The position numbers were made by a program, and so were the translations under genes. A stretch of DNA of 64,000 nt, taken from the NCBI GenBank assembly GCA_016788585.1, contig JAEURP010000011.1, positions 1 through 64,000 on the forward strand, written 5' to 3'. Position 1 is the stretch's first letter, and every line of letters begins with the position of its first letter. Below, in pieces: positions 1-64,000 of the stretch. Below the pieces are notes generated by a model. The model did no database searches. It was not told the DNA's origin and saw nothing but the letters and a program-made list of their open reading frames with translations. This DNA comes from Chthonomonas sp. (lineage in GTDB: Bacteria > Armatimonadota > Fimbriimonadia > Fimbriimonadales > Fimbriimonadaceae).

Positions 1-1217
1 GGAACGCTAATGCTCAAAGCACTGCTGTTCGCTGATACCGTCAGCGTGCCGCTCGCGATCGTCGTCACACCCTGCTTCACTTCGTAAGCAATGTTGCGAT
101 TGTAAGAAAACGCTCCAACCGTATCACCCAAGGCAAGTGTGCCGGAGAGCGTCTGGTTCGATGGCGAACCCGGCAAGTATCGAACACCGCGGTAGTTCTG
201 GTTGCTAGGAGCGGTTTGCAATAGGACTGCAGTGCTCAGAGCGTCGGAGCCACCATCGGTGAGCCGATAGATCTTGCTCGGAGTCGTAGCGGTGGTGCCG
301 CTTACCGTCTCATTTGTGATGACGGCAAAGTCATTTCCGCCCAGATGAGTAATTGCTCGGCATCCCGTTCCAAGGGCAGTGTTAATGGTGTATGCATAAA
401 CCCATGAAGTGCCATCAAACGTGTACTTAAGTACACCACCGCCATTGGCTAGGGTTCGATCGTCAGCGATGTAGACCGTGTTTGCGTTCGTAAAGACAAA
501 GTCATATGGGGACGATGCCGGTGCAGCAGTTCCAGTCGCGATGATTTGGGTTGAATTCACGGGGGTGGTTGGCAATCCCGTGTACTTGTGCAGGCCGTTC
601 AGGCTGCTTCCAGCGGTCGTGTAATAGAGGTCGCCATTGTAGACTCCCATGTGCCGAATATTGAAGCTATCCGGGGCGAGAGAGACAACGCTGTTGACAC
701 CGCTAGAAAGAACATATTGAACGCCACCATTTTGAGTAGCAGAGCCAGATCCACCGGCCCAGAAATCTGTGCCGTCGGTGACGACCGATCGTGGGGTGTT
801 TCCTGAATTGATGAAACTGTTCGAAACGAACGTGATTGCACCGGCGACAGGTATCTTGGCGATGAGTCGGGGCGTTACGGCAGCGCTTGAAGAAGAGAGA
901 CCGAGCACAGAACCATCGGCATCATAGCCTGAAATGGTGAAGAAGCCTGCATTGTAGTTTAGGTTCAGTCCTGAATTCGTGTTCCATGGGTACACAAAAC
1001 GGCCGGGACCCGAAGAGGGGAAGGCAACGGTCGAGACAGGGCTCGAGCTTGGAGTCAGGTCGAACTCCTTCAGATATACAGGGCCACTAGCACCGGAACC
1101 CGTGATGGTGATATCCACGGCGGTGACAACAAGATTGCCAAAGGTGAAGTTTGTAGTCTGAGCGAGGGCGCTACCGGCAAGCAGCACTCCGGCAACGATG
1201 GGGAAGGTCTTGTTCAT
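1..1217 (-). CDS. Secreted hypothetical protein, 3' end missing
   Basis: The frame opens at ATG 1217..1215 and stays open to the left edge of the window, so about 405 codons are visible and the C-terminus is lost. It begins with a clear Sec signal peptide (MNKTFPIVAGVLLAGSALA, cleavage after ALA). The rest is rich in Gly, Ser, Thr, Asn and Val with alternating beta-type patterns, as in exported beta-propeller or surface proteins. The Asp-containing segments (YIADDR, VITNE) resemble a propeller-like shell, but no family is recognised. The final visible part has a run resembling an Ig-like repeat. C-terminal anchoring (for example a sorting signal) cannot be judged. Downstream of a 129-base gap after the metallophosphoesterase gene on the same strand. 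Confidence 0.8.
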   Translation of the reverse strand, partial: MNKTFPIVAGVLLAGSALAQTTNFTFGNLVVTAVDITITGSGASGPVYLKEFDLTPSSSPVSTVAFPSSGPGRFVYPWNTNSGLNLNYNAGFFTISGYDADGSVLGLSSSSAAVTPRLIAKIPVAGAITFVSNSFINSGNTPRSVVTDGTDFWAGGSGSATQNGGVQYVLSSGVNSVVSLAPDSFNIRHMGVYNGDLYYTTAGSSLNGLHKYTGLPTTPVNSTQIIATGTAAPASSPYDFVFTNANTVYIADDRTLANGGGVLKYTFDGTSWVYAYTINTALGTGCRAITHLGGNDFAVITNETVSGTTATTPSKIYRLTDGGSDALSTAVLLQTAPSNQNYRGVRYLPGSPSNQTLSGTLALGDTVGAFSYNRNIAYEVKQGVTTIASGTLTVSANSSALSISV

Positions 1218-1346
1218 GGGGATCTCTGGTCAGCGCCTTGCGACGCGTCAGACACAATTATGAAACCCCGCCCCTCCCAATTCCAACCCTTGAAAGGCAG
1301 TCCCCGCAACCTTCCCGTATAATTGCGTGGCTTTCATTACGGCTTC

Positions 1347-3350
1347 TTAACACTCCAAGCACACGAGGCGGTTGGAGAAGCTGGCTGCATAGATACGTTT
1401 ACCGGCAACGGCGCTGGTGCTGAAGGCGTGGCCCCTACCGAGCCGGAATTGGCCGATCATCTTGCCGTCGGGTTGGTTCAGAACATTGACAATGCCAGGA
1501 ACGCTGTTGATCGTCACGAAGCCGTCTCCGGCTCTGGCGCAAGAGTCGTAGATCGTATAGCCGGTCTTTGCCATCCAAATCTCCTTCCCATCAACTGCGC
1601 TCACGCAACGGACTTCTCCCTCGCCGTCACCGAGGCATCCCGCGAACACCCTGTCGCCAACGACGCAAGGACCGCTGTGGCCGAACTTCTGGCCAGGTGA
1701 GGCCACCTCGAAAACCTTATCACCGGTCGCGATTTCGAACTTGAACAGGCCGTTTCCATTGGCGACGACGTAGGCGTGCCCATCTGCGATTACTGGCGAG
1801 CCGATCGCCGGCGAGAAGGCAAAGGTTCGCTCCTGGCAAGCGTTGCGCCAGCGCACCTCGCCCGTCAAGGCGTCGAGGCAGTACAAGTGGCTATCCCAGC
1901 AGCCCGCGATAAAGACTTCCCCATCCGTCGCGGCGACGCTCTGGCCGAAGTTTGTGTTCGCTTTTGGCATGCCGGTGCGCCACCGAACTTCCCCGCTGGC
2001 GGCGTCGATCCCGTAAAACACTCCGTGATTCGGCACGAACACTATCCCCTTCGCGACGGCGGGGCCTGCGTAGACTGGTCCCATGAGGCGCTTCTTCCAA
2101 AGCTCCTTGCCGGTCTTGAAATCCAGTGCATAAAGGTAGCCGTCGGAGCTTCCGACAAAGACTTTCCCACCTGAGACGACCGGCGTGGAGTGGCAGAAGC
2201 CGCCAATCTTCTTCTGCCATAGCTTTTCGCCCATGTAGGTGTGAAATCTCAGCACCGAACCGTCCATCGTGCTCACGATCACCGAATCGTCCGCCAGCAC
2301 AACCTGGCCCATCACGCCGCCGGGCAGGGGTTTTGACCAAACACTCTTGATTTCCCCGGTCGGCCCAGCGATTTCTTCATGCCCGATGTAGGGTGAGTCG
2401 GGCAAACGCACATAAAGGTCGTGGTAGCCGGGCATATTCCACGCCTTAAACGCGTCATCCATCGATAGCCAAGGTCCAGCGTTCAGTTTCATCAAGGCCG
2501 CGCCCGGCAGCTCTTCCAAAATGCGCGAATCCACGTACCAATCCTTTGGCCGAACACCCTTTGCCAGCGGAATCCTCGCGATTTCGTGCAAAGGCTTCTC
2601 GGCTGTTCGCCTCGTAACCACGACTTCTTTCACCAAATGGTCAATGTCGATCACGCAATAGCTGAGTTGATACAGCCCTTTGTTCATCAGCGCGACGCGG
2701 CCCTCGACATCCCACTTCAAATCGTTATGCCCGTGCCCGTTTCCGATCAGTTTCACGTTGTAACGCCGCAGCATCTTGATGATCGCGTATTCGTTGTCGA
2801 TCTGAACGCCCTCGCGGCCCAGCCAGTGGTGGCCAAAGAGGAAGATTGGCGCGTCTGGGCCGATCAGCTTCAACGTTCGCTCCAGCCAAGCCACCTGCGG
2901 CGAGGCGACATTGCCCCAGTGCGAGAGCGGCACGGTCGTGTCCAGCAAGATAAACCAGCAGCCCTCGAACTCAAACGCGCGGTAGGGCTTCCCAAAGGAC
3001 TCTTCGAAGATCAGCGGCCCCTGCGGCGACCAGCGAACGTCGTGATTGCCTGGGCAGTGGTGCACTTTTAGCCCAGATTCCTTCACGAGACCCAAGTAGA
3101 GCTCAACTTGTTCGGCCCAACCTTGGTCTGTTACGTCGCCCGCGTTGATGCAGAAGGCCGGATTCAACGCCCGGATCTCGGCCAGCATCGCCTCATTCTC
3201 TTTGATATTGCGCCCGACCGCAACATGCGTGTCGCTAAAGAAAGCCACGCGAGTTTTAGTCGCCGCGCTCGGCAGGGCGAACGCTTTCGAACTGGATAGT
3301 ACAAGCACCCCTGCCCCAAGCTGGAGTACCTGCCGCCGGGTCATAGACAT
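1347..3350 (-). CDS. Tat-exported metallophosphoesterase with C-terminal PQQ-type beta-propeller
   Basis: 667 aa. The N-terminus has a twin-arginine signal (TRRQVLQLGAG) followed by a hydrophobic stretch, so export in folded, metal-loaded form is likely. Residues about 33-250 carry the calcineurin-like phosphoesterase motifs: FSDTHV, GDVTDQ, GNHD, FGHH and GNGHGHND, which supply the two-metal site. Residues about 340-660 hold repeated blades of the PQQ/BamB type (GSSDGYLYALD, GKELWKK, GCWDSHLYCLD, GEVRWR), a predicted seven- or eight-bladed propeller. The substrate is unknown; this fusion is seen in secreted phosphoesterases of several phyla. M3 is an alternative start. The gene is single and not tightly linked to its neighbours. 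Confidence 0.9.
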   Translation of the reverse strand: MSMTRRQVLQLGAGVLVLSSSKAFALPSAATKTRVAFFSDTHVAVGRNIKENEAMLAEIRALNPAFCINAGDVTDQGWAEQVELYLGLVKESGLKVHHCPGNHDVRWSPQGPLIFEESFGKPYRAFEFEGCWFILLDTTVPLSHWGNVASPQVAWLERTLKLIGPDAPIFLFGHHWLGREGVQIDNEYAIIKMLRRYNVKLIGNGHGHNDLKWDVEGRVALMNKGLYQLSYCVIDIDHLVKEVVVTRRTAEKPLHEIARIPLAKGVRPKDWYVDSRILEELPGAALMKLNAGPWLSMDDAFKAWNMPGYHDLYVRLPDSPYIGHEEIAGPTGEIKSVWSKPLPGGVMGQVVLADDSVIVSTMDGSVLRFHTYMGEKLWQKKIGGFCHSTPVVSGGKVFVGSSDGYLYALDFKTGKELWKKRLMGPVYAGPAVAKGIVFVPNHGVFYGIDAASGEVRWRTGMPKANTNFGQSVAATDGEVFIAGCWDSHLYCLDALTGEVRWRNACQERTFAFSPAIGSPVIADGHAYVVANGNGLFKFEIATGDKVFEVASPGQKFGHSGPCVVGDRVFAGCLGDGEGEVRCVSAVDGKEIWMAKTGYTIYDSCARAGDGFVTINSVPGIVNVLNQPDGKMIGQFRLGRGHAFSTSAVAGKRIYAASFSNRLVCLEC

Positions 3351-3371
3351 GCTGGCATTATTCCCGAATCC

Positions 3372-3584
3372 CTAAGGTCGATCATCTTCGATCGGAGGAT
3401 CCAGCAACTTTATTATCATCCAGACAGCTCCAAAGATGAGAGCGAAGAAGAAGCTAACCCGCCATCGCCACTCTTCGCGGCCGAATCCTCCTGGCATGTC
3501 TAGCATCCTAATGACATCGGCACAAAGCATCCAGCCGGCCCCTATGAGAAGGCCAACACAACCGATAATTCCGAGCCATCTCAT
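3372..3584 (-). CDS. Small two-helix membrane protein
   Basis: 70 aa starting at ATG 3584. Two hydrophobic segments are visible: residues about 4-24 (LGIIGCVGLLIGAGWML) and about 45-61 (SFFFALIFGAVWMIIKLL), separated by a charged loop with REEWRWR. This hairpin topology is typical of small inner-membrane proteins. No family is recognised and no function is proposed. It lies 49 bases downstream of ahcY on the same strand and could be co-transcribed with it. The gene is supported by its membrane-like composition and by the absence of a better frame on either strand. Confidence 0.6.
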   Translation of the reverse strand: MRWLGIIGCVGLLIGAGWMLCADVIRMLDMPGGFGREEWRWRVSFFFALIFGAVWMIIKLLDPPIEDDRP

Positions 3585-3633
3585 CGAGCCCCGAAGAATA
3601 CGCTACTTGGACTCGATGAGACGTGCGAAGTCC

Positions 3634-5037
<1,404 letters not shown>

Positions 5038-5064
5038 GTTGTTCTCTCGGGTTAGCAAGCAAAA

Positions 5065-5092
5065 GCGCCCGCTAACTAAGGTTAGCGAGCGC
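5065..5092 (-). terminator. Expression-platform terminator of the SAH riboswitch
   Basis: On the minus strand GCGCTCGCTAAC, loop CTTA, then GTTAGCGGGCGC followed by TTTTG. The 12-bp stem has one G-U pair. Its 5' arm overlaps the conserved 3' block of the SAH aptamer, so aptamer folding and terminator folding are mutually exclusive. Confidence 0.85.
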
Positions 5093-5143
5093 CGTTTCTT
5101 TGTCGAGCCTGGTTCCGTGTCGGAATCGCAGCGCCCCTCGACA
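5081..5143 (-). promoter_or_regulatory. SAH riboswitch aptamer upstream of ahcY
   Basis: Read on the minus strand, the leader has the conserved core of the S-adenosylhomocysteine riboswitch: P1 5' strand GTCGAG (5142..5137), GGGCGCTGCGA, a short variable hairpin with CCGACACGG, CCAGG, the P1 3' strand CTCGAC (5107..5102), and then ACGGCGCTCGC. This layout, including the GCGCUGCGA and ACGGCGCUC blocks, is diagnostic of the family, which is nearly always found before ahcY, metH or metE. The final GCGCTCGC block is shared with the terminator hairpin at 5065-5092. Ligand binding should therefore free transcription (an ON switch). Confidence 0.93.
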
Positions 5144-5148
5144 ATATA

Positions 5149-5177
5149 ATTATGGCAAGTTTGGTCTTAAACTTCAA
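5149..5177 (-). promoter_or_regulatory. Promoter for riboswitch and ahcY
   Basis: TTGAAG (5177..5172), 17-base spacer, CATAAT (5154..5149). The predicted start lies at about 5142-5143, immediately at the first P1 base of the aptamer. The -35 lies inside the last codons of the upstream TPR gene. Confidence 0.6.
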
Positions 5178-6192
5178 GCATTGCTATGGAGTTCTTTCGG
5201 TTCCATTCACGGATTGATTCCAATAGTTGGAGCGAGGTTTCCCGATCAGTGAGACTTTGGGCCACCATTCTCTGCTCAAGTTGGTGATATTCCCGGTAGT
5301 TGCCCAACAATCTGTCGTCTCGCGATTTGCTCAAGTGGTCGATAATAAGATCACGCGTCGCTCGCATTCGGCCGTATAGCCGGCATCGCAGGCTGATCTC
5401 TGCCGAACGTTGAAGGGCCTCTAGTGCCCCTTCCACGTCTCCAACAGCGAGCAGAGTCTCGCCGAGATAGCGTAGCCACAGAGATTCTTGCCTGATGTGA
5501 AACTTGGCTTCTGCTAACCGCACCGCCCGCTGCAGTGGGGCAATCTCCTGAACGGGGTCTCCCAGCTTGGCCCTTGCTGCGGCAAGTCCTGCTGATGCAT
5601 ATGTTCCCCGAAATGCTGGCCCAATGGCTCGGTAAACATCTTCCGACCGGGCAAAATACTCTGCCGCATCTTGCCATCGCTGTTGGTGCAAGTAAGCGAC
5701 CGCGTGCCAGCCGAGGATAAAGCCCACTCGAGTACCTCCACCCGTTTCCTGGGCGCACCGTTCGGCATCTGCCCAGAGTTCATGGGCATCTGCACTGCGG
5801 CCCATTCGGAAAAAGGCCATTCCCAAGAGCTCCAGTGAGAGAGCCGACTCGGCCGGGTCCATCATCTCTGCGATTGCTTCGTTATACTTCTCGATCAAGT
5901 GGACAGTTAGCGTATGCTCGCCTAGTTCTCGTTGGATGAGCCCATGAACTAAGCAGAGCCTCATATGGCCAAATGACCCTGTTTCGTCGACGAGAAACAT
6001 GGCGTCTCTGAAATGCGAAATGGCCAACGGGGTCTGACTTCCGTCGCAGTTAACAAAGGCGAGTGCTAGGTGCCCTTCAAACTGTCTTTCCAAGGAGTCC
6101 ATTTCTAACTCCTTGGTGGCACACTCTCGAATTCGATCCGAGTCCCGCTCACGGCATGCTGCCCATGAGCAATTGATATCGTCACGCTTCAT
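5167..6192 (-). CDS. TPR-type helical repeat protein
   Basis: 341 aa, ATG 6192. No signal peptide, so probably cytoplasmic. Repeated amphipathic helix pairs with TPR-like spacing are visible (LLGMAFFRMGRSADAHELW, AYLHQQRWQDAAEYF, LGETLLAVGDVEGALEALQ). The N-terminus has several Cys and charged residues (CSWAACRERDSDRIREC) with no clear motif. It resembles the C-terminal repeat region of transcriptional activators that lost or never had the DNA-binding domain. It is the last gene of the AmpG-like/hydrolase operon, 10 bases after the hydrolase stop. A scaffold role is inference only. Confidence 0.8.
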   Translation of the reverse strand: MKRDDINCSWAACRERDSDRIRECATKELEMDSLERQFEGHLALAFVNCDGSQTPLAISHFRDAMFLVDETGSFGHMRLCLVHGLIQRELGEHTLTVHLIEKYNEAIAEMMDPAESALSLELLGMAFFRMGRSADAHELWADAERCAQETGGGTRVGFILGWHAVAYLHQQRWQDAAEYFARSEDVYRAIGPAFRGTYASAGLAAARAKLGDPVQEIAPLQRAVRLAEAKFHIRQESLWLRYLGETLLAVGDVEGALEALQRSAEISLRCRLYGRMRATRDLIIDHLSKSRDDRLLGNYREYHQLEQRMVAQSLTDRETSLQLLESIREWNRKNSIAMLEV

Positions 6193-6202
6193 TTAACAAA
6201 AA

Positions 6203-7219
6203 TCAACTCGCAAGTAGCTTATGCGCTAGATCGTGAAAACGTGGCCTAATCGCTTGCAATCTAGCATTCTCCCTAGTCGGATAAATACGGTTTGTCAGTA
6301 GCACCGCGGCCACTTGCGCTTTGGGGTCGATGAATATCGAGGTCCCCGTAAACCCCGTATGTCCGTAACTCTCTATACCGAAGAGTGAACCCAAGCTCGG
6401 TGAACGCGTGTCCCAACCCAAGGCTCGGGTGCTCGTTGGATCTGCCGCAGGCTGTTGCATACGCCAATGATCGTGAAGACGATGATTGATAACGCTCGGT
6501 TCACCAGTGCAGAACAATCGCGCAAACCTCGTTACACCATCCAATGTGCCAAAGAGCCCGGCATTGCCAGTCATTCCTCCTAATGAGCGCGAGTTCTCGT
6601 CGTGGACAACACCCTGTAGGCCGCCCTCTGTCGGCACGCAGCGCTCTTTCTTCGATGGGTTGAAGAGGACGTCGGCACCGAGAGCCGAAGCAACTCGATG
6701 GAATGGCCAAGTCCACGCGTCATCGTAGTGCTCACCCGTTAACGACTGGATCACCTGTTGGAGCACGAGGAACCCAACACAGGAGTAGGCCGTTCGCTGA
6801 CCCGGCAGGGCTTCGAGCGGCTCATTTAGGATTGCTTCCCATCTCTGGGTCTCTGGCAGCTTCCAGAAGTCTCGATGCGGCGGTAGTCCACTATTGTGCT
6901 GAAGAAGGTGGCGAATCGTGACGCGATCTTTCCCCTCCCCAAGGAATTCTGGAACGAGTTGTTGGACACGGTCATTGAGATTCAGCGCCCCATCGCTCGC
7001 TTGGCACAATGCCGATGTGGTCGTCACAAGGACTTTTGTAAGGCTCGCAAGGTCAAACAGAGACTCCTTCTGGATTGGCTCATTGCTCTCGTAGGTCATT
7101 GTGCCGACATAGCCTCTCACCTCAGCGGTTGGACTGATCACCGCATAAGCCGCCCCCGCAAAGGCCCTGGCCTCGATGCCCTCCCTGAGCAGCTCCTCAA
7201 TTTCAGGATGGGGTTTCAA
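6203..7219 (-). CDS. Beta-lactamase-family serine hydrolase
   Basis: 338 aa. The start is TTG 7219, overlapping the TGA of the upstream transporter by 3 bases (TTGA), which suggests translational coupling; no later Met leaves an intact fold. The active-site SxxK is SLTK (residues 59-62), the second motif is YSC (145-147), and the third is HTG in GHTGFTG. These define the class C beta-lactamase/DD-peptidase/esterase fold. There is no signal peptide, so it probably acts in the cytoplasm. Its position directly after an AmpG-like permease recalls the AmlB/YbbE-type proteins of muropeptide recycling clusters. Esterase activity is the alternative. Confidence 0.88.
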   Translation of the reverse strand: MKPHPEIEELLREGIEARAFAGAAYAVISPTAEVRGYVGTMTYESNEPIQKESLFDLASLTKVLVTTTSALCQASDGALNLNDRVQQLVPEFLGEGKDRVTIRHLLQHNSGLPPHRDFWKLPETQRWEAILNEPLEALPGQRTAYSCVGFLVLQQVIQSLTGEHYDDAWTWPFHRVASALGADVLFNPSKKERCVPTEGGLQGVVHDENSRSLGGMTGNAGLFGTLDGVTRFARLFCTGEPSVINHRLHDHWRMQQPAADPTSTRALGWDTRSPSLGSLFGIESYGHTGFTGTSIFIDPKAQVAAVLLTNRIYPTRENARLQAIRPRFHDLAHKLLAS

Positions 7220-9222
7220 TCGGCGATTTCGGTGACAATAATGTCTCGGCCCTCCTTCTCATCAAGGGGGATCAGCAAGAGCATTAGCATTCCGGGAAGC
7301 GAGAAGAAGATCACCGTAAGGAAGAATGGAAAGTATCCCGACCCTTCGTTGGCACGCTGGAAGTGGCCCAAGAGTTGGGCGCTAACTAAGCCGGCGGAGG
7401 TGATAAAGAAGGCTCCAAGCCCAGTTCCGATTGCGTAATGAGAGGTATGGAATTTTCCTCGCTGGGCAACCCACATCAAGTAAACGAAATATGCCGCGAA
7501 CCCAAATCCATAGCCAAACTGGTCTACGAAGGCGATCCATGAGATTGGGGAAAACATGATTTCTTGTGGCCCTGCCCCGCCCGGGATCGTAGGCAAGGTC
7601 TTTGCTGCCCAAACGTAGAGCAGGTTCGGAACGTGCATGGCCAGGGCGAGCGGCCAGAATGCCTTCCTAAGTCCAAGGCGAGAAACAACAAGCCCCCCTG
7701 CAATGCCCCCAAGAATGATGCCAACAACACCCATGGTTCCATTCACAATTCCGACTTGCTCCACAGTTAGGGCAAGTCCTCCCTTACTTGTAGGGTCTTG
7801 GTAGAAAAGTGGCGCGACGCGACTCACCATGACTTCGCCGAACCGGTAAAAGATAACGAATCCAAGGATGGCAGCGAACCGGTCTTGCTTGATGTACGAG
7901 CCAAAAGCTTCCGCCATCTCCGTACCCTTGAGCTGAACCTTCGCAAGTAGAAACAAAGTGGTGCCCAAGGTCAAATAGCCAATGAGCCACAGCAACTCTA
8001 TTTGGAAACTCTCCGGAGCAATTGTCCAATCCTTCGTTTCACCAACAATAGGAAGTGACGTTGTCGCTGAACCGACTAGATGGCCTAGGAACTTAAAGCC
8101 CTTGTCTATGAAGGCCATCGTGCAGAAAAATGCGCCGACAATGAGTAGCGTTCGAGCTAAAGTTGAAATGACCTGTTCGCGGTCGAGTGGTCGTACGATG
8201 TCATTGCCAGGTCTGGGCAAGGTGATGGGCAGGATCACCCGACCGAGTGCATAAATCAGAACGCAAAGTCCCAATACCGCCCCCCATGCGACTTTTGGAT
8301 GCATCGGCGTTCCAGGTGCCGTTGTCGCCGTAATGCCGGGTGTGCCGCCTCTAGGAGTAACGACGCTTAACTTACCAAGCGTGAGAACCTCTTCGCTCCC
8401 AAATTTCTTAGCGACAACCAAGGTTTCTCGCACTTCGATCTGCCGAACTCCTGGCGGGACCTTCATCCAAGTCGGGTTCTTTTCCCTGGGATCGGTAGGA
8501 GGGAGCTCATTCTTGACCGTGAGGCCATCGGCGCTTTGAATGCGCTCGTCCTTAATCATCAGCGTGGCCGAGTCGCGGGCGATTTGTTCAGTCTTCTCTT
8601 CACCTTTGGCGCCAGTTACTTTCTCCAGCAAGATTTGGCCATCCGATACCTTCACGTCCACACTTGGAACTCGCATCAACGCCCCGGCAACTAGGACGAG
8701 GAGGCCCGTACAGAACAGTCGACCCAATCGGTAGAAGGTGGAATTCAGGCCGACATAGGCCGCCTGACGCTGCTTGCTCAGAGACAAGATGTAGAAGCCG
8801 TCGGTGGCAATATTGCACAGGGCCGAGAAGATCGCCGTTACCGCCAAAGTAGCCAGCGTGATCTCGAAAAACTGCGGCATCTGAAGTGCGAAGACCGTTG
8901 CGATGATGCCGGCGACAATGATCGCTTGCCCCCAGAGAATCCACCCCCGCTTCGAACCATTGAAGTCAACAAAGGGACCCAGGAGCATCTGCATCGACCA
9001 CGGCAACGCAATGAGACTCACCGCTGTTGCGATCTGCTGGTTTTCGACCCCAAGGCTCTTGAAAACAATGGTCGAGACTTCCTGAACTAATGTGACCGGA
9101 ATCGCCTGCATGAAGTACAAGGCGGGCGTGAAAAGCCAAGGACTTCGGTCTGAGGTTCCTGCATCGGCTACCGCGTCGGGCTCCACTTGAGCTTCAGTGA
9201 TCGGCGAATCATTCTCGGACAT
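7216..9222 (-). CDS. AmpG-like major facilitator permease with large internal domain
   Basis: 668 aa from ATG 9222. An upstream in-frame start would place 31 extra codons across the pilT terminator and is rejected. The N-terminal half shows LFTPALYFMQAIPVTLVQE and MQMLLGPFVDFNGSKRGWILWGQ, the pattern of the PAT/AmpG subfamily (muropeptide or acetyl-CoA carriers). About 12 membrane segments are visible. Between the two six-helix halves lies a hydrophilic insertion of about 120 residues (ILLEKVTGAKGEEKTE to EVLTLGKLSVV) that usual AmpG proteins lack. It heads an operon with a beta-lactamase-family hydrolase and a TPR protein, which fits uptake of cell-wall fragments (inference). Confidence 0.85.
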   Translation of the reverse strand: MSENDSPITEAQVEPDAVADAGTSDRSPWLFTPALYFMQAIPVTLVQEVSTIVFKSLGVENQQIATAVSLIALPWSMQMLLGPFVDFNGSKRGWILWGQAIIVAGIIATVFALQMPQFFEITLATLAVTAIFSALCNIATDGFYILSLSKQRQAAYVGLNSTFYRLGRLFCTGLLVLVAGALMRVPSVDVKVSDGQILLEKVTGAKGEEKTEQIARDSATLMIKDERIQSADGLTVKNELPPTDPREKNPTWMKVPPGVRQIEVRETLVVAKKFGSEEVLTLGKLSVVTPRGGTPGITATTAPGTPMHPKVAWGAVLGLCVLIYALGRVILPITLPRPGNDIVRPLDREQVISTLARTLLIVGAFFCTMAFIDKGFKFLGHLVGSATTSLPIVGETKDWTIAPESFQIELLWLIGYLTLGTTLFLLAKVQLKGTEMAEAFGSYIKQDRFAAILGFVIFYRFGEVMVSRVAPLFYQDPTSKGGLALTVEQVGIVNGTMGVVGIILGGIAGGLVVSRLGLRKAFWPLALAMHVPNLLYVWAAKTLPTIPGGAGPQEIMFSPISWIAFVDQFGYGFGFAAYFVYLMWVAQRGKFHTSHYAIGTGLGAFFITSAGLVSAQLLGHFQRANEGSGYFPFFLTVIFFSLPGMLMLLLIPLDEKEGRDIIVTEIAD

Positions 9223-9290
9223 TGCTCTGAAGACGTATCTTAGCCGCGTTTGGAACGAACGTGTGCGCTTACCTCTACGAAGAAATAGTT

Positions 9291-9320
9291 GAGGGTTGCA
9301 AGCAGGCGCTTGCAACCCTC
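9291..9320 (-). terminator. Terminator after pilT
   Basis: Perfect 13-bp stem GAGGGTTGCAAGC / GCTTGCAACCCTC with a four-base loop, 19 bases after the pilT stop. The downstream tract on the minus strand is AACTATTTCTT, only moderately T-rich. It sits between pilT and the MFS gene and supports the later MFS start. Confidence 0.8.
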
Positions 9321-9339
9321 AACCTGAATTGAGGCAATC

Positions 9340-11313
9340 TTAAGCAGCTTTGGCTAGGCGAATGAACGTGTCTCGATCGATCGCTCGAAGGTGACACTCA
9401 TCGAACTCGCACTTGCCAGAACGGTAAAGCTCGGCCAGCGAGGCGTCCATCGTCTGCATCCCCACGTTTCCGCTCGTTTCTAAGATCGACTGCATTTGGT
9501 GAGTCTTCCCTTCGCGGACCAGGTTCTTGATGGCCGGAGTCCCGAGCATGACCTCGATCGAGGCGACGCGGCCACCGCCTAAACGAGGCAGAAGCTGCTG
9601 GCTCACGACTCCCTCGATCGTGTTGGCAAGCAGGACACGAATCTGCTCTTGGCTCTCCGGAGGAAAAACGTCGATGATTCGGTCGATCGTGCTTGGAGCA
9701 TTACGCGTGTGCAATGTTCCGAAAACAAGGTGGCCCGTTTCAGCGAGAGTCAAGGCCGCCTCGATCGTTTCGAGGTCGCGTAGTTCACCAACCAAAATGA
9801 TGTCGGGGTCTTCACGCAAAACAGCCCTGAGAGCGTTGTGAAAACTGTAGGTATCCGAGTGCATCTCGCGCTGGTTCACAATGCTTTGCTTGTGCATGTG
9901 CAAGTACTCGATCGGATCCTCGATCGTCATGATGTGGCCTCGTCGGTTCGCGTTGATGTCGTCGATAATCGTCGCAATTGTCGTCGACTTACCGGAACCG
10001 GTAGGACCAGTTACCAAAATGAGTCCGCTCGCGCGTTTACTCATTTCTTTGATCACCGGCGGCAATCCCAATTCTTCGAAAAGTGGAATGCGCATCGGAA
10101 TGACACGAAGAACCCCGCCGACCGAACCGCGCTGGACAAACATGTTTACACGGAATCGGCCCAGATCTTTCACTGGGTAGCCGAAGTCGAGCTCCTTCGT
10201 GCTTTCAAACTTCTGGATCTTCTCGTCATCCAAAGTGTCATAAAGCAGCCGTCGAGTGTCCTGTGGCTGCATCGGTGCAAACGGTAATGGAACGATCTCG
10301 CCATCAACACGTAGCATGGGAGGCAAATCAGCAGTGATATGAATATCGCTGCATCGCCGCTCGACGGCCATTCTTAGGATCTCATCGATGTGGGTGTCCC
10401 CTATCGGTTCTCCTCCTGAATAGCGATTAATCTTTGAATCTGCTTGCTTATGAGCGTCAAACGTCGTGCGATTCGTATCTGCAGTGTTGATTTCGCTCAG
10501 GGTCAGTTTGACTTCTTCCTTCTTGGCCTTCGGGGCGTCCTTAGGGCCTTTCTTGGCGAATAGCGAAAGGAGTTTGTCCTTTTCAGGATCGCCAGTGGAC
10601 TTGGCTACTGGTTCTTCCACGTTACTTTCCTCCGACAGTTGACTAGCAACATCTTCTTCGGCGAGCGCGATGCTCTCCTCAAGTTCCTGTGCCTCCGCAA
10701 CGAGCTCAACCTCCGGTTCCGGTTCCTTCGCTGAATAAGGGCTCAAGCTGGGATCGATTGGGCCTTTGCCCGCCGCTTCGACAATCTCATCAAGATCGTT
10801 GAACGGAATCTCGTTGAGGTTGCCGGTCGTGATCACTGGCTCCGCCTCTATTGGAGATTCAGCCATGGTCGGCGCGGCCAACTCGCTCTCGGCTGTGACG
10901 GCTTGGGGAATAGGCTCGATGTTCGCGGTGGGAGTCGGAGCCTCTTCCATCACCTCTGGCGTTGGCGCCTCTGCAGCAGGCACTTCTTCTGCAGTGGCCT
11001 GTTCATGGGCTACTTCCTCAGTCGCAGGAGGCTCGCTGATCGGTGGCAGTTCCCCGACCGCAACTTGGTCCACCGTGGTGGGTTCCGGTTGAGCAACTTT
11101 CGCGATTGGTTCTGGCTGAGACTCTTCGACGGATTTTGCTGGCTCCGGAACAGACCCCTTCGGGTCCGAAGGACTGGCCGCCGCCATAGCACGCTTCAAT
11201 TCTTCATCCGACATAGCATGCCCTGGATTAGCCGGCTTGTTGCCCTGCGAATCGTCAGACTTTGGAGGCTGGTTGCCTGCCGAAAACACCTTATCCCAAT
11301 CGTATCCTTCCAT
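9340..11313 (-). CDS. pilT: Type IV pilus retraction ATPase PilT with long N-terminal extension
   Basis: 657 aa, ATG 11313 with AGAAGGA just upstream. The C-terminal part of about 350 residues is a canonical PilT motor: N2-type domain (DIHITADLPPMLRVDGEIV), Walker A GPTGSGKSTT, Asp box, Walker B DPDIILVGELRD and the His box (TGHLVFGTLHT). It depolymerises pili during twitching or surface sensing. Residues 1 to about 270 are a Pro/Glu/Ala-rich, acidic, low-complexity region with no counterpart in standard PilT (about 340-380 aa). It ends in a Lys-rich stretch (KKGPKDAPKAKKEE). The gene follows the HDOD gene by 15 bases and ends the pilB-HDOD-pilT operon. Confidence 0.95.
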   Translation of the reverse strand: MEGYDWDKVFSAGNQPPKSDDSQGNKPANPGHAMSDEELKRAMAAASPSDPKGSVPEPAKSVEESQPEPIAKVAQPEPTTVDQVAVGELPPISEPPATEEVAHEQATAEEVPAAEAPTPEVMEEAPTPTANIEPIPQAVTAESELAAPTMAESPIEAEPVITTGNLNEIPFNDLDEIVEAAGKGPIDPSLSPYSAKEPEPEVELVAEAQELEESIALAEEDVASQLSEESNVEEPVAKSTGDPEKDKLLSLFAKKGPKDAPKAKKEEVKLTLSEINTADTNRTTFDAHKQADSKINRYSGGEPIGDTHIDEILRMAVERRCSDIHITADLPPMLRVDGEIVPLPFAPMQPQDTRRLLYDTLDDEKIQKFESTKELDFGYPVKDLGRFRVNMFVQRGSVGGVLRVIPMRIPLFEELGLPPVIKEMSKRASGLILVTGPTGSGKSTTIATIIDDINANRRGHIMTIEDPIEYLHMHKQSIVNQREMHSDTYSFHNALRAVLREDPDIILVGELRDLETIEAALTLAETGHLVFGTLHTRNAPSTIDRIIDVFPPESQEQIRVLLANTIEGVVSQQLLPRLGGGRVASIEVMLGTPAIKNLVREGKTHQMQSILETSGNVGMQTMDASLAELYRSGKCEFDECHLRAIDRDTFIRLAKAA

Positions 11314-11328
11314 TCCTTCTCTCTTTTT

Positions 11329-12192
11329 TTAAGCAGCGGCCTCAGCGGCAACGACATGTTCAAACTCAGCAGACTGCACCCAAGCCTCGGCTGTGCGAGG
11401 ATCGACATTTAGCAATTCCAGTGCCCAATCTGCGATTACTGGTCGAGCAGCTTCGTCAGGGCGCCCACTTCTAGACACCCTGACCAGGGCATCGGCAATG
11501 TGAATCACAGCAGCAAGTTTCGACTCTATTCCGGTGATTTCCGGCGAATCAAGGTAATTCAGGCCAGCGATCAACTCTTCAGCAAAGCGCCAGCGTCTAA
11601 ACATTTCCTGGGCAACATCAATGTGATCGACAGCGAACACAATGCGCTCTGCTAGCCGTTCGGGCGCGCCCTTCTCGACCACATGCATCACCTTGTCGTA
11701 AGCCGTTGGGTCGCTCTGATCAATGAGCGTCTTGCCAACAAAGTGCAGTAGTCCAGCTGTGTAGGCTTCGTGGGGCACTACACCGCACTCGGCCGCGATC
11801 TGCTTTGCTAGAGCAGCCGTGTCAATGCTGAATTTCCACCAATCGCGCCGTCGAACTGATTCTTTGTCGGTTTTGCCAACGAATAGATCGAAAACCCCGG
11901 CCGATAGGGCCACTGTTCGAATCTGCTTGAACCCAAGGAGCATGCAAGCCTCTCGCAGCGAAACTACTTTGCGCGGCAAAGCAAACTGCGCTGAATTGGC
12001 AATCGTCAGCAACTTGGCAGTGAAGCCTGGATCGATGCCAACTGCCTTCTCGATATCGGCAGGAGAACCATCGGTCGACTCGGTGATTTCCATCAGTTGG
12101 TGGACTACTTGAGGTAGCACCGCGATTTCTCTCACCTTCGAGAGGATTTCCTCTAGGCTGTTTTGCTTATCTGTTTCCAATCTGTGCCCCAT
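11329..12192 (-). CDS. HDOD-domain protein
   Basis: 287 aa from ATG 12192 (AGGGAAAGAAG upstream). A TTG 12 codons earlier would overlap pilB. The HDOD fold, an HD-superfamily relative without catalytic metal ligands, is visible from LPQVVHQLMEITE through PGFTAKLLTIANSAQFALPRK, LREACMLLGFKQIRTVALS and the later helices with EAYTAGLLHFVGK. Such proteins act in signalling, often next to motility or cyclic-di-GMP genes. Being sandwiched between pilB and pilT suggests a regulatory role in pilus switching (inference). Confidence 0.88.
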   Translation of the reverse strand: MGHRLETDKQNSLEEILSKVREIAVLPQVVHQLMEITESTDGSPADIEKAVGIDPGFTAKLLTIANSAQFALPRKVVSLREACMLLGFKQIRTVALSAGVFDLFVGKTDKESVRRRDWWKFSIDTAALAKQIAAECGVVPHEAYTAGLLHFVGKTLIDQSDPTAYDKVMHVVEKGAPERLAERIVFAVDHIDVAQEMFRRWRFAEELIAGLNYLDSPEITGIESKLAAVIHIADALVRVSRSGRPDEAARPVIADWALELLNVDPRTAEAWVQSAEFEHVVAAEAAA

Positions 12193-12214
12193 GGCTTCTT
12201 TCCCTAATCTTCGG

Positions 12215-13936
12215 CTAAGCGTAGACAACTCTCAAGACCTCGTCTACTGTAGTGACCCCCATTAAAATCTTCATCAATGCATCCATTTGAAGTGTTTTCA
12301 TTCCTGCATCAACCGCTAATTGGCGAATCTGGTGACTTGCTGACTTCTTCAAAACCTCGTCTCTGATCGCATCCGTCATGGTCATCAGTTCGTGAATGCC
12401 GGTTCGGCCCTTATATCCCGTCTGCTTGCACTTTTCGCACCCAGAGCCCTTGAAAACGGTAATCGTTCCGCCCGTCTCTTCCGCAAAGTTCGGATTTATT
12501 GGGAAGCCGTAGCGAATGAGCTGATCCCGGTGAATCGTCTCCGGCTCCTTGCAGTGAGGGCAAATCTGTCGCACCAACCGCTGTGCGAGCACACCGATGA
12601 TCGAGCTCGAAATGAGAAACGGCTCGACCTCCATATCGATGAGTCGCGTTGCCGCGCTGGGAGCGTCATTGGTGTGCAGCGTGCTGAGCACAAGGTGCCC
12701 AGTGAGCGCAGCTTCCATAGCGATCGTAGCCGTCTCGTTGTCACGCATTTCACCAACCATGATCACGTCTGGATCTTGGCGAAGCATTGCGCGTAGGCCA
12801 GCGGCAAAAGTCATCCCAGCCCGGACATTGACACCACACTGATTGATTCCCTCTAACTCGTATTCGACCGGATCCTCGATCGTGATGATGTTGTTTTGAC
12901 CATTACTGATCTGGTTCAAAATTGAGTACAGGGTCGTTGATTTTCCTGATCCAGTTGGGCCCGTCACCAAGATAATCCCGTAGCTTCGAGCCGCAAGGTC
13001 TTCGACTTTAGCCAGGTTCTCGGGCAGGAAGCCCAAGCGCTCTAATCCAACATTGATTCCGCTCTTGTCGAGCACACGCATGACGACTTTTTCGCCAAAA
13101 ACCGTAGGCAGAGTGCTGACACGAAAGTCGTAGGGTTTGCCTCCGATTACGGCGCTGATTCGGTTGTCCTGTGGAGCGCGCTTCTCAGCAATGTCCATGT
13201 TGGACATGATCTTCATACGGTTTGTGAGGGGGGCAACGACCTTTCTAGGAAGGCGCATGGTCTCCATCAATACACCGTCAATGCGATACCGAACCACCAT
13301 TCCGTCCTTGCGCGGTTCGCAATGGATATCACTTGCGCGGTCTGTAACGGCCTGATTGATGATTAGACTGGCAAGACGAACAATTGGGGCGTCATCGTCA
13401 CCGATCTCGCCGTCTTCGTCGTCTTCATCTCCAATATCGACGGCACCGCCTGATTCTTGGTCAAGTTGAAAATCTCTCAGGGCACCACTGAGAGCTTCAA
13501 CGACGTGCGACTCCAAATTGTAGTGCTTAACGATCGCTTCGAGAATGTCTTTCTCAACTCCGATCATTGGCTCAATTTCTAAGCCTGTTGCAAGTCGGAT
13601 CTCGTCGATCAGAAAGATATCAAGTGGCTTCGACATTGCCACCGTTAGCTTGTCATCAGCTACTTCGAGCGGAAGAACGCCAAAGCGCTTTGCGAGTTGC
13701 GGTTGCAGGCTGTCGAGCGCCTCCTGTTGGGGCTCCGAGAGGCTGGCGTCCACAAATGGAACGCCCCACATCTTGCCCGTCGCGCGAACTTTGTCGCGCT
13801 CGTCGATCATTCCGAGCTGGATCAAGATGGACGAAATGGCCTCATTTCCGCCCGACTCTTGCTGCTTGGCACGAGCTTGTTCGAGCTGCTCCTCGGTGAT
13901 CAGCCCTTCTTCGACAAATAGTTCGCCTGTTAGCAT
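12215..13936 (-). CDS. pilB: Type IV pilus assembly ATPase PilB (GspE family)
   Basis: 573 aa, ATG 13936. N-terminal MshEN-like domain (LFVEEGLITEEQLEQA, LQPQLAKRFGVLPL), the family's candidate cyclic-di-GMP-binding module. Then DIHCEPRKDG, Walker A GPTGSGKSTTLYS, Asp box, Walker B DPDVIMVGEMRD, His box TGHLVLSTLHT, and a four-cysteine metal site (CPHC, then CEKC) that is standard for PilB and GspE. It powers pilin polymerisation from the cytoplasmic face. It is the first gene of the operon pilB-HDOD-pilT. The prepilin genes are 35 kb away in this window. Confidence 0.95.
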   Translation of the reverse strand: MLTGELFVEEGLITEEQLEQARAKQQESGGNEAISSILIQLGMIDERDKVRATGKMWGVPFVDASLSEPQQEALDSLQPQLAKRFGVLPLEVADDKLTVAMSKPLDIFLIDEIRLATGLEIEPMIGVEKDILEAIVKHYNLESHVVEALSGALRDFQLDQESGGAVDIGDEDDEDGEIGDDDAPIVRLASLIINQAVTDRASDIHCEPRKDGMVVRYRIDGVLMETMRLPRKVVAPLTNRMKIMSNMDIAEKRAPQDNRISAVIGGKPYDFRVSTLPTVFGEKVVMRVLDKSGINVGLERLGFLPENLAKVEDLAARSYGIILVTGPTGSGKSTTLYSILNQISNGQNNIITIEDPVEYELEGINQCGVNVRAGMTFAAGLRAMLRQDPDVIMVGEMRDNETATIAMEAALTGHLVLSTLHTNDAPSAATRLIDMEVEPFLISSSIIGVLAQRLVRQICPHCKEPETIHRDQLIRYGFPINPNFAEETGGTITVFKGSGCEKCKQTGYKGRTGIHELMTMTDAIRDEVLKKSASHQIRQLAVDAGMKTLQMDALMKILMGVTTVDEVLRVVYA

Positions 13937-14092
13937 GCTCGAAGACCCAAAAAGTTTCTATGCCATAACCCGGTCAAACTGACACCTAGTGCAATTGACA
14001 GGCGGCACGCAATCTACTCTCTGTTGGTAGTGTCGGACAATCTTTTGCTCTGGATTAGGGTTTTTGGGGTACATTTCCCGTTCCCTGCACCT

Positions 14093-14179
14093 GCCCAGGT
14101 GGCGGAATTGGTAGACGCGCTAGTTTCAGGTACTAGTTTTCGCAAGGAAGTGGAGGTTCGAGTCCTCTCCTGGGCACCA
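14093..14179 (+). tRNA. tRNA-Leu (anticodon CAG)
   Basis: 87 bases including encoded CCA. Acceptor GCCCAGG pairs with CCTGGGC, the anticodon stem CTAGT/ACTAG encloses loop TTCAGGT (anticodon at 14127-14129), a long class II variable arm follows (TTTTCGCAAGGA region), and the T loop is GGTTCGAGTCC. It reads CUG codons. Confidence 0.97.
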
Positions 14180-14217
14180 TTCATTCGAGACACCAGCCCC
14201 GGTATCCTCCTCCCGTG

Positions 14218-16368
14218 ATGAATGCATGCGTCATTGGCGCGGGAACAATGGGGGCTGGAATCGCTGCCCACCTTGCCAACCTTGGCTTCCAGGTCACCTT
14301 GCTGGACATGAGCCGCGAATCCGCTGAATCGGCCTTCGAACGTTCAAAGAAGATCCGCCCGCCCCATTTCTACAACGCAGAATCGATGGCTCGAATCCGC
14401 GTTGGCGGCATCGACCAAGACCTTTCGTTGGTCAACGGCGCCGATTGGGTTTGCGAAGCGATTATCGAAAACCTAGATGCTAAGAAAGACTTATTCTCCA
14501 AGATCGCGCCGATACTTAAACCAGGTGCATTCGTCAGCAGCAACACTTCGTCTCTGCCACTCAAGCTACTAGCTGAAGGCCTCCCTGACGACATTCGAAA
14601 GAAGCTTGTCGGAACCCACTTTTTCAATCCACCTCGATACTTGAAATTGCTGGAACTCATCCCGACGGATGAAACTGATAAGAAGGAAATTCAGAGGATC
14701 ACGGCCTTTCTTGAGGCAGAAGTGGGCCGACGTGTTGTCCTGGCAAAGGACACTCCAGGCTTTATTGCCAACCGCTTTGGCATGTGGGCGATGTTCCATG
14801 CCATCCATACGGCGGAAAAGCTCGGATTGAGTGCGGAGCAAGTCGATGCCATTTGTGGACCGTTTCTCGGACGTCCGCGAAGCGCGGCTTTTCGCCTAAA
14901 TGACATTGTTGGGCTCGATGTGATGTCGTTTATCGCCGCTATCATGGCCGAGCGGTGCAGTGACGATCCACATCTGGATACCCTGAAGCATCCCGCTTCC
15001 ATGGACTTCCTGATGGAGCGGGGGTGGATTGGTCAGAAATCAGGCCAAGGCTACTACCGCAAAGAAGGAAAAGAGCTTCTCGCGTTCGATCTCCGAACCC
15101 AGGCATACCGCAACGTGCAAGAGGTCTCATTTGACTCGATAAACGCTGTTGCAAAGAAGCCCCTTGGCGAGCGAATCCGCGCTGTCCTCGAAGCCAAGGA
15201 CGAAGCTGGTGAGTTCTTAAGGGAACACCTCATTCCAGTTCTCGCCTATGCACAGTATTTGAAAGACGAGGTCAGCCACAGTGCCCTCGACTTTGATCGC
15301 GTCATGATGTGGGGTTTTGGTTGGCAAATGGGGCCATTTGAAGTGATTGACGCCATTGGGGCCGAGTTCCTCGGATTGCAGAACGACATTTACTATAAAG
15401 ATGGCAAAGTCCTCGATGAAAGGAACAAGTACATCGCTCTGCCAAAGGAGCCTCAGTACCGTGGCATCACCGATTTTCCTCTGAAGTCGGAGAACGCAGG
15501 ATTCAACGTACGTGACCTCGGCGACGGGGTTCTGGGGATTGCCTTAACGACCAAAATGGGCGTCATTGGTCCTGAGGTCATGGCGTCGCTAACCGAGTGG
15601 CTTGGTGGGCAAGAGGGTCCGCTCGTACTTTGCTCAGAAGCGAAATCTTTCAGCGCAGGGTTTGACCTCAAGTTCTTTCTTGAACGACAAGAAGCCGGCG
15701 ACTGGATGGGGGTCGATGAAGGACTCGCCGCCCTCCAACACCTAACGGTGCTGCTGAGCGAGCGGAAAGTTGTTGCGGCTATTCACGGACATTGCCTTGG
15801 CGCCGGCTTTGAACTAGCGACCGCGTGCTCGATGATTGCAGCTCATCCGGAGGCAAACATCGGACTACCCGAATCGCGAGTCGGCCTAATCCCCGGAGGA
15901 GCTGGAACATGCCGCATGCGACTAAAGTTCCAAACTTCACTTCAGGATCTTGTGACGGCTGCCCTGCTCATGACGCGTGGACAGGTTTCCACAAGTGCGG
16001 GAGAGGCCATGACACTGGGCTATCTTCGACCAAAGGATGTCATTGTCAAGCATCCCGATAGTCTAATCAGCACAGCAAAGTCCCTCGCCACCAGTGTCGT
16101 CCCGCGTAGCATTGCGAACTGGAAGATCATGGAAGGCCCAATAGCCGGAATGATTGACAGAGCCCTGAACGAGGGCCTTCAGAAGGGCGACTTCACCGAA
16201 CACGACGTTTACATTGGTCAGCAAATAAAGGAGGTCTTCCGCAAACCCTCCGACTTTGACGAAGCGCTCCGTATCGAACGCGAAGTTTTCATAGACCTAC
16301 TGAAAGAGGGCTTAAGTGTGGCGAGAATTCGTCATATGCTCGAAATCGGCAAGCCACTGCGCAACTAG
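14218..16368 (+). CDS. fadN: 3-hydroxyacyl-CoA dehydrogenase / enoyl-CoA hydratase fusion (FadN type)
   Basis: 716 aa from ATG 14218 (GTG at 14215 is directly upstream). The N-terminal half is the dehydrogenase: NAD-binding VIGAGTMGAGIAAHLA, SSNTSSLPL, the catalytic region GTHFFNPPRYLKLLELI, and KDTPGFIANR. The C-terminal third is a crotonase fold (SAKSFSAGFDLKFF, GHCLGAGFELATACSMIAA, PESRVGLIPGGAGTCRM). The order, dehydrogenase first, matches FadN of Gram-positive bacteria rather than FadB/FadJ. It catalyses two consecutive beta-oxidation steps. etfBA follow on the same strand, consistent with electron transfer from acyl-CoA dehydrogenase, although a 233-base gap separates them. Confidence 0.93.
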   Translation: MNACVIGAGTMGAGIAAHLANLGFQVTLLDMSRESAESAFERSKKIRPPHFYNAESMARIRVGGIDQDLSLVNGADWVCEAIIENLDAKKDLFSKIAPILKPGAFVSSNTSSLPLKLLAEGLPDDIRKKLVGTHFFNPPRYLKLLELIPTDETDKKEIQRITAFLEAEVGRRVVLAKDTPGFIANRFGMWAMFHAIHTAEKLGLSAEQVDAICGPFLGRPRSAAFRLNDIVGLDVMSFIAAIMAERCSDDPHLDTLKHPASMDFLMERGWIGQKSGQGYYRKEGKELLAFDLRTQAYRNVQEVSFDSINAVAKKPLGERIRAVLEAKDEAGEFLREHLIPVLAYAQYLKDEVSHSALDFDRVMMWGFGWQMGPFEVIDAIGAEFLGLQNDIYYKDGKVLDERNKYIALPKEPQYRGITDFPLKSENAGFNVRDLGDGVLGIALTTKMGVIGPEVMASLTEWLGGQEGPLVLCSEAKSFSAGFDLKFFLERQEAGDWMGVDEGLAALQHLTVLLSERKVVAAIHGHCLGAGFELATACSMIAAHPEANIGLPESRVGLIPGGAGTCRMRLKFQTSLQDLVTAALLMTRGQVSTSAGEAMTLGYLRPKDVIVKHPDSLISTAKSLATSVVPRSIANWKIMEGPIAGMIDRALNEGLQKGDFTEHDVYIGQQIKEVFRKPSDFDEALRIEREVFIDLLKEGLSVARIRHMLEIGKPLRN

Positions 16369-16382
16369 GTTTGACAAAAAAA

Positions 16383-16402
16383 ACCCGGTCTCTTGACCGG
16401 GT
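16383..16402 (-). terminator. Strong intrinsic terminator on the minus strand with no known gene before it
   Basis: ACCCGGTC, TCTT, GACCGGGT forms a perfect 8-bp stem. On the minus strand it is followed by eight T residues, an ideal intrinsic terminator. On the plus strand the following bases are GAGGAG, so it is poor for ending fadN. No minus-strand coding gene lies upstream of it. Confidence 0.8.
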
Positions 16403-16560
16403 GAGGAGTTGGCTACTTCGGACGTCTGTATGATCGTCTCTTCAGTTTATTTGACGCCTCTTTGTGCGTCTTGTGAAAATCTAGACCGCAAGGCATGTGC
16501 CTATGTTCTCACTATAGGCCTTTAGTCCTAGTTTGAAGCTATATATCTAATGATTAGCTC
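16383..16560 (-). ncRNA. Candidate small RNA ending at the orphan terminator
   Basis: The fadN-etfB gap has no coding frame. Read on the minus strand it contains CTAG(G)AC pairing with GTCTAG around a hairpin GCCTAT/ATAGGC (16499-16519), then a GACGC/GCGTC hairpin, then the strong terminator at 16383-16402. The boundaries are guesses: the 3' end is fixed by the terminator, and the 5' end is placed after an AT-rich stretch (TAGATATATAG) that could hold a -10. It does not look like tmRNA, RNase P RNA or SRP RNA. A role is not proposed. Confidence 0.4.
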
Positions 16561-16601
16561 GCGGCAGGTCATTGGTGCCAAAAGGTAGAATTTGAACCTG
16601 A

Positions 16602-17345
16602 ATGCGGATCTTAGTGCCTGTTAAGCGGGTTGTTGACCCCTACGCCAAAGTTCGGCCCCTTTCTGACGGAAGTGGACTCGATACGACCGGCGTAAAGTTT
16701 GAAATTAACCCCTTCGACGAGATCGCTGTCGAGGAAGCCGTGCGACTCCGCGAGAAGCAGGCTGACATAGAGATCATCGTCATTAGTATCGGGACGGCCG
16801 ATTGCGAGGAGCAACTTAGAAAGGCTCTCGCAATGGGTGCCGACCGGGCCATTCTTATTGAAACTTCTCACCAGTTCGATTCACAAGGAATCGCTAAGGA
16901 ACTGAAGGCTTGCATCGAAGTCGAAAAACCTGACATCGTCCTTATGGGTAAGCAGTCCACCGACTTTGACTGCAATCAGACTGCCCAAATGCTCGCCGCG
17001 AAGCTCGACTGGCCACAGGCATGCTTTGCTTCCGCCGTTGCGATCAACGGTTCCTTCGTGACCGTCTCTCGCGAAACGGACCTTGGCGTTGAGACGGTTG
17101 AAGTTCCCATTCCGTGCGTCATCACAACTGACCTCAGGCTTAATGAACCACGTTTTGTTGCCCTGCCTGGAATCATTAAGGCGCGAAGTAAGCCACTGGA
17201 TCGGGTCACACCTACTGCGACCCCTGCCCCACTGACGCGTACGCTAAAGATTGAAAGCCCAGGGGCCAGGCCACCGGGGAAGAAAGTGAGCTCCGTTGAA
17301 GAGCTTGTCGGCGAACTCAAGAACAGAGGAGCGCTACCAGCATGA
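16602..17345 (+). CDS. etfB: Electron transfer flavoprotein, beta subunit
   Basis: 247 aa, ATG 16602. Begins MRILVPVKRVVDPYAKV and continues with INPFDEIAVEEAVRLRE and the AMP-binding region GKQSTDFDCNQTAQMLA, all typical of EtfB. With EtfA it forms a soluble FAD heterodimer that carries electrons from acyl-CoA dehydrogenases to the respiratory chain. The stop overlaps the etfA start by four bases. A TAGAAT hexamer 10 bases before the ATG and the lack of a good ribosome binding site suggest a leaderless or near-leaderless mRNA. Confidence 0.96.
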   Translation: MRILVPVKRVVDPYAKVRPLSDGSGLDTTGVKFEINPFDEIAVEEAVRLREKQADIEIIVISIGTADCEEQLRKALAMGADRAILIETSHQFDSQGIAKELKACIEVEKPDIVLMGKQSTDFDCNQTAQMLAAKLDWPQACFASAVAINGSFVTVSRETDLGVETVEVPIPCVITTDLRLNEPRFVALPGIIKARSKPLDRVTPTATPAPLTRTLKIESPGARPPGKKVSSVEELVGELKNRGALPA

Positions 17346-18232
17346 GCATTATTGGAATCGCCTTTACACCTTCCGACGCCTACGGAATACAGTCCTTCGC
17401 GGCGAGCCTTGGCAAGCCCTTTTTCCTTATTCAGATAACGGGGGCCCCGGTCACTGACGCTGGAGCTCAAGAAGTTTTCGCAGCAAATCTGACAGACATT
17501 CCACCTGCAGATGGATTGGTTGAAACGCTGAAGCAGTGCGTGAAGGATGGTGACACTCATGTAGTGGCGGTGAGCTCGATGGCAAGCAAGGACGCGATGG
17601 CTCGGCTAGCCGGATTTTTGGATTGCGCGATGGTCACCGATGTTATTTCGGCGGAGTCGCCATCGGTCTTCAAGAGGCCGATCGTTGCGGGAACCCTTAT
17701 TGAAACTGTAGAAGCATCGGGAGCTCCCATTGTGCTGACCTTTAGACCAGCCGGCTTTCCGAAGCAACCAGCTACAGGTTCCAGCCCCGTAGAGAATATT
17801 TCGATCGCAGACGGCAAAGTTTCCCTTAAGCAAGCTGCTCACAAGAGTGGTGGGCGTCCGGACCTAACTCAGGCGACAGTCGTCGTTTCTGGAGGACGGC
17901 CGCTCAAGGACGCTGCAACCTATGAAAGCGTGATTGGTGGGTTCGCCGACGCACTCGGTGGCGCCGCCGGGGCCACGCGTGCCGCGGTTGATAGCGGTAT
18001 TGCCCCGAACGAACTGCAGGTTGGCCAAACCGGCAAAATCGTGGCACCGGACCTTTACATTGCGGCCGGAATCAGCGGTTCAACCCAGCACATGGCTGGC
18101 ATCAAGGACAGCAAGTGCATCGTTGCGATCAACAAGGACCCCGATGCGCCTATTTTTGAGGTGGCGGACCTTGGAATTGTCGCTGACTTGTTCGAGGCGA
18201 TCCCCGCTATCAAGACCCTGATCGGCAAGTAG
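17342..18232 (+). CDS. etfA: Electron transfer flavoprotein, alpha subunit
   Basis: 296 aa, ATG 17342 overlapping the etfB stop (ATGA). The C-terminal FAD domain is clear: [50 protein letters not shown] and [17 protein letters not shown]. It is slightly shorter than many EtfA (about 310-325 aa) but complete. It works with EtfB next to the FadN-type enzyme upstream. Confidence 0.96.
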
Positions 18233-18247
18233 GTCAGGGCGCATTGC

Positions 18248-18454
18248 TCAGTTCTCAGATGGCGGGAGTTGGTGTCGACTCTTGTCATCAGCAGCTCCAG
18301 GCTTATAGGTCTGGATATCGCTTTGATCGCTTGTCGGCCGCTCGGGCTTTTCTTCAAACTCAGCCTTTCGTTCGGCGATTCCTTCTCTCATCGCCTTTAC
18401 CTTGTGATCTTTCCTTTGTTTTCCTTTCTTTCGTTCGTGGGACAACGCTGTCAC
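18248..18454 (-). CDS. Small basic protein, hypothetical
   Basis: 68 aa from GTG 18454, or 65 aa from TTG 18445, which has GAGGTG six bases upstream. Lysine- and glutamate-rich (ERKKGKQRKDHKVKAMREGIAERK), then an acidic and polar tail. No transmembrane segment. It lies between the convergent etfA end and the divergent cupin gene. The composition looks protein-like rather than random, but no family is recognised and it may be spurious. Confidence 0.45.
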   Translation of the reverse strand: MTALSHERKKGKQRKDHKVKAMREGIAERKAEFEEKPERPTSDQSDIQTYKPGAADDKSRHQLPPSEN

Positions 18455-18508
18455 CTCGGTTTCATTTTACTGGAAAGCAAAAGAGTGTTGGGCGGTATCC
18501 TCGTTCTC

Positions 18509-19000
18509 GTGAATTCTGTGCAGCGCCCAACTAACCTGAGCCAGTCCATCCAAGAGGATACAATTCGGCGCTTTGATCCGCAAACCTTCACCTGGGAGAA
18601 TACGCCGACGCTTCCCTACAAGGAAGACAGCTCTCCCTTCAAAGCTATTACTCGCCAACTTCTCTTTTCAGGAGGACACGATCTACCCGTCGAGTTGCGC
18701 TATTTTGAAATTGGTCCAGGCGGTTATTCGACCTTGGAGCGACACGAGCATGCGCACGTCGTCGTCGTGGCTAGGGGCTCGGGAAGGGTGCTCATCGGTT
18801 CACAAGTTTGCAACATTGATCTGAATGATCTGGTTCAGATTCCACCGATGACTTGGCACCAGTTTCAGCCCGCCGCTGATCAGACTCTAGGAATTCTCTG
18901 CATTGTAAGCACTAATCGTGACCGCCCCCAGCGCCCCGATGAAGCCGACTTAACGGCACTTTGCGATGAGACAGAGGTCGCGACTTTTATCAAAGTATGA
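18509..19000 (+). CDS. Cupin-domain protein
   Basis: 163 aa if started at GTG 18509; the frame is open further upstream, but that part is antisense to the small protein at 18248-18454 and looks non-coding. The cupin metal-site pattern is visible: GPGGYSTLERHEHAHVVVVARGSG (motif 1 with H, H, E-type ligands) and PPMTWHQFQPAADQTLGILCI (motif 2). It is followed without a gap by metY (ATGA overlap at 18997-19000), so it is likely co-expressed and could act in sulfur-amino-acid metabolism or its control. No RBS is obvious, so the start is uncertain. Confidence 0.8.
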   Translation: MNSVQRPTNLSQSIQEDTIRRFDPQTFTWENTPTLPYKEDSSPFKAITRQLLFSGGHDLPVELRYFEIGPGGYSTLERHEHAHVVVVARGSGRVLIGSQVCNIDLNDLVQIPPMTWHQFQPAADQTLGILCIVSTNRDRPQRPDEADLTALCDETEVATFIKV

Positions 19001-20256
19001 GTCGCCAATTTGGATTTGAAACAAGGATGCTCCATGCCGGGCAGATTCCCGACTCGGCCTTGGGCTCCCGTGCGGTGCCGATACACCAAACAACAAGTTA
19101 TGTTTTTCGGGACGCTGACGAGGCCGCTCATCTCTTTGAGCTGAAGCAGTACGGCAACATCTATACGCGAATCAGCAATCCTACAACCGCCGCTTTTGAG
19201 GAGAGAGTGGCTTCGCTCGAGGGAGGAACCGGGGCCGTAGCAGTTGCAAGCGGTATGGCTGCCGAGTTTGCCACGCTGATGACACTTCTCTCTCCAGGCG
19301 ACCACATTGTCGCATCCAATCAATTGTATGGCGGAACACTGACGCTGCTGACGCATACGATGAAGAAGCTGGGCGTGTCTGTCTCCTTTGTCGATCCAGC
19401 CAGCGACTGGGCGACTGCTATTACCAAGGAGACTAGGGCTATGTTCGTCGAGACGATTGGCAACCCCTCCGGGTCAATAGCTGACCTTGACCGGCTTGGT
19501 GCCACGTCAAAGAGGCACCGAATTCCCCTGATCGTCGATAACACCTTCGCCACCCCATACCTTTGTCGCCCACTGGAATGGGGTGCCGATATTGTCGTAC
19601 ACAGTGCGACGAAGTTCATCGGCGGCCATGGCACCAGCATCGGAGGCGTCGTCGTGGATTCGGGCAATTTCGACTATTCCAACTTCCCCACTATCGCAGG
19701 CGAGTCGCCTTCCTACCATGGCCTCAAGTTCTATGAAACCTTTGGACACTATGGATTCTTGATGAAACTCCGCGCCGAAACTGTGCGGGACACTGGAGCC
19801 TGCATATCGCCCTTCAACTCCTTCCTTCTCTTACAGGGGCTTGAGTCGCTTTCATTACGCATGGAACGTCATGTCAGCAATGCGATGCAGGTAGCCTCGT
19901 TTCTTGAAAGCCACCGCGCAGTTTCTCGAGTGAACTACGCAGGGCTCGCTTCTCATCAAGACTTTGAGTTGGCGAAGAAGTACTTGCCCGCCGGACCCGG
20001 GGCGGTCTTCTCTTTTGAGATCGCTGGCGGGCGAGATGCTGGCGTGAAATTCATCGAATCATTGCAGCTGTTTTCTCACCTCGCCAATGTTGGTGATTCC
20101 AAGAGTCTGGTCATTCACCCTGCCTCGACCACGCACCAGCAACTCACCGATGAGGAACTGATAGCCGGTGGAATTGGCCCCGGCACGATTCGAGTGTCCG
20201 TTGGCTTGGAGACTGTTGACGATCTCATTTGGGACTTGGAACAAGCACTGGGCTAA
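18997..20256 (+). CDS. metY: O-acetylhomoserine sulfhydrylase / Cys-Met metabolism PLP enzyme
   Basis: 419 aa. The opening FGFETRMLHAGQIPDSALGSRAVPIHQTTSYVF pattern and its length fit MetY (about 425-430 aa) better than MetB or MetC (about 380-400 aa). The PLP lysine lies in HSATKFIGGHG, with YGNIYTRISNPT at the phosphate-binding site. It would make homocysteine directly from O-acetylhomoserine and sulfide. It is coupled to the upstream cupin and followed by a CoA-binding protein. Together with ahcY and asd in this window it touches methionine metabolism. Confidence 0.92.
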   Translation: MSRQFGFETRMLHAGQIPDSALGSRAVPIHQTTSYVFRDADEAAHLFELKQYGNIYTRISNPTTAAFEERVASLEGGTGAVAVASGMAAEFATLMTLLSPGDHIVASNQLYGGTLTLLTHTMKKLGVSVSFVDPASDWATAITKETRAMFVETIGNPSGSIADLDRLGATSKRHRIPLIVDNTFATPYLCRPLEWGADIVVHSATKFIGGHGTSIGGVVVDSGNFDYSNFPTIAGESPSYHGLKFYETFGHYGFLMKLRAETVRDTGACISPFNSFLLLQGLESLSLRMERHVSNAMQVASFLESHRAVSRVNYAGLASHQDFELAKKYLPAGPGAVFSFEIAGGRDAGVKFIESLQLFSHLANVGDSKSLVIHPASTTHQQLTDEELIAGGIGPGTIRVSVGLETVDDLIWDLEQALG

Positions 20257-20261
20257 CATTT

Positions 20262-20780
20262 ATGGACACCTGCCGCATCACTCTCAACTCTCAGCTGACT
20301 CTCGAACAGCGAGAACTCTATCAAGATCCAAAGGTGATTCAGAGGTTGCTTCGAGATTCCAAGTCAACCGCGGTGGTCGGGCTTAGTACGGACAAAACGA
20401 AAGCAAGCAACATGGTGGCGAGCTACCTGCAAGATGTTGGTTACCGGGTCATTCCAGTGCACCCCAAAGCAGAGGAGATTCTCGGGGAAACCGCCTATCC
20501 AACTGTCAGCGCGATCCCATTTCCCGTTGACATAGTTGATATCTTTCGTCCAGCCGACGAGGTCAGTGATATCGTCCTCCAGGCCGCGGCAAATGGAGCC
20601 AAAGCAGTTTGGATGCAACTTCGCATCGTCAACATTCCTGCGGCTGAAGAAGCACTACGGCTCGGCATGGAGGCTGTGGTTGATAAGTGCATCAAGATGG
20701 AACACGGTCGCTATGGGGGCATGCTACACCTAGCAGGAATGAACACCGAGATCATTAGCGCCCGCCGGCTTGCGAAATAG
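20262..20780 (+). CDS. CoA-binding (YccU-like) protein
   Basis: 172 aa from ATG 20262, which starts five bases after the metY stop; an upstream in-frame start would lie inside metY. The Rossmann-like CoA-binding domain is visible (STAVVGLSTDKTKASNMVASYL, GYRVIPVHPKAEEILGE, PVDIVDIFRPADEV, AKAVWMQLRIVN, DKCIKMEHGRY). The pattern matches the small succinyl-CoA synthetase-like proteins often seen beside metY or sulfur genes. The specific role is unknown. Confidence 0.9.
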   Translation: MDTCRITLNSQLTLEQRELYQDPKVIQRLLRDSKSTAVVGLSTDKTKASNMVASYLQDVGYRVIPVHPKAEEILGETAYPTVSAIPFPVDIVDIFRPADEVSDIVLQAAANGAKAVWMQLRIVNIPAAEEALRLGMEAVVDKCIKMEHGRYGGMLHLAGMNTEIISARRLAK

Positions 20781-20803
20781 CGCACAGAATGGAGTTGCCT
20801 AGC

Positions 20804-20809
20804 TATAAT
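20804..20809 (+). promoter_or_regulatory. Consensus -10 element for the papain-like protease
   Basis: TATAAT ends five bases before ATG 20815, so transcription would begin at or just inside the start codon (leaderless). No clear -35 is seen at 16-18 bases. Confidence 0.5.
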
Positions 20810-20814
20810 CGGGC

Positions 20815-22455
20815 ATGCTTGGTTTGACTCTCGCGACAATTTTGAGCACAACCCCCGCAATTGCAGGCCGGGAAGTACTGTTGGCTCAGCCAACTCTGGT
20901 CGGGCTACCAGCTGCAGGTGGCACGGCAGGCTACATCCGTAACCAAGGCGGAAGAGGAGCATGTACCATGTTTGCCGCGACAGCAAACATCGAGTTCGCG
21001 GTTTGGAAAACGACCGGACGAGTTGTCGATCTCAGCGAGCAATTCCTTGCTCACATGGGCAAGGCGATGTACTTGCATGCAGAGTGGAACGACGTTTCCA
21101 GCCGAGGCATTGGGGCGACCGAGAGTCAGGTTGGAGGCACCGATGGCGGTGAATACTCGGGGACAAACGCGGACGGTGTTGCAATTCCAGTCGAGTCCGT
21201 CCTTCCCTACCGAGAGGTCGTGCCGTATTCCCCGCCGCTAGGTAATCCGGCATGGCTCAAGCAGTACAACGTTAACCGCTTTAACTTTGATGAGACGATA
21301 CTGCCGCGAGCAGCCCTCAATGGAAACAATTACTATCAAGCAACCGGCTATCGCAAGATCGACGACGGCAAGGATCCCGTTAAGTGTGAAGAAGTCCTCA
21401 ACTCGGGATGGCCAATGGTTTGGGATATGCAAGTAAAGGGCGACATCACTTTGCCCATCTGGCAGCCCTTGGAGCGTCCAGATTCTCTCGGCGGTCACGC
21501 CATGCTCATCGTTGGCTATGACAACCGCGGAGAAAGTGACCAAACAAAGTTCTTCTGGGTGAAGAACAGTTGGGGGCCGGGACCTCATCGAGATGGCCTT
21601 ACCAAAGTGAGTTACGCGTACTACAAAAAGTACGGCACTTTTGGGCACGCTATTTCTGGAGTCCGTACCGTGGCGCGACCTGGCTATCCTTTCCTGGGGC
21701 GATGGAAGTTGAACTCTCCCATGGTGAATGGCCTCCTTGATGTCAGCCACCTGCCCGGCACAACGCAAAGCGCTTGGAAGTACTTTGGTAAGCCGACGCA
21801 AGTCGATCACAGAATTGGCTTACTCTCATTTACATCGGGCGAATTCACTGACCGTACAACCATGTTGCGCGTCAATGGCGACATCGGCACTCGCGGACTA
21901 AATTTTCACTACAGCCTGACGAACAGGAATCAATCCTACTGGGACGAACCCAAGGCAGATAGCCAACGCGGATGGGTTAATGTCTTCTCGGAAGGCGGAC
22001 TCATGGCCGGCTTCATCAAAGTTGGCCCAACGATCACGGCAACCGTTGCCAGCAAGGACCCCTTGCCAGCGGCCACCGCCATTAGCGGTTCCGATGCGAC
22101 TAGTCTTCCTGGAACTTACACACTTCAGGCGGGCATCCTCCGGGGCACCTTGACCATTGCGGGGGCTACGAGTTCAGGCGCACGGCTCGAGTTCCCTGTC
22201 AGTGGAACCATCGGGGGCCGAAGCTACGCCGGAACTGCGTCACTCACCGACGCTTCGTCTCAACTTCGCGGTGGACCGTTCTCCATCGATACGCCACAGT
22301 GGGTGTTCTCGCTTACAGGAAGTCCGTCGTCGCGTGTCGATGAAAGGGCGCCTACTCGTGTCGTGCTCGTTGGAGGCAGGCCAAATCTGGGAGTCGCGCG
22401 CTTCGCGGGTCTGACAACAGGGTACGACGGATTTGTTCTTTGGCGGGCGCGGTAA
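20815..22455 (+). CDS. Secreted papain-like (C1 family) cysteine protease
   Basis: 546 aa, ATG 20815. Sec signal peptide MLGLTLATILSTTPAIAG. The catalytic domain has NQGGRGACTMFAA (oxyanion Gln44, nucleophile Cys50), SLGGHAMLIVGYD (His228) and FFWVKNSWGPG (Asn251), the complete papain triad, so it should be active. There is no evident pro-region between the signal peptide and the catalytic domain. The C-terminal 250 residues are beta-rich with low-complexity Gly/Ser/Thr and no recognised domain. The stop lies only 24 bases before the left att repeat of the mobile element, so this is the last chromosomal gene on that side. Confidence 0.88.
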   Translation: MLGLTLATILSTTPAIAGREVLLAQPTLVGLPAAGGTAGYIRNQGGRGACTMFAATANIEFAVWKTTGRVVDLSEQFLAHMGKAMYLHAEWNDVSSRGIGATESQVGGTDGGEYSGTNADGVAIPVESVLPYREVVPYSPPLGNPAWLKQYNVNRFNFDETILPRAALNGNNYYQATGYRKIDDGKDPVKCEEVLNSGWPMVWDMQVKGDITLPIWQPLERPDSLGGHAMLIVGYDNRGESDQTKFFWVKNSWGPGPHRDGLTKVSYAYYKKYGTFGHAISGVRTVARPGYPFLGRWKLNSPMVNGLLDVSHLPGTTQSAWKYFGKPTQVDHRIGLLSFTSGEFTDRTTMLRVNGDIGTRGLNFHYSLTNRNQSYWDEPKADSQRGWVNVFSEGGLMAGFIKVGPTITATVASKDPLPAATAISGSDATSLPGTYTLQAGILRGTLTIAGATSSGARLEFPVSGTIGGRSYAGTASLTDASSQLRGGPFSIDTPQWVFSLTGSPSSRVDERAPTRVVLVGGRPNLGVARFAGLTTGYDGFVLWRAR

Positions 22456-22479
22456 AGAGCCCACGAATCAAAAAACATT

Positions 22480-22524
<45 letters not shown>

Positions 22525-22778
22525 ACGCCGGGAATAGGCATCCAGGCACTCTCCTGTATAGGCTCCAGGTTCGAATCATCGATCCTATTACTCTCCTCTA
22601 TTGCCGTGTGCTCTGGGTAAAAGCCACCACGGGTAGCCACCATGCAGCTGACTAGTTTAGTGCGCACACGACAGCAAGTTTCGCCTTTTTCAAGAATCTT
22701 CGCGGAAATCCCGTGTTTTGGGATGCTTCCCCCTTTCAGTTACCGGACCACCAAATCGAGTGGTTCAGGAAACTGAAC
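22525..22778. other. Left end of the element, no gene seen
   Basis: 254 bases between the left repeat and the first element gene. No tRNA, terminator or convincing frame was found. Integrase arm sites could lie here but none was recognised. Confidence 0.5.
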
Positions 22779-23336
22779 ATGATCGAATACTTAACCTCTT
22801 ACAGCGCCATTCGCCAAGGACGAAAGGACGCTTCCGCCAACTTTCCCGCTGCAAATGAACCCGTATCTGGCTATCTTGGAAAGCTCGAAGCAACGGCAGA
22901 GGCTCATCTGCAGGATGAGGCGCAAGCCTTCCAAAAGAAAAGCCGCCGCCCCCTGCGCCGCCTCCAAGTGTACACGGAGCGCGAAGCCCGTGAGCAGAAG
23001 AAGCTCAATGAGGTGGAAGCCTTCTGGGACGAACGTGGCAAGAAGCCGCCATTCCCTGCGTGGCTTCACTACACCTTCCTGGCCCTCCTCTTCGCAGGCG
23101 ACTTTGCCCTGAACGAGGTCGCATTCCGGAAGTTTGAAGGGCACCCGCTCCTCAATATCCTCGCGACCCTGGCCGTCTGCACAAGCGTAACAGTTCTTGC
23201 CCACTATGTGGGCAAGACGTTGAAGGAGCCTCGCCGCAATAACTTTCAAAAACTCTTTGTAGGTGTGGCCATCCTTGCTTGTCTTGGAGGTGCTCTAAAC
23301 CCTAGCCCTTGCGAACTCTCGCAGGGGCACTCTTAG
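22779..23336 (+). CDS. Membrane protein at the left end of the element, hypothetical
   Basis: 185 aa from ATG 22779, chosen because AGGAA lies nine bases upstream; a GTG 22 codons earlier has no such site. Residues 1 to about 100 are charged and helical with a coiled-coil look (RPLRRLQVYTEREAREQKKL). Then come two or three hydrophobic segments (WLHYTFLALLFAGDFAL, LLNILATLAVCTSVTVLAHYVG, LFVGVAILACLGGAL). The C-terminus stops abruptly after the third segment with a short polar tail, so truncation or a frameshift is possible. No family is recognised; a membrane role in element transfer is speculation. Confidence 0.65.
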   Translation: MIEYLTSYSAIRQGRKDASANFPAANEPVSGYLGKLEATAEAHLQDEAQAFQKKSRRPLRRLQVYTEREAREQKKLNEVEAFWDERGKKPPFPAWLHYTFLALLFAGDFALNEVAFRKFEGHPLLNILATLAVCTSVTVLAHYVGKTLKEPRRNNFQKLFVGVAILACLGGALNPSPCELSQGHS

Positions 23337-23595
23337 AACCATAACGGTTTTGCCTGATGAATTCTTAGAAATTTGGCGAAGGAACGATTTGAGCAAGAGA
23401 CTCACACTTTGACGATCAAAGGGTTGAATGGTGAGGACAGCTTTACGGATTGCTGAGTTGAACCACGCCATTTTACTCAAGCAAACAGCTTTTCCCAGGC
23501 ACACGTGAAGGTACTTCTCACCCCCGCCACAGTGTGGCTCCAGATAAAGTCAAGGATGCAATTAGAAAGGCGAGGGAGTCAGCTATGGTTCCTCT

Positions 23596-23883
23596 TCACT
23601 TATCCTGCATAGGCAGAAAGTCCAAGTTCCAGGGGTCCAAGTCCTTTGGAAAGCTCGCTAGTTCGAAAAAAGTTGAATCCACGAGCAAAAGGGGGTCCTC
23701 CAAACTCTTGAAGTTTCTAGCATTCCACGCTGTATTGAGATGGTGGTAAAGGTGCGCAATGGAGAGATAGAGATCAGTGTCACTTACTTCCTCACTTTGA
23801 ATCCTATCAATCAGCCGCTGCAAATCTTCGGATAACTCCCGCAAGTGAAACCTCACCACTTCAGACTCCGCCCATTCGTTCAT
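23596..23883 (-). CDS. Small acidic protein after the RHS gene, candidate immunity protein
   Basis: 95 aa, ATG 23883, overlapping the RHS stop by four bases (ATGA), so translation is coupled. It is acidic and helical (SEVVRFHLRELSEDLQRLIDRI, LYLSIAHLYHHLNTAWNARN) with no signal peptide or membrane segment, hence cytoplasmic. A small acidic gene immediately after the variable tip of an RHS protein is the classic position of a cognate immunity gene in polymorphic toxin systems (established for RHS/CdiA-type loci). The assignment here rests on position and composition only; no immunity family is recognised. Confidence 0.65.
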   Translation of the reverse strand: MNEWAESEVVRFHLRELSEDLQRLIDRIQSEEVSDTDLYLSIAHLYHHLNTAWNARNFKSLEDPLLLVDSTFFELASFPKDLDPWNLDFLPMQDK

Positions 23884-26800
23884 TTCGTTGCTGCTTTGAA
23901 AAAGTTTTCTGTTAACACTTTAATGTCGTGCAGCCAGTGAGTTACTGTCACGCTGTTTGGATCTTTCACGATCTTATCAATGTGGTCTAGAATTCTAGCC
24001 ATTAACGAACTGCAAGCACTCGAGTTTGCAACCTGTTGAGGCGTCATAAAGGGTCGAGATTTAACAGAAGCCTGTGCCATGCTGTTCAGAATAGTTCGAC
24101 TCAAGTTCAACGCAGTTTGCTTCCCCAAAGTTTCTGTAAGAGTTTCGAGTAGAGCGAGCATCTCATCGGGACTTCCCCTCATAAGCTGAAGTAGAGCATT
24201 TCTCATGGAAGCACTGACAGAATCCTCCCGGCCATCTAAATCGTACCGATTAACTGGGTCGTTACTGCAGTATACGAACCAGTTCATGCCACTGCGAACT
24301 GGGTCCTCGCTGATAAACCTTCCTGCGCTCGGATCGTAGTATCTTGCTCGCATGTAAATGAGCCCTGACTCCTGGTCGAAGATGTGTCCTAGGTTCGCGC
24401 AAAAGCCCATACTTGGCGAGACTATGCCGCCATTATTGTCATAGGCCCGGACCATTCCCCATGCGTCATAGCGCTTCTCGTTCGTAAGGATGTAGTCATC
24501 GGTTCCGTCTCGCTCTAGACTCGCAATCATGTTGCCATGCCCATCGTAGACGGGAAAGCTACGATATTCTTGATTGAGCGTTACGCCCCCATACGTGTGA
24601 CCCTCGACGCGTTCTCCGACAATTGACTCCATGCCCCTGGCACCTAGGGTGTAGCGCATTTCATCGACCATCGTGTCCGAATCTGCATCGTAGGTTGCGT
24701 CTTCTTCCAGCGTCATTTGGCCGTCGTAACGCCAGCGCTTGGTCGGCTCATTCATCCACTCATTCGTGTCATAGAAGCCCGAGAGGTCATACCACTCGTA
24801 CCATCCCTCGACCTTGTTGATCACTTGCGTACTTCGAAGACCATTGGGAAGGTAGTAGTACGCGGATTCTCCAGCGTTGTCGGCTGAATAGATCATTCGG
24901 TTGAAATGATCCCATTCGCTGTCCATTTCGGAAGGGCCACCGAACAGTTGATTACCAACCGCATCAAATGTGCGGGCCCCAAGAGGTGTCTCAATCATAC
25001 GATTTAAATTGTCGTAGACGTACCCTGCATTTGCTCGATTACCTGCCGCATCGTAGGTCCATGTACCGTTGCTTCCGGAATCGTCGGAATAGCTTGCGCT
25101 CGTCAAGTAGTCGAGTTTGCTGTGGTATCCATAGGTTTCAGAGAACATGGTGCTGTTCGCCTGGTTCTTCAGAGTAAAGCCTGTGCGAAGCATGAAGTCC
25201 CCCGAATACGTGTAGTTTGCACTTCGAATTTGAGATACATCCCACCCCGGACTTGGTGTAGTTTCCCACGTGTTCCATTCAGTGACGAGGTGGGTCAATC
25301 GGCCACTGTCGTCGTAGCAGTATCGTTGCGACGCATACGAGGATGGCCGCATCGAATTTGAACCTGGGTCTCCCCATGGGTTGTCTCCGTACCAACTTCG
25401 ACTGGTCCCATCCCAATCGTTTGCTGTAGGAGTTGGTGCAAAGCGCGCTGTAAGCAAGCGCCCAGACTCTTCGAATGAGTAGGAGTATTCCTCGGCTGAA
25501 GGCACCCACTCATCTTCCCCGTCGTCCCACACGCACTCGACCATATTCGTGAATATAGGTTGTTCTTGTCCAGGCATGCCTACCCAAACATAATCGCGGT
25601 ACTCAAACTTTCTGGGAGTAGCCACATCTTGCGTCCGCATCGACTTGCGACGTCCAAAATTGTCATATTCATACACCACGGTATGAAAGTCGTTTGCGGT
25701 GGCGGTGGTCACGGACGTGACCTGACCGGCAGCATAAGTAAAGTACTGCTCACCTCCTTGCCCGTAGTCGAGTGCGTCCTGTAGCTCGCCAGTTTCACTA
25801 TCATACACATTTTGTACGACATGGTCGTACGAGACGCCGTTGTAGAGTTCAACGCTCTGGACAAGGCCATCATCGTCATAGGTGGTTTTTAGCTTACGGC
25901 CATTCGCATCCTCGACAATGAGCGCTCTACCGGATTGATCATATTCTTCCGTAGTTGTCGTTCGTTCATCGGCGGTTCCGTCAGCTTCCGTGACACTTGT
26001 CGGCATTCCCCAGGTGGGAGAGCCCGTACTACCGTACACTGTCGTTGTCTCCACATAGGCTGGTGTGCCCGTGACGACCTTCTGAAGCTTTTCCACACTG
26101 ATGGCTCTGCCATCCGAGTCGTAATCAAACTCAGCCGCGTGAATGCCGCCGTCAGGGCGAATTGTTCGTTTCCATTCGACATTCGAAACTGAAAGGTTGT
26201 TTGGAATCTCATCGGTCGCTTCCCAGCCTTCCGCTTCTATTTGATAAAACTCAAATTCATTGCTCACGTTACTGTCGATTCCAGAGCGATAGACTCGTTT
26301 CGTCTGTCCCTTCTTTCCATCTGCTGCAGAGCTATCGTAGTAATCGGTCCAACTGTAGCGTATGTTGCTCGGCGACGTAGTTCCAAAGTCGTATGGCCCA
26401 CGCACGGCCTTCTGCTGGAAGTACTTGTCTTTCCCCCAATAGGCGTAGTCAGTGACCATGTCGCGGACGTGCACAGTCGAATCGGCTAACAGCCCCTCAT
26501 AGACGAGTTCGCGCAACGGCTGACCTCTAAAGTTGTACCAACTCAGCTTGCCGGTTCCCCGGCGGCTTAAGAGCGTGCCACCGCCGTAACTCTCACTATC
26601 TTCGGACCCGCCAAAGCTGCCGTCATAAATCAGATTCTGCGTTTCGGAACTATAGACTTTTTGTGTCCTAGGAGGATTATGGTTGGACAACCCCCCGGGG
26701 TCTAGGCGGACGGCGCCCATGTATACGAAGGCTTGCGGATCATAGAAGTCGTCATCGCCATTGGGCACATCGAGCAAATCGATCAGTCCTGCAGACGGGG

Positions 26801-28322
26801 TCAGGTCCCAGCCGTACGAGGTTAGGGCATCATAGCCAGAGGTGCTTGATGGGGGAAAGCTCCCGTTCCCGTCAACCGTTACGCCAACAAGCGCAGACGT
26901 TATGACCGGCAATTCATCCGGCGCTGAATAGTCATCGCCAAGATCAGTGTCTGATCCCGTCATCGAAAATAAAGAGATTCTCTTCTTCAACCCCGTGGGC
27001 TGTGCGATGAGATACGTGTAGATGCTCGTGCCCGCGTAGCCCATCGGCGTTTCGACCCATGCGGCGCAGGAAAGAAAACTCGTCTCGAGCCCTCTCGGGT
27101 CCGTCACCTTTGTTAACACGTCAATATCGCTGTCCGCGAGTTGCGCCTGAGCGTAATCATATTCGGTGGTCTTTCCGCCCGCTGACTCCACCTCCACCAG
27201 GTAGCCGCCAGTAACGACGTAACCAACTTCACGACCGGAACTTACAGCATCCTTGACCTTGGCAAGATATGGGCTTGCACCCGAATCCGCATATTCAAAA
27301 TAGAGCGAGCGCCCGCCGGGCATGCTGATAGTCTCGAGGCGGTGCTCTCGCACCCAACCATTAGCCTTTTTGTAGTACACCCACCCATCGTCATATGAGT
27401 AGGTTGTCGGATTCCCGTGTCGGTCGGTAACGCTGGCGATCTTGAGGATATTGCTCGGCTCGCGCGTACTGTTACTTTGTCCCTGATCGCGTACGTTACC
27501 AAGCCCCCCAACCGCGTAGGTGTACGATCCAGGTGACCCCGATTGCCTCACATGCTCGCCGTGCTTCACGTACTCGTAGACGGTTCCTTCCGGCGTTGTG
27601 ATGGTCTGGCTCAGAGCGATCTGGTAGTGCTCGTTAGAATCAACCGTGACGTTTTCGTACACTGTTTCGATCACGTTCTGGTCCCAGCCCGGAGGCATAA
27701 CAATGCCGTCAACGTCTCGCTGCATGGTCACCTCCGTGCCCCCTGCGTCGGTCGCCATCATTGCACTCACGGGCTCCCCCGACATGCCGACCGTGTTGGG
27801 ATCGCGTGGTTGGTCACTCGGACGCTCCTTCATGGTGACGGGAACGCTCCGTACCGGAGCGCCTCCGTTCTTCAGCAGGCCACCCGCAGTAGAGCGTAAA
27901 TCGACACTCAAGGTCCAGCCAAAACCGAGTGGACCGTCATCCGGATTATTGGCACTATAAGTGCGTGTCATGTTGACCGGAATACCGTAGCCTCCCTCAA
28001 AGCTGAGGTCGGTGCTGCTCAGCGTCAGATTGCCGGTGGTGACGTCAACCCCATCAACGTTGATGCCCCATTTGGCGCTTCCTGACAAGTACGGATTCTG
28101 GGAGAACTTCCCTTTCAGATTCTTCAGATCATTGCCCAAAAGGTCGCGGGAAGGGCGAATCTTCGCTAACTTCTCCTGCTCCACTTTTGCTTTGGCAGCC
28201 TGTTCAGCCTGCCGTTCCTGCACGACGCTCGCTAAAGCGTTCATCGGCAAGGCAAACGAGGCGGTTCCCAATAGTGCCAGGACAGCACCGAGGCGAAAAA
28301 CTACAGAGGTTCGAGAGATCAT
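23880..28322 (-). CDS. Secreted RHS/YD-repeat protein with unrecognised C-terminal tip
   Basis: 1480 aa, ATG 28322. Sec signal peptide in residues 1-32 (LGAVLALLGTASFALPMNALA). Residues about 85-150 match the RHS N-terminal domain seen in DUF6531-type proteins (DVTTGNLTLSSTDLSFEGGY, GPLGFGWTLSVDLRS). YD repeats fill much of residues 380-1200 (TYSYDDGWVYY, EFDYDSDGRAISVEK, YVYDNLNRMIETPLGARTFD). The RHS core follows: YDGHGNMIASLERDG, GLIYMRARYYDPSAGRFISE, DPVNRYDLDG. After that lies a 113-residue helical tip with no known toxin motif. RHS shells encapsulate and deliver such tips. The gene is coupled to a C39-like peptidase upstream and a small protein downstream. Confidence 0.95.
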   Translation of the reverse strand: MISRTSVVFRLGAVLALLGTASFALPMNALASVVQERQAEQAAKAKVEQEKLAKIRPSRDLLGNDLKNLKGKFSQNPYLSGSAKWGINVDGVDVTTGNLTLSSTDLSFEGGYGIPVNMTRTYSANNPDDGPLGFGWTLSVDLRSTAGGLLKNGGAPVRSVPVTMKERPSDQPRDPNTVGMSGEPVSAMMATDAGGTEVTMQRDVDGIVMPPGWDQNVIETVYENVTVDSNEHYQIALSQTITTPEGTVYEYVKHGEHVRQSGSPGSYTYAVGGLGNVRDQGQSNSTREPSNILKIASVTDRHGNPTTYSYDDGWVYYKKANGWVREHRLETISMPGGRSLYFEYADSGASPYLAKVKDAVSSGREVGYVVTGGYLVEVESAGGKTTEYDYAQAQLADSDIDVLTKVTDPRGLETSFLSCAAWVETPMGYAGTSIYTYLIAQPTGLKKRISLFSMTGSDTDLGDDYSAPDELPVITSALVGVTVDGNGSFPPSSTSGYDALTSYGWDLTPSAGLIDLLDVPNGDDDFYDPQAFVYMGAVRLDPGGLSNHNPPRTQKVYSSETQNLIYDGSFGGSEDSESYGGGTLLSRRGTGKLSWYNFRGQPLRELVYEGLLADSTVHVRDMVTDYAYWGKDKYFQQKAVRGPYDFGTTSPSNIRYSWTDYYDSSAADGKKGQTKRVYRSGIDSNVSNEFEFYQIEAEGWEATDEIPNNLSVSNVEWKRTIRPDGGIHAAEFDYDSDGRAISVEKLQKVVTGTPAYVETTTVYGSTGSPTWGMPTSVTEADGTADERTTTTEEYDQSGRALIVEDANGRKLKTTYDDDGLVQSVELYNGVSYDHVVQNVYDSETGELQDALDYGQGGEQYFTYAAGQVTSVTTATANDFHTVVYEYDNFGRRKSMRTQDVATPRKFEYRDYVWVGMPGQEQPIFTNMVECVWDDGEDEWVPSAEEYSYSFEESGRLLTARFAPTPTANDWDGTSRSWYGDNPWGDPGSNSMRPSSYASQRYCYDDSGRLTHLVTEWNTWETTPSPGWDVSQIRSANYTYSGDFMLRTGFTLKNQANSTMFSETYGYHSKLDYLTSASYSDDSGSNGTWTYDAAGNRANAGYVYDNLNRMIETPLGARTFDAVGNQLFGGPSEMDSEWDHFNRMIYSADNAGESAYYYLPNGLRSTQVINKVEGWYEWYDLSGFYDTNEWMNEPTKRWRYDGQMTLEEDATYDADSDTMVDEMRYTLGARGMESIVGERVEGHTYGGVTLNQEYRSFPVYDGHGNMIASLERDGTDDYILTNEKRYDAWGMVRAYDNNGGIVSPSMGFCANLGHIFDQESGLIYMRARYYDPSAGRFISEDPVRSGMNWFVYCSNDPVNRYDLDGREDSVSASMRNALLQLMRGSPDEMLALLETLTETLGKQTALNLSRTILNSMAQASVKSRPFMTPQQVANSSACSSLMARILDHIDKIVKDPNSVTVTHWLHDIKVLTENFFKAATK

Positions 28323-29257
28323 GGGTAAAGGATCAGGGTCATGGCGCGAAACTCCGCGTCGTCTTCTTTAGGCAAGGCAAATTGTCGTGGACCGTTGAGG
28401 AGCGGGTCCCATACGGTGACAGCAGCATCTGAAACTTCTTCGGCAAGGACGTAGTGGCCCTCGGCGAGCCAAATGTATGGAGGCTTTAGCGCCCGAAAGT
28501 CCGGTGCATTGAGGTCCTTTCCTTCTGCGGCAACGCCGTGAGCCACGAGCCCCTTCATGAGGTTAAGCATTGTCGTTCCAGACTCGTCTTGACCGACAGA
28601 CTTCGCAATATCTTTGAGAGAAGTCTTCTTGCCGAGTTTGCTTGCGAGATAGTATTGGATTACCTTTGGGCCGCAGGCGGCAATGGCAAGCTTCGTAGCC
28701 TCTTCCTGTTTGGCGATTGCGCTTTCATACAGGGCAATGTCATTGGGATCGTTTTCGCCGGCCTTCAGACGAGTTAAGCGGCGAAAGGCTTGCACAGCCA
28801 GATGGCTCGTGGGGCGTTCCTTAATGAACGCCCGAAACTCTTTCTTGGCCTCCTCTTCCTTCCCTTCCGCAACGAGGCATACAATGCTTTGATACTTCGC
28901 TTGGTCTGGAACTGAGCCGTAGTCCTGGTGCTTTGCTCCTTTACCCGAGTACTTCTGGTCAACGGCCTGGAAAACTTTGCGGGCTGCACTGTAGTTCTTG
29001 GACTTCCCCAGTGCGTAACCGGCTTCCATGGCTTTACGTGCAATTAGATCTCCGGACTTTGGGTCCTCTACGTTTCGCATACGATCTAGATCAGCTTCGA
29101 GTTGATCCACCATTTCGGCGGGCTTTGAGGCGATGAGCTTCTTATCCGCTTGCGTCAATACAGACGCACTCTGTCGTGGCCCTGAAGTCACGAGGAAGCT
29201 TAGTCCTGCGATCGCAAGAAGGGCGAGGACTATTGCAGACGGGACGGTTCGACTCAC
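28319..29257 (-). CDS. Membrane-anchored C39-like cysteine peptidase with helical repeats
   Basis: 312 aa from GTG 29257, directly after the upstream TAA and overlapping the RHS start by four bases. An N-terminal hydrophobic segment (IVLALLAIAGLSFLV, residues 9-23) anchors or exports it. Residues 35-165 are TPR-like helices. Residues about 185-312 resemble the bacteriocin-processing C39 fold: AACGPKVIQYYL (Cys195), EGHYVLAEEV (His268) and VWDP (Asp284), giving a complete Cys-His-Asp set. Known C39 domains cut after double glycine in exported peptides. Here the likely substrate is the co-encoded RHS protein or the 510-aa secreted protein (inference). Confidence 0.8.
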   Translation of the reverse strand: MSRTVPSAIVLALLAIAGLSFLVTSGPRQSASVLTQADKKLIASKPAEMVDQLEADLDRMRNVEDPKSGDLIARKAMEAGYALGKSKNYSAARKVFQAVDQKYSGKGAKHQDYGSVPDQAKYQSIVCLVAEGKEEEAKKEFRAFIKERPTSHLAVQAFRRLTRLKAGENDPNDIALYESAIAKQEEATKLAIAACGPKVIQYYLASKLGKKTSLKDIAKSVGQDESGTTMLNLMKGLVAHGVAAEGKDLNAPDFRALKPPYIWLAEGHYVLAEEVSDAAVTVWDPLLNGPRQFALPKEDDAEFRAMTLILYP

Positions 29258-30790
29258 TTAGGGAGCCACCCACGTACCATTTCTGATCCAGTCAATACGT
29301 TTAAATCGCCAGGAAGCTGCTTCAATCGGGTCCCGCACAATGTCCCACGACTTAGGAGTCATTGCTTCAACTATGCGGCCACTATTTGATGAGTCTGCGA
29401 GGAAGGGCTGACCAACGAAATAAAACCATGTTGGACCGAGCGTCGGCTCCGAAGTCGATTGAACATCGAGCCCAGCGGGATAAATAGCGAATAGTTGGTT
29501 GCTTCCAGTCACGGAGTCGCTCCCGAGGTTCCATGAGTAAATTGGTCCTTGCTCCCAGTAGTCTGTTCCGCCAGAAGTTCCAATATTCAGGATATCCACC
29601 GCGTTGGGTTCGGCGGTCGGAGAGCCGCTCGCCATGGTTACGGGCCACCGATAACTCCACCTCTTCTGGCTGCTGATGAGCTCCGAGAGTGACGTTGTCG
29701 TGGTTGACTGAGGCGCAGCGAGCCTCGTCGCGATCGTCCCCGTGGAGTAGCCAGGTGAGGTTTCTCGACCTAAGCTAAACAGGGACATGGCCCGACCGAT
29801 GCGGATTTGCCCCCCTCCCAGCGAGGGAAACGGAGCAACGCCCTGCAGAATAGCTCTGCCGCTCTTGTCTTTTGGAGAACCGGACGTTGCTGACCGGCCC
29901 AAAAAGAGGCCCCCTTTGTATACGGAATTGCTGAAGTCGACGAACTGCGCTGGCTCGTTGGGATCTGCGTCTGGTAAACCACCCGCCGAGTCGGGCTGCC
30001 CGTAGGTTATTCGCGTGTCAATAGAAAAGACATTTGTGATTTCGTCCTTTCGATAGTAGACTCGCACCGTTCGCTTCTCAAGTTCATAGTAGGTTCCCGT
30101 TTGCGAGACGAGCGACGTTGAACTGTGTGTATAAGTGCCGTATGACGTAAAACTGCCGTTAGGACTGTTACCGGGCGACCAGTAATCTTGCGTATGGCCC
30201 GTTCCAGAGAAGTGAGCCCGATGCAGATTGTAATCGAACGTTGTTACATGCTCAATAACGAATTCATAGTCGAAGTAATAGCTGGATGTGTAGGTCAGCG
30301 TGTCGGGGTATAGGGTCTTGGCGACATTGAGCGTGGGATCAACGAAAGCGACAGTCTGGCTAAGCGCGCTGGTGAGCCAGTCCGACGAGGAAATTGAAAG
30401 CCCCGATTGCGTATGCAATTGGCTTGACAACGTCTGCGTTATCGGACCTCCGCCAAGGTAGTACATGTAGCGATCCATGTCCGTAACCGTTGAGTTCGCG
30501 GTTCCGGTTGGCACAGGGTAAGTCAGCACATGGTTGTCACTCACATATCCTCCCGAACTGCTGCTTGAGGTTGGATCTTCGAGTTCGAAGAGGATCTTTA
30601 AGATCGCCTCGGAGTCAGTGCTTGTGGACATCTTCTCGAAGAAGAGCCTCCCTACCGACGGCGGCGTGATGGTAGGTCCTGCGTTGGCAAAACTCTGGCC
30701 AATCACGGGCAATGCAAGTAACGCCAAAAGATAGAGCGGCTTATGTGCACTGGCAGCAAATGGCGAAACGTCGTTTCGACTCCTTCTCAT
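29258..30790 (-). CDS. Secreted hypothetical protein heading the RHS operon
   Basis: 510 aa from ATG 30790 with AGGGG five bases upstream (a TTG precedes it). A charged N-terminus is followed by a hydrophobic export segment (PLYLLALLALPVIGQSFANA), so it is exported. The mature part is rich in Ser, Thr, Tyr and Gly with alternating beta-type patterns (LTYTSSYYFDYEFVIEHVTTF). It has a Trp-containing C-terminus (WRFKRIDWIRNGTW). No family is recognised. It is followed with no gap by the C39-like peptidase and then the RHS gene, so it is probably a dedicated partner, for example a shell, adhesin or cleavage substrate. Confidence 0.82.
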   Translation of the reverse strand: MRRSRNDVSPFAASAHKPLYLLALLALPVIGQSFANAGPTITPPSVGRLFFEKMSTSTDSEAILKILFELEDPTSSSSSGGYVSDNHVLTYPVPTGTANSTVTDMDRYMYYLGGGPITQTLSSQLHTQSGLSISSSDWLTSALSQTVAFVDPTLNVAKTLYPDTLTYTSSYYFDYEFVIEHVTTFDYNLHRAHFSGTGHTQDYWSPGNSPNGSFTSYGTYTHSSTSLVSQTGTYYELEKRTVRVYYRKDEITNVFSIDTRITYGQPDSAGGLPDADPNEPAQFVDFSNSVYKGGLFLGRSATSGSPKDKSGRAILQGVAPFPSLGGGQIRIGRAMSLFSLGRETSPGYSTGTIATRLAAPQSTTTTSLSELISSQKRWSYRWPVTMASGSPTAEPNAVDILNIGTSGGTDYWEQGPIYSWNLGSDSVTGSNQLFAIYPAGLDVQSTSEPTLGPTWFYFVGQPFLADSSNSGRIVEAMTPKSWDIVRDPIEAASWRFKRIDWIRNGTWVAP

Positions 30791-30953
30791 CAATCCCCTT
30801 CAAAGCAAAGGCCGCAATGCTCCTAGCAACCTTATGTGTAAGGATAGAGGAAATCGCTCCGGAAGTCGCAACTTTTTTTACTTTTTTCTTATTTTTTAAT
30901 CTGAACTCCCTCAATCGATTCAAGCCATAAAATGAGCTTGACAGGATGAAAGC

Positions 30954-31877
30954 TTAGTTGAGTCGAGCCATTACCGGTCGAGCCTTGAGCAAGGACTTTG
31001 CCCACCGTCGCGCGCTTGGCCTCATATCAGGTTTCTGACAACCGGCATCGAATGCCTCGGAAAAGAGGTCTATCAATACACTAAGCAATCGAACTAGTCG
31101 AACATCGCGAGGAGGCTCAACTCCGGGTTGCCGAACCAATGCATGCGGAAACCTCCCTCGTACCATGCGGTCCTCCACCGTGTGGAACTGTGCGTCTAGT
31201 CCCTCAAATGGGTGACGACCATTAAACAGTAACTGGAAGACGACTACAGCCAGTGCGAAGCAGTCCTGACCCTGGTCTCTAAACCTACCCACTCTTCCTG
31301 CCAGCACTTCGGGCGCGCTATACTCGGGCCTGCCCACCATGCACGGGTATATTCGCGTTCCTTGTCGAACCTGGAAGCTGTCGCAGTCAATGACCATGAT
31401 CGATGCATCCTGTCGCACTAAGATGTTCTGGTCATTGACATCCCCAATCACATGTCCTGCCGAGTGAATCTGATGCACCACCGTGGCCAGATTTGCCGCA
31501 ACACACGTGAGAAAGTCGAGACTTACTCCTGGACAGCGTGCTTTACGAAGCTTCGGAATGGTCACCTCGAAGAGGCGAACCGTTCCGATTCCAAATGGCA
31601 TCACCATGCCCTGGACCTGGCTGTTCCTGGGGTCAAGAAGAGCATCTATTGGCCACGCAATGGCTGGCCTAGCTAAGCTTTGACGTGGAGCCGTTTTAAG
31701 CATCGCCGCAAGTTTCTCTGCTTGCTCTGAAGTTGGTTCCTTGTACACCTTCGCAACCTGGGAAGGTTGCCCCCGAACCTTGTAAACGGTCGCCTCGCCT
31801 CCTTGCCCGATAGCGTCTCCCTGAACTCGTATGGTCTTGCCGGTCTTAAGGGACCGGAATAAGGTCGGACTAGCCAC
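30954..31877 (-). CDS. Atypical protein kinase of TerY-P / YegI type
   Basis: 307 aa from GTG 31877, chosen because GGAGG lies just upstream and the codon overlaps the phosphatase stop; earlier starts would overlap it by up to 74 bases. Kinase signatures: glycine loop IGQGGEATVYKV (from residue 23), AKVYK lysine, and catalytic loop IGDVNDQN (144-151) with Gly-Asp in place of His-Arg-Asp but keeping Asp146 and Asn151. The DFG-like segment is DCDSFQV (164-170), then GRPEYSAPEVL and a conserved DCFALAVVVFQLL helix. The GD...N and DCDSFQ variants are those described for the kinase of TerY-P triads. It is encoded after the vWA and PP2C genes. Confidence 0.9.
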   Translation of the reverse strand: MASPTLFRSLKTGKTIRVQGDAIGQGGEATVYKVRGQPSQVAKVYKEPTSEQAEKLAAMLKTAPRQSLARPAIAWPIDALLDPRNSQVQGMVMPFGIGTVRLFEVTIPKLRKARCPGVSLDFLTCVAANLATVVHQIHSAGHVIGDVNDQNILVRQDASIMVIDCDSFQVRQGTRIYPCMVGRPEYSAPEVLAGRVGRFRDQGQDCFALAVVVFQLLFNGRHPFEGLDAQFHTVEDRMVRGRFPHALVRQPGVEPPRDVRLVRLLSVLIDLFSEAFDAGCQKPDMRPSARRWAKSLLKARPVMARLN

Positions 31878-32736
31878 TCCAACCCTCCGATGAGGCAATG
31901 ACGAGCGTACAGTCGTCATCGGTGACGCGCCGTACCCGCTCACTATCTAGCAGGGCTTTCAAGTCGTTGTCCGCCAGGTCAGCGCTCCACAATGGCTCCA
32001 AGAACGGCAGGAACGGTTCTCCCCGTACAAGTGCAATGCCCTCTAGTCCGTCTGAGAAGATCGCAATGTCCTGTATCCCAGCACGGTGCACCTTACTAAC
32101 AAGCATTTCTTCGTCCGGGAACCCCAGAAAATACGACGCGTTGGCGTACTCACCCTTGGCTGGAGCCGCTACGGTTGTAGCCCGACCGTCGGCTTCGCGA
32201 ACAACACAGGTGCAGTCGCCAATACTGGCGACTGCGATGAAGTCCTTGGTTGCTACGGCAACAACCAAGGTTGAGGCGAGGTCTTGTGTAAGTACACCGA
32301 GTGCCTCTGCGCCAGATTGGATGGCATGCTGGGCACGACCAACAGCATGCCTCAACAGATCCAGCAAGCCTGCATCAGTTACGCTCCGACCGAGGCCAGC
32401 TACGAGAGCCGTATGAGCTGCCTTCGTTGCCAGACGTGAACCGACGTTGCTGAAATGAGCGCTGCCCATTCCGTCGGCCAAGACCGCAACAAGGTACTCA
32501 TCATGGACACTTACCATGCAGTAATCATCGCTACCTCGCATGCGCTCGATGTGACTGGAGCCCGGAACTGAGGCCGAATTCACCCGCCACTTGAGAACTG
32601 GAACGACTTCTACTTGCGGCACAGAAACTTCTTGAAGAAGGGGGGTTCCCCCCCTCTTCAAAAGCCTCGGCAGTTGCCACGGTGTAGACCGTCTTCTCGC
32701 CGAGCAACGACGACCTTGTAGCAAGGACGTGATCAT
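31870..32736 (-). CDS. PP2C-family protein phosphatase of the TerY-P-like triad
   Basis: 288 aa, overlapping the vWA gene stop by four bases and followed by the kinase. Metal-binding motifs of PP2C are intact: GSDDYC (68-73), LADGMGSAH (87-95), SIGDC (171-175), FSDGLEG (227-233) and TDDDC (272-276). It should dephosphorylate Ser/Thr, plausibly reversing the adjacent kinase. The first 45 residues are a basic, Pro-rich extension without a domain; the in-frame region could begin later, but the four-base overlap supports the long form. Confidence 0.92.
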   Translation of the reverse strand: MITSLLQGRRCSARRRSTPWQLPRLLKRGGTPLLQEVSVPQVEVVPVLKWRVNSASVPGSSHIERMRGSDDYCMVSVHDEYLVAVLADGMGSAHFSNVGSRLATKAAHTALVAGLGRSVTDAGLLDLLRHAVGRAQHAIQSGAEALGVLTQDLASTLVVAVATKDFIAVASIGDCTCVVREADGRATTVAAPAKGEYANASYFLGFPDEEMLVSKVHRAGIQDIAIFSDGLEGIALVRGEPFLPFLEPLWSADLADNDLKALLDSERVRRVTDDDCTLVIASSEGWSG

Positions 32737-33419
32737 GAAACGGTCTCCCAGTCGTTTTCGATCGGAACGGTTACTTGGTGGCCAGCAGTAGTGCGTGTCA
32801 AGGTCTTGAACGATGCGGAGACAAACAAGAACAGATCCTTGAACTTGCTTGCCTTGAGTTCAATAGGCGAGCGCGCTGGGCTGAGCTGCTTCAGGAGGTT
32901 CATGTCTGCGCCTTCGACGCCGACGCAAAAGATTGATGCTTTGTGCATCTCCTCCGCTTCTTTCGCCCGGCGCATTGCCTCATCGAGGTACTCAGGGTCG
33001 GTGGGTTCCCCATCGGTGATGAGGAACACCCAGGGACGGAGATAGTCAATGCCAGACGCCCGCAACATACGCTTGCGATCTTCAAGGGCATCGAGAGCCC
33101 CGATGAGTGCCTGGCACAGCGATGTGCCTCCACTGGTCGTGAACTTCTGGGCAACCAAGTCATCCGCCGTTTTCCAGCCCTGACTCATGTCGAAGGTATC
33201 GGCAAACGGCACGATGAGCGGCTCAATGGACACCGAAGCCTTGGTGTCAGACTGAAGGTCGGCGATAAAGGCCTCGAATCCAGCATTGAGTTGATCAAGC
33301 TTGGCTCCTTCCATGCTGAGGGAGGTATCCAAAAGGATCACTGCTGGGACGCGTCGTGTGGTGTTCTCGCCTATTTCATTCGGGAGGACAACTGAGATTG
33401 CTTGTGTGGATTTATTCAT
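32733..33419 (-). CDS. TerY-like von Willebrand factor A protein
   Basis: 228 aa, ATG 33419. Complete MIDAS: DTSLSM (31-36), the TSGGTSL threonine region (95-101) and LITDGEP (133-139). It has the short vWA-only architecture of TerY. In the TerY-P arrangement (vWA, PP2C phosphatase, kinase) the vWA protein is thought to present the metal-dependent target or scaffold, and such triads are predicted to act in stress or anti-phage responses. Here all three genes overlap and run in one direction, and sit inside a mobile element. No TerC or TerD gene is in the window. Confidence 0.9.
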   Translation of the reverse strand: MNKSTQAISVVLPNEIGENTTRRVPAVILLDTSLSMEGAKLDQLNAGFEAFIADLQSDTKASVSIEPLIVPFADTFDMSQGWKTADDLVAQKFTTSGGTSLCQALIGALDALEDRKRMLRASGIDYLRPWVFLITDGEPTDPEYLDEAMRRAKEAEEMHKASIFCVGVEGADMNLLKQLSPARSPIELKASKFKDLFLFVSASFKTLTRTTAGHQVTVPIENDWETVS

Positions 33420-33736
33420 GGTGTTAACCTACTAGCGATCAGGGCTTTCTGACCGTCACCAGCTATAAGTAAACTGCCCTAGTGAAACACGGGATTCTCT
33501 GGGAAATCGCGATAAACACCGTACAAATACGGGCTACTTGCTTTGTAGCCCTCCTCCGCAAGCAGCAGCAGGTGTAGCCCTGCTTGAAGTGATTGGGTTC
33601 AAGTTGGGTCTGTTTCCAAACCCGACATTCCTGCAATTTATGCAGAATCTTTACCCTTCTTCGAGCCTCGTGAGAATGCCGGATTCGCTCTGGAATGCCG
33701 TGATTGTCTGCCTTTCAGACCTTAGAGTCTGCAGCC
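33420..33736. promoter_or_regulatory. Divergent intergenic region, TerY-like versus ATPase genes
   Basis: 317 bases between divergently transcribed genes. It holds an inverted repeat GGGCTAC, seven-base loop, GTAGCCC near 33532-33552, and a second TGTAGCCCTGC copy near 33571. TAGAGT (33723-33728) lies eight bases before the ATPase ATG. A 73-aa frame here (33538-33759) lacks any protein-like signal. Otherwise no gene is seen. Confidence 0.45.
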
Positions 33737-35089
33737 ATGAATCTCACAGACTTCATTGAATTTGCACTGGCAAAGATGGCTTGTCGGACCAACGACCGCG
33801 AGCCAACTGGCCCAAGTAGTCCATCGCCTGGCTTCCTGCTCGGTCACGATCCGGTAACGCATTCGCCGGTGCATCTCCACCTAAAGGACCGGCGCAAGCA
33901 CCTTTATGTCGTTGGCGCGAGTGGATGTGGAAAGACTAATCTCCTCCTTCGCCTACTGGACGACGATGTGAATGAGAATCGCAATGCAATTGTCATTGAC
34001 TTACGCGGCGACCTGGTGGACAGGGTCATCAAGCGACTCGCACCAGAGAGAATCAACGGGAACCAAATCCACTTGTTGGACTTTCGGAACGAAGTACATG
34101 CGGTTCCCTTTAATCCACTAGTTGGTCCTGGAAATGCGTACCGACGCGCCCTCCATCTGCTTGAGATCATCAAGGAAAGCTCGCCGAGTTGGGGCGTTCA
34201 ACTGGAAGAAACCATACGATTCTGTCTCATCGCGCTCGCTGAATCGCACGGTTCCATCTTAGATGTTGAGTTACTCCTCACGGACGGCGGGTTCCGAAGC
34301 AAGGTGCTTGGCAAATGTCGAGACGAGCAAACGTTGCGCTTCTTCGCTCGCTTTAGCAGACTCAGCCCGAGCCAGCAAACAACACTCACGCTCCCGGTGC
34401 TCAACAAGCTATCACCATTCTGGAGTGTTCCGCATATTCGCCAGACATTATCCTCGCGGCAATCCCTTGAATGGGGAGAGTGGATAGATAGGAAGGGCCA
34501 CATAGTCCTCATTGCCCTTGCCGCCCACAGTTATCCAGGTCTCGCCCAGACCATAGGCGGGCTTATCGTCGCTTCCATCCAGGAGGCAGTGATGGCTCGC
34601 GCCGATCAACCGCAAGGTTCACGAGTACCCATAACGTTGTATCTCGATGAATTCGAAACGATGGCAACGCCTACTTTTAGCACGATCATTGCCGAAGGGC
34701 GACGATTTGGCTTGTCGCTGCTACTGGCTCATCAAAACATCGCACAAATTGAGTCCCGGCTTCGGCAGACGATTCTGGGCAATGTGCAAACAAGTCTCTA
34801 CTTCCAGTGCTCGGCACATGATGCAACTCAGCTTGCTCGGGACATAGTTACACCGATTCAACCCAATGTCCTGAGGCAAAAGCTATCGTCCAGCCCCGTT
34901 GGGGTTGCATTCTTGAACAGGCGCGGTAAGCCCTCGACCATCGTGGCGACGTTCCACGAACCAGACCCCGAACTCAGCGAGGATGAGCTTCGAGAAAGAA
35001 AGCACATCCTTCAGATTCAGAAGAAGTTTGTGCCGAGAAAAGCACTTAATCGCCAGGAGGTTCGCCATGAGCGTCGTCCATTCATCTAG
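33737..35089 (+). CDS. VirD4/TraG-like DNA transfer ATPase
   Basis: 450 aa from ATG 33737; an earlier non-ATG codon 11 residues upstream is possible. Walker A VGASGCGKTN (residues about 63-72), Walker B ITLYLDEFE (about 306-314), and a following GRRFGLSLLLAHQNIAQ segment that is typical of coupling proteins and HerA-type ATPases. In conjugation such ATPases recruit and pump DNA. There is no N-terminal membrane segment, unlike classic VirD4, so it is closer to soluble TraG/HerA-like forms found with replication-relaxation proteins in mobile elements. The next gene overlaps by 23 bases. Confidence 0.85.
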   Translation: MNLTDFIEFALAKMACRTNDREPTGPSSPSPGFLLGHDPVTHSPVHLHLKDRRKHLYVVGASGCGKTNLLLRLLDDDVNENRNAIVIDLRGDLVDRVIKRLAPERINGNQIHLLDFRNEVHAVPFNPLVGPGNAYRRALHLLEIIKESSPSWGVQLEETIRFCLIALAESHGSILDVELLLTDGGFRSKVLGKCRDEQTLRFFARFSRLSPSQQTTLTLPVLNKLSPFWSVPHIRQTLSSRQSLEWGEWIDRKGHIVLIALAAHSYPGLAQTIGGLIVASIQEAVMARADQPQGSRVPITLYLDEFETMATPTFSTIIAEGRRFGLSLLLAHQNIAQIESRLRQTILGNVQTSLYFQCSAHDATQLARDIVTPIQPNVLRQKLSSSPVGVAFLNRRGKPSTIVATFHEPDPELSEDELRERKHILQIQKKFVPRKALNRQEVRHERRPFI

Positions 35090-35870
35090 GTGTGTTCTGC
35101 AACAGCGAGACCGACGACTTCTCGTTGATCTATATGGTCATAAGGTGCTTTCCCGGGACCACTTCATTGAGCTTGGACATTTCAAGTCCGTTGCGAGATG
35201 CAACGCACGTCTCCTGCGCCTCCGCCAGGGTGGATTCATCAAGCTACTGCGCCATCCCGCCTGGGGAAGCTCTTCTGCCTCACACTACATGCTGAGCGGC
35301 AAGGCTATCGCTGTCATTGCTGAAGCACTCGATAGACCTCCCTCCGAAGTCGCTCGCCAGATCAATGCAAAACCTGCCTTGCTCTACCTAGAGCACACGC
35401 TTCTGCTTGCCAATCTGCGCTGCCTCTTCACCAAGGCACTTGCGAGTAAACGCACGCCCTTCACGTGGCTTCCGGAGGGCCTGTGCCTTCATCGCTACCA
35501 GGTTGGTCTGGATGCGCGCGTCATCAAGCCAGACTCATTTGTCCGGTGGGGCGTAGATGATCAGGTTCAGAATTGGCTCATTGAGTTAGATTTGGGGCAC
35601 GCTTCGCTCCCTGCCCTGCGAAGGAAACTCGAGAACTACGCTAACTACTTTGCCGATGGTGCTTGCCACGATGCGTACGGGAGAGGCCGATTCGGAATTC
35701 TCTTCATCACCACGGGCGAGCGTCGTGTACGGGCGATTCTGGATGTTCTGACTACATATCCCGCGCTCAAAGGGTATGTAGTCAGTCAATCGAGTCTGGT
35801 CCTTAGCCCATTCGAAACAGACTGGCAATCCGTGAGCGGCCCGGTGTCTCTAATGGAGGCCATGGCATGA
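35067..35870 (+). CDS. Replication-relaxation-type protein
   Basis: 267 aa from ATG 35067, with AGGAGG upstream and a 23-base overlap with the ATPase stop. The N-terminal winged-helix part (RDRRLLVDLYGHKVLSRDHF, RLRQGGFIKLLRH) and the C-terminal nuclease-like part (LIELDLGHASLPALRRKLENY, GRFGILFITTGERR) match the pattern of the replication-relaxation family (PF13814), which is found on plasmids and integrative elements. It is thought to start DNA transfer or replication. Catalytic residues are not assigned here. It may replace the missing relaxase. Confidence 0.78.
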   Translation: MSVVHSSRCVLQQRDRRLLVDLYGHKVLSRDHFIELGHFKSVARCNARLLRLRQGGFIKLLRHPAWGSSSASHYMLSGKAIAVIAEALDRPPSEVARQINAKPALLYLEHTLLLANLRCLFTKALASKRTPFTWLPEGLCLHRYQVGLDARVIKPDSFVRWGVDDQVQNWLIELDLGHASLPALRRKLENYANYFADGACHDAYGRGRFGILFITTGERRVRAILDVLTTYPALKGYVVSQSSLVLSPFETDWQSVSGPVSLMEAMA

Positions 35871-36406
35871 TTATTTGCAAACACTGCCGAGAGTCTTGGC
35901 CAACTGACGCTCAGTTCTGTGGTTCTTGCGGTGGTTCGTTCAAAGGGAGGCGATGCCGCAAGGGTCACCTGAGCCCCAAGCGAGCAAGCGCCTGCGTCAC
36001 GTGCGGCTCGCATGACTTGACCGACTTTGCTGATAGCCTGCATCTTGGCACGCGGGCGCGAATCCTGGCCTGTATAGTCATGCTCGTCGCCTTGCGTATC
36101 TTGTCCGTGCATGCATGGAGCGTGCTCCAAACGACTGATTGGCTTCTTGGCCTCGTGCTCCCATTCCGTCCCCTTGCCACTGCCTTACAGATTGTATCGG
36201 TGGTTATCGTCTGGCTGACTTTCCGGAGCCTACTTGTTCTCTTTGCACGTGAGGCCGACGGGCGATTCAAGGCAGTGTCGGACGTTTGGAGGCCATTCGT
36301 CAAGGCTGGCTTCAGGGCTCTCTACTATGCCGCTAGGTACGGGGGGACAATGGTTAAGCGAGTTGTGGTAGGTAGTGAGCAGCCCAAGTCTGGGAGGAAA
36401 CGCTAA
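35867..36406 (+). CDS. Double zinc-ribbon membrane protein
   Basis: 179 aa, overlapping the previous stop by four bases. N-terminal zinc ribbons: CKHC, CGSC, a Cys-Lys-Gly-His patch and CVTC in residues 4-47. Two membrane segments follow (ILACIVMLVALRILSVHAWSV and LATALQIVSVVIVWLTF), then a basic tail. It presumably sits in the inner membrane with the ribbons in the cytoplasm. It belongs to the element's core module; the exact role is unknown. Confidence 0.78.
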   Translation: MIICKHCRESWPTDAQFCGSCGGSFKGRRCRKGHLSPKRASACVTCGSHDLTDFADSLHLGTRARILACIVMLVALRILSVHAWSVLQTTDWLLGLVLPFRPLATALQIVSVVIVWLTFRSLLVLFAREADGRFKAVSDVWRPFVKAGFRALYYAARYGGTMVKRVVVGSEQPKSGRKR

Positions 36407-36408
36407 TC

Positions 36409-36621
36409 ATGGCTCGGTCTAAGAAAGTGCCAATTGAGAGTCGTGGTAGTCTTACCCTGAATGAGGCCATGATTTACGTTGGCCTTGGCTACTCCAAAGC
36501 CCGTAAACTCGTCGCTGATGGCATCTGGGCCGCTTACCGGAATGGGCGAGAAATCCGCGTACTAAAGCGCTCCCTCGATGAGTGGATGGAACTGCAAGTT
36601 GCCGAGAGCTTTCTCGGCTAA
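36409..36621 (+). CDS. Excisionase-like helix-turn-helix protein
   Basis: 70 aa, AGGAAA upstream. The MerR/excisionase-type fold reads LTLNEAMIYVGLGYSKARKLVADG, then IWAAYRNGREIRVLKRSLDEWM, which is the usual one-helix-turn-helix plus wing with a DWM-like end. It lies eight bases before the integrase. It probably sets the direction of recombination at the att sites. Confidence 0.85.
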   Translation: MARSKKVPIESRGSLTLNEAMIYVGLGYSKARKLVADGIWAAYRNGREIRVLKRSLDEWMELQVAESFLG

Positions 36622-36629
36622 GGACTAAT

Positions 36630-37967
<1,338 letters not shown>

Positions 37968-38081
37968 GTGAGGTTCGTTATACCCTTGAACGACCCCCGG
38001 CGTCCATACTGGGAACAAAGTTGGGGGAGGGCCCGCGTATTGCGAGGTGAGCGAACTCCGGCTCGAATTAGTGCCACCGTC

Positions 38082-38110
38082 TTGACACATGTACATTTGT
38101 CTACTATAAT
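38082..38110 (+). promoter_or_regulatory. Perfect-consensus promoter with palindromic operator
   Basis: TTGACA (38082-38087), 17-base spacer, TATAAT (38105-38110). Between the boxes lies an 18-bp near-perfect palindrome (38084-38101; 8 of 9 positions match, central ATGTACAT). A regulator bound there would block RNA polymerase. It drives the SnoaL-like gene at 38148. Confidence 0.85.
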
Positions 38111-38147
38111 AAGATCAGGCGGCAATTCCGCTAGGAGATAACCAAAA

Positions 38148-38501
38148 ATGAATGCACAAGAAGTTGGAAACCAACTCGTCGGACTCTTCAACGAGGGCAA
38201 GTTCGATGAGATCTATCAGAATCTCTACTCCCCTGAGATTGTCAGTATCGAAGCGGATGGAATGGAGGCCAAAGGTTTCGAGGGTCTGCAGGGCAAAAAC
38301 CAATGGTGGGAGGAGAATTTCGAGACGCACTCGCTGAAAGCAGAAGGACCATTCCCGCATGGCGACGGGATGTTTGGCGTGATTTACGACATGGAGACCA
38401 CGCACAAGCCTAGCGGACAGCGAAGTCAAAGCCGCGAACTTGGCATTTACCAAGTGAAGGACGGCAAGATCTGCGAAGAGCGGTTCTGCTACACGCAGTA
38501 A
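38148..38501 (+). CDS. SnoaL-like / NTF2-fold protein
   Basis: 117 aa, ATG 38148 with AGGAG upstream. The sequence MNAQEVGNQLVGLFNEGKFDEIYQNLYSPE, then VSIEADGMEAKGFEGLQGKNQWWEENF and a final VKDGKICEERF strand, is the standard small SnoaL-like fold. Such proteins have no fixed catalytic signature; the enzymatic role is unknown. It is the first gene after the tRNA on the chromosome side, behind a very strong and probably repressed promoter. Confidence 0.85.
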   Translation: MNAQEVGNQLVGLFNEGKFDEIYQNLYSPEIVSIEADGMEAKGFEGLQGKNQWWEENFETHSLKAEGPFPHGDGMFGVIYDMETTHKPSGQRSQSRELGIYQVKDGKICEERFCYTQ

Positions 38502-38505
38502 GCTA

Positions 38506-39051
38506 TTGGGCGTGATTCGCCTCGCTCAACCCACGGACTCCGAAGGGGTCGTCCGCACCGTGAGGGCGGTCTACGATGAGTACGGCTTTACTTGGGAAGA
38601 GGGAGGCTATCACGCCGATCTCTATGACCTACGACCGTACTGCGATCTCGAGCGAGCCCGATTCTGGGTCGCCGAGCTTGATGGACGAGTAGTTGGCTGC
38701 GGCGGCATTCGCTTCTTTACAAAGATTCCTGGCCAGCAAGGAGAACTCGTCATAGTTGACGACTACGAGCGTGTAGCGGGGACCTCCGCCGAGATTATTC
38801 GCATGTATGTTCATCCAGAGGCTCGGCGATCCGGCATTGCAACCGCGATCATGAATGAGATCAAGGCCGCAACCAGTGAACCCATCGAGATATGGAGCGA
38901 CAAGCGATTTATCAACGCTCATCGACTGTATCAGCGATTCGGAGCCGAAGTTGTCGGCGAGCGGATCTGTCACGATCCCGACCAAGCCCCAGAGTGGGGC
39001 ATGATCTTGGCGAAAAATAACGGGAAGGCGATCCAAGCGCCTCCCCATTGA
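38506..39051 (+). CDS. GNAT-family acetyltransferase
   Basis: 181 aa from TTG 38506 (GTG 38512 is equally possible). The acetyl-CoA-binding signature is seen in IIRMYVHPEARRSGIATAIM with the R-x-x-G-x-A loop, followed by INAHRLYQRFGAEVVGERI. The N-terminal part resembles the usual variable helices. The substrate cannot be told. It starts four bases after the SnoaL-like stop and is probably in the same transcript. Confidence 0.85.
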   Translation: MGVIRLAQPTDSEGVVRTVRAVYDEYGFTWEEGGYHADLYDLRPYCDLERARFWVAELDGRVVGCGGIRFFTKIPGQQGELVIVDDYERVAGTSAEIIRMYVHPEARRSGIATAIMNEIKAATSEPIEIWSDKRFINAHRLYQRFGAEVVGERICHDPDQAPEWGMILAKNNGKAIQAPPH

Positions 39052-39066
39052 ACTTCCTATATTCTG

Positions 39067-39552
39067 TTACTTCGGCTTTGATCCGCCCTTAGAATTTGGG
39101 CCGCGTTGCTTCATGCGCTCGTCACGGAGATTCTTCATCTCAGCTTCCATAAGGCTCTTATACTGAGCTTGTTGCTTCGTGTTCAAAATCTTCATGAGCC
39201 CATCTTGGCGCCCCTTAGTGATCGCGCGCATCTTATCCATTTGGGCCTCAGTTGGGCGAGTTGGCTGCTGACCAGCCTTTGGAGCAGGTCGGAGGGCTGC
39301 GATCGACTTGGCCGTCTTCTCATCGAGAGACTTAATCGCCGACTTCTGCTGAGCGCTGAGGTTGAGCTTCGAGAAGACTCGCGTTTCGATTTCCTTCAAC
39401 TTGCCGCGCATCATCATCCCACCATGCTGACGGCCCTCGCCTTGCTTGCCAGAGCGAGGTGCTGGTGCTCCTGATTTGGGACCGGGGGACTGGGCCAATG
39501 CCATGGACGAGCCAAGGGCGACCGCGACGAACAAAGCGACAAGTCTTTTCAC
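39067..39552 (-). CDS. Exported Spy/CpxP-like protein
   Basis: 161 aa, GTG 39552. Signal peptide MKRLVALFVAVALGSSMALA. The mature protein is Lys/Gln/Ala-rich with repeated LTXXQ-like segments (KLNLSAQQKSAIKSL, ILNTKQQAQYKSLM), which are typical of small periplasmic stress-linked proteins of the Spy/CpxP type. It is convergent with the GNAT gene. TACGTT lies nine bases before the start. Confidence 0.75.
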   Translation of the reverse strand: MKRLVALFVAVALGSSMALAQSPGPKSGAPAPRSGKQGEGRQHGGMMMRGKLKEIETRVFSKLNLSAQQKSAIKSLDEKTAKSIAALRPAPKAGQQPTRPTEAQMDKMRAITKGRQDGLMKILNTKQQAQYKSLMEAEMKNLRDERMKQRGPNSKGGSKPK

Positions 39553-39606
39553 AATAGAAACAACGTAGATCGCTTGGCGAAGTTCACCACAAATTGTGAT
39601 CTTTTT

Positions 39607-40368
39607 TTACTTCTGGTCGGGAATCTCTCGAACTATGTACGAGAAGTTCTTTGCTCGAGCCTTTTCGACCAGTTCATCGATGCCGCTAACGCGAGCGGTT
39701 TCGAACTCGTCGCGTGATCCAACAAATGCCAGTCGGCCAGCGTCAAGGAAAGCGACTCGATCCGCAACCCTAAAGACACTATTGACATCGTGGCTCACCA
39801 CGATGCTTGTAACCCCGAGCCGATCCCGAGTATCGACGATCAAGCGATCGATACTGAACGCAGTGATTGGATCAAGGCCGCTGGTCGGCTCGTCGTAGAG
39901 CAGAACCTTTGGCTGCATTGCCAGCGCCCTGGCGAGCCCAACGCGTTTGCGCATCCCACCGCTTAGGGAATCCGGCATTTGAGTTGCCACACTCTCATCC
40001 AGAGAAACCGCAGCCAGCATTTCGGCAACGATGTCGTCCTTCTCTCTTGCACTCAGGCGCCGTCTCCGCTCGACGCCAAAGAGAATGTTTTCACGGACAT
40101 TCAAATAGTCGAATAACGCGGCATATTGGAACACCAAGCCAAGGCTCATTCGTGCTAGCTCAGGCTGCTTTCGGACGCTGATGCCGTCCACCAGAACCTC
40201 GCCCCTTGTTGGCACGAGGAGCCCACTCATGCATTTCAATAGTGTAGTCTTGCCGCCTCCGCTACTCCCCATGACCGCAAGAATTTGCCCTTCTTTGACA
40301 TTGAGGTCGATGTCATGAAGTACCTCCTTAGCACCGTATGAGTGCGACAGTTCCCGGACTTCGAGCAT
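39607..40368 (-). CDS. MlaF-like ABC transporter ATPase
   Basis: 253 aa from ATG 40368, overlapping the TGA of the upstream gene (TGATG). Walker A GSSGGGKTT, Q-loop LVFQYAALFDYL, signature LSGGMRKRVGLARAL, Walker B VLLYDEPTSGLDP and H-loop VVSHDV. The FQYAALFDYLNVRENI and GGMRKRVGLARA pattern fits the MlaF group of phospholipid-transport ATPases. The MlaE permease and the MCE protein are not in this window. It is coupled to an acyl-ACP-reductase homologue, which suggests a lipid context. Confidence 0.9.
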   Translation of the reverse strand: MLEVRELSHSYGAKEVLHDIDLNVKEGQILAVMGSSGGGKTTLLKCMSGLLVPTRGEVLVDGISVRKQPELARMSLGLVFQYAALFDYLNVRENILFGVERRRRLSAREKDDIVAEMLAAVSLDESVATQMPDSLSGGMRKRVGLARALAMQPKVLLYDEPTSGLDPITAFSIDRLIVDTRDRLGVTSIVVSHDVNSVFRVADRVAFLDAGRLAFVGSRDEFETARVSGIDELVEKARAKNFSYIVREIPDQK

Positions 40369-41435
40369 CAAACCATCACCGGTTGGCTGTTCCGAGCGCG
40401 CCTTGCTCTGTCGATCGCATCCTGCCCAACCTCTCTCTCAAAGCTACGGAATCCAGCAAGTTCAAAACCATGCTTCTCGGCAAGCCGCCAGGTCTCTTCG
40501 ACCTGCTCGACGCTCACGTCTTTGCCTAGGGTGAAACTCTCAGGGCGCCCCTCAAGAGCAAGCATCATTGTTTCGCTCATGCAGGCATAAGCTGTCTTGG
40601 GTGGAAAGCCAAAGTTAAAATTGAAGTTAACGTCACCCGGCACTTTCACAACACCTCCCTCTATCACGAGAACATCGGGGCGCTCGTTTGCGACTCGCAC
40701 GCTTACGTCGCGCGGCCTGGCAACATCCACAACAACTGCGCCTGGCTTCAAATGCTCTGGAAAGACGATTTCTCTACCTGCGCTACTCACAGTAATGACC
40801 ACGTCGGCCTCTCGAAGATCCGCGGGGTCGGTGCTCGCCCTTGCTGACTTCAGTTCACCGGCAAATTCTTGGGTTTTGGATGCGTCGCGACCCACAAGCA
40901 CCGTTTGCGCAACCTTTGGCGCAAGTACCCTTGCGCAAGTCTTACCAATGCTTCCAGTCGCACCAACAACAGCCAGAGTCGACGACGCCAAATTGACGTC
41001 GAGCAGCGCGCAGGCTTTCATCGCTCCCTCGATCGCGGTCGCCACGGTGTAGCTGTTCCCCGTCGTTACGGCGATTGGGCTGCGCTTAGCAATTGTGATA
41101 CCGCCATCTCCGACGACACTACTGAAGGCTCCTAGGCCGATGATATCGGCTCCCAGCTCTTTCGCCATCACTGCGCACCGAGTGATCTGGTCGTAAGCGG
41201 CTTCAATTCGATGCTCGTCAGTAAGCATATGCGGAGTCATTGGCAACCCGATAAACCACCCCTCTGTTTCCGCCCCGGTTTTGGATCGGATACCGGTAAT
41301 GTGACTAACAAACTTCGGTTTCATTGGCCGCATGATCGCCTCGATGGCGCTGTCAGGAAGCAACCCCAAAATAGGATATTTTCGAGCCGCGTCTCGAGCA
41401 GCGATCGGGTGGACGATGAAAGCGAACTTTGTCAA
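40368..41435 (-). CDS. Long-chain acyl-ACP reductase homologue
   Basis: 355 aa. It resembles the cyanobacterial acyl-ACP reductase (AAR) in domain order and motifs: IGLGAFSSVVGDGG, TTGNSYTVATAIEGAMKAC, the NADP site VVGATGSIGKT (157-166), and late AYACMSETMMLALEG with the conserved cysteine (Cys285) that forms the acyl-thioester in AAR. AAR releases fatty aldehyde. No aldehyde-deformylating oxygenase is nearby. The gene is coupled to an MlaF-like ATPase. An alternative is a related, differently acting dehydrogenase. Confidence 0.78.
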   Translation of the reverse strand: MTKFAFIVHPIAARDAARKYPILGLLPDSAIEAIMRPMKPKFVSHITGIRSKTGAETEGWFIGLPMTPHMLTDEHRIEAAYDQITRCAVMAKELGADIIGLGAFSSVVGDGGITIAKRSPIAVTTGNSYTVATAIEGAMKACALLDVNLASSTLAVVGATGSIGKTCARVLAPKVAQTVLVGRDASKTQEFAGELKSARASTDPADLREADVVITVSSAGREIVFPEHLKPGAVVVDVARPRDVSVRVANERPDVLVIEGGVVKVPGDVNFNFNFGFPPKTAYACMSETMMLALEGRPESFTLGKDVSVEQVEETWRLAEKHGFELAGFRSFEREVGQDAIDRARRARNSQPVMV

Positions 41436-41486
41436 AGCTTGAGACCCAAGATACCCGGCAAGAATAGGTAACCTCTCCGGCGAACG

Positions 41487-42122
41487 ATGGACCCCGAACT
41501 TATCATACGGCTAGTGATTGTGTTCCTCTCATTGGCTATTCATGAGTTCGCTCATGCCAAGCTTGCCGATGCAGCGGGAGACCCTACTCCATCTATTCAT
41601 GGTCGTGTGACCCTGAATCCGTTTGCCCATTTCGACCCATTGGGATCCATCCTCATCATCTTCACCGCGATTTCTGGTTTCGGAATCGGATGGGGCAAGC
41701 CCGTGCCCATGGATCCGAGGCGAATGAAGAATCCCCGCTGGGACCACTTTTGGGCGGTGTTAGGAGGCCCGCTCAGTAACTTGCTTCAGGCAGTGGTCTA
41801 CGCGATCATTCTGCAAGTAGCGTTGATCGGCTTGCGCGGGGGCGCGGGCGAGACGATGTATTGGCCAATGATCATCGCCTTCTGGGGAATTCTCATCAAC
41901 GTCAGTCTATTTGCGTTCAATTTACTGCCAATCGGACCGCTGGATGGGATGTGGATTCTCGGAACGTTTTTGCCGGAGAGAATTCGCTTTGAATGGACGC
42001 GTTGGAATCTGACGGTCGGACAATTTGTGTTCTTGGCCTTGATCCTCATTCCCGGAACAATACGTACGATTCTCGATCCTGTCCGGCTCTCAATCGCCCG
42101 AGCCCTCGGAGTACCAATCTAG
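41487..42122 (+). CDS. M50-family (site-2 protease-like) membrane metalloprotease
   Basis: 211 aa. HExxH is AIHEFAHA in the first membrane helix, and the third ligand region is LPIGPLDGMWIL. The short, PDZ-free architecture with five to six hydrophobic segments matches the minimal rhomboid-sized M50 group. It cuts substrates within the membrane; the target is unknown. It stands apart from the ATPase operon (divergent) and precedes trpS. Confidence 0.9.
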   Translation: MDPELIIRLVIVFLSLAIHEFAHAKLADAAGDPTPSIHGRVTLNPFAHFDPLGSILIIFTAISGFGIGWGKPVPMDPRRMKNPRWDHFWAVLGGPLSNLLQAVVYAIILQVALIGLRGGAGETMYWPMIIAFWGILINVSLFAFNLLPIGPLDGMWILGTFLPERIRFEWTRWNLTVGQFVFLALILIPGTIRTILDPVRLSIARALGVPI

Positions 42123-42139
42123 GCTACACTTAGGTTCAA

Positions 42140-43138
42140 ATGAGCGCAAAGCCTCGCATCCTGAGCGGAATGCGCTCCACCAATGACCGCCTCCACCTTG
42201 GAAACTACGAAGGTGCGCTGAGAAATTGGGTGGAGTTGCAAGATCAATACGACATGTTCTGCATGGTCGCAGATTGGCACGTGCTCACAACTGCAGCCGA
42301 TGCCGAAGTCCATCCCGATATCGCCGCCAATTCTCTGGCAATCGCCAAGGACTTCATCGCCGCCGGCATCGATCCGGCAAAGAGTGCGATCTTTCGCCAA
42401 AGCGACGTTCCTGAACATGCCGAGTTAGCCTTGCTCCTTGGAATGGTTGTTGGGGTTGGCAAACTCGAGACGAATCCAACCTTTAAGGAAAAGGCATCAG
42501 AAGTGACGGGGGATCATATCGTGAGCTATGGCCTTCTCGGTTACCCGGTTCTGCAGGCGGCCGACATACTCCTCTACAAGCCTTTTGGCGTCCCGGTTGG
42601 AAAGGACCAAGCTCCCCATCTGGAACTGAGCCGAGACATTGCAAGGTCATTCAACCACCTTTTTGGCGAGGTATTTCCAATGTTCAAAGACCTCATTCCA
42701 TCCGACGAAAGTCGAAGCAAGTTGCCGGGCTTAGACATGAGAAAGATGAGCAAGAGCTACGACAATTGCATCTACTTGTCGGATTCAGCCGAGGAAACGG
42801 CGAAGCGAATCAAGCAAGCCTACACGACACCAACAAAGATCGCCAAGACGGACCCTGGGATTCCGGAAGGCTGTGCGGTTTGCCAATATCTCAAGCTGTA
42901 TTCGCCCGACTGGGAGCGGCAATGGGCCGAAGATCGCGCTGGCGAGCGCGGCTGCTCTCAGTCGAAGCAGGAGTTGACGGAAGTCCTCAACGAGTACCTG
43001 CGCCCGATGAGAGAGCGGCGCGCTGGCATTACGGACGCCGATGTCGAGGACATTCTGCAAGAAGGCGCGAAGCGGGCACGATTAGTCGCTGGCGAGACCA
43101 TGTATGAGGTCCGAAAAGCGATGAAGTTGATCAAATGA
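42140..43138 (+). CDS. trpS: Tryptophanyl-tRNA synthetase
   Basis: 332 aa, ATG 42140. Class I signatures: TNDRLHLGNYEGAL (HIGH equivalent) and MRKMSKSYDN (KMSKS). Length and the DLETNP-like region (VGKLETNPTFKEKA) fit bacterial TrpRS. TACACT nine bases before ATG is a candidate -10 for a leaderless transcript. It overlaps asd by eight bases at the 3' ends (convergent). Confidence 0.96.
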   Translation: MSAKPRILSGMRSTNDRLHLGNYEGALRNWVELQDQYDMFCMVADWHVLTTAADAEVHPDIAANSLAIAKDFIAAGIDPAKSAIFRQSDVPEHAELALLLGMVVGVGKLETNPTFKEKASEVTGDHIVSYGLLGYPVLQAADILLYKPFGVPVGKDQAPHLELSRDIARSFNHLFGEVFPMFKDLIPSDESRSKLPGLDMRKMSKSYDNCIYLSDSAEETAKRIKQAYTTPTKIAKTDPGIPEGCAVCQYLKLYSPDWERQWAEDRAGERGCSQSKQELTEVLNEYLRPMRERRAGITDADVEDILQEGAKRARLVAGETMYEVRKAMKLIK

Positions 43139-44147
43139 GATCGCGCGCAATCATCTCTTCAGCGATTTGAACAGCGTTTAGTGCGGCGCCCTTCAGCAGC
43201 TGATCCCCAACAATAAAGAGATTTATTGCGCTGGGGTGGCTGAGGTCCGGCCGAATGCGTCCAACAAAAACATCGCCTTGTCCTGATGCCTCGATTGGCA
43301 TTGGAAAGTGGTTATTTGCACGGTCGTCAACCACCGTTACGCCTGGTGCTGATTGCAGGGCGGCTCTCACAGCCTCTTCAGTTGGAGCACGGCCATCAAA
43401 CTCAATTGTCAGCGCGATCGAGTGAGCACGTAGTACGGGCACACGAACACAGGTCACTCCGACGGCGAGGTCCGGCATGCCAAGAATCTTCCTTGCCTCG
43501 GCGATAACCTTCCATTCCTCATCGTTGTAGCCATGCTCGTTGATTGGTGTGTTGTGGCTAAATAGGTTGAACGCATATGGTTGCGAAATTACCTTCGGCA
43601 CTACAGCCACACCAGCTAGCGCTGCCTCAGTCTGCTCTTCCAACTCGTGCATCAACTTAGCTCCGCCGCCCGAGGCCGACTGATAGGTGCTCATTACAAG
43701 CCGCTTCACTTTGCCTAGCGACCTTAATGGGTGCACTGCCATCAAAGTGATTGCGGCCGTGCAGTTGGGATTTGCAATCAGTCTCGTGCCGCGGGTCAGT
43801 CGGTCTCCGTTAATCTCTGGCACGACAAGCGGAACGTGATCATCCATTCGAAATGCGCTGGAGTTATCAATGACCACGCCCCCGTGCTCTAGGACCTTTG
43901 GCGCGACCAATCGACTTTGTGTTGCCCCTGCGCTCAAAAACGCGATGTCGCAGTCCAAATTTGCATTCTCGGTCGATTCAACCTGAACGAGTTCACTTCC
44001 ATAAGCAATTGTCTTCCCTATTGACGCGCTGCTCGCAAATGCCCTGAGAGACTTTATTGGAAAGTCTCGTTTAGCTAGACATGAGACCAATTCTTGCCCC
44101 ACGGCACCAGTCGCGCCAAAAATTGCAACATCAAATAATTTGATCAT
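43131..44147 (-). CDS. asd: Aspartate-semialdehyde dehydrogenase
   Basis: 338 aa, ATG 44147. NADP-binding IFGATGAVGQELVSCL, catalytic cysteine in NPNCTAA, and the later active-site region SYQSASGGGAKLM. It reduces aspartyl phosphate to the semialdehyde, the branch point to lysine/diaminopimelate, threonine and methionine. The promoter is at 44162-44190. Its neighbours are trpS (convergent) and an AraC regulator (divergent). Confidence 0.95.
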   Translation of the reverse strand: MIKLFDVAIFGATGAVGQELVSCLAKRDFPIKSLRAFASSASIGKTIAYGSELVQVESTENANLDCDIAFLSAGATQSRLVAPKVLEHGGVVIDNSSAFRMDDHVPLVVPEINGDRLTRGTRLIANPNCTAAITLMAVHPLRSLGKVKRLVMSTYQSASGGGAKLMHELEEQTEAALAGVAVVPKVISQPYAFNLFSHNTPINEHGYNDEEWKVIAEARKILGMPDLAVGVTCVRVPVLRAHSIALTIEFDGRAPTEEAVRAALQSAPGVTVVDDRANNHFPMPIEASGQGDVFVGRIRPDLSHPSAINLFIVGDQLLKGAALNAVQIAEEMIARDLI

Positions 44148-44161
44148 GTGTCAGAATAAAC

Positions 44162-44190
44162 AAAATAGTCGCTAATTTAGGGAATTTCAA
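44162..44190 (-). promoter_or_regulatory. asd promoter
   Basis: TTGAAA (44190..44185), 17-base spacer, TATTTT (44167..44162), 14 bases before the ATG. The leader would be only about seven bases long. Confidence 0.6.
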
Positions 44191-44302
44191 CGTCCCCAGA
44201 TAATACTGAGGAAATTGAATCGCTAATGACGGGAAGTCGAGTCAAAGGCTTGCTACCGGTTAAGCGACAGACAGCGGTGAAAACCGCAAATTACATCCAG
44301 CT

Positions 44303-45193
44303 ATGCCAACAACATCACTTGTACTCGAATCCGGCCTACGCCGAATCACCACCAAACGCTCCTTCGAAGGAGAATGTATCACTATTGACCGCGTCTCTGC
44401 TGACGATGCAGAGCCAGAACGCGTTACCATTTCTCGCAAGCCGGGCCATGAACTCATGCTGTTTTGCCAGCAAGGCACTCTACTTGTGAGAAAGGGTAGC
44501 GGAGCCGGATGGGAAGTACTGCCAGCTGGCTCAATGGCTCTATTCACAAGTAATACACCGATCGACGGCATCATGGCCCGCGGCCCCTTCACGGCTTATT
44601 GGGTTCAATGGACCCATGACTGTGCGAAATTGCTCTCCGATTGGCTGAAGGACCATCGGTCGAAATCGAAGAGTGAGAGCGCGATTTCAATTGTCAAGGC
44701 AACACTGCCTGAAAATCAGTCGATCGCGGACGAGGTGACCCAAATGGTGCTCGGTATGCGAGACGTGATCGAGCCACGGCTTCAAGGGGGCCTTCAAATG
44801 CTAGCCGTTTCAGCTGCAATGAAGGGAACCAAGGGTGCCCTGACCCCGATCCCAACCGATCTCGCCCATGGCATGCTCAAACTGGTGAAGGCCGTACAGG
44901 CAGATCCCGTTCAAGACTGGTCGTTGAAGCAGTCTTCTCAGGTCGCTGGGTATTCACAGTTCCACTTGAGCCGAGCTTTTCGTATCGAGCTAGGTTACGG
45001 CTTGCCCGAGTTTGTCGAGCGATGCCGCGTCGAAATGGCACTGAACATGGTGGACAGCAGACAGCGAGACATGCACGAAATTGCTGCAGTTTGCGGATTC
45101 TCCACGCCGAGCTCGTTCCGTGAAGGTCTTAAGAAGATTCTCGGAGTCCTGCCGAGCGAATTGCGCCGATATACAATCGACAAGGCTCGCTAA
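44303..45193 (+). CDS. AraC-family transcriptional regulator
   Basis: 296 aa. The two AraC helix-turn-helix units are at the C-terminus (SLKQSSQVAGYSQFHLSRAF and MHEIAAVCGFSTPSSFREGL, ending LPSELRRY). The N-terminal half is a cupin-like sensory domain by position (GWEVLPAGSMALFTSNTP). No ligand can be inferred. It is divergent from asd, so that promoter region is a likely target. Confidence 0.9.
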   Translation: MPTTSLVLESGLRRITTKRSFEGECITIDRVSADDAEPERVTISRKPGHELMLFCQQGTLLVRKGSGAGWEVLPAGSMALFTSNTPIDGIMARGPFTAYWVQWTHDCAKLLSDWLKDHRSKSKSESAISIVKATLPENQSIADEVTQMVLGMRDVIEPRLQGGLQMLAVSAAMKGTKGALTPIPTDLAHGMLKLVKAVQADPVQDWSLKQSSQVAGYSQFHLSRAFRIELGYGLPEFVERCRVEMALNMVDSRQRDMHEIAAVCGFSTPSSFREGLKKILGVLPSELRRYTIDKAR

Positions 45194-45212
45194 TTTCAGC
45201 TAGCCTACGATT

Positions 45213-45238
45213 AGGGCGAAGGAGTTATCCTTCGCCCT
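45213..45238. terminator. Bidirectional terminator between convergent genes
   Basis: AGGGCGAAGG, loop AGTTAT, CCTTCGCCCT (10-bp perfect stem) followed by ATCTGTTT on the plus strand. It separates the AraC gene from the convergent pilus-operon tail gene. Confidence 0.8.
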
Positions 45239-45244
45239 ATCTGT

Positions 45245-45685
45245 TTACCGCCTCTTACCTGGCATGTCTGGAATGTTTTTCGACATCCAGTCCTTGATGC
45301 TTACATAAGCCATGAGCCCAACACCGGCAAGCAAGGCGAAGAACCACCAAGGAGAACCGCCGCGCTTTTCAGACTTGTTCTTCAGCGCCGCTTCGGCGGC
45401 TTGTAGGTTCTTGGCTCCTTGTGCCATTCGGTCCGCCGCTGACAGCGCGCCCTTGGCAGAGTCATCCTTTCGGTTTTCGAGATTGGCCTGCTCCTCTGTT
45501 CGAATAGGAACCACTCCTGAGGCATCGACGCGGCCCTGGTATGCCTGCTCCTGAGCCACCTGTTCCTGGCTTCGCTCTAGTTTGAATTCTGCACCCTCGG
45601 GTGGATCCTCGTGAAGGGCCCAAGCGGAGTTGGTGCCAGCTATCGCAAGCGTGAGGACAAGGATTGACTGCAGCTTAAATTTCAT
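45245..45685 (-). CDS. Exported protein with C-terminal anchor, end of pilus operon
   Basis: 146 aa from ATG 45685 (AGGAG upstream, TGATG overlap with the previous stop). Signal peptide SILVLTLAIAGTNSAWA. The middle is acidic, Gln/Ala-rich and helical (QEQAYQGRVD, SAADRMAQGAKNLQAAEAALK), then one membrane segment (WWFFALLAGVGLMAYV) and a basic tail. No family is recognised. Its position at the end of the prepilin operon suggests a pilus-related membrane role. Confidence 0.7.
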   Translation of the reverse strand: MKFKLQSILVLTLAIAGTNSAWALHEDPPEGAEFKLERSQEQVAQEQAYQGRVDASGVVPIRTEEQANLENRKDDSAKGALSAADRMAQGAKNLQAAEAALKNKSEKRGGSPWWFFALLAGVGLMAYVSIKDWMSKNIPDMPGKRR

Positions 45686-47625
45686 CAATATGAACTCCTG
45701 TAGATGAACCCGCGATCTTGCCATGTGCTCCTCAGTAGAGCCGGGCTGCGCGGGAGATTAAGGTCGACGAGCGGCTGGTCGTTAACCTCTCGCTCTCGAA
45801 TTCGGTTGTCGTAATTCATGATGATCGGGAGGCTCCAAGTCACCATTGCTTCATCGCGGCTAATGATCGTTCCATTGATCGTGACACCGCCTCCGCTAGT
45901 CCCGATGTTTCCTCCACCAACGAAGTTGGTGTAAATGATCGCATCGATTTGGTTCACGCCCTCGGCAATCGAGTTGATCGTCGAATCCGGAACTACACTT
46001 TGGTATCTTCGGCGGCCCGTTGAGTCCACTGCCATGGCATCATAGGCTGGAATCCAGTTCCCATCCTCATCGTATCGGCCATAGGTGCCAACGGTCTTGG
46101 TAGGCGGATTGACCGGGGTCATGTATTGCAACGGACTGCTATTGGTAAAGCTGGTCGGATTACCCATGATGACGCTTCCGCGCGCTGCCAGTCCCAAAAT
46201 GTCCCGCTTTTCGTTCATGGCATCGGTGCCAATGATTGCCCCTCCTCGAAAGTCTGGGCCACTGGCGTATTTGATGCCACCAACGATATGCGTGTTTCTG
46301 CCAGTATAAAGAGTCCCTTGGCCCGAAACCGTTCCTTTTATTACGACATCCTGCGTGACCGTTACTGGACCGTGAATGCGGATGGGCTTAGCATCGGTGC
46401 CAATGAGAACCACGCTACCGTTGACAACACCATTGGTTGAGACGCGCTGATAGCTATTCGTAGATGAATTCCACATCTCAACCCATGCACCTTGATTGTA
46501 GTTTGGATTCGGCGTACCGTCCAGGAAGGTCGCTTTCGTGTCCCGATAGTTAGTGCTGAGGTCGATGTAGCGATTGAGGTCGCTGAGATCGGGCATGATG
46601 ATCTCGCGAGTCCGCTGAGTGTCGAGCAAACTCGTCGTTGCAGCCGAGGTTCCCGTTCGCGTCCAAGACTTAAGGCCGGTGCTATCCCCAATGATCGCTC
46701 CCGCGGGGCGATCATTGACAAGTGAGGCGTCACTTCTGAAAACAAAGTCTCGGTTCTCCTCGAAGGTGGTGGACCCGAGGGATCCATGTGTAAGCGAGTT
46801 GTAGCCCTGCCGCCGGCGTGCCGCGATCATATCCTGGTAAGCCGCAACTCGCAGCGCATATGCTGCATTGGATTCACCTGACAACTTGGCAGGATTGGAT
46901 GGCGCCCACGTCCCATAGGTAGTTTGGGCCATCTTGATGGGAGCGCTGTTTACAAGACCCACTGCCATCGGAACAAGCTTGTCGTTGTTGTTCGCAAAGA
47001 CACTTCCGTTGACCGTCGGTGATCCATTAAGGAAGTTGAAGTTCCCGTTGGCGCGCATGTCGCCGTTAACCACAAGGTCAGTGCCGTTGAATCCGTCCAT
47101 CCAACCATAGTTGTTTACGAAATACGTGTAATCGAAAACTTGGCTTCTGGTCAGCTCGAATCGAGCGGTGACATCGACGGTCTTGCTGGGCTCTCCAATG
47201 TCCAACTGACCATCATTGTCTTGGTCGATCCAGCCCACGGCGCGAACGGTTACCATGCGCACAAAGGCATTGCCCGGAACGGTGGCGTAATTGATTACTC
47301 CAGCCGAGTAGCTTCCCACGCCAGACACTGTTCCAGACATCGCCGACCGAGGACTTCCGGTTGTGGCTCCCGACAAATTGGTATCTAGCTGCGTGAATAT
47401 TTGTTGCTGCTTGAATGGGCGCCATAGAGCGCGTAGAATATCCTGGATCCCGGCTTCGCAAAGGTTGGTTGCCTGGACGTCCATCGTCATTCGCTTCGAG
47501 GCACGGACAGTCTCCGTTGAACTACTTGTGTAAGATACGGATGCAACGGCCAGCAACGATAGGACCACAAACGAGCCTATTAATGCCGTGCCGCGCTTGG
47601 TTCGATTCGATTTTCGTTGACTCAC
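45685..47625 (-). CDS. Large pilus-locus protein resembling DUF4900/PilX
   Basis: 646 aa from GTG 47625, chosen because AGGAG lies seven bases upstream and the codon follows the previous stop; an ATG 11 codons earlier overlaps it. N-terminal hydrophobic helix (TALIGSFVVLSLLAVASVSYT) after a basic stretch, as in PilX-like proteins, with CEAGIQDILRALWRPF next. The remainder has FVNNYGWMDGFNG and NGDMRANGNFNF, a pattern I associate with DUF4900 proteins of pilus loci. It is likely a minor pilin-like or tip-associated component. Confidence 0.72.
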   Translation of the reverse strand: MSQRKSNRTKRGTALIGSFVVLSLLAVASVSYTSSSTETVRASKRMTMDVQATNLCEAGIQDILRALWRPFKQQQIFTQLDTNLSGATTGSPRSAMSGTVSGVGSYSAGVINYATVPGNAFVRMVTVRAVGWIDQDNDGQLDIGEPSKTVDVTARFELTRSQVFDYTYFVNNYGWMDGFNGTDLVVNGDMRANGNFNFLNGSPTVNGSVFANNNDKLVPMAVGLVNSAPIKMAQTTYGTWAPSNPAKLSGESNAAYALRVAAYQDMIAARRRQGYNSLTHGSLGSTTFEENRDFVFRSDASLVNDRPAGAIIGDSTGLKSWTRTGTSAATTSLLDTQRTREIIMPDLSDLNRYIDLSTNYRDTKATFLDGTPNPNYNQGAWVEMWNSSTNSYQRVSTNGVVNGSVVLIGTDAKPIRIHGPVTVTQDVVIKGTVSGQGTLYTGRNTHIVGGIKYASGPDFRGGAIIGTDAMNEKRDILGLAARGSVIMGNPTSFTNSSPLQYMTPVNPPTKTVGTYGRYDEDGNWIPAYDAMAVDSTGRRRYQSVVPDSTINSIAEGVNQIDAIIYTNFVGGGNIGTSGGGVTINGTIISRDEAMVTWSLPIIMNYDNRIREREVNDQPLVDLNLPRSPALLRSTWQDRGFIYRSSY

Positions 47626-47635
47626 TTCTTCACTC

Positions 47636-48214
47636 CTAGTTGGTAATTGAGGGGACATTTCGCAGGAACAAGGTCTCGCGAGTACGTTGATAGATGTAGG
47701 CTCCCCGGGGACCAGTCGTCCTAGTGATCAGCATGACGTCGATACGACGCGTGATTCCTCCTGGCCCCGGCGTGAAGACGCGATACGTTGGATTTCCGTT
47801 AACCCCTGGGTCGCGAAGAACCACGTTTCGGGTTACCGTGTACTCTTGACCGGCAATGCCGAATCCTAAACTGTAGCGGCCCTCGCCCAAAGACTGCACA
47901 ATAACCCGGCGCTGAACCCCGTCCCAAATCGGCGGCACAACAAAGTCGCCGTTGGAGTTTCGCTGAGGTGTTCGGTAAGTTAGGCTTTGACCATCGGCTG
48001 CAACTTGAACCGACATCGCCTCGCGGAGCTCTTGGTTAAGCCTTCGAACGGCCTGTGTGCCATCCATTTCGGCTTCGATCATCTTGAGCCCCTGAACCCA
48101 CGAGCGCATTCCCGAATATAAGGTGCCCACTGATGTAAAGAGGACCATTCCCGTAAGTAGCGACGCTACGACGGTTTCGACAATCGACATTCCACGAATC
48201 CTTCGTTTTCTCAT
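47636..48214 (-). CDS. Minor pseudopilin, PilW/GspJ-like
   Basis: 192 aa, ATG 48214. Basic leader followed by a prepilin-type hydrophobic helix (RIRGMSIVETVVASLLTGMV): Gly before the cut, +5 Glu present. The rest is beta-rich. It overlaps the previous gene by four bases. Presumably processed by prepilin peptidase and part of the priming complex. Confidence 0.88.
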   Translation of the reverse strand: MRKRRIRGMSIVETVVASLLTGMVLFTSVGTLYSGMRSWVQGLKMIEAEMDGTQAVRRLNQELREAMSVQVAADGQSLTYRTPQRNSNGDFVVPPIWDGVQRRVIVQSLGEGRYSLGFGIAGQEYTVTRNVVLRDPGVNGNPTYRVFTPGPGGITRRIDVMLITRTTGPRGAYIYQRTRETLFLRNVPSITN

Positions 48215-48666
48215 AGATTTGCCACCATCGTTCCCACGGATACAGTTCGATTTCGACCCTTTTCTCGCCAGTTGAGGATTACGGTGACCCGGCGCAGATC
48301 AAGAGCCACTTGCTCCACCCGCACCTGGCCCGTGCCGTTCGGGAGTCGCAAGGCCGGACTATCGAGCGCCCCGACATCCACATTGGTAAAGCTGTAAGTG
48401 TTGGCCGTTACGGCCGTCGCATTGTCGACGAGCCCCAGTGAGGCAAGGCGATCTGCCGTCATGTTTGGATAGCCTTGGGCACGCAATGCCTCCATTTGCT
48501 TCTGAGCGAGGCTTAGTGCCGTGTTTTGGTTGTTGGCCATTGCACGAGCGTTATTCGATACTGGCATCGTGGCCGCCAGAACCATCGCGCAAAGGCCCGC
48601 CAGGAAGATGCCAAACAGCACCTCGACGAGCGAGTAGGCCCTTCTGTGGAGTCGCGACTTTTGCAT
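48211..48666 (-). CDS. Minor prepilin, PilV/GspI-like
   Basis: 151 aa, ATG 48666. Prepilin-type N-terminus RAYSLVEVLFGIFLAGLCAM, with Ala rather than Gly at -1 and the +5 Glu kept. The downstream ALSLAQKQMEALRAQGYP helix is typical of PilV/GspI. It is the first gene of the minor-pilin operon 48666 to 45245, about 140 bases downstream of the major prepilin and its terminator. Confidence 0.88.
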   Translation of the reverse strand: MQKSRLHRRAYSLVEVLFGIFLAGLCAMVLAATMPVSNNARAMANNQNTALSLAQKQMEALRAQGYPNMTADRLASLGLVDNATAVTANTYSFTNVDVGALDSPALRLPNGTGQVRVEQVALDLRRVTVILNWREKGRNRTVSVGTMVANL

Positions 48667-48760
48667 TGTCCTGTGATCCTTACAAGCTTTGTTCCATGTT
48701 TTCCTTGATCATCAAATTTGAACAAGAGCAGTTTGTGAATTTCCGAGACAATTGACAGTA

Positions 48761-48790
48761 AAGGGGCAGAGCGCACGCGCTCTGCCCCTT
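48761..48790 (-). terminator. Terminator after the major prepilin gene
   Basis: Perfect 13-bp stem AAGGGGCAGAGCG / CGCTCTGCCCCTT with a four-base loop. On the minus strand it is followed by TACTGTC, so the T tract is weak. It lies just after the prepilin stop and would reduce read-through into the minor-pilin operon. Confidence 0.8.
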
Positions 48791-48808
48791 GGTCAAACCA
48801 GCTTCGCT

Positions 48809-49144
48809 TTAGAGAGCGTGGCCGGCAACACTGCAAGTTGGGTCTGCACCGACGTTACCAACGGTGTAGGTACCACCTGCTGGGCAGACTGGCTCCTTCT
48901 TAACGTAGTCAGGAACGACGTTTGCCATTGCAACAGCTGCACCAGCGGCGAGCCGGGCCTCCATTGCGTACTGTTCCTTACCGGAATCAAGCTGGCGCAG
49001 GTTTGCGATGCAGGATCGCGTTCGACTGGTTTCCCGAGCTCGAACAAAGTTCGGGACGGCGATGGCGAGAAGGATGCCGATGATCAGCACCACAATCATG
49101 ATTTCAACGAGCGTAAAGCCCTTTTTTCGATTCAACCTCTTCAT
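48809..49144 (-). CDS. Type IV major prepilin-like protein
   Basis: 111 aa from ATG 49144; the frame continues upstream but without prepilin sense. Short basic leader KRLNRKKG, cut before Phe, then FTLVEIMIVVLIIGILLAIAVP, the canonical N-terminal helix with +5 Glu. The C-terminal part has two Cys (VCPAGG and TCSVAG) that can form the D-region disulfide. It is shorter than many pilins, similar to GspG-type pseudopilins. It is separated by a terminator from the minor prepilins, which fits higher expression. Confidence 0.92.
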   Translation of the reverse strand: MKRLNRKKGFTLVEIMIVVLIIGILLAIAVPNFVRARETSRTRSCIANLRQLDSGKEQYAMEARLAAGAAVAMANVVPDYVKKEPVCPAGGTYTVGNVGADPTCSVAGHAL

Positions 49145-49292
49145 ATCTCTTTGCTCGACCTCTGGGGAGCTATGGGGCTTTTTCCACTCAGGATGAGTTT
49201 GAAGTCCCCGGAGGAATACTTGGTTTTTTGAAACGCAATCTTCAGGGCATTTTTTGAGACTTCCCACAATAAAGTTCCGAATCTGGCGTAAG

Positions 49293-49874
49293 ATGGCACT
49301 AAGCATGTATCCCAGCATTGCCCTTGCCCGAACCAGCGTCCTTGAAAACGCATTCGAATTCGTCGATGACATTTGCCAACAAGTTGCTATGTCGGCTTTG
49401 ACCGGTGACCGAAATGAAGCCCTTAGCCTTTGGGGCGATCCGGCAAACCCATCCCTGCACCTCGCCATCGCCTCGGGCCTTATGGATTCGCCAGATATCC
49501 ACGCCTGGTCACATGTCACGTCCCTCGTGGGTGAAGAAAAGATGGAAGACGCCTTTGGAGTGCCGGATCTCCATCCAATCCTTCCCCACCGTGTTCATGG
49601 CCTGCCCGCCCGAAAAATTGAAATCGGACAATGCTGCTCGCTAAGCATGAGGCGAGCCGACCCCGGCTTCAATGACGCGCTGCTAGATGAAATGAGTGAC
49701 GTGATCGAGACCTTACGATACATGGAGGGGTACCTAGGGTCCGTTGTCGGAACAAATCCAGCTCTGCCCGAAGAGATCATCGGCGTCGTCTTTTGGCGAG
49801 ACCAAGCATCATACGAAGCGTCGAACCCACATAAAGGACTTTATGAGATCAGGCTTTATGAGCGTCTGATCTGA
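49293..49874 (+). CDS. Hypothetical protein with dimeric-barrel-like C-terminus
   Basis: 193 aa from ATG 49293; codons 13 and 17 of the open frame are both Met candidates. The last 60 residues (GYLGSVVGTNPALPEEIIGVVFWRDQASYEASNPH) resemble antibiotic-biosynthesis-monooxygenase (ABM)-like dimeric barrels. The first 120 residues are not recognised. It ends directly before the M48 protease (stop TGA, then ATG), so the two are probably co-expressed. Confidence 0.65.
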   Translation: MALSMYPSIALARTSVLENAFEFVDDICQQVAMSALTGDRNEALSLWGDPANPSLHLAIASGLMDSPDIHAWSHVTSLVGEEKMEDAFGVPDLHPILPHRVHGLPARKIEIGQCCSLSMRRADPGFNDALLDEMSDVIETLRYMEGYLGSVVGTNPALPEEIIGVVFWRDQASYEASNPHKGLYEIRLYERLI

Positions 49875-50723
49875 ATGGCCCAGTTGAAGAAACAGCATTC
49901 ACACGCTCATCGTCTAGACAATATGCGATTGCCGATTGTTGCCATGCCCTTGGGCCTTGCTATCTTTACTGCTTCGGCCCAGGCCGTTGACTTCCGACCC
50001 AGCATTAAAGATCAAATCAAGATCGGCAAAGAGGCTAGCGCAGAAATCCGCAAAAAGGAAAAGGTGCTGCCGGATTCAGACATTCGCGTAAAGGTCATGC
50101 GTCAGTTGGGTCAGCAGCTTGTTGCCAAGATCCCTGAAGCTGAGCGGAAGAAGAATCCATTTGAGTACTCGTTCGATGTCATCGACAGCAAAGAAGTCAA
50201 TGCATTTGCTCTGCCGGGCGGCCCGATCTACTTTTACACTGGCCTCCTGAACAAGATGAAGTCTCTCGACGAATTCGCTGGCGTTCTAGGTCACGAAATT
50301 GTCCATATCCGAAATCAGCACTGGGCTTCACAAGAAGGCGATCGGATGAAGCGTCAATTGCCGTTGGCAATTCTACTGACGATTGTACGAGCAGGCGACT
50401 TTGCTTGGGACCTAGCTGGTCTGGCGGATGCCGTTCTCATTGGCATTAAGTACTCCCAAAAGCATGAAAGCGAATCAGATCGTATTGGATTTGATCTCAT
50501 GACCGCAGCTGGATACAATCCTCAAGGGATGGTCGACACGTTCAAAATGCTATCGGCAGGTCGAAAGATGTCTGATTTTGATCGCATGTTGAGCACCCAT
50601 CCTGACCCGGCAAAGCGCGCCGAAACCCTGGAAGCGCGCATTAAGAAGGAAGGAAAGGTGTATCCCCCGATGCGACCCCTGCCCTTTGCTCCTCAGCCAC
50701 TACCTGCAGCGACGCCAAAATAA
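49875..50723 (+). CDS. Exported M48-family metalloprotease
   Basis: 282 aa. Export signal MRLPIVAMPLGLAIFTASA (Met17 may be the true start). Zinc site GHEIVHIR (HExxH at residues 140-144) and third ligand in HESESDRIGFDLM. The architecture is the BepA/LoiP type without a membrane anchor or TPR tail. Such proteases act in envelope protein quality control. The C-terminus is Pro-rich. Confidence 0.9.
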   Translation: MAQLKKQHSHAHRLDNMRLPIVAMPLGLAIFTASAQAVDFRPSIKDQIKIGKEASAEIRKKEKVLPDSDIRVKVMRQLGQQLVAKIPEAERKKNPFEYSFDVIDSKEVNAFALPGGPIYFYTGLLNKMKSLDEFAGVLGHEIVHIRNQHWASQEGDRMKRQLPLAILLTIVRAGDFAWDLAGLADAVLIGIKYSQKHESESDRIGFDLMTAAGYNPQGMVDTFKMLSAGRKMSDFDRMLSTHPDPAKRAETLEARIKKEGKVYPPMRPLPFAPQPLPAATPK

Positions 50724-50729
50724 CGTGCT

Positions 50730-51713
50730 CTAAGCACTTGGTGCTGCTTCGGCGACCCGGCCCATCGCTCGGAACTTAGCGTACCGTTGTTCTCTTAGAT
50801 CAGCCGGTGAGAGGCTGTCTAAGGTGTGCAGCGAGGCCTCGATCGCATTGCCAACTGTCTTCGTGACAGTCTCCCAGTCTCGGTGGGCACCCCCGAAGGG
50901 CTCAGGCAGCACCTCGTCGATCAAACCTCGGTCCAAAGCGCTTTGAGCCGTTAACTGAAGGGCCGCGGCAGCTTTAGCGCCCTCTGCCGGCTGGCGCCAA
51001 AGAATCGCGGCGCAACCCTCGGGAGGAATCACGCTGTAAACCGAATGCTCTAGCATGAGCACTTTGTTTGCCGCCGCGATACCAATCGCTCCGCCCGAAC
51101 CACCTTCGCCGATAATGACGGCAACGCTGGGCACGTTAAGTTCAAACATCTTTAGGATTGAGGCAGCAATCGCCTCACTAATTCCCCGACTTTCGCTCTC
51201 AACACCAGGATCGGCCGCAGGCGTATCGACGAAGCTCACAATCGGCAAGCGAAAGCGATCTGCCATTTCAAAGAGCCTAATAGCCTTTCGGTAGCCTTCT
51301 GGCTTCGCCATTGCAAAGTTTCTATATTGGCGATCCTGGATGTTTCGTCCCTTTTGCTGACCCACTACGATCACTGGTTTGCCCTGAAACATCGCGGTGC
51401 CCCCAACGATGGCATGATCATCACCAAAGCGGCGATCACCGCCCAATTCGACGAAGTCCGTGAAGAGCGTGGTGATGTAGTCGAGCGCATAGGGGCGCGT
51501 CTCTGCCCGAGCCACCAAGACCTTTTCCCAGGGTCCCAGGCGACTGTACATTACGCGAATGATGTTGTCTCGGCGCTGTTCGAAGTATGCGATTCGCTCT
51601 TCGGCAGCTACTTGTTCGGTCGGCGAACACTTCTTGGCGATTTCGCGCGCCTTCTCCAACGCCTCATCGATTTCTAAGAGCGGCTTTTCCCACTCCTTCC
51701 AGCTCTTAGCCAT
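50730..51713 (-). CDS. accA: Acetyl-CoA carboxylase carboxyltransferase, alpha subunit
   Basis: 327 aa. Typical blocks: RFGDDHAIVGGTAMF, GRNIQDRQYRNFAMAKPEGYRKAIR, PIVSFVDTPAADPGVESESRGISEA, IGEGGSGGAIGI and the late SVIPPEGCAAILWR. It transfers the carboxyl group from biotin to acetyl-CoA with AccD. It follows accD with a one-base overlap (TAATG). Confidence 0.98.
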   Translation of the reverse strand: MAKSWKEWEKPLLEIDEALEKAREIAKKCSPTEQVAAEERIAYFEQRRDNIIRVMYSRLGPWEKVLVARAETRPYALDYITTLFTDFVELGGDRRFGDDHAIVGGTAMFQGKPVIVVGQQKGRNIQDRQYRNFAMAKPEGYRKAIRLFEMADRFRLPIVSFVDTPAADPGVESESRGISEAIAASILKMFELNVPSVAVIIGEGGSGGAIGIAAANKVLMLEHSVYSVIPPEGCAAILWRQPAEGAKAAAALQLTAQSALDRGLIDEVLPEPFGGAHRDWETVTKTVGNAIEASLHTLDSLSPADLREQRYAKFRAMGRVAEAAPSA

Positions 51714-52522
51714 TAGCGTGAACCCCCAATCAAAACTCGAACAAGCGAACTAAGCGTGCTCCTCATGGCCCGACGTTCGACAACTTTGTCAATCATGCCG
51801 CTTCGTAAAGCAAATTCGGCTTTCTGAAAGTCATCTGGGACCTTCATTACCTGCGCCTGGGCCGCAACCCGAGCCCCGGCAAAACCAACCAAGGATTTCG
51901 GCTCCGCGAGAATCACGTCGGCAACGCTGGCATAGCTTGCAAGGACACCAGCCATCGTGGGATCGGTAAAGACCGCAATGTAGGGGGCTCCCGCTTCGCG
52001 ACATTTTGCCACTGCAGCCGTGGTCTTTGCCATCTGCATCAGGCTGAGAAGGCCTTCTTGCATTCGGGCCCCACCGCTGGCGCAGAAAACAATCGCTGGA
52101 ATGCGGTCAGTTGCCGCCCTTTCTAAAGTGCGCGTGATTTTTTCTCCGGCTACGCTCCCCATCGACCCACCCATGAAGGAGAAGTCCGCAATTGCCGTCG
52201 AGACTGGAACTCCATCCAGCGTTGCTCGCCCGGAAACGACCGAATCGTTGATCCCAGTTTTTGCGATCGCCGATTCGAGTTTCTCTCGGTACTCGGGGAA
52301 TTCTAGGGTATCGACTGACCTTAGACCAGCATCGGCTTCGGAAAAGGAGCCCTCATCAAAGGTGATCTCGGCTCGCTGGCGCCAGGAGAGGCGGTGATGG
52401 TGGCCACACATCTGGCAAACGAAGAGGTTCTCTTCAAACTCGCGCCGAAACAAGGTTTTCTTGCATCCGAGACACTGAACGAATGATCCATCTAGCCCAG
52501 TTGCCTTCTTCTTCCCCAACAT
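51713..52522 (-). CDS. accD: Acetyl-CoA carboxylase carboxyltransferase, beta subunit
   Basis: 269 aa, ATG 52522. N-terminal zinc finger Cys-x2-Cys-x15-Cys-x2-Cys (CLGCKKTLF, CQMCGH), then ASGGARMQEGLLSLMQMAKT, the crotonase-like carboxyltransferase core. It makes the alpha2-beta2 carboxyltransferase with the AccA encoded next. The order accD-accA with a one-base overlap ensures equal supply. Confidence 0.98.
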   Translation of the reverse strand: MLGKKKATGLDGSFVQCLGCKKTLFRREFEENLFVCQMCGHHHRLSWRQRAEITFDEGSFSEADAGLRSVDTLEFPEYREKLESAIAKTGINDSVVSGRATLDGVPVSTAIADFSFMGGSMGSVAGEKITRTLERAATDRIPAIVFCASGGARMQEGLLSLMQMAKTTAAVAKCREAGAPYIAVFTDPTMAGVLASYASVADVILAEPKSLVGFAGARVAAQAQVMKVPDDFQKAEFALRSGMIDKVVERRAMRSTLSSLVRVLIGGSR

Positions 52523-52567
52523 GAGAGGAGGAGAGAATACCTTGCATTACGGTACATAACGGGCGGA

Positions 52568-52777
52568 TTATGCAGCGTCGTCTTCGGCTTCAACTTCGAC
52601 GCTTTTCGCGGGCTCTGCTGAGCCATAATCCCAGTTATCGCAATCTAGTCGGCGGCAGTAGACCATGGACTGCTTGGACCCGTCGTCCATCTCGACCGAT
52701 GCGCGCTGTCCAAACCGGCACTCCAAACAGAGTTCTGGTTCCACGAGCTTTACAACCTTAAGTTGCTTTCCTGCCAT
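52568..52777 (-). CDS. Small Cys-containing protein, hypothetical
   Basis: 69 aa, ATG 52777 with GGGGGAAG upstream. Cys pairs CLEC (about 17-20) and CRRLDC (about 41-46) suggest a single zinc-ribbon-like knuckle. The acidic tail is EVEAEDDAA. It lies just before accD on the same strand. No family is recognised. Confidence 0.72.
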   Translation of the reverse strand: MAGKQLKVVKLVEPELCLECRFGQRASVEMDDGSKQSMVYCRRLDCDNWDYGSAEPAKSVEVEAEDDAA

Positions 52778-52850
52778 TTCTTCCCCCGAACAATTCCTGA
52801 CTCACGATTGGAATTCCAGAATCTTACGTGGGTGGTGAACAGCAAGAATA

Positions 52851-52877
52851 CGAGGAATTGAATCGCGAACTTCCTCG
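52851..52877 (+). promoter_or_regulatory. Inverted repeat in the add leader
   Basis: CGAGGAA, 13 bases, TTCCTCG, located 22 bases before the add ATG; could be a leader hairpin or operator. Nothing further is seen in this leader except AAGGA at the start. Confidence 0.3.
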
Positions 52878-52899
52878 TTGAACGTCTCAAAGGAAAAAC

Positions 52900-53949
52900 A
52901 TGAATGCACCGCTAACCGATCGAAAAGCTACCAACTTCGAAGTGGACTTCTTGAGAAGGATGCCCAAAGTCGAGTTACACGTTCATCTCGAGGGGGCTAT
53001 CTCGCCTTCGACAATTAGGACAATGGCAGCGCGAAACAATGTCACTCTGCCCGTATCTGAAGGCGAACTTGAGAACTTCTTTAAGTTTCGTGACTTCGAC
53101 CACTTCCTTGAGGCCTACTACGCTGCCACCTCGACAATGCTGACGTTGGAAGATTGGCGACTAATGATCGACCAATTCATGGCCGACCGGCGTGAGCAGA
53201 ACATCGTCTATTCGGAGGTCTTTGTTTCGGCCAGCCACCACCTACAAAGGTACGACCATGATGAATGGATTCGCGTCCTTAGCGAATCCATTGGAGAGGG
53301 AGAAGAACGGTACGGAGTTCGGATCCGCCTAATCCCTGATATCTCTCGTGAAGTTCCCGAAACCAGTCGACCAGTCCTCGACTTTGTCACGAAGGCATGG
53401 GAAAACGGAGTTGCGTTGGGAATCGGGCTTGGAGGACCAGAACAAGGCTTCCCGCCTGAACTTTTCACCGACGTCTTTGCTGAGGCTAAGCAAGCTGGCA
53501 TGCACGTCGTTGCTCATGCGGGCGAAACAGAAGGAGCCGCAAGTGTGCGCGGAGCCTGGAATGGACTAGGTGCTGAGCGAATCGGCCACGGACTCCGCGT
53601 ACTAGAAGACCCTGATTTGACCCACGATATGGCAGCCGCACGGGTGCCATTTGAAGTGAATCCCACCAGCAACTACTGCATCGGAGTTGTATCGCAGGAT
53701 TCCCCTCACCCTATTCGTGGAATGATTGACTCAGGACTCGTCGTCACTGTCAACTCTGATGACCCAGCTTTGTTTGGAAATTCTCTTGCTCAAGAGTTTC
53801 AATTACTGATCGAGCAGGGCTTTGAACTTGAAGAACTTTGGAAGCTCAACCTAGACGCGATTGGCGCTAGCTTTCTAAATGAGACTGAGAAGGAAACGCT
53901 CACCCAGCAATTCTGCGTATTCCATACTGAGAATTCTGGTGGGCGGTGA
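52900..53949 (+). CDS. add: Adenosine deaminase-family protein
   Basis: 349 aa, ATG 52900 with AAGGA upstream. Amidohydrolase signatures: VELHVHLEGA (His27 and His29 metal ligands), GLGGPEQGFPPELF, VVAHAGET (His and catalytic Glu), RIGHGLR, and NSDDPALF (Asp ligand). It deaminates adenosine (or a related purine), recycling the adenosine released by ahcY. The last codons overlap the tRNA-Val gene in antisense by 13 bases. Confidence 0.93.
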   Translation: MNAPLTDRKATNFEVDFLRRMPKVELHVHLEGAISPSTIRTMAARNNVTLPVSEGELENFFKFRDFDHFLEAYYAATSTMLTLEDWRLMIDQFMADRREQNIVYSEVFVSASHHLQRYDHDEWIRVLSESIGEGEERYGVRIRLIPDISREVPETSRPVLDFVTKAWENGVALGIGLGGPEQGFPPELFTDVFAEAKQAGMHVVAHAGETEGAASVRGAWNGLGAERIGHGLRVLEDPDLTHDMAAARVPFEVNPTSNYCIGVVSQDSPHPIRGMIDSGLVVTVNSDDPALFGNSLAQEFQLLIEQGFELEELWKLNLDAIGASFLNETEKETLTQQFCVFHTENSGGR

Positions 53950-54011
53950 GGGATTCGAACCCCCGACCCGCTCGGTGTAAACGAGCCGCTCTACCACTGA
54001 GCTAACCGCCC
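53937..54011 (-). tRNA. tRNA-Val (anticodon TAC)
   Basis: 75 bases including encoded CCA. Acceptor GGGCGGT pairs with ACCGCCC, stem GCTCG/CGAGC encloses loop TTTACAC (anticodon TAC), T arm GGTTCGAATCC. Its 3' end overlaps the add stop in antisense. Confidence 0.96.
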
Positions 54012-54045
54012 TGACGATTCCGAATTGTACCGCTTTACCCTGGGG

Positions 54046-54074
54046 TTGACTTTTCCACATGGCAGAGCTAGAAT
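54046..54074 (+). promoter_or_regulatory. Amidase promoter, predicted leaderless
   Basis: TTGACT (54046-54051), 17-base spacer, TAGAAT (54069-54074), and the ATG is at 54083. The expected transcription start is at 54081-54083, on or beside the A of ATG. Confidence 0.75.
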
Positions 54075-54082
54075 GAAAATCC

Positions 54083-55750
54083 ATGAGAAAATTGCTGGTC
54101 TGTCTAGTTCCATGGATGGCGTTGACAGCGGCGTGGGCTCAGTCCTTGGCTCCGGCCTCGGTGGCTTACACGTTCTCAGAAACATCCTTGTCCGGCGCCC
54201 TGCGGGAAGGCGAAGAGTGTTGGCTTCCCCTCTCTTCCGCGCCGTCCATTGGCTGGCGAGTGAGGTCGAACGCCGAACTTGCTGATCTTGAAGCCGAGGG
54301 CCGCCTAATTAAGGCACCTACTCGCACGGTCAGTGGCATTCGGTATTTTTCACTCAGCGAAGCGGCCCGGCAAGTTGGAGCAGTCACTTCGTGGCGCGAT
54401 GACGGGCTGTTCCAAGTCCTCGGCCAAGTGCGGTCCATCGATTTCATAGGCAGCTCGGTGCGAATCGATTCCACCATTTCATTTCGCGCGTCATTCAGCA
54501 AGCTCGAATCTCCCAACCGACTCGTCATCGACCTCGCTGGAGTTGCCGCACCAAGAGAAGGTAGTTTCAAGTTCCCAACCGGTGTTCGATACGGTCAGTT
54601 CAAGCCAAACACTTTGAGAATCGTGATCGATGACCCAACTGTTGGATTGCCAAGGACCTCTCGTCCCGGAGCAGCTCGGCATATGGACATCAGCCTAGCT
54701 CCCTTCAAGTTTGCCGAAAACGTAATCGTCGAGCCGTCGTTTAACGGGGGTGCACCGCCACAATCGAGTCGGCATCAGCTTGGAGACGCTGATCTTCAGG
54801 GCGCGACAACCATCATACCGACGCCTCCAGTTCCAGTGACGGTGGACATCTTGAGCGCAGCCGTTCGCGAACTGAACTCGAGATCCGAATCAATCAATTT
54901 AGCTATTTCTGCTCCAGCTAGACCACAGCCAACAGTCAGCTACGAAAACTCCACCACAATCATTCTTAAGTTAGCGGCCGTACTCCCTTCAAGCATCAAT
55001 CTTTCGGCTCTAAAGGGCAAATTCGTTGAGTCGATCGAGGCTAAGAAACTGCCCTCAAACGAACTCCAAATTCGGATTACCACCAAACGTCCAGTTACAT
55101 TCGAGCTTGGTGCCAGCGGTAAGGTGATCTCGTTGAAACTGCAACAACCGCGATCAAGCGGTGGCGGTTTGGCGGGCAAAACTATCGTCGTCGATGCTGG
55201 TCACGGCGGGCCCGATTCCGGTGCGGTTGGAGGCAACGCTAAAGAAAAGGACCTCACCCTTTCCGTTTCGAAGCTGGTTTCAGCAGAGTTAACCGAACAG
55301 GGCGCGAGCGTGATCATGACGCGCAACACCGACGTTCGAATTCCGCTCAAGGATCGGGCTGAGATTGGCAACAAGAACGGTGCGGCCCTCTTCGTCAGTA
55401 TCCACATCAATTCCAGCCCTGGAACCAACCGACAATCGGGAACGATGTCCTTCTATCACATGAAGAACCCCGACGGAATGTTGCTGGCCCGTTGCATTCA
55501 GGACGAGATGATCAAGGTCTCTGGGTTGCCGAATCTGGGGCACGTCAGCGACTCAAGAATCTACTCGACCGGATTTGCTGTTCTGCGCTACTCCGAACCT
55601 CCCGCTGTCCTGTTAGAACTTGCATTCATCAACCATTCGCGCGATCGCGCGGCAATGACCCAAGCTGCTTGGCAACAGAAGATTGCCGAAGCGATTACCC
55701 GAGGCATTAAGGCCTATCTCGGAGATGACAAAGAAACGCAAAAACCATAA
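54083..55750 (+). CDS. N-acetylmuramoyl-L-alanine amidase with AMIN domains
   Basis: 555 aa. Signal peptide (LLVCLVPWMALTAAWA), a copper-amine-oxidase-N-like or SLH-like early domain (FSLSEAARQVGAVTSWRDDG), a first AMIN-type domain (residues about 115-195, RLVIDLAGVA), a second AMIN-like domain (about 245-350), and the C-terminal Amidase_3 domain (about 370-545). Catalytic pattern: VVDAGHGGPDSGAVG (His), later ALFVSIHIN and AVLLELAFINHSRD (Glu). It cleaves the stem peptide from muramic acid, as in cell separation. The GerMN gene follows with a 26-base overlap. Confidence 0.92.
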   Translation: MRKLLVCLVPWMALTAAWAQSLAPASVAYTFSETSLSGALREGEECWLPLSSAPSIGWRVRSNAELADLEAEGRLIKAPTRTVSGIRYFSLSEAARQVGAVTSWRDDGLFQVLGQVRSIDFIGSSVRIDSTISFRASFSKLESPNRLVIDLAGVAAPREGSFKFPTGVRYGQFKPNTLRIVIDDPTVGLPRTSRPGAARHMDISLAPFKFAENVIVEPSFNGGAPPQSSRHQLGDADLQGATTIIPTPPVPVTVDILSAAVRELNSRSESINLAISAPARPQPTVSYENSTTIILKLAAVLPSSINLSALKGKFVESIEAKKLPSNELQIRITTKRPVTFELGASGKVISLKLQQPRSSGGGLAGKTIVVDAGHGGPDSGAVGGNAKEKDLTLSVSKLVSAELTEQGASVIMTRNTDVRIPLKDRAEIGNKNGAALFVSIHINSSPGTNRQSGTMSFYHMKNPDGMLLARCIQDEMIKVSGLPNLGHVSDSRIYSTGFAVLRYSEPPAVLLELAFINHSRDRAAMTQAAWQQKIAEAITRGIKAYLGDDKETQKP

Positions 55751-56303
55751 GCCCACGAACGGACTCTGGGCTGTTCTCCTTGCTGGCGGCCTTGTCGCTG
55801 GCTCGGTGGCTGCATGGGTTCAGATCAATACCGACCGGACCATTCCACCATCCGAGCGGCGATTGCCAACCCAAAGAAACGGCAAACCTGTTCAACCGCA
55901 GCCTGACTCGACCAAGAGAGAGACGGTTACCGTGATCAAGCCTCGCTATGAAGGCGATGCGATCAAGTATGACCGACACCACTCTGAAGTACCTGAAGGT
56001 GAGAACAAAATGGTGTTTGCCGTAAACGAGTACCTCCGCGAATCCGGCATTGCGCCAAAGGAGGCGAGAGCCACCAAGGCGCACCTTTCGGAGAAGGGCG
56101 AACTGAAACTTGAGTTCAATGATGCTTTCGATCGGACCTATGGTTCTGAAGAAGAACGCTCGCTCGTTGATGGAATCCTTCACTCACTCGGGCAGTTCAA
56201 GGAAATTGTCAATGTTCAATTCTTTATTGGAGATCAGCCAATGGAGACCCTAGGCCACATCGACCTCACGGCACCACAGCCCGTGCTTCGCGACGAGCCT
56301 TAA
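55725..56303 (+). CDS. GerMN-domain protein
   Basis: 192 aa from ATG 55725, inside the end of the amidase gene. N-terminal basic residues, a membrane anchor (GLWAVLLAGGLVAGSVAAWV), a Pro/Gln-rich linker, and a GerMN domain (MVFAVNEYLRES, KAHLSEKGELKLEFNDAFD, VDGILHSLGQFKEIVNVQFFIGD). GerMN domains often accompany amidases in spore-forming and non-sporing bacteria. The 3' end overlaps the PAP2 gene by 38 bases, convergent. Confidence 0.88.
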   Translation: MTKKRKNHKPTNGLWAVLLAGGLVAGSVAAWVQINTDRTIPPSERRLPTQRNGKPVQPQPDSTKRETVTVIKPRYEGDAIKYDRHHSEVPEGENKMVFAVNEYLRESGIAPKEARATKAHLSEKGELKLEFNDAFDRTYGSEEERSLVDGILHSLGQFKEIVNVQFFIGDQPMETLGHIDLTAPQPVLRDEP

Positions 56304-56826
56304 TCGTGTTCTGAATCCAATCCGCTACCTTAACCGTTAGCAAGGCGACGATGACTCCACACGTCCATCCAAGTAATACTTGGCTCGGATAGTGCACGCC
56401 GACGTATATTCGGCTTAAGCCCGAAAGAAGAGCGATGATCATCCAAGGCAGGCCCCATTTCCAGCCCAGGTAGTACGTCATCACTAATGCGATGGCCGAC
56501 ATATTGCCGGAGTGGGCACTGGCTGTACCAAAACTTGTCAGCTTGTTGACCCGCAATGTCACATCTGCAAGCTCAACGCATGGACGCAGAACCTGAAACC
56601 CGTCCTTAAGTAAGTCGCACAGTTCATTGGTGAGTGGAAAAGCGATGACTGCACAGATGGCGGCCTTACGCGTTTTTTGCCAGCCAATCATTGCTAAGAA
56701 GAGCGACAGCAGAAAAATCCGAACCGGAAGCCACTTCGTGCATTCACTGATGAAGTAGAACAGCGGCGTCAGCGTATCGGGCCACCGATTGATGGCGTAA
56801 AACACGGCAAGATCGAGCCCTCTCAT
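56266..56826 (-). CDS. PAP2-family membrane phosphatase
   Basis: 186 aa from ATG 56826 (GTG one codon before). Three PAP2 motifs: KDGFQVLRP (K-x6-RP), SAHSGN (PSGH-equivalent), and SRIYVGVHYPSQV (SR-x5-H). About five membrane segments. It may dephosphorylate undecaprenyl diphosphate or phosphatidate; the sequence does not tell which. The final codons overlap the GerMN gene. Confidence 0.9.
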   Translation of the reverse strand: MRGLDLAVFYAINRWPDTLTPLFYFISECTKWLPVRIFLLSLFLAMIGWQKTRKAAICAVIAFPLTNELCDLLKDGFQVLRPCVELADVTLRVNKLTSFGTASAHSGNMSAIALVMTYYLGWKWGLPWMIIALLSGLSRIYVGVHYPSQVLLGWTCGVIVALLTVKVADWIQNTIKARREARAVVP

Positions 56827-56847
56827 CACCGGGTAAAAGGTTACCTA

Positions 56848-57120
56848 GTGGAACCACTGGTGCGAAGAGTCTGGTATGGCCTGATGTGGTTCATGCGCCG
56901 CCCATTTCTCAAGCGCATCAGGTTGGGCTTCACCAGCCGCGTCAAGGGGCAGGCCCTGGAATCATATCGCCAGCAGGAGCGATTCGCACGGAGACACGGC
57001 CTCGCGATGACGAGAGTGATAGTGTGGTTAGTTGTCGGGATCTTGCTTGCCCAGATATTGGGCGCATTTGTGCTCTATCTTCAGGTTAATGGCGGATTCT
57101 CGCCAGACCATATTGACTGA
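56848..57120 (+). CDS. Small single-pass membrane protein, hypothetical
   Basis: 90 aa from GTG 56848 (GTG 56860 is a second candidate; no RBS is seen). Basic N-terminal half (RRPFLKRIRLGFTSRVKG), one membrane segment (VIVWLVVGILLAQILGAFVLYL), and a short tail. Divergent from the PAP2 gene with a gap of 21 bases. No family is recognised. Confidence 0.5.
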   Translation: MEPLVRRVWYGLMWFMRRPFLKRIRLGFTSRVKGQALESYRQQERFARRHGLAMTRVIVWLVVGILLAQILGAFVLYLQVNGGFSPDHID

Positions 57121-57747
57121 TCATTCGGGCAATTCTTCCTCGACGTTAACGACAGCGTCAGGCACGGGCTCTTCGACAACTTCCACCGCCTTGCTGGCAC
57201 GGGTCTTCTTGACCTTGCCACCGACACCGAGTTCGGTACCTAGTGTCGAGTCTTCAAAAGCAGCTTTGAGTTTTACTCGGCGAGTCAGTTCACCGCCAGA
57301 AATCGTGCTCCAATTGGCTCGGTCAAGTGCCCACTGCCAAAGGATATCGGTTGCGGTGTATTGGTATTCGACGCCGTTCTTCACAGCATCGCCAAGGAGT
57401 GCCATGAGGTCCTTGCGATCGCCCAAAACGTGCTCGCCCTCGACGATATTGCATGTCAACCCGACCTTAACTTCAACAGGCTCCTCTTCAGCGGCTGCGG
57501 CTTTAGCCTTCTTCGTGGGCTCAACCGTAGATTGGATCTGATTGAGAGTTACGCTAAGCGCCTTCGTGAACTTGTTCACGTCCTCTGGGTAGCGATAGGT
57601 CTCGCCATCATAGTGGGCCAAGGCGTACTTGCCGGTGAGGACAAGCGCGATGGAGAGTTGAGCAACATCGGTTTGACCCAGCTTTGGATAGGTCTTTCGA
57701 ACTTGCTCTTGGGTGGCTTCAGGCTTCGTGAGATTACAAACGATCAA
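57121..57747 (-). CDS. Hypothetical acidic protein
   Basis: 208 aa from TTG 57747, chosen because AGAGGA lies eight bases upstream; the frame could begin at GTG 57780. Ala/Glu/Val-rich low-complexity linkers (KKAKAAAAEEEPVEVK and a C-terminal VEVVEEPVPDAVVNVEEEL) separate two folded parts. No family is recognised. It is divergent from the BMP lipoprotein gene and shows no membrane segment. Confidence 0.6.
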   Translation of the reverse strand: MIVCNLTKPEATQEQVRKTYPKLGQTDVAQLSIALVLTGKYALAHYDGETYRYPEDVNKFTKALSVTLNQIQSTVEPTKKAKAAAAEEEPVEVKVGLTCNIVEGEHVLGDRKDLMALLGDAVKNGVEYQYTATDILWQWALDRANWSTISGGELTRRVKLKAAFEDSTLGTELGVGGKVKKTRASKAVEVVEEPVPDAVVNVEEELPE

Positions 57748-57815
57748 AAGTGGTTCCTCTTTGGGTGGTGGCGAGCGCACGGCTCAAGCCAGTTTTAGAG
57801 TATACCTTCAGGGTC

Positions 57816-58901
57816 ATGACGCACTTCCTAAAGACTGCCCTTCCAATAGGGATCGCCGCGCTCCTTGTGGGATGCACAGGCTCATCTTCTACCTCACAAA
57901 AGACGCCGGAGCCGACGCCCAAGAGCTCGGAATCCGCCGAGGGCCATAACCATGGAAAGCACCTCAGGGTAGGGATCGTCTTCGACAGTGGGGGGCGGGG
58001 AGATAAGTCCTTCAATGACAGCGCTTGGGCTGGAATTGAACGGGCTAAGACTGATTTTCACATCGAAGAGATATCGATTCAGAGCCCATCTCCAGCGGTC
58101 TACGAGGGCAACCTTACGAAACTCGCTGACCAAAAGATGGACATCGTATTCGCAGTTGGACTTGGACAGGGCGCTGCATTGCAAAAGGTAGCAGCCAAGT
58201 TTCCAAATGCGGTTTTTGCAATTGTTGATGGTGATGTAAAGGCGCCAAATGTTCGGATGCTCAAATTCAAGGAGGAACAAGGCAGCTTTCTCGCTGGCTA
58301 CCTCGCCGGATGCGTCACGAAGACCAACAAGATTGGCTTTGTCGGCGGCATGGAAATCCCGCTGATCAAGAAGTTCCAGTACGGATACGCCGCCGGAGCG
58401 AGGATGGCGAATCCCAAGGTCGAGCTCCTGCCTGTCAAGTACACGAACGACTGGAACAACGCTGACGCCGGCAAGGCATCCGCGGCAGTTCTCTATGCCG
58501 GCGGTGCTGATATCGTTTATCACGCTGCGGGCCGCGCTGGCCTAGGTGTCTTCACCGCGGCCAAGGAAGCGAACAAATTCGCGATCGGCGTGGACAGTAA
58601 TCAGGACGATATTCAGAAGGGTCTGATACTTACCTCGATGGTTAAGCGCGTCGACGAGGCTGTGTACCAAACGATAAAGGACATTGTCGATGGAAAGTTT
58701 GAAGCTGGCGAAAAGGTCTATGACGTTGCTTCTGGAGGCATCGGGTTGACTGATTTCGAGTTCACAAAGCAAGTTATTGGCGAAGAGAATCTAAAGCTCG
58801 TCAAAGAAGTCGAGGAGATGATCGCCAAGGGCGAACTCGTAGTACCTTCGAACGAACAAGAGTACAACGAGTTCATTGAGAAGCTCAAAGTTGCTGGCTA
58901 G
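57816..58901 (+). CDS. BMP-family substrate-binding lipoprotein
   Basis: 361 aa from ATG 57816. Lipobox ALLVGC gives a lipoprotein. After a Pro/Ser/Thr linker the BMP fold begins: KHLRVGIVFDSGGRGDKSFNDSA, DIVFAVGLGQGAAL, GFVGGMEIPLIKKFQYGYAAG and AIGVDSNQDD. Family members bind purine nucleosides (PnrA/BmpA) for ABC import. No matching permease or ATPase genes are in the window. TATACC nine bases before ATG is a candidate -10. Confidence 0.9.
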   Translation: MTHFLKTALPIGIAALLVGCTGSSSTSQKTPEPTPKSSESAEGHNHGKHLRVGIVFDSGGRGDKSFNDSAWAGIERAKTDFHIEEISIQSPSPAVYEGNLTKLADQKMDIVFAVGLGQGAALQKVAAKFPNAVFAIVDGDVKAPNVRMLKFKEEQGSFLAGYLAGCVTKTNKIGFVGGMEIPLIKKFQYGYAAGARMANPKVELLPVKYTNDWNNADAGKASAAVLYAGGADIVYHAAGRAGLGVFTAAKEANKFAIGVDSNQDDIQKGLILTSMVKRVDEAVYQTIKDIVDGKFEAGEKVYDVASGGIGLTDFEFTKQVIGEENLKLVKEVEEMIAKGELVVPSNEQEYNEFIEKLKVAG

Positions 58902-58907
58902 GAGTGG

Positions 58908-58969
58908 TTAGGTTTTGTTAGGTTTGGTAGCGCGTTTGTCTTCGTCACTACTAGCCTAACAAATCCTAA
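58908..58969. terminator. Long stem between convergent BMP and EF-G-like genes
   Basis: TTAGGTTTTGTTAGG (58908-58922) pairs with CCTAACAAATCCTAA (58955-58969), 14 of 15 positions, around a 32-base loop. Additional GTTAGG-type copies lie at 58985-58990. It probably serves as a bidirectional transcription barrier. Confidence 0.55.
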
Positions 58970-59002
58970 CGAACCCGAGCCAAACCTAACCAACCCTCAC
59001 AC

Positions 59003-61081
59003 TCAGTGATGACTCTCTTCTTCGTGAGCCGCGCGCATCTTCTCGTATTCCGCGATTAGACCCTTCGATTCGTGGTCTGGTAGCGGATCGTAGCGATTGA
59101 TGCTCGCTGTGAACCTCCCCCTGCCCTTCGTAATCGAGCGCAGCTCGAGCGCGTAGCGCATCGTCGTCGCCATTGGAACGGAAGCTCGCACACGAGTCTT
59201 GCCAGGCGCGATTGGATCCATGCCTTGCATGTGCCCGCGACGGCCATTTAGGTCGCCGACCACATCCCCCACGCATTCATCAGGAATATCAATCTCGAAG
59301 TCCATGATGGGCTCGAGAATCACCGGCTGAGCGGCTGCCGCCGCAGCTTTGAAGCCAAGGGAACCAGCAATCTTGAAGGCGGCTTCGCTCGAATCTACGT
59401 CGTGATACGAGCCGTCGTACACAACGGCCTTGATGTCCACGACCGGATAGCCGGCCAAGAAGCCTTTGCCCAGCGTCTCGCGGATTCCCTTCTCGATCGC
59501 CGGAATGAAATTCTTCGGAATCGAGCCGCCGACCACTTCAGAGCCAAATTCAAACCCAGTTCCCCGAGAAGTTGGCTCGACGCGCAGCCAGCAATCGCCG
59601 AATTGGCCCTTGCCGCCGGTTTGGCGCTTGTGCCTTCCTTGTGCTTTGGCGGAACCACGAATGGTCTCGCGATAAGGCACCTTGGCGTCCTCGGTCGTCA
59701 CGGTCACCCCGAAGCGCGACTTGAGTTTCTCGATCGCCACTTCCAGGTGAATGTCGCCGAGGCCCTCAAGAATCTCTTGGTGAAGGCTGCCATCGCGCGT
59801 GTAGCGCAGGGTTGGGTCTTCTTCGATCAGCTTATCGATGGATGGGCCGAGTTTGTCCTCGTCTACCTTCGTCACGGGCTTGATCGCGATGCGATAGACG
59901 GCCTCGGGGAACGCGATCGCAGGAAAGGCGACACCATTCTTGTCATTCGTCAGGGTGTCGCCGGTGGCGGTGTGCTGTAGTTTTGCAACCGCGCAGATGT
60001 CGCCGGCGATAATCTCGGGCGCGGTCTCCTGCGCTTTGCCATGAGGATAGAAGAGGTTGTGTACCTTCTCGTCGTGCTCCGAACGCGGGTTGCTCAGAAT
60101 CGCGTCTTGCTTCAGCGTGCCGCCAAAAATGCGCAAATAGTTGATGCGCCCCACGTAAGGATCAGCTGTAGTCTTGAAGCAGAACGCGCTAACCGGGCCG
60201 TCGGCCTTTGGCTCCCAAGTCTTGCCATCGATGACTTTAGGCACCTCCACAGGAGAAGGCAACTCGCCGATGATGCGGTCGAGAAGGGTGGCAATACCTA
60301 CTCCTGAGGCGGCAGAACCGACCATCACTGGCACAACGCGGCCAGTTTCCGTACCTACCAAGAGTCCATGCTCAATTTCTTCGGCCGTCAGCTCTTGACC
60401 ATCAAGGTACTTCTCGGCGAGCGCGTCGTCCCCTTCGGCAGCGGCGTCCATCATCTTTTCGCGACGCTCCTCGGCTTCGGCTGAATACCCTGCAGGGATG
60501 TCCTCAATCTCCTCGCCCCGGTCTTTGCCCTTGTAAACTTTCATGTTGAGCAGGTCCAGCACGCCAGAAAACGCGGCTTGGTGCCCAATTGGAATTTGCA
60601 CGCCGACGATCTTGCGTCCGTAACGGGCGTGGAGGGTTTCCATCAGGCCCTCGTAGTCGGCATTATCGCGCTCAAGCTTGTTCACAAAGATGCACTTGGC
60701 AAGGCCGTGCTGTTCCGCGATCTCCCAGGCAAGTTCGAAGCCGACATCCAAATCTCTCTTGGCTTCGCAGACTAAAATCATCGCTTCGACCACCCGCGCC
60801 ACGCCGTGCAGGTCGCCGATAAAGTCTGGGTAGCCGGGACAATCGATCAAATTAATTTTGTGTCCGTGCCACTCCAGAGGCAGAACGCTCGCCGCGATCG
60901 AAATATGCCGCTTGACCTCAAGGGGGTCGAAGTCGGCTTGGCTGCTTCCTGCGTCGGTGGTCCCTACTCGCTCCGTCGCGCCCGACGTGTAGAGCATGTG
61001 CTCAGCGAGCATCGTCTTCCCGGAACCACCGTGGCCTACAATGGCCACATTTCGAATCTTGTCTGCAGTGTACTTTTGCAT
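59003..61081 (-). CDS. EF-G paralogue (FusA2-like GTPase)
   Basis: 692 aa, ATG 61081 with GGAG upstream. Five-domain EF-G layout. G1 is GHGGSGKT (16-23) rather than the AHIDAGKT of true EF-G. G3 is DCPGYPDF with Tyr at the position of the catalytic His, and G4 is NKLERD (134-139) with Glu in place of the guanine-specifying Asp. The first two changes are normal for the EF-G-like paralogue group; the NKxE is unusual. Domain IV (VPYRETIRGSAKAQGRHKRQ) is intact. Its role in translation is uncertain. Confidence 0.92.
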   Translation of the reverse strand: MQKYTADKIRNVAIVGHGGSGKTMLAEHMLYTSGATERVGTTDAGSSQADFDPLEVKRHISIAASVLPLEWHGHKINLIDCPGYPDFIGDLHGVARVVEAMILVCEAKRDLDVGFELAWEIAEQHGLAKCIFVNKLERDNADYEGLMETLHARYGRKIVGVQIPIGHQAAFSGVLDLLNMKVYKGKDRGEEIEDIPAGYSAEAEERREKMMDAAAEGDDALAEKYLDGQELTAEEIEHGLLVGTETGRVVPVMVGSAASGVGIATLLDRIIGELPSPVEVPKVIDGKTWEPKADGPVSAFCFKTTADPYVGRINYLRIFGGTLKQDAILSNPRSEHDEKVHNLFYPHGKAQETAPEIIAGDICAVAKLQHTATGDTLTNDKNGVAFPAIAFPEAVYRIAIKPVTKVDEDKLGPSIDKLIEEDPTLRYTRDGSLHQEILEGLGDIHLEVAIEKLKSRFGVTVTTEDAKVPYRETIRGSAKAQGRHKRQTGGKGQFGDCWLRVEPTSRGTGFEFGSEVVGGSIPKNFIPAIEKGIRETLGKGFLAGYPVVDIKAVVYDGSYHDVDSSEAAFKIAGSLGFKAAAAAAQPVILEPIMDFEIDIPDECVGDVVGDLNGRRGHMQGMDPIAPGKTRVRASVPMATTMRYALELRSITKGRGRFTASINRYDPLPDHESKGLIAEYEKMRAAHEEESHH

Positions 61082-61211
61082 GTCTGGTCACTCCATCGTG
61101 CTAACGGTCTGTTAACCCTAGTTTCAGCATACGCTACTTTTGCCTGGCTCGTTCGGCATTCGACGACGGCGATGCAAATCTCTTGGTCACAGGCCCGAAG
61201 AACATATGCTA

Positions 61212-61676
61212 TCACTCTCCAGGTTCGCTTGAGTTATGGGCAAGGCCGGCGATGCGATTGTAATCGATCCGGTTCGCATTCCAGATGGCATAGCAGGCCG
61301 CTCGCCAACAGACAACAGCAATAGCGATCGTAAAGAGCAAGCCTACAACTCCCAGTGGCACTGTGAGATCTTGTCTGAGTATCTCATAGACGCTTTCCAA
61401 CGCCGCGACTAAAAAAGCAAGAGCCTGGATTCTCCAACCCAGAACCGAGCGCCAGCCAAAGACAGCGATAAGCCAGATTCCACTTGCAATGTAGAAAACA
61501 AACTCGCCCAACTCTTCTACTGGCGGTAGTAAGCGAGTGAGTAAGAGAAGAATTGGAGCAGCGAGGGCGAGTGAAGCCGCTCCATAGGAAACTATATTGA
61601 AACCGTGAATGAACACGGGAGGCTCCGGGAAAGAAGCCCCGGCGCGGGGATAAGGCGACTTGTTCGGCTCAATCAC
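61212..61676 (-). CDS. Four-helix membrane protein, hypothetical
   Basis: 154 aa from GTG 61676; the longer open frame reads back into an interspersed repeat and is not believed. TATCGT lies shortly upstream and could be the -10 of a near-leaderless mRNA. About four membrane segments are visible (AASLALAAPILLLLTRLL, EFVFYIASGIWLIAVFGW, ALAFLVAALESVYEIL, GVVGLLFTIAIAVVCWRA). No family is recognised. Confidence 0.6.
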   Translation of the reverse strand: MIEPNKSPYPRAGASFPEPPVFIHGFNIVSYGAASLALAAPILLLLTRLLPPVEELGEFVFYIASGIWLIAVFGWRSVLGWRIQALAFLVAALESVYEILRQDLTVPLGVVGLLFTIAIAVVCWRAACYAIWNANRIDYNRIAGLAHNSSEPGE

Positions 61677-61729
61677 TAGGGATAACGATACACCAGATGG
61701 GCGAGCTTGGAGTGCGGATTGCTCGTTCC

Positions 61730-61958
61730 TCCCCTCTCTTGCCCCACTGCGCGACGGAGTCTGGCGAAGGGGGAGGAGAGGGGGACTGCCCTCCTCTCCC
61801 CTTGCGGGAGAGGAAGTTCGAGGAGTCTTGAGCGAATAGCGAAAGAAGCTCGAACAGGAGAGGGGTTTTATCGCTTTCACCTCACCCCTAACCCCTCTCC
61901 TCCGCCACCATCGCCTGGACTACGCGAAAAACTCGCGGGCGCAAGAGAGGGGGACTGC
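61730..61958. repeat. Interspersed palindromic repeat region
   Basis: Contains a CTCTCCCC/GGGAGAG-type palindrome (CTCTCCCCTTGCGGGAGAG), the block CACCTCACCCCTAACCCCTC, and two copies of GAGAGGGGGACTGC (61776-61789 and 61945-61958). This resembles the REP-like family that translates as LTPNPSP or LSPCGRG when read as protein, which is common between genes in several phyla. No gene is called in it. Confidence 0.65.
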
Positions 61959-61959
61959 G

Positions 61960-62649
61960 CTAGAACGGCAACGACTCTTCGAAGCCGCACATGACATTCA
62001 TCGCGTGGACGAGTTGCGCGGCGCCGGCTTTGCCATTGCGGTCGGCCATGACTTGCACGCGGACGAGGTCCTCTGCGCGGACCAGGCGGTAGAGGGCGAA
62101 GGGAGAGGCGGCGACGAGTTGGGTGTCCCACTCGGAATCCTGGTCGCGGCGTACAAAGAAGGAGCGACCATAGCATTCCTCGAACAGGGCATCGAGGTCT
62201 GCATGAGGGTCTTTTAGTTTGGCGAGGACATTTAATACCAAGGCTTCGCCGAAGTCCACTTCCTCGTAGTTAACGAAGAACCCCTCGTCCCAACCGAGAT
62301 CATAAAGGTAGGCCTCTAAGAGATCATCATGGACGCGAACATTTGTGAGGATGATCGGGCTCTCCAGAAGCAGTTGTGCTTTGGCTAATGGCCCAAGTGC
62401 GATGAGGGCAAGCGTCTCACCCGGCCCAGGCACCGAGACGGCATCCGCGCAGACCATAGGGTTGTTGTCATCGAGTTCAACGAGGCCGTGGCACTCAAGT
62501 GAAAGATCGTTGATCACGACACGTCGCTTCTTGCCGTTTTGAAGAAACTCGATTTGATCGCTAATGGGCTCGCCCAACACTTCCACAAAGGGGTGCTGGG
62601 CGAGCAACTCATTAAGAGCAGGGGCCTTACTTGGCGAAGCCTGGATCAC
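61960..62649 (-). CDS. ArgC/Asd-fold-like protein without catalytic cysteine
   Basis: 229 aa, GTG 62649, two bases after the upstream TAA. The second half resembles the ArgC dimerisation domain: FEECYGRSFFVRRDQDSEW, then VMADRNGKAGAAQLVHAMNVM and CGFEES. The segment VSVPGPGETLALIALGPLAK aligns in pattern with the ArgC active-site segment but has Gly-Pro where Cys should be. The N-terminal NADP-binding domain is absent. It is therefore probably a non-enzymatic derivative. The family assignment is by eye and tentative. Confidence 0.6.
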   Translation of the reverse strand: MIQASPSKAPALNELLAQHPFVEVLGEPISDQIEFLQNGKKRRVVINDLSLECHGLVELDDNNPMVCADAVSVPGPGETLALIALGPLAKAQLLLESPIILTNVRVHDDLLEAYLYDLGWDEGFFVNYEEVDFGEALVLNVLAKLKDPHADLDALFEECYGRSFFVRRDQDSEWDTQLVAASPFALYRLVRAEDLVRVQVMADRNGKAGAAQLVHAMNVMCGFEESLPF

Positions 62650-62651
62650 GA

Positions 62652-63347
62652 TTACACTCGAGTGATCTTTGTTGTAAAGTTCATTTTGCTTGGCTGGGAT
62701 TTGCTGTCGCTCGATTTCATCGTCAAGCTCATCGCCATGTTCCCGCCGCGAACAGATCCATCGGTGCCGTAGATCTCGACCTTGCCATTGCCGGCCATCG
62801 ACCCCATCTCGCCCATACTGCCAGTCACCCTTTGTCCGACCTCAGCAATCATTTTGCCGTTTACGGTCTTGACACTGATCAAGGTGTAAGTTGCGTTCAG
62901 GTTCATTCCCTGAGATACAGACATATCGCCTTTCCAGGATTGGCCGATCTTTACAGGCCCCTGCGGAAACGTTGGTGTCGCTGCTCCCGTCAAGCTACCA
63001 TTTGACTCGCCTATCACCTTGCCTCGGCTGTCGATCTTCATAGTCGAAACCTGTGGCTTAGTGTTCCGACTGCTACCAGTCGACGGCATAGTGACTTTCG
63101 ATTCGACCGTAGCAATGCCATTCTTAACGTCTTTAACCGTCATGATGCTACTGATCACCTGTGGCTTTGGCATCATCGAACCCGACATCGTGATGTTGTA
63201 CTTCATGACCTGGCCCTTGACCCACTTGATTCTGAGCAGGTAGCCAGGTCCAGACTTGGTGACTTGCGCATTCGCTGGCCGGGGAGCTTGAACAGTCGTC
63301 AAGGCGAGGCCTAGGGCGCCAATAAGGAGAAGATTCTTTAATTGCAT
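62652..63347 (-). CDS. Exported hypothetical protein (DUF6263-like)
   Basis: 231 aa from ATG 63347, which starts a good signal peptide (LLLIGALGLALTTVQA); the frame upstream overlaps the FKBP gene end only by chance. The mature part has regular beta strands and Met/Ser/Gly-rich loops (KYNITMSGSMMPKPQVISS, KVTMPSTGSSRNTK, GSMGEMGSMAGNGKVEIYGTDG). The pattern resembles the DUF6263 family of exported beta proteins. Function unknown. Confidence 0.7.
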   Translation of the reverse strand: MQLKNLLLIGALGLALTTVQAPRPANAQVTKSGPGYLLRIKWVKGQVMKYNITMSGSMMPKPQVISSIMTVKDVKNGIATVESKVTMPSTGSSRNTKPQVSTMKIDSRGKVIGESNGSLTGAATPTFPQGPVKIGQSWKGDMSVSQGMNLNATYTLISVKTVNGKMIAEVGQRVTGSMGEMGSMAGNGKVEIYGTDGSVRGGNMAMSLTMKSSDSKSQPSKMNFTTKITRV

Positions 63348-63375
63348 TGTCCTGATGAATTTACGATTACAAACG

Positions 63376-64000
63376 TTACTTGATGCCAAGAAGTTCAACT
63401 TCAAATACGAGAACAGAATTCGGTGGGATGCTCTCCCCCTTTTGTTCGGGACCATAGGCCAGCGCTGGTGGGATTACGAGCCGCCGCTTTCCGCCAACCT
63501 TCATGCCAACAATACCATCGTCCCAGCCCTTGATCACCGCGCCGACTCCCATTTGGAACTCAAATGGCTCCTTTCGGTCGTAAGAAGCATCAAACTTCTT
63601 GCCATTGAGCAATGTGCCAAGGTAGTGCACCTTGACGGTATCCGTGGACTTGACGGCTCGGCCCGTTCCGACTTTGAGATCGGTCGAATCATAAACCATC
63701 TCCTGCCCTTTCTTAACCACGTAGAGCAGGTCGATATCGTAAGTGAGGTCTGCATCAGGCGGGATGGGGCCGCTTCCTGCCTTGCCATAGGCCAATATGG
63801 CTGGAATCTCTAAGGTGCGCTTCCCGCCAACCTTCATGCCGGGAACTCCGCGATCCCAACCCGCAATGACTTGCCCCGAACCAATGACGAACGAGAAGGG
63901 AGACTTGTCCTTGCCGGCATTCGAGTCGAAGACCTTGCCGTCCTTCATCTTTCCTGTGTAAATCACGACAGCCATATCACCGGTTTCTGCCTTGAGCCCG
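63376..64000 (-). CDS. Tandem FKBP-type peptidyl-prolyl isomerase, start missing
   Basis: At least 208 codons; the frame is open to the right edge, and the sequence GLKAETGD just before the first Met belongs to an FKBP domain, so the true start is outside. Two FKBP domains: the first with VVIYTGKMKDGKVFDSN and VIAGWDRGVPGMKVGGKR, the second with VKVHYLGTLLNGKKFDAS, IKGWDDGIVGMKVGGKR and PPALAYGP. Both keep the active-site Tyr, Phe, Asp and Trp of FKBPs. It probably catalyses proline isomerisation in exported or nascent proteins. Confidence 0.93.
   Translation of the reverse strand, partial: GLKAETGDMAVVIYTGKMKDGKVFDSNAGKDKSPFSFVIGSGQVIAGWDRGVPGMKVGGKRTLEIPAILAYGKAGSGPIPPDADLTYDIDLLYVVKKGQEMVYDSTDLKVGTGRAVKSTDTVKVHYLGTLLNGKKFDASYDRKEPFEFQMGVGAVIKGWDDGIVGMKVGGKRRLVIPPALAYGPEQKGESIPPNSVLVFEVELLGIK

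What the first reader, a model, noticed from the sequence alone, without database searches (positions are those of the whole stretch)
23596..30790. Four-gene coupled operon: secreted protein, C39-like peptidase, RHS shell, candidate immunity
The genes follow with zero gap or four-base overlaps, so they are one unit. A membrane-anchored C39-like peptidase with a full Cys-His-Asp set next to an exported RHS protein is not the known RHS design, where an internal aspartyl protease releases the tip. This may be a toxin-release or export system with a dedicated cysteine protease.
Basis: partly seen in the sequence, partly recalled or inferred. Interest (0 to 1): 0.72.

Follow-up and report, generated by a model that had tools for sequence, protein, structure and literature searches.

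The report
RHS toxin with dedicated leader peptidase
In an Armatimonadota bacterium, an exported RHS toxin gene is paired with a membrane-anchored C39 peptidase, and the toxin carries near its start a bacteriocin-type leader sequence that this kind of peptidase recognises, which suggests that the peptidase trims the front of the toxin rather than releasing its tip.

Summary
The operon is real: secreted 510-aa protein, TPR + C39 peptidase (312 aa), exported RHS protein (1480 aa) and a 95-aa protein, spaced 0, -4 and -4 bases. The host is an Armatimonadota bacterium, apparently Fimbriimonadaceae. The first three genes recur together in that family, and C39 also sits upstream of RHS or fused N-terminally to it elsewhere in the phylum. 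C39 identity holds by profile and fold, with Cys195, His268 and Asp284 conserved.

The RHS core keeps both catalytic aspartates of the tip-releasing autoprotease. What is new is an N-terminal motif in C39-linked RHS proteins, just before the DUF6531 plug: R-x-L-[TS]-x-x-E-[ML]-x-x-[LI]-x-G-[RK]. It matches the C39 double-glycine leader consensus L(-12)xxxE(-8)L(-7)xxxxG(-2)G(-1), except at -1. A literature-derived pattern matches 23 of 32 linked and 0 of 18 unlinked RHS proteins; chance is about 2% per protein. Some C39-RHS fusions carry a true GG motif right after the C39 domain.

Best explanation: C39 docks on and probably cuts this leader, maturing the RHS shell, while the aspartyl site frees the tip. 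Cleavage is untested. Tips vary (73% core vs 23% tip identity within loci), as in polymorphic toxins.

The parts
29258..30790 (-). First gene: secreted 510-aa protein (alternative TTG start at 30793), family-specific beta-rich C-terminal half with conserved YKGGLFVG motif
   Evidence: ORF; homologues directly upstream of C39 in family loci; no Pfam, NCBIfam or PDB match; AF2 model unreliable, pLDDT 44
28319..29257 (-). TPR + C39 peptidase, 312 aa, N-terminal membrane anchor
   Evidence: Pfam C39 above cut-off; AF2 pLDDT 88 and Foldseek to PCAT1/ComA/LahT peptidase domains; profile match to PCAT1, E 1.6e-13
29189..29239 (-). Hydrophobic N-terminal anchor helix of the C39 protein (residues 7-23)
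   Evidence: AF2 helix 7-23; hydrophobic N-terminal segment in the 23 homologues checked
28382..28675 (-). C39 domain (residues 195-292) with Cys195, His268, Asp284
23880..28322 (-). Exported RHS protein, 1480 aa
   Evidence: ORF; DUF6531, RHS repeat, Rhs_assc_core
28230..28322 (-). Predicted Sec signal peptide of the RHS protein (about residues 1-31)
   Evidence: read from the sequence: basic n-region, hydrophobic core, ALA-S; similar segments in homologues
28107..28148 (-). Double-glycine-type leader motif RDLLGNDLKNLKGK (residues 59-72): L61(-12), D65(-8), L66(-7), L69(-4), G71(-2), K72(-1)
   Evidence: consensus from PMC6959990 and PMC6363468
27894..28055 (-). DUF6531 (N-terminal plug of the RHS shell)
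24231..24470 (-). Rhs-associated core with aspartate pair D1340 and D1361
23883..24227 (-). C-terminal variable tip (residues 1366-1480), candidate toxin of unknown activity
   Evidence: no Pfam match; tips vary between loci while cores do not; homologous tip in G001
23596..23883 (-). 95-aa candidate immunity protein
   Evidence: ORF; homologue directly after the homologous tip in G001, and next to an RHS cassette in G011
22480..22524 (.). Direct repeat of the tRNA-Lys 3' end, candidate attachment site
   Evidence: exact 45-bp repeat
37892..37936 (.). Second copy of the 45-bp repeat, inside tRNA-Lys
36582..37961 (+). Tyrosine integrase of the element that carries the operon
   Evidence: Pfam Phage_integrase

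Best explanation
This is a polymorphic RHS toxin operon of Armatimonadota with a dedicated, stand-alone, extracytoplasmic leader peptidase. Step 1 (inferred from signal sequences): the RHS protein is exported by Sec, and the TPR-C39 protein sits in the inner membrane with its peptidase outside the cytoplasm. Step 2 (inferred from the motif and its co-occurrence): the C39 groove binds the double-glycine-type leader helix of the RHS protein, between the signal peptide and the DUF6531 plug, and cuts at or next to the conserved Gly(-2). This frees the RHS shell from its N-terminal segment, or from the C39 module itself where the two are fused. Step 3 (inferred from the retained aspartates): the RHS aspartyl site separately frees the C-terminal tip. 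Step 4 (supported by comparative data): tips are exchanged from downstream orphan core+tip cassettes and are toxins paired with the small gene that follows; in the window that is the 95-aa protein. The first gene is a conserved secreted partner, possibly for surface display or passage of the outer membrane; its role is a guess.
For: Gene order SEC-C39-RHS is conserved across the family, and C39 is upstream of RHS in other families of the phylum. TPR-C39-DUF6531-RHS single polypeptides exist; one C39-RHS fusion ends in Tox-REase-7, a known toxin family. Motif test: 23/32 linked vs 0/18 unlinked RHS proteins, Fisher p 4e-7, shuffle expectation 2% per protein. In the 32 linked proteins Gly(-2) is invariant, L/M(-12) is 32/32 and E/D(-8) is 28/32. 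A strict form of the motif hits 22 of 745 neighbourhood ORFs, nearly all RHS N-termini. Fusions L038, L083 and L084 carry LSxxELxxxWGG-like sequences right after C39. The consensus and the -4/-7/-12 pockets are established for PCAT1 and LahT. Triad conservation is C 58/60, H 57/60, D 46/48 where aligned. Core vs tip identity within loci is 73% vs 23%, medians of 19 pairs.
Against: Position -1 is K or R in most members, including the window, whereas characterised C39 enzymes want Gly/Ala/Ser. The oxyanion Gln of C39 (position -6) is replaced, mostly by K/R. The window's own motif is a weaker version (D for E at -8, L for T/S at -11). A second class of C39-RHS fusions (L063, L064, L067, L088, L105, L115) shows no such motif after C39. 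Sequences in the motif test are related, so the p-value overstates independence. No cleavage, topology, export or toxicity was measured.
Confidence: 0.63

Rival explanations
1. Docking only: the C39 domain binds the leader-like helix as a membrane-anchored chaperone or tether and does not cut, as the C39-like domain of HlyB does.
For: Oxyanion Gln is lost and K/R sits at -1; a C39-like domain (3zua) and HlyB/D are among the fold matches.
Against: Cys, His and Asp are almost perfectly kept, which a binding-only domain would not need; some members have a true GG site.
Confidence: 0.2
2. One reading: C39 cuts the RHS C-terminus and releases the tip in place of the aspartyl protease.
For: The flanking consensus DPxG...DPxG[WLF] is altered to DPxx...DxxG[K/R/N/Q] in this group, so autocleavage could be changed.
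Against: Both catalytic aspartates are kept in all cores examined; C39 is always N-terminal or upstream; the C39-type motif is at the other end of the protein.
Confidence: 0.07
3. The RHS protein is a surface or adhesion structure with a variable end rather than a toxin; C39 processing serves surface display or shedding, in the manner of LapG and LapA.
For: Sec export and a secreted partner gene; most tips match no known toxin family; LapG precedent of a periplasmic cysteine protease cutting an adhesin N-terminus (papers listed; details from own knowledge).
Against: Orphan core+tip cassettes each followed by a small gene, and a Tox-REase-7 tip in one fusion, are hallmarks of polymorphic toxins.
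Confidence: 0.12
4. C39 and RHS share an operon without acting on each other; the real C39 substrate is another protein.
For: No direct interaction data exist.
Against: Repeated fusions, phylum-wide adjacency, and a recognition motif present only in linked RHS proteins; the upstream secreted proteins do not carry the motif.
Confidence: 0.03

Closest known systems
Peptidase-containing ABC transporters (PCAT1, ComA, LahT) and their double-glycine leader substrates
   Same: C39 fold and Cys-His-Asp triad; substrate motif with L(-12), E(-8), L/M(-7), hydrophobic -4 and G(-2)
   Different: No ABC transporter attached; TPR module and N-terminal membrane anchor instead, so predicted outside the cytoplasm; substrate is a 1480-aa Sec-exported RHS protein; -1 is K/R; oxyanion Gln replaced
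T6SS Rhs effectors (RhsA, Tse5, TseI, Rhs1)
   Same: DUF6531 plug, YD-repeat shell, aspartate pair before a variable tip, following small gene; known N-terminal cut just before the plug, whose mechanism is described as unknown or enigmatic (PMC8765631, PMC10684867)
   Different: Signal peptide instead of PAAR/VgrG-binding parts; a separate peptidase with a recognition motif at the N-terminal site instead of self-cleavage
Tox-PLC39 and Tox-PL1 of polymorphic toxins (PMC3482391)
   Same: Papain-like/C39 domains associated with RHS polymorphic toxins
   Different: Tox-PLC39 is described there as a C-terminal toxin domain, and Tox-PL1 as a toxin or internal autopeptidase; here C39 is upstream or N-terminal and has a leader motif next to it
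LapG-LapA/BapA adhesin release
   Same: An extracytoplasmic cysteine protease predicted to cut the N-terminal part of a large exported protein
   Different: LapG is not C39 (own knowledge); no double-glycine motif; substrate is an RTX-type adhesin with a c-di-GMP switch

Membership tests
Peptidase C39 (PF03412) | Profile match above curated cut-off and C39 fold | tested here: met
   36.4 bits vs 22; Foldseek TMt 0.61-0.72 to PCAT1/ComA/LahT
Peptidase C39 (PF03412) | Cys-His-Asp triad | tested here: met
   C195, H268, D284; 58/60, 57/60, 46/48 aligned in the wide set
Peptidase C39 (PF03412) | Oxyanion Gln six residues before Cys | tested here: not met
   K/R in most members; PMC6363468 doubts that this Gln is essential
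PCAT / AMS transporter | C39 fused to ABC transporter domains | tested here: not met
   312-aa protein with anchor, TPR and C39 only
Double-glycine leader substrate | L(-12)xxxE(-8)L(-7) and hydrophobic -4 | tested here: met
   family level: L/M(-12) 32/32, E/D(-8) 28/32, M/L(-7) 30/32, L/I(-4) 26/32; window L61, D65, L66, L69
Double-glycine leader substrate | G(-2) followed by G/A/S(-1) | tested here: not met
   G(-2) 32/32 but -1 is R 16, K 10, A 4, T 1, G 1; K in the window; true GG in fusions L038, L083, L084
Double-glycine leader substrate | Cleavage by the cognate C39 | not testable with these tools
   needs biochemistry
RHS polymorphic toxin | DUF6531, RHS/YD repeats and Rhs-associated core | tested here: met
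RHS polymorphic toxin | Variable tip after a conserved core, with orphan tip cassettes and small downstream genes | tested here: met
   73% core vs 23% tip identity over 19 within-locus pairs; cassettes in about 15 loci; in the window itself only one tip is present
RHS polymorphic toxin | Catalytic aspartate pair of the C-terminal autoprotease | tested here: met
   D1340 and D1361; 25/25 machine-parsed cores, the rest by eye
RHS polymorphic toxin | Full motif DPXG-X18/19-DPXG and a W/L/F at the cut | tested here: not met
   window has DPVR...DLDGR; most members DxxG[K/N/Q]
RHS polymorphic toxin | Tip is toxic and neighbour neutralises it | not testable with these tools
   tip-immunity pair co-conserved in G001, activity unknown
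T6SS Rhs effector | N-terminal PAAR/VgrG delivery parts | tested here: not met
   N-terminus is a signal peptide plus leader; no such Pfam match
[quoted passage not shown]
   C39 is a separate upstream gene or N-terminal

The most novel reading that the evidence does not exclude
A bacteriocin-type leader/peptidase pair has been moved to the outside of the inner membrane and attached to giant RHS toxins. A stand-alone TPR-C39 enzyme with altered P1 preference (Gly-Arg/Lys instead of Gly-Gly) recognises an L(-12)/E(-8)/L(-7) leader just before the N-terminal plug and matures the toxin there, giving RHS proteins of Armatimonadota a defined enzyme for the N-terminal processing step that is unexplained in T6SS Rhs effectors.
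Probability: 0.55. Interest if true: 0.8.

Novelty: new variant of a known kind. Interest (0 to 1): 0.7.

Why it matters
N-terminal cutting of Rhs effectors just before the DUF6531 plug is reported for RhsA and Tse5, but its mechanism and purpose are described as unknown or enigmatic. Here a separate enzyme and its likely recognition motif are encoded together, which makes N-terminal RHS processing directly testable with two small constructs. It would also extend double-glycine leaders from small ABC-exported peptides to Sec-exported proteins of about 160 kDa, and put a C39 enzyme outside the cytoplasm. No paper linking C39 or double-glycine leaders with RHS proteins was found in the open-access library searched, apart from the Tox-PLC39 toxin domain.

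Tried and rejected
C39 as tip-releasing protease: rejected as first choice because the aspartate pair is intact and the motif is N-terminal. C39 as a C-terminal toxin domain (Tox-PLC39): position is wrong. The secreted 510-aa protein as C39 substrate: no leader motif in the upstream proteins scanned. Structure of the 510-aa protein: AF2 gave pLDDT 44, so no fold search was run; profile searches of PDB and Pfam gave nothing useful. PADLOC: no match for the four proteins. First genome-contig scan with the single C39 protein found nothing, and one alignment was too diverse to scan with. Pfam on small downstream genes gave no known immunity families. Two of the intended unlinked controls turned out to be C39-RHS fusions (L105) or C39 proteins with DUF6531 (L115) and were not counted as controls. 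The first aspartate-pair script mis-anchored 20 of 43 cores; it was redone.
Full report
Observation. I saw no further RHS cassette in the window. The window is part of a 173-kb contig of a 2.38-Mb assembly. Named contigs of matching length from its relatives are Armatimonadota, several labelled Fimbriimonadaceae, so the host is an Armatimonadota bacterium, very likely of that family.

Is the peptidase a C39 enzyme? Yes. Pfam Peptidase_C39 matches residues 195-292 at 36.4 bits (cut-off 22) after weak TPR matches. The AlphaFold model from 15 homologues has pLDDT 88. Foldseek matches it to the peptidase domains of PCAT1, ComA and LahT with TM-scores of 0.61-0.72 by target length. The family profile finds PCAT1 with E 1.6e-13. 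Cys195 is invariant, and His268 and Asp284 nearly so. The oxyanion Gln of PCAT1 (six before Cys) is replaced, mostly by Lys or Arg. Each homologue checked starts with a hydrophobic anchor, and its TPR part resembles periplasmic or outer-membrane TPR proteins (CpoB, BamD). I therefore infer that it faces outward; this is not shown.

Linkage. Homologues of the peptidase were found in 18 of 101 relatives and in 27 of 85 family genomes with a profile. Reading the neighbourhoods shows the order secreted protein - C39 - RHS - small gene again and again in the family. Matching the RHS search to the C39 search, 21 of 24 N-terminus-bearing RHS genes of this type have C39 directly upstream (my count). 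The exceptions are a contig break (G105), a paralogue in G115 (whose genome has a C39), and a gene in G043 that looks degraded. In other families of the phylum C39 is still next to RHS, with other large genes upstream (L073-L076, L079, L091). In several genomes, including another species of the same genus (G002, L067), C39 and RHS are one polypeptide with C39 N-terminal; the fullest examples read TPR-C39-DUF6531-RHS. One such fusion (L063) ends in Tox-REase-7.

What the peptidase acts on. Between signal peptide and DUF6531, the C39-linked RHS proteins share a short motif inside an otherwise unalignable linker: R(-14)-x-L(-12)-[TS]-x-x-E(-8)-[ML](-7)-x-x-[LI](-4)-x-G(-2)-[RK](-1). The published substrate consensus of C39 domains is L(-12)XXXE(-8)L(-7)XXXXG(-2)G(-1), with hydrophobic side chains at -4, -7 and -12 bound in a groove (PMC6959990; PMC6363468). 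A pattern built from that consensus only (without fixing -1) is present in the first 160 residues of 23 of 32 linked RHS proteins and 0 of 18 unlinked DUF6531/RHS proteins. Several of those controls come from genomes that also have a C39-RHS locus. Shuffling gives 2% per protein; Fisher p is 4e-7, which overstates certainty because the sequences are related. The linked set spans several families whose RHS bodies are very diverged. Fusions L038, L083 and L084 have the motif with a true Gly-Gly directly after the C39 domain (LSQQELASAWGG, LSMADLENAWGG and the like). The window copy is RDLLGNDLKNLKGK, residues 59-72, a somewhat degenerate form.

What is left of the first interpretation. In known Rhs proteins the tip is freed by an aspartate pair in DPXGX18DPXG (PMC8765631, PMC10684867). 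Here both aspartates are kept (D1340 and D1361 in the window; 25 of 25 parsed cores and the remainder by eye), though the flanking consensus is altered. So the simplest reading is that the aspartates still handle the tip, and C39 handles the N-terminus. In RhsA and Tse5 an N-terminal cut just before the DUF6531 plug is known, and its mechanism is called unknown or enigmatic. The position of the motif here is the same.

Toxin reading. Downstream of many of these RHS genes lie orphan core+tip ORFs, each followed by a small gene, often a membrane protein by its sequence. Within a locus the cores are 73% identical and the tips 23% (medians of 19 pairs). Several tips are strongly hydrophobic, reminiscent of the pore-forming tip of Tse5. 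The window's tip is soluble and matches no family. A relative in the same genus (G001) has a homologous tip (56% identity) immediately followed by a homologue of the 95-aa protein, and then another RHS core; G011 shows the 95-aa homologue next to an RHS cassette. This supports tip and immunity as a pair, without proving toxicity.

Mobility. A 45-bp exact repeat of the tRNA-Lys 3' end lies at 22480-22524 and inside tRNA-Lys at 37892-37936. A tyrosine integrase sits beside the second copy, and a TraD/TrwB-like coupling protein and a Replic_Relax protein lie between the repeats. The operon is thus cargo of an integrated, possibly mobilisable element of about 15 kb. The same tRNA segment recurs several times in sister genomes.

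Verdict. The co-occurrence, the C39 identity and the motif are shown. Recognition of the motif by C39 is a strong inference; cleavage there is a moderate one, weakened by Lys/Arg at -1 and the missing Gln. Which cell surface the mature protein reaches, what the 510-aa partner does, and what the tip does are open.

Noticed in passing
window 22480-37936: Integrative element bounded by 45-bp tRNA-Lys 3'-end repeats with integrase, TraD/TrwB-like coupling protein (33704-35089) and Replic_Relax protein (34983-35870); the RHS operon is its cargo.
   Followed up: partly
window 30954-33419: Kinase, PP2C phosphatase and VWA-domain genes in one run directly upstream of the RHS operon on the same strand, resembling a TerY-P type triad (resemblance from memory; domains).
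   Followed up: no
window 20815-22455: Secreted papain-family (C1) protease with a C-terminal extension, just outside the element's left repeat.
   Followed up: no
G000:C6:35659-40432 (L047): Three consecutive short RHS proteins (about 480-545 aa) elsewhere in the same genome, without C39 and without the leader motif.
   Followed up: partly
G011:C1:525497-538245: Array of at least six orphan RHS core+tip cassettes in a one-contig genome that has no C39 match.
   Followed up: no
L063, L064, L067, L088, L105, L115: Second class of C39-RHS fusions: C39 followed by a conserved C-x-D-CG...W-x-Q-W segment instead of the leader motif; how these are processed is unexplained, and L105 has lost the catalytic Cys.
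   Followed up: partly
L026, L028, L032, L034, L048 and others: Many tips in this group are hydrophobic and are followed by small, membrane-protein-like genes, suggesting pore-forming tips with membrane immunity proteins.
   Followed up: partly
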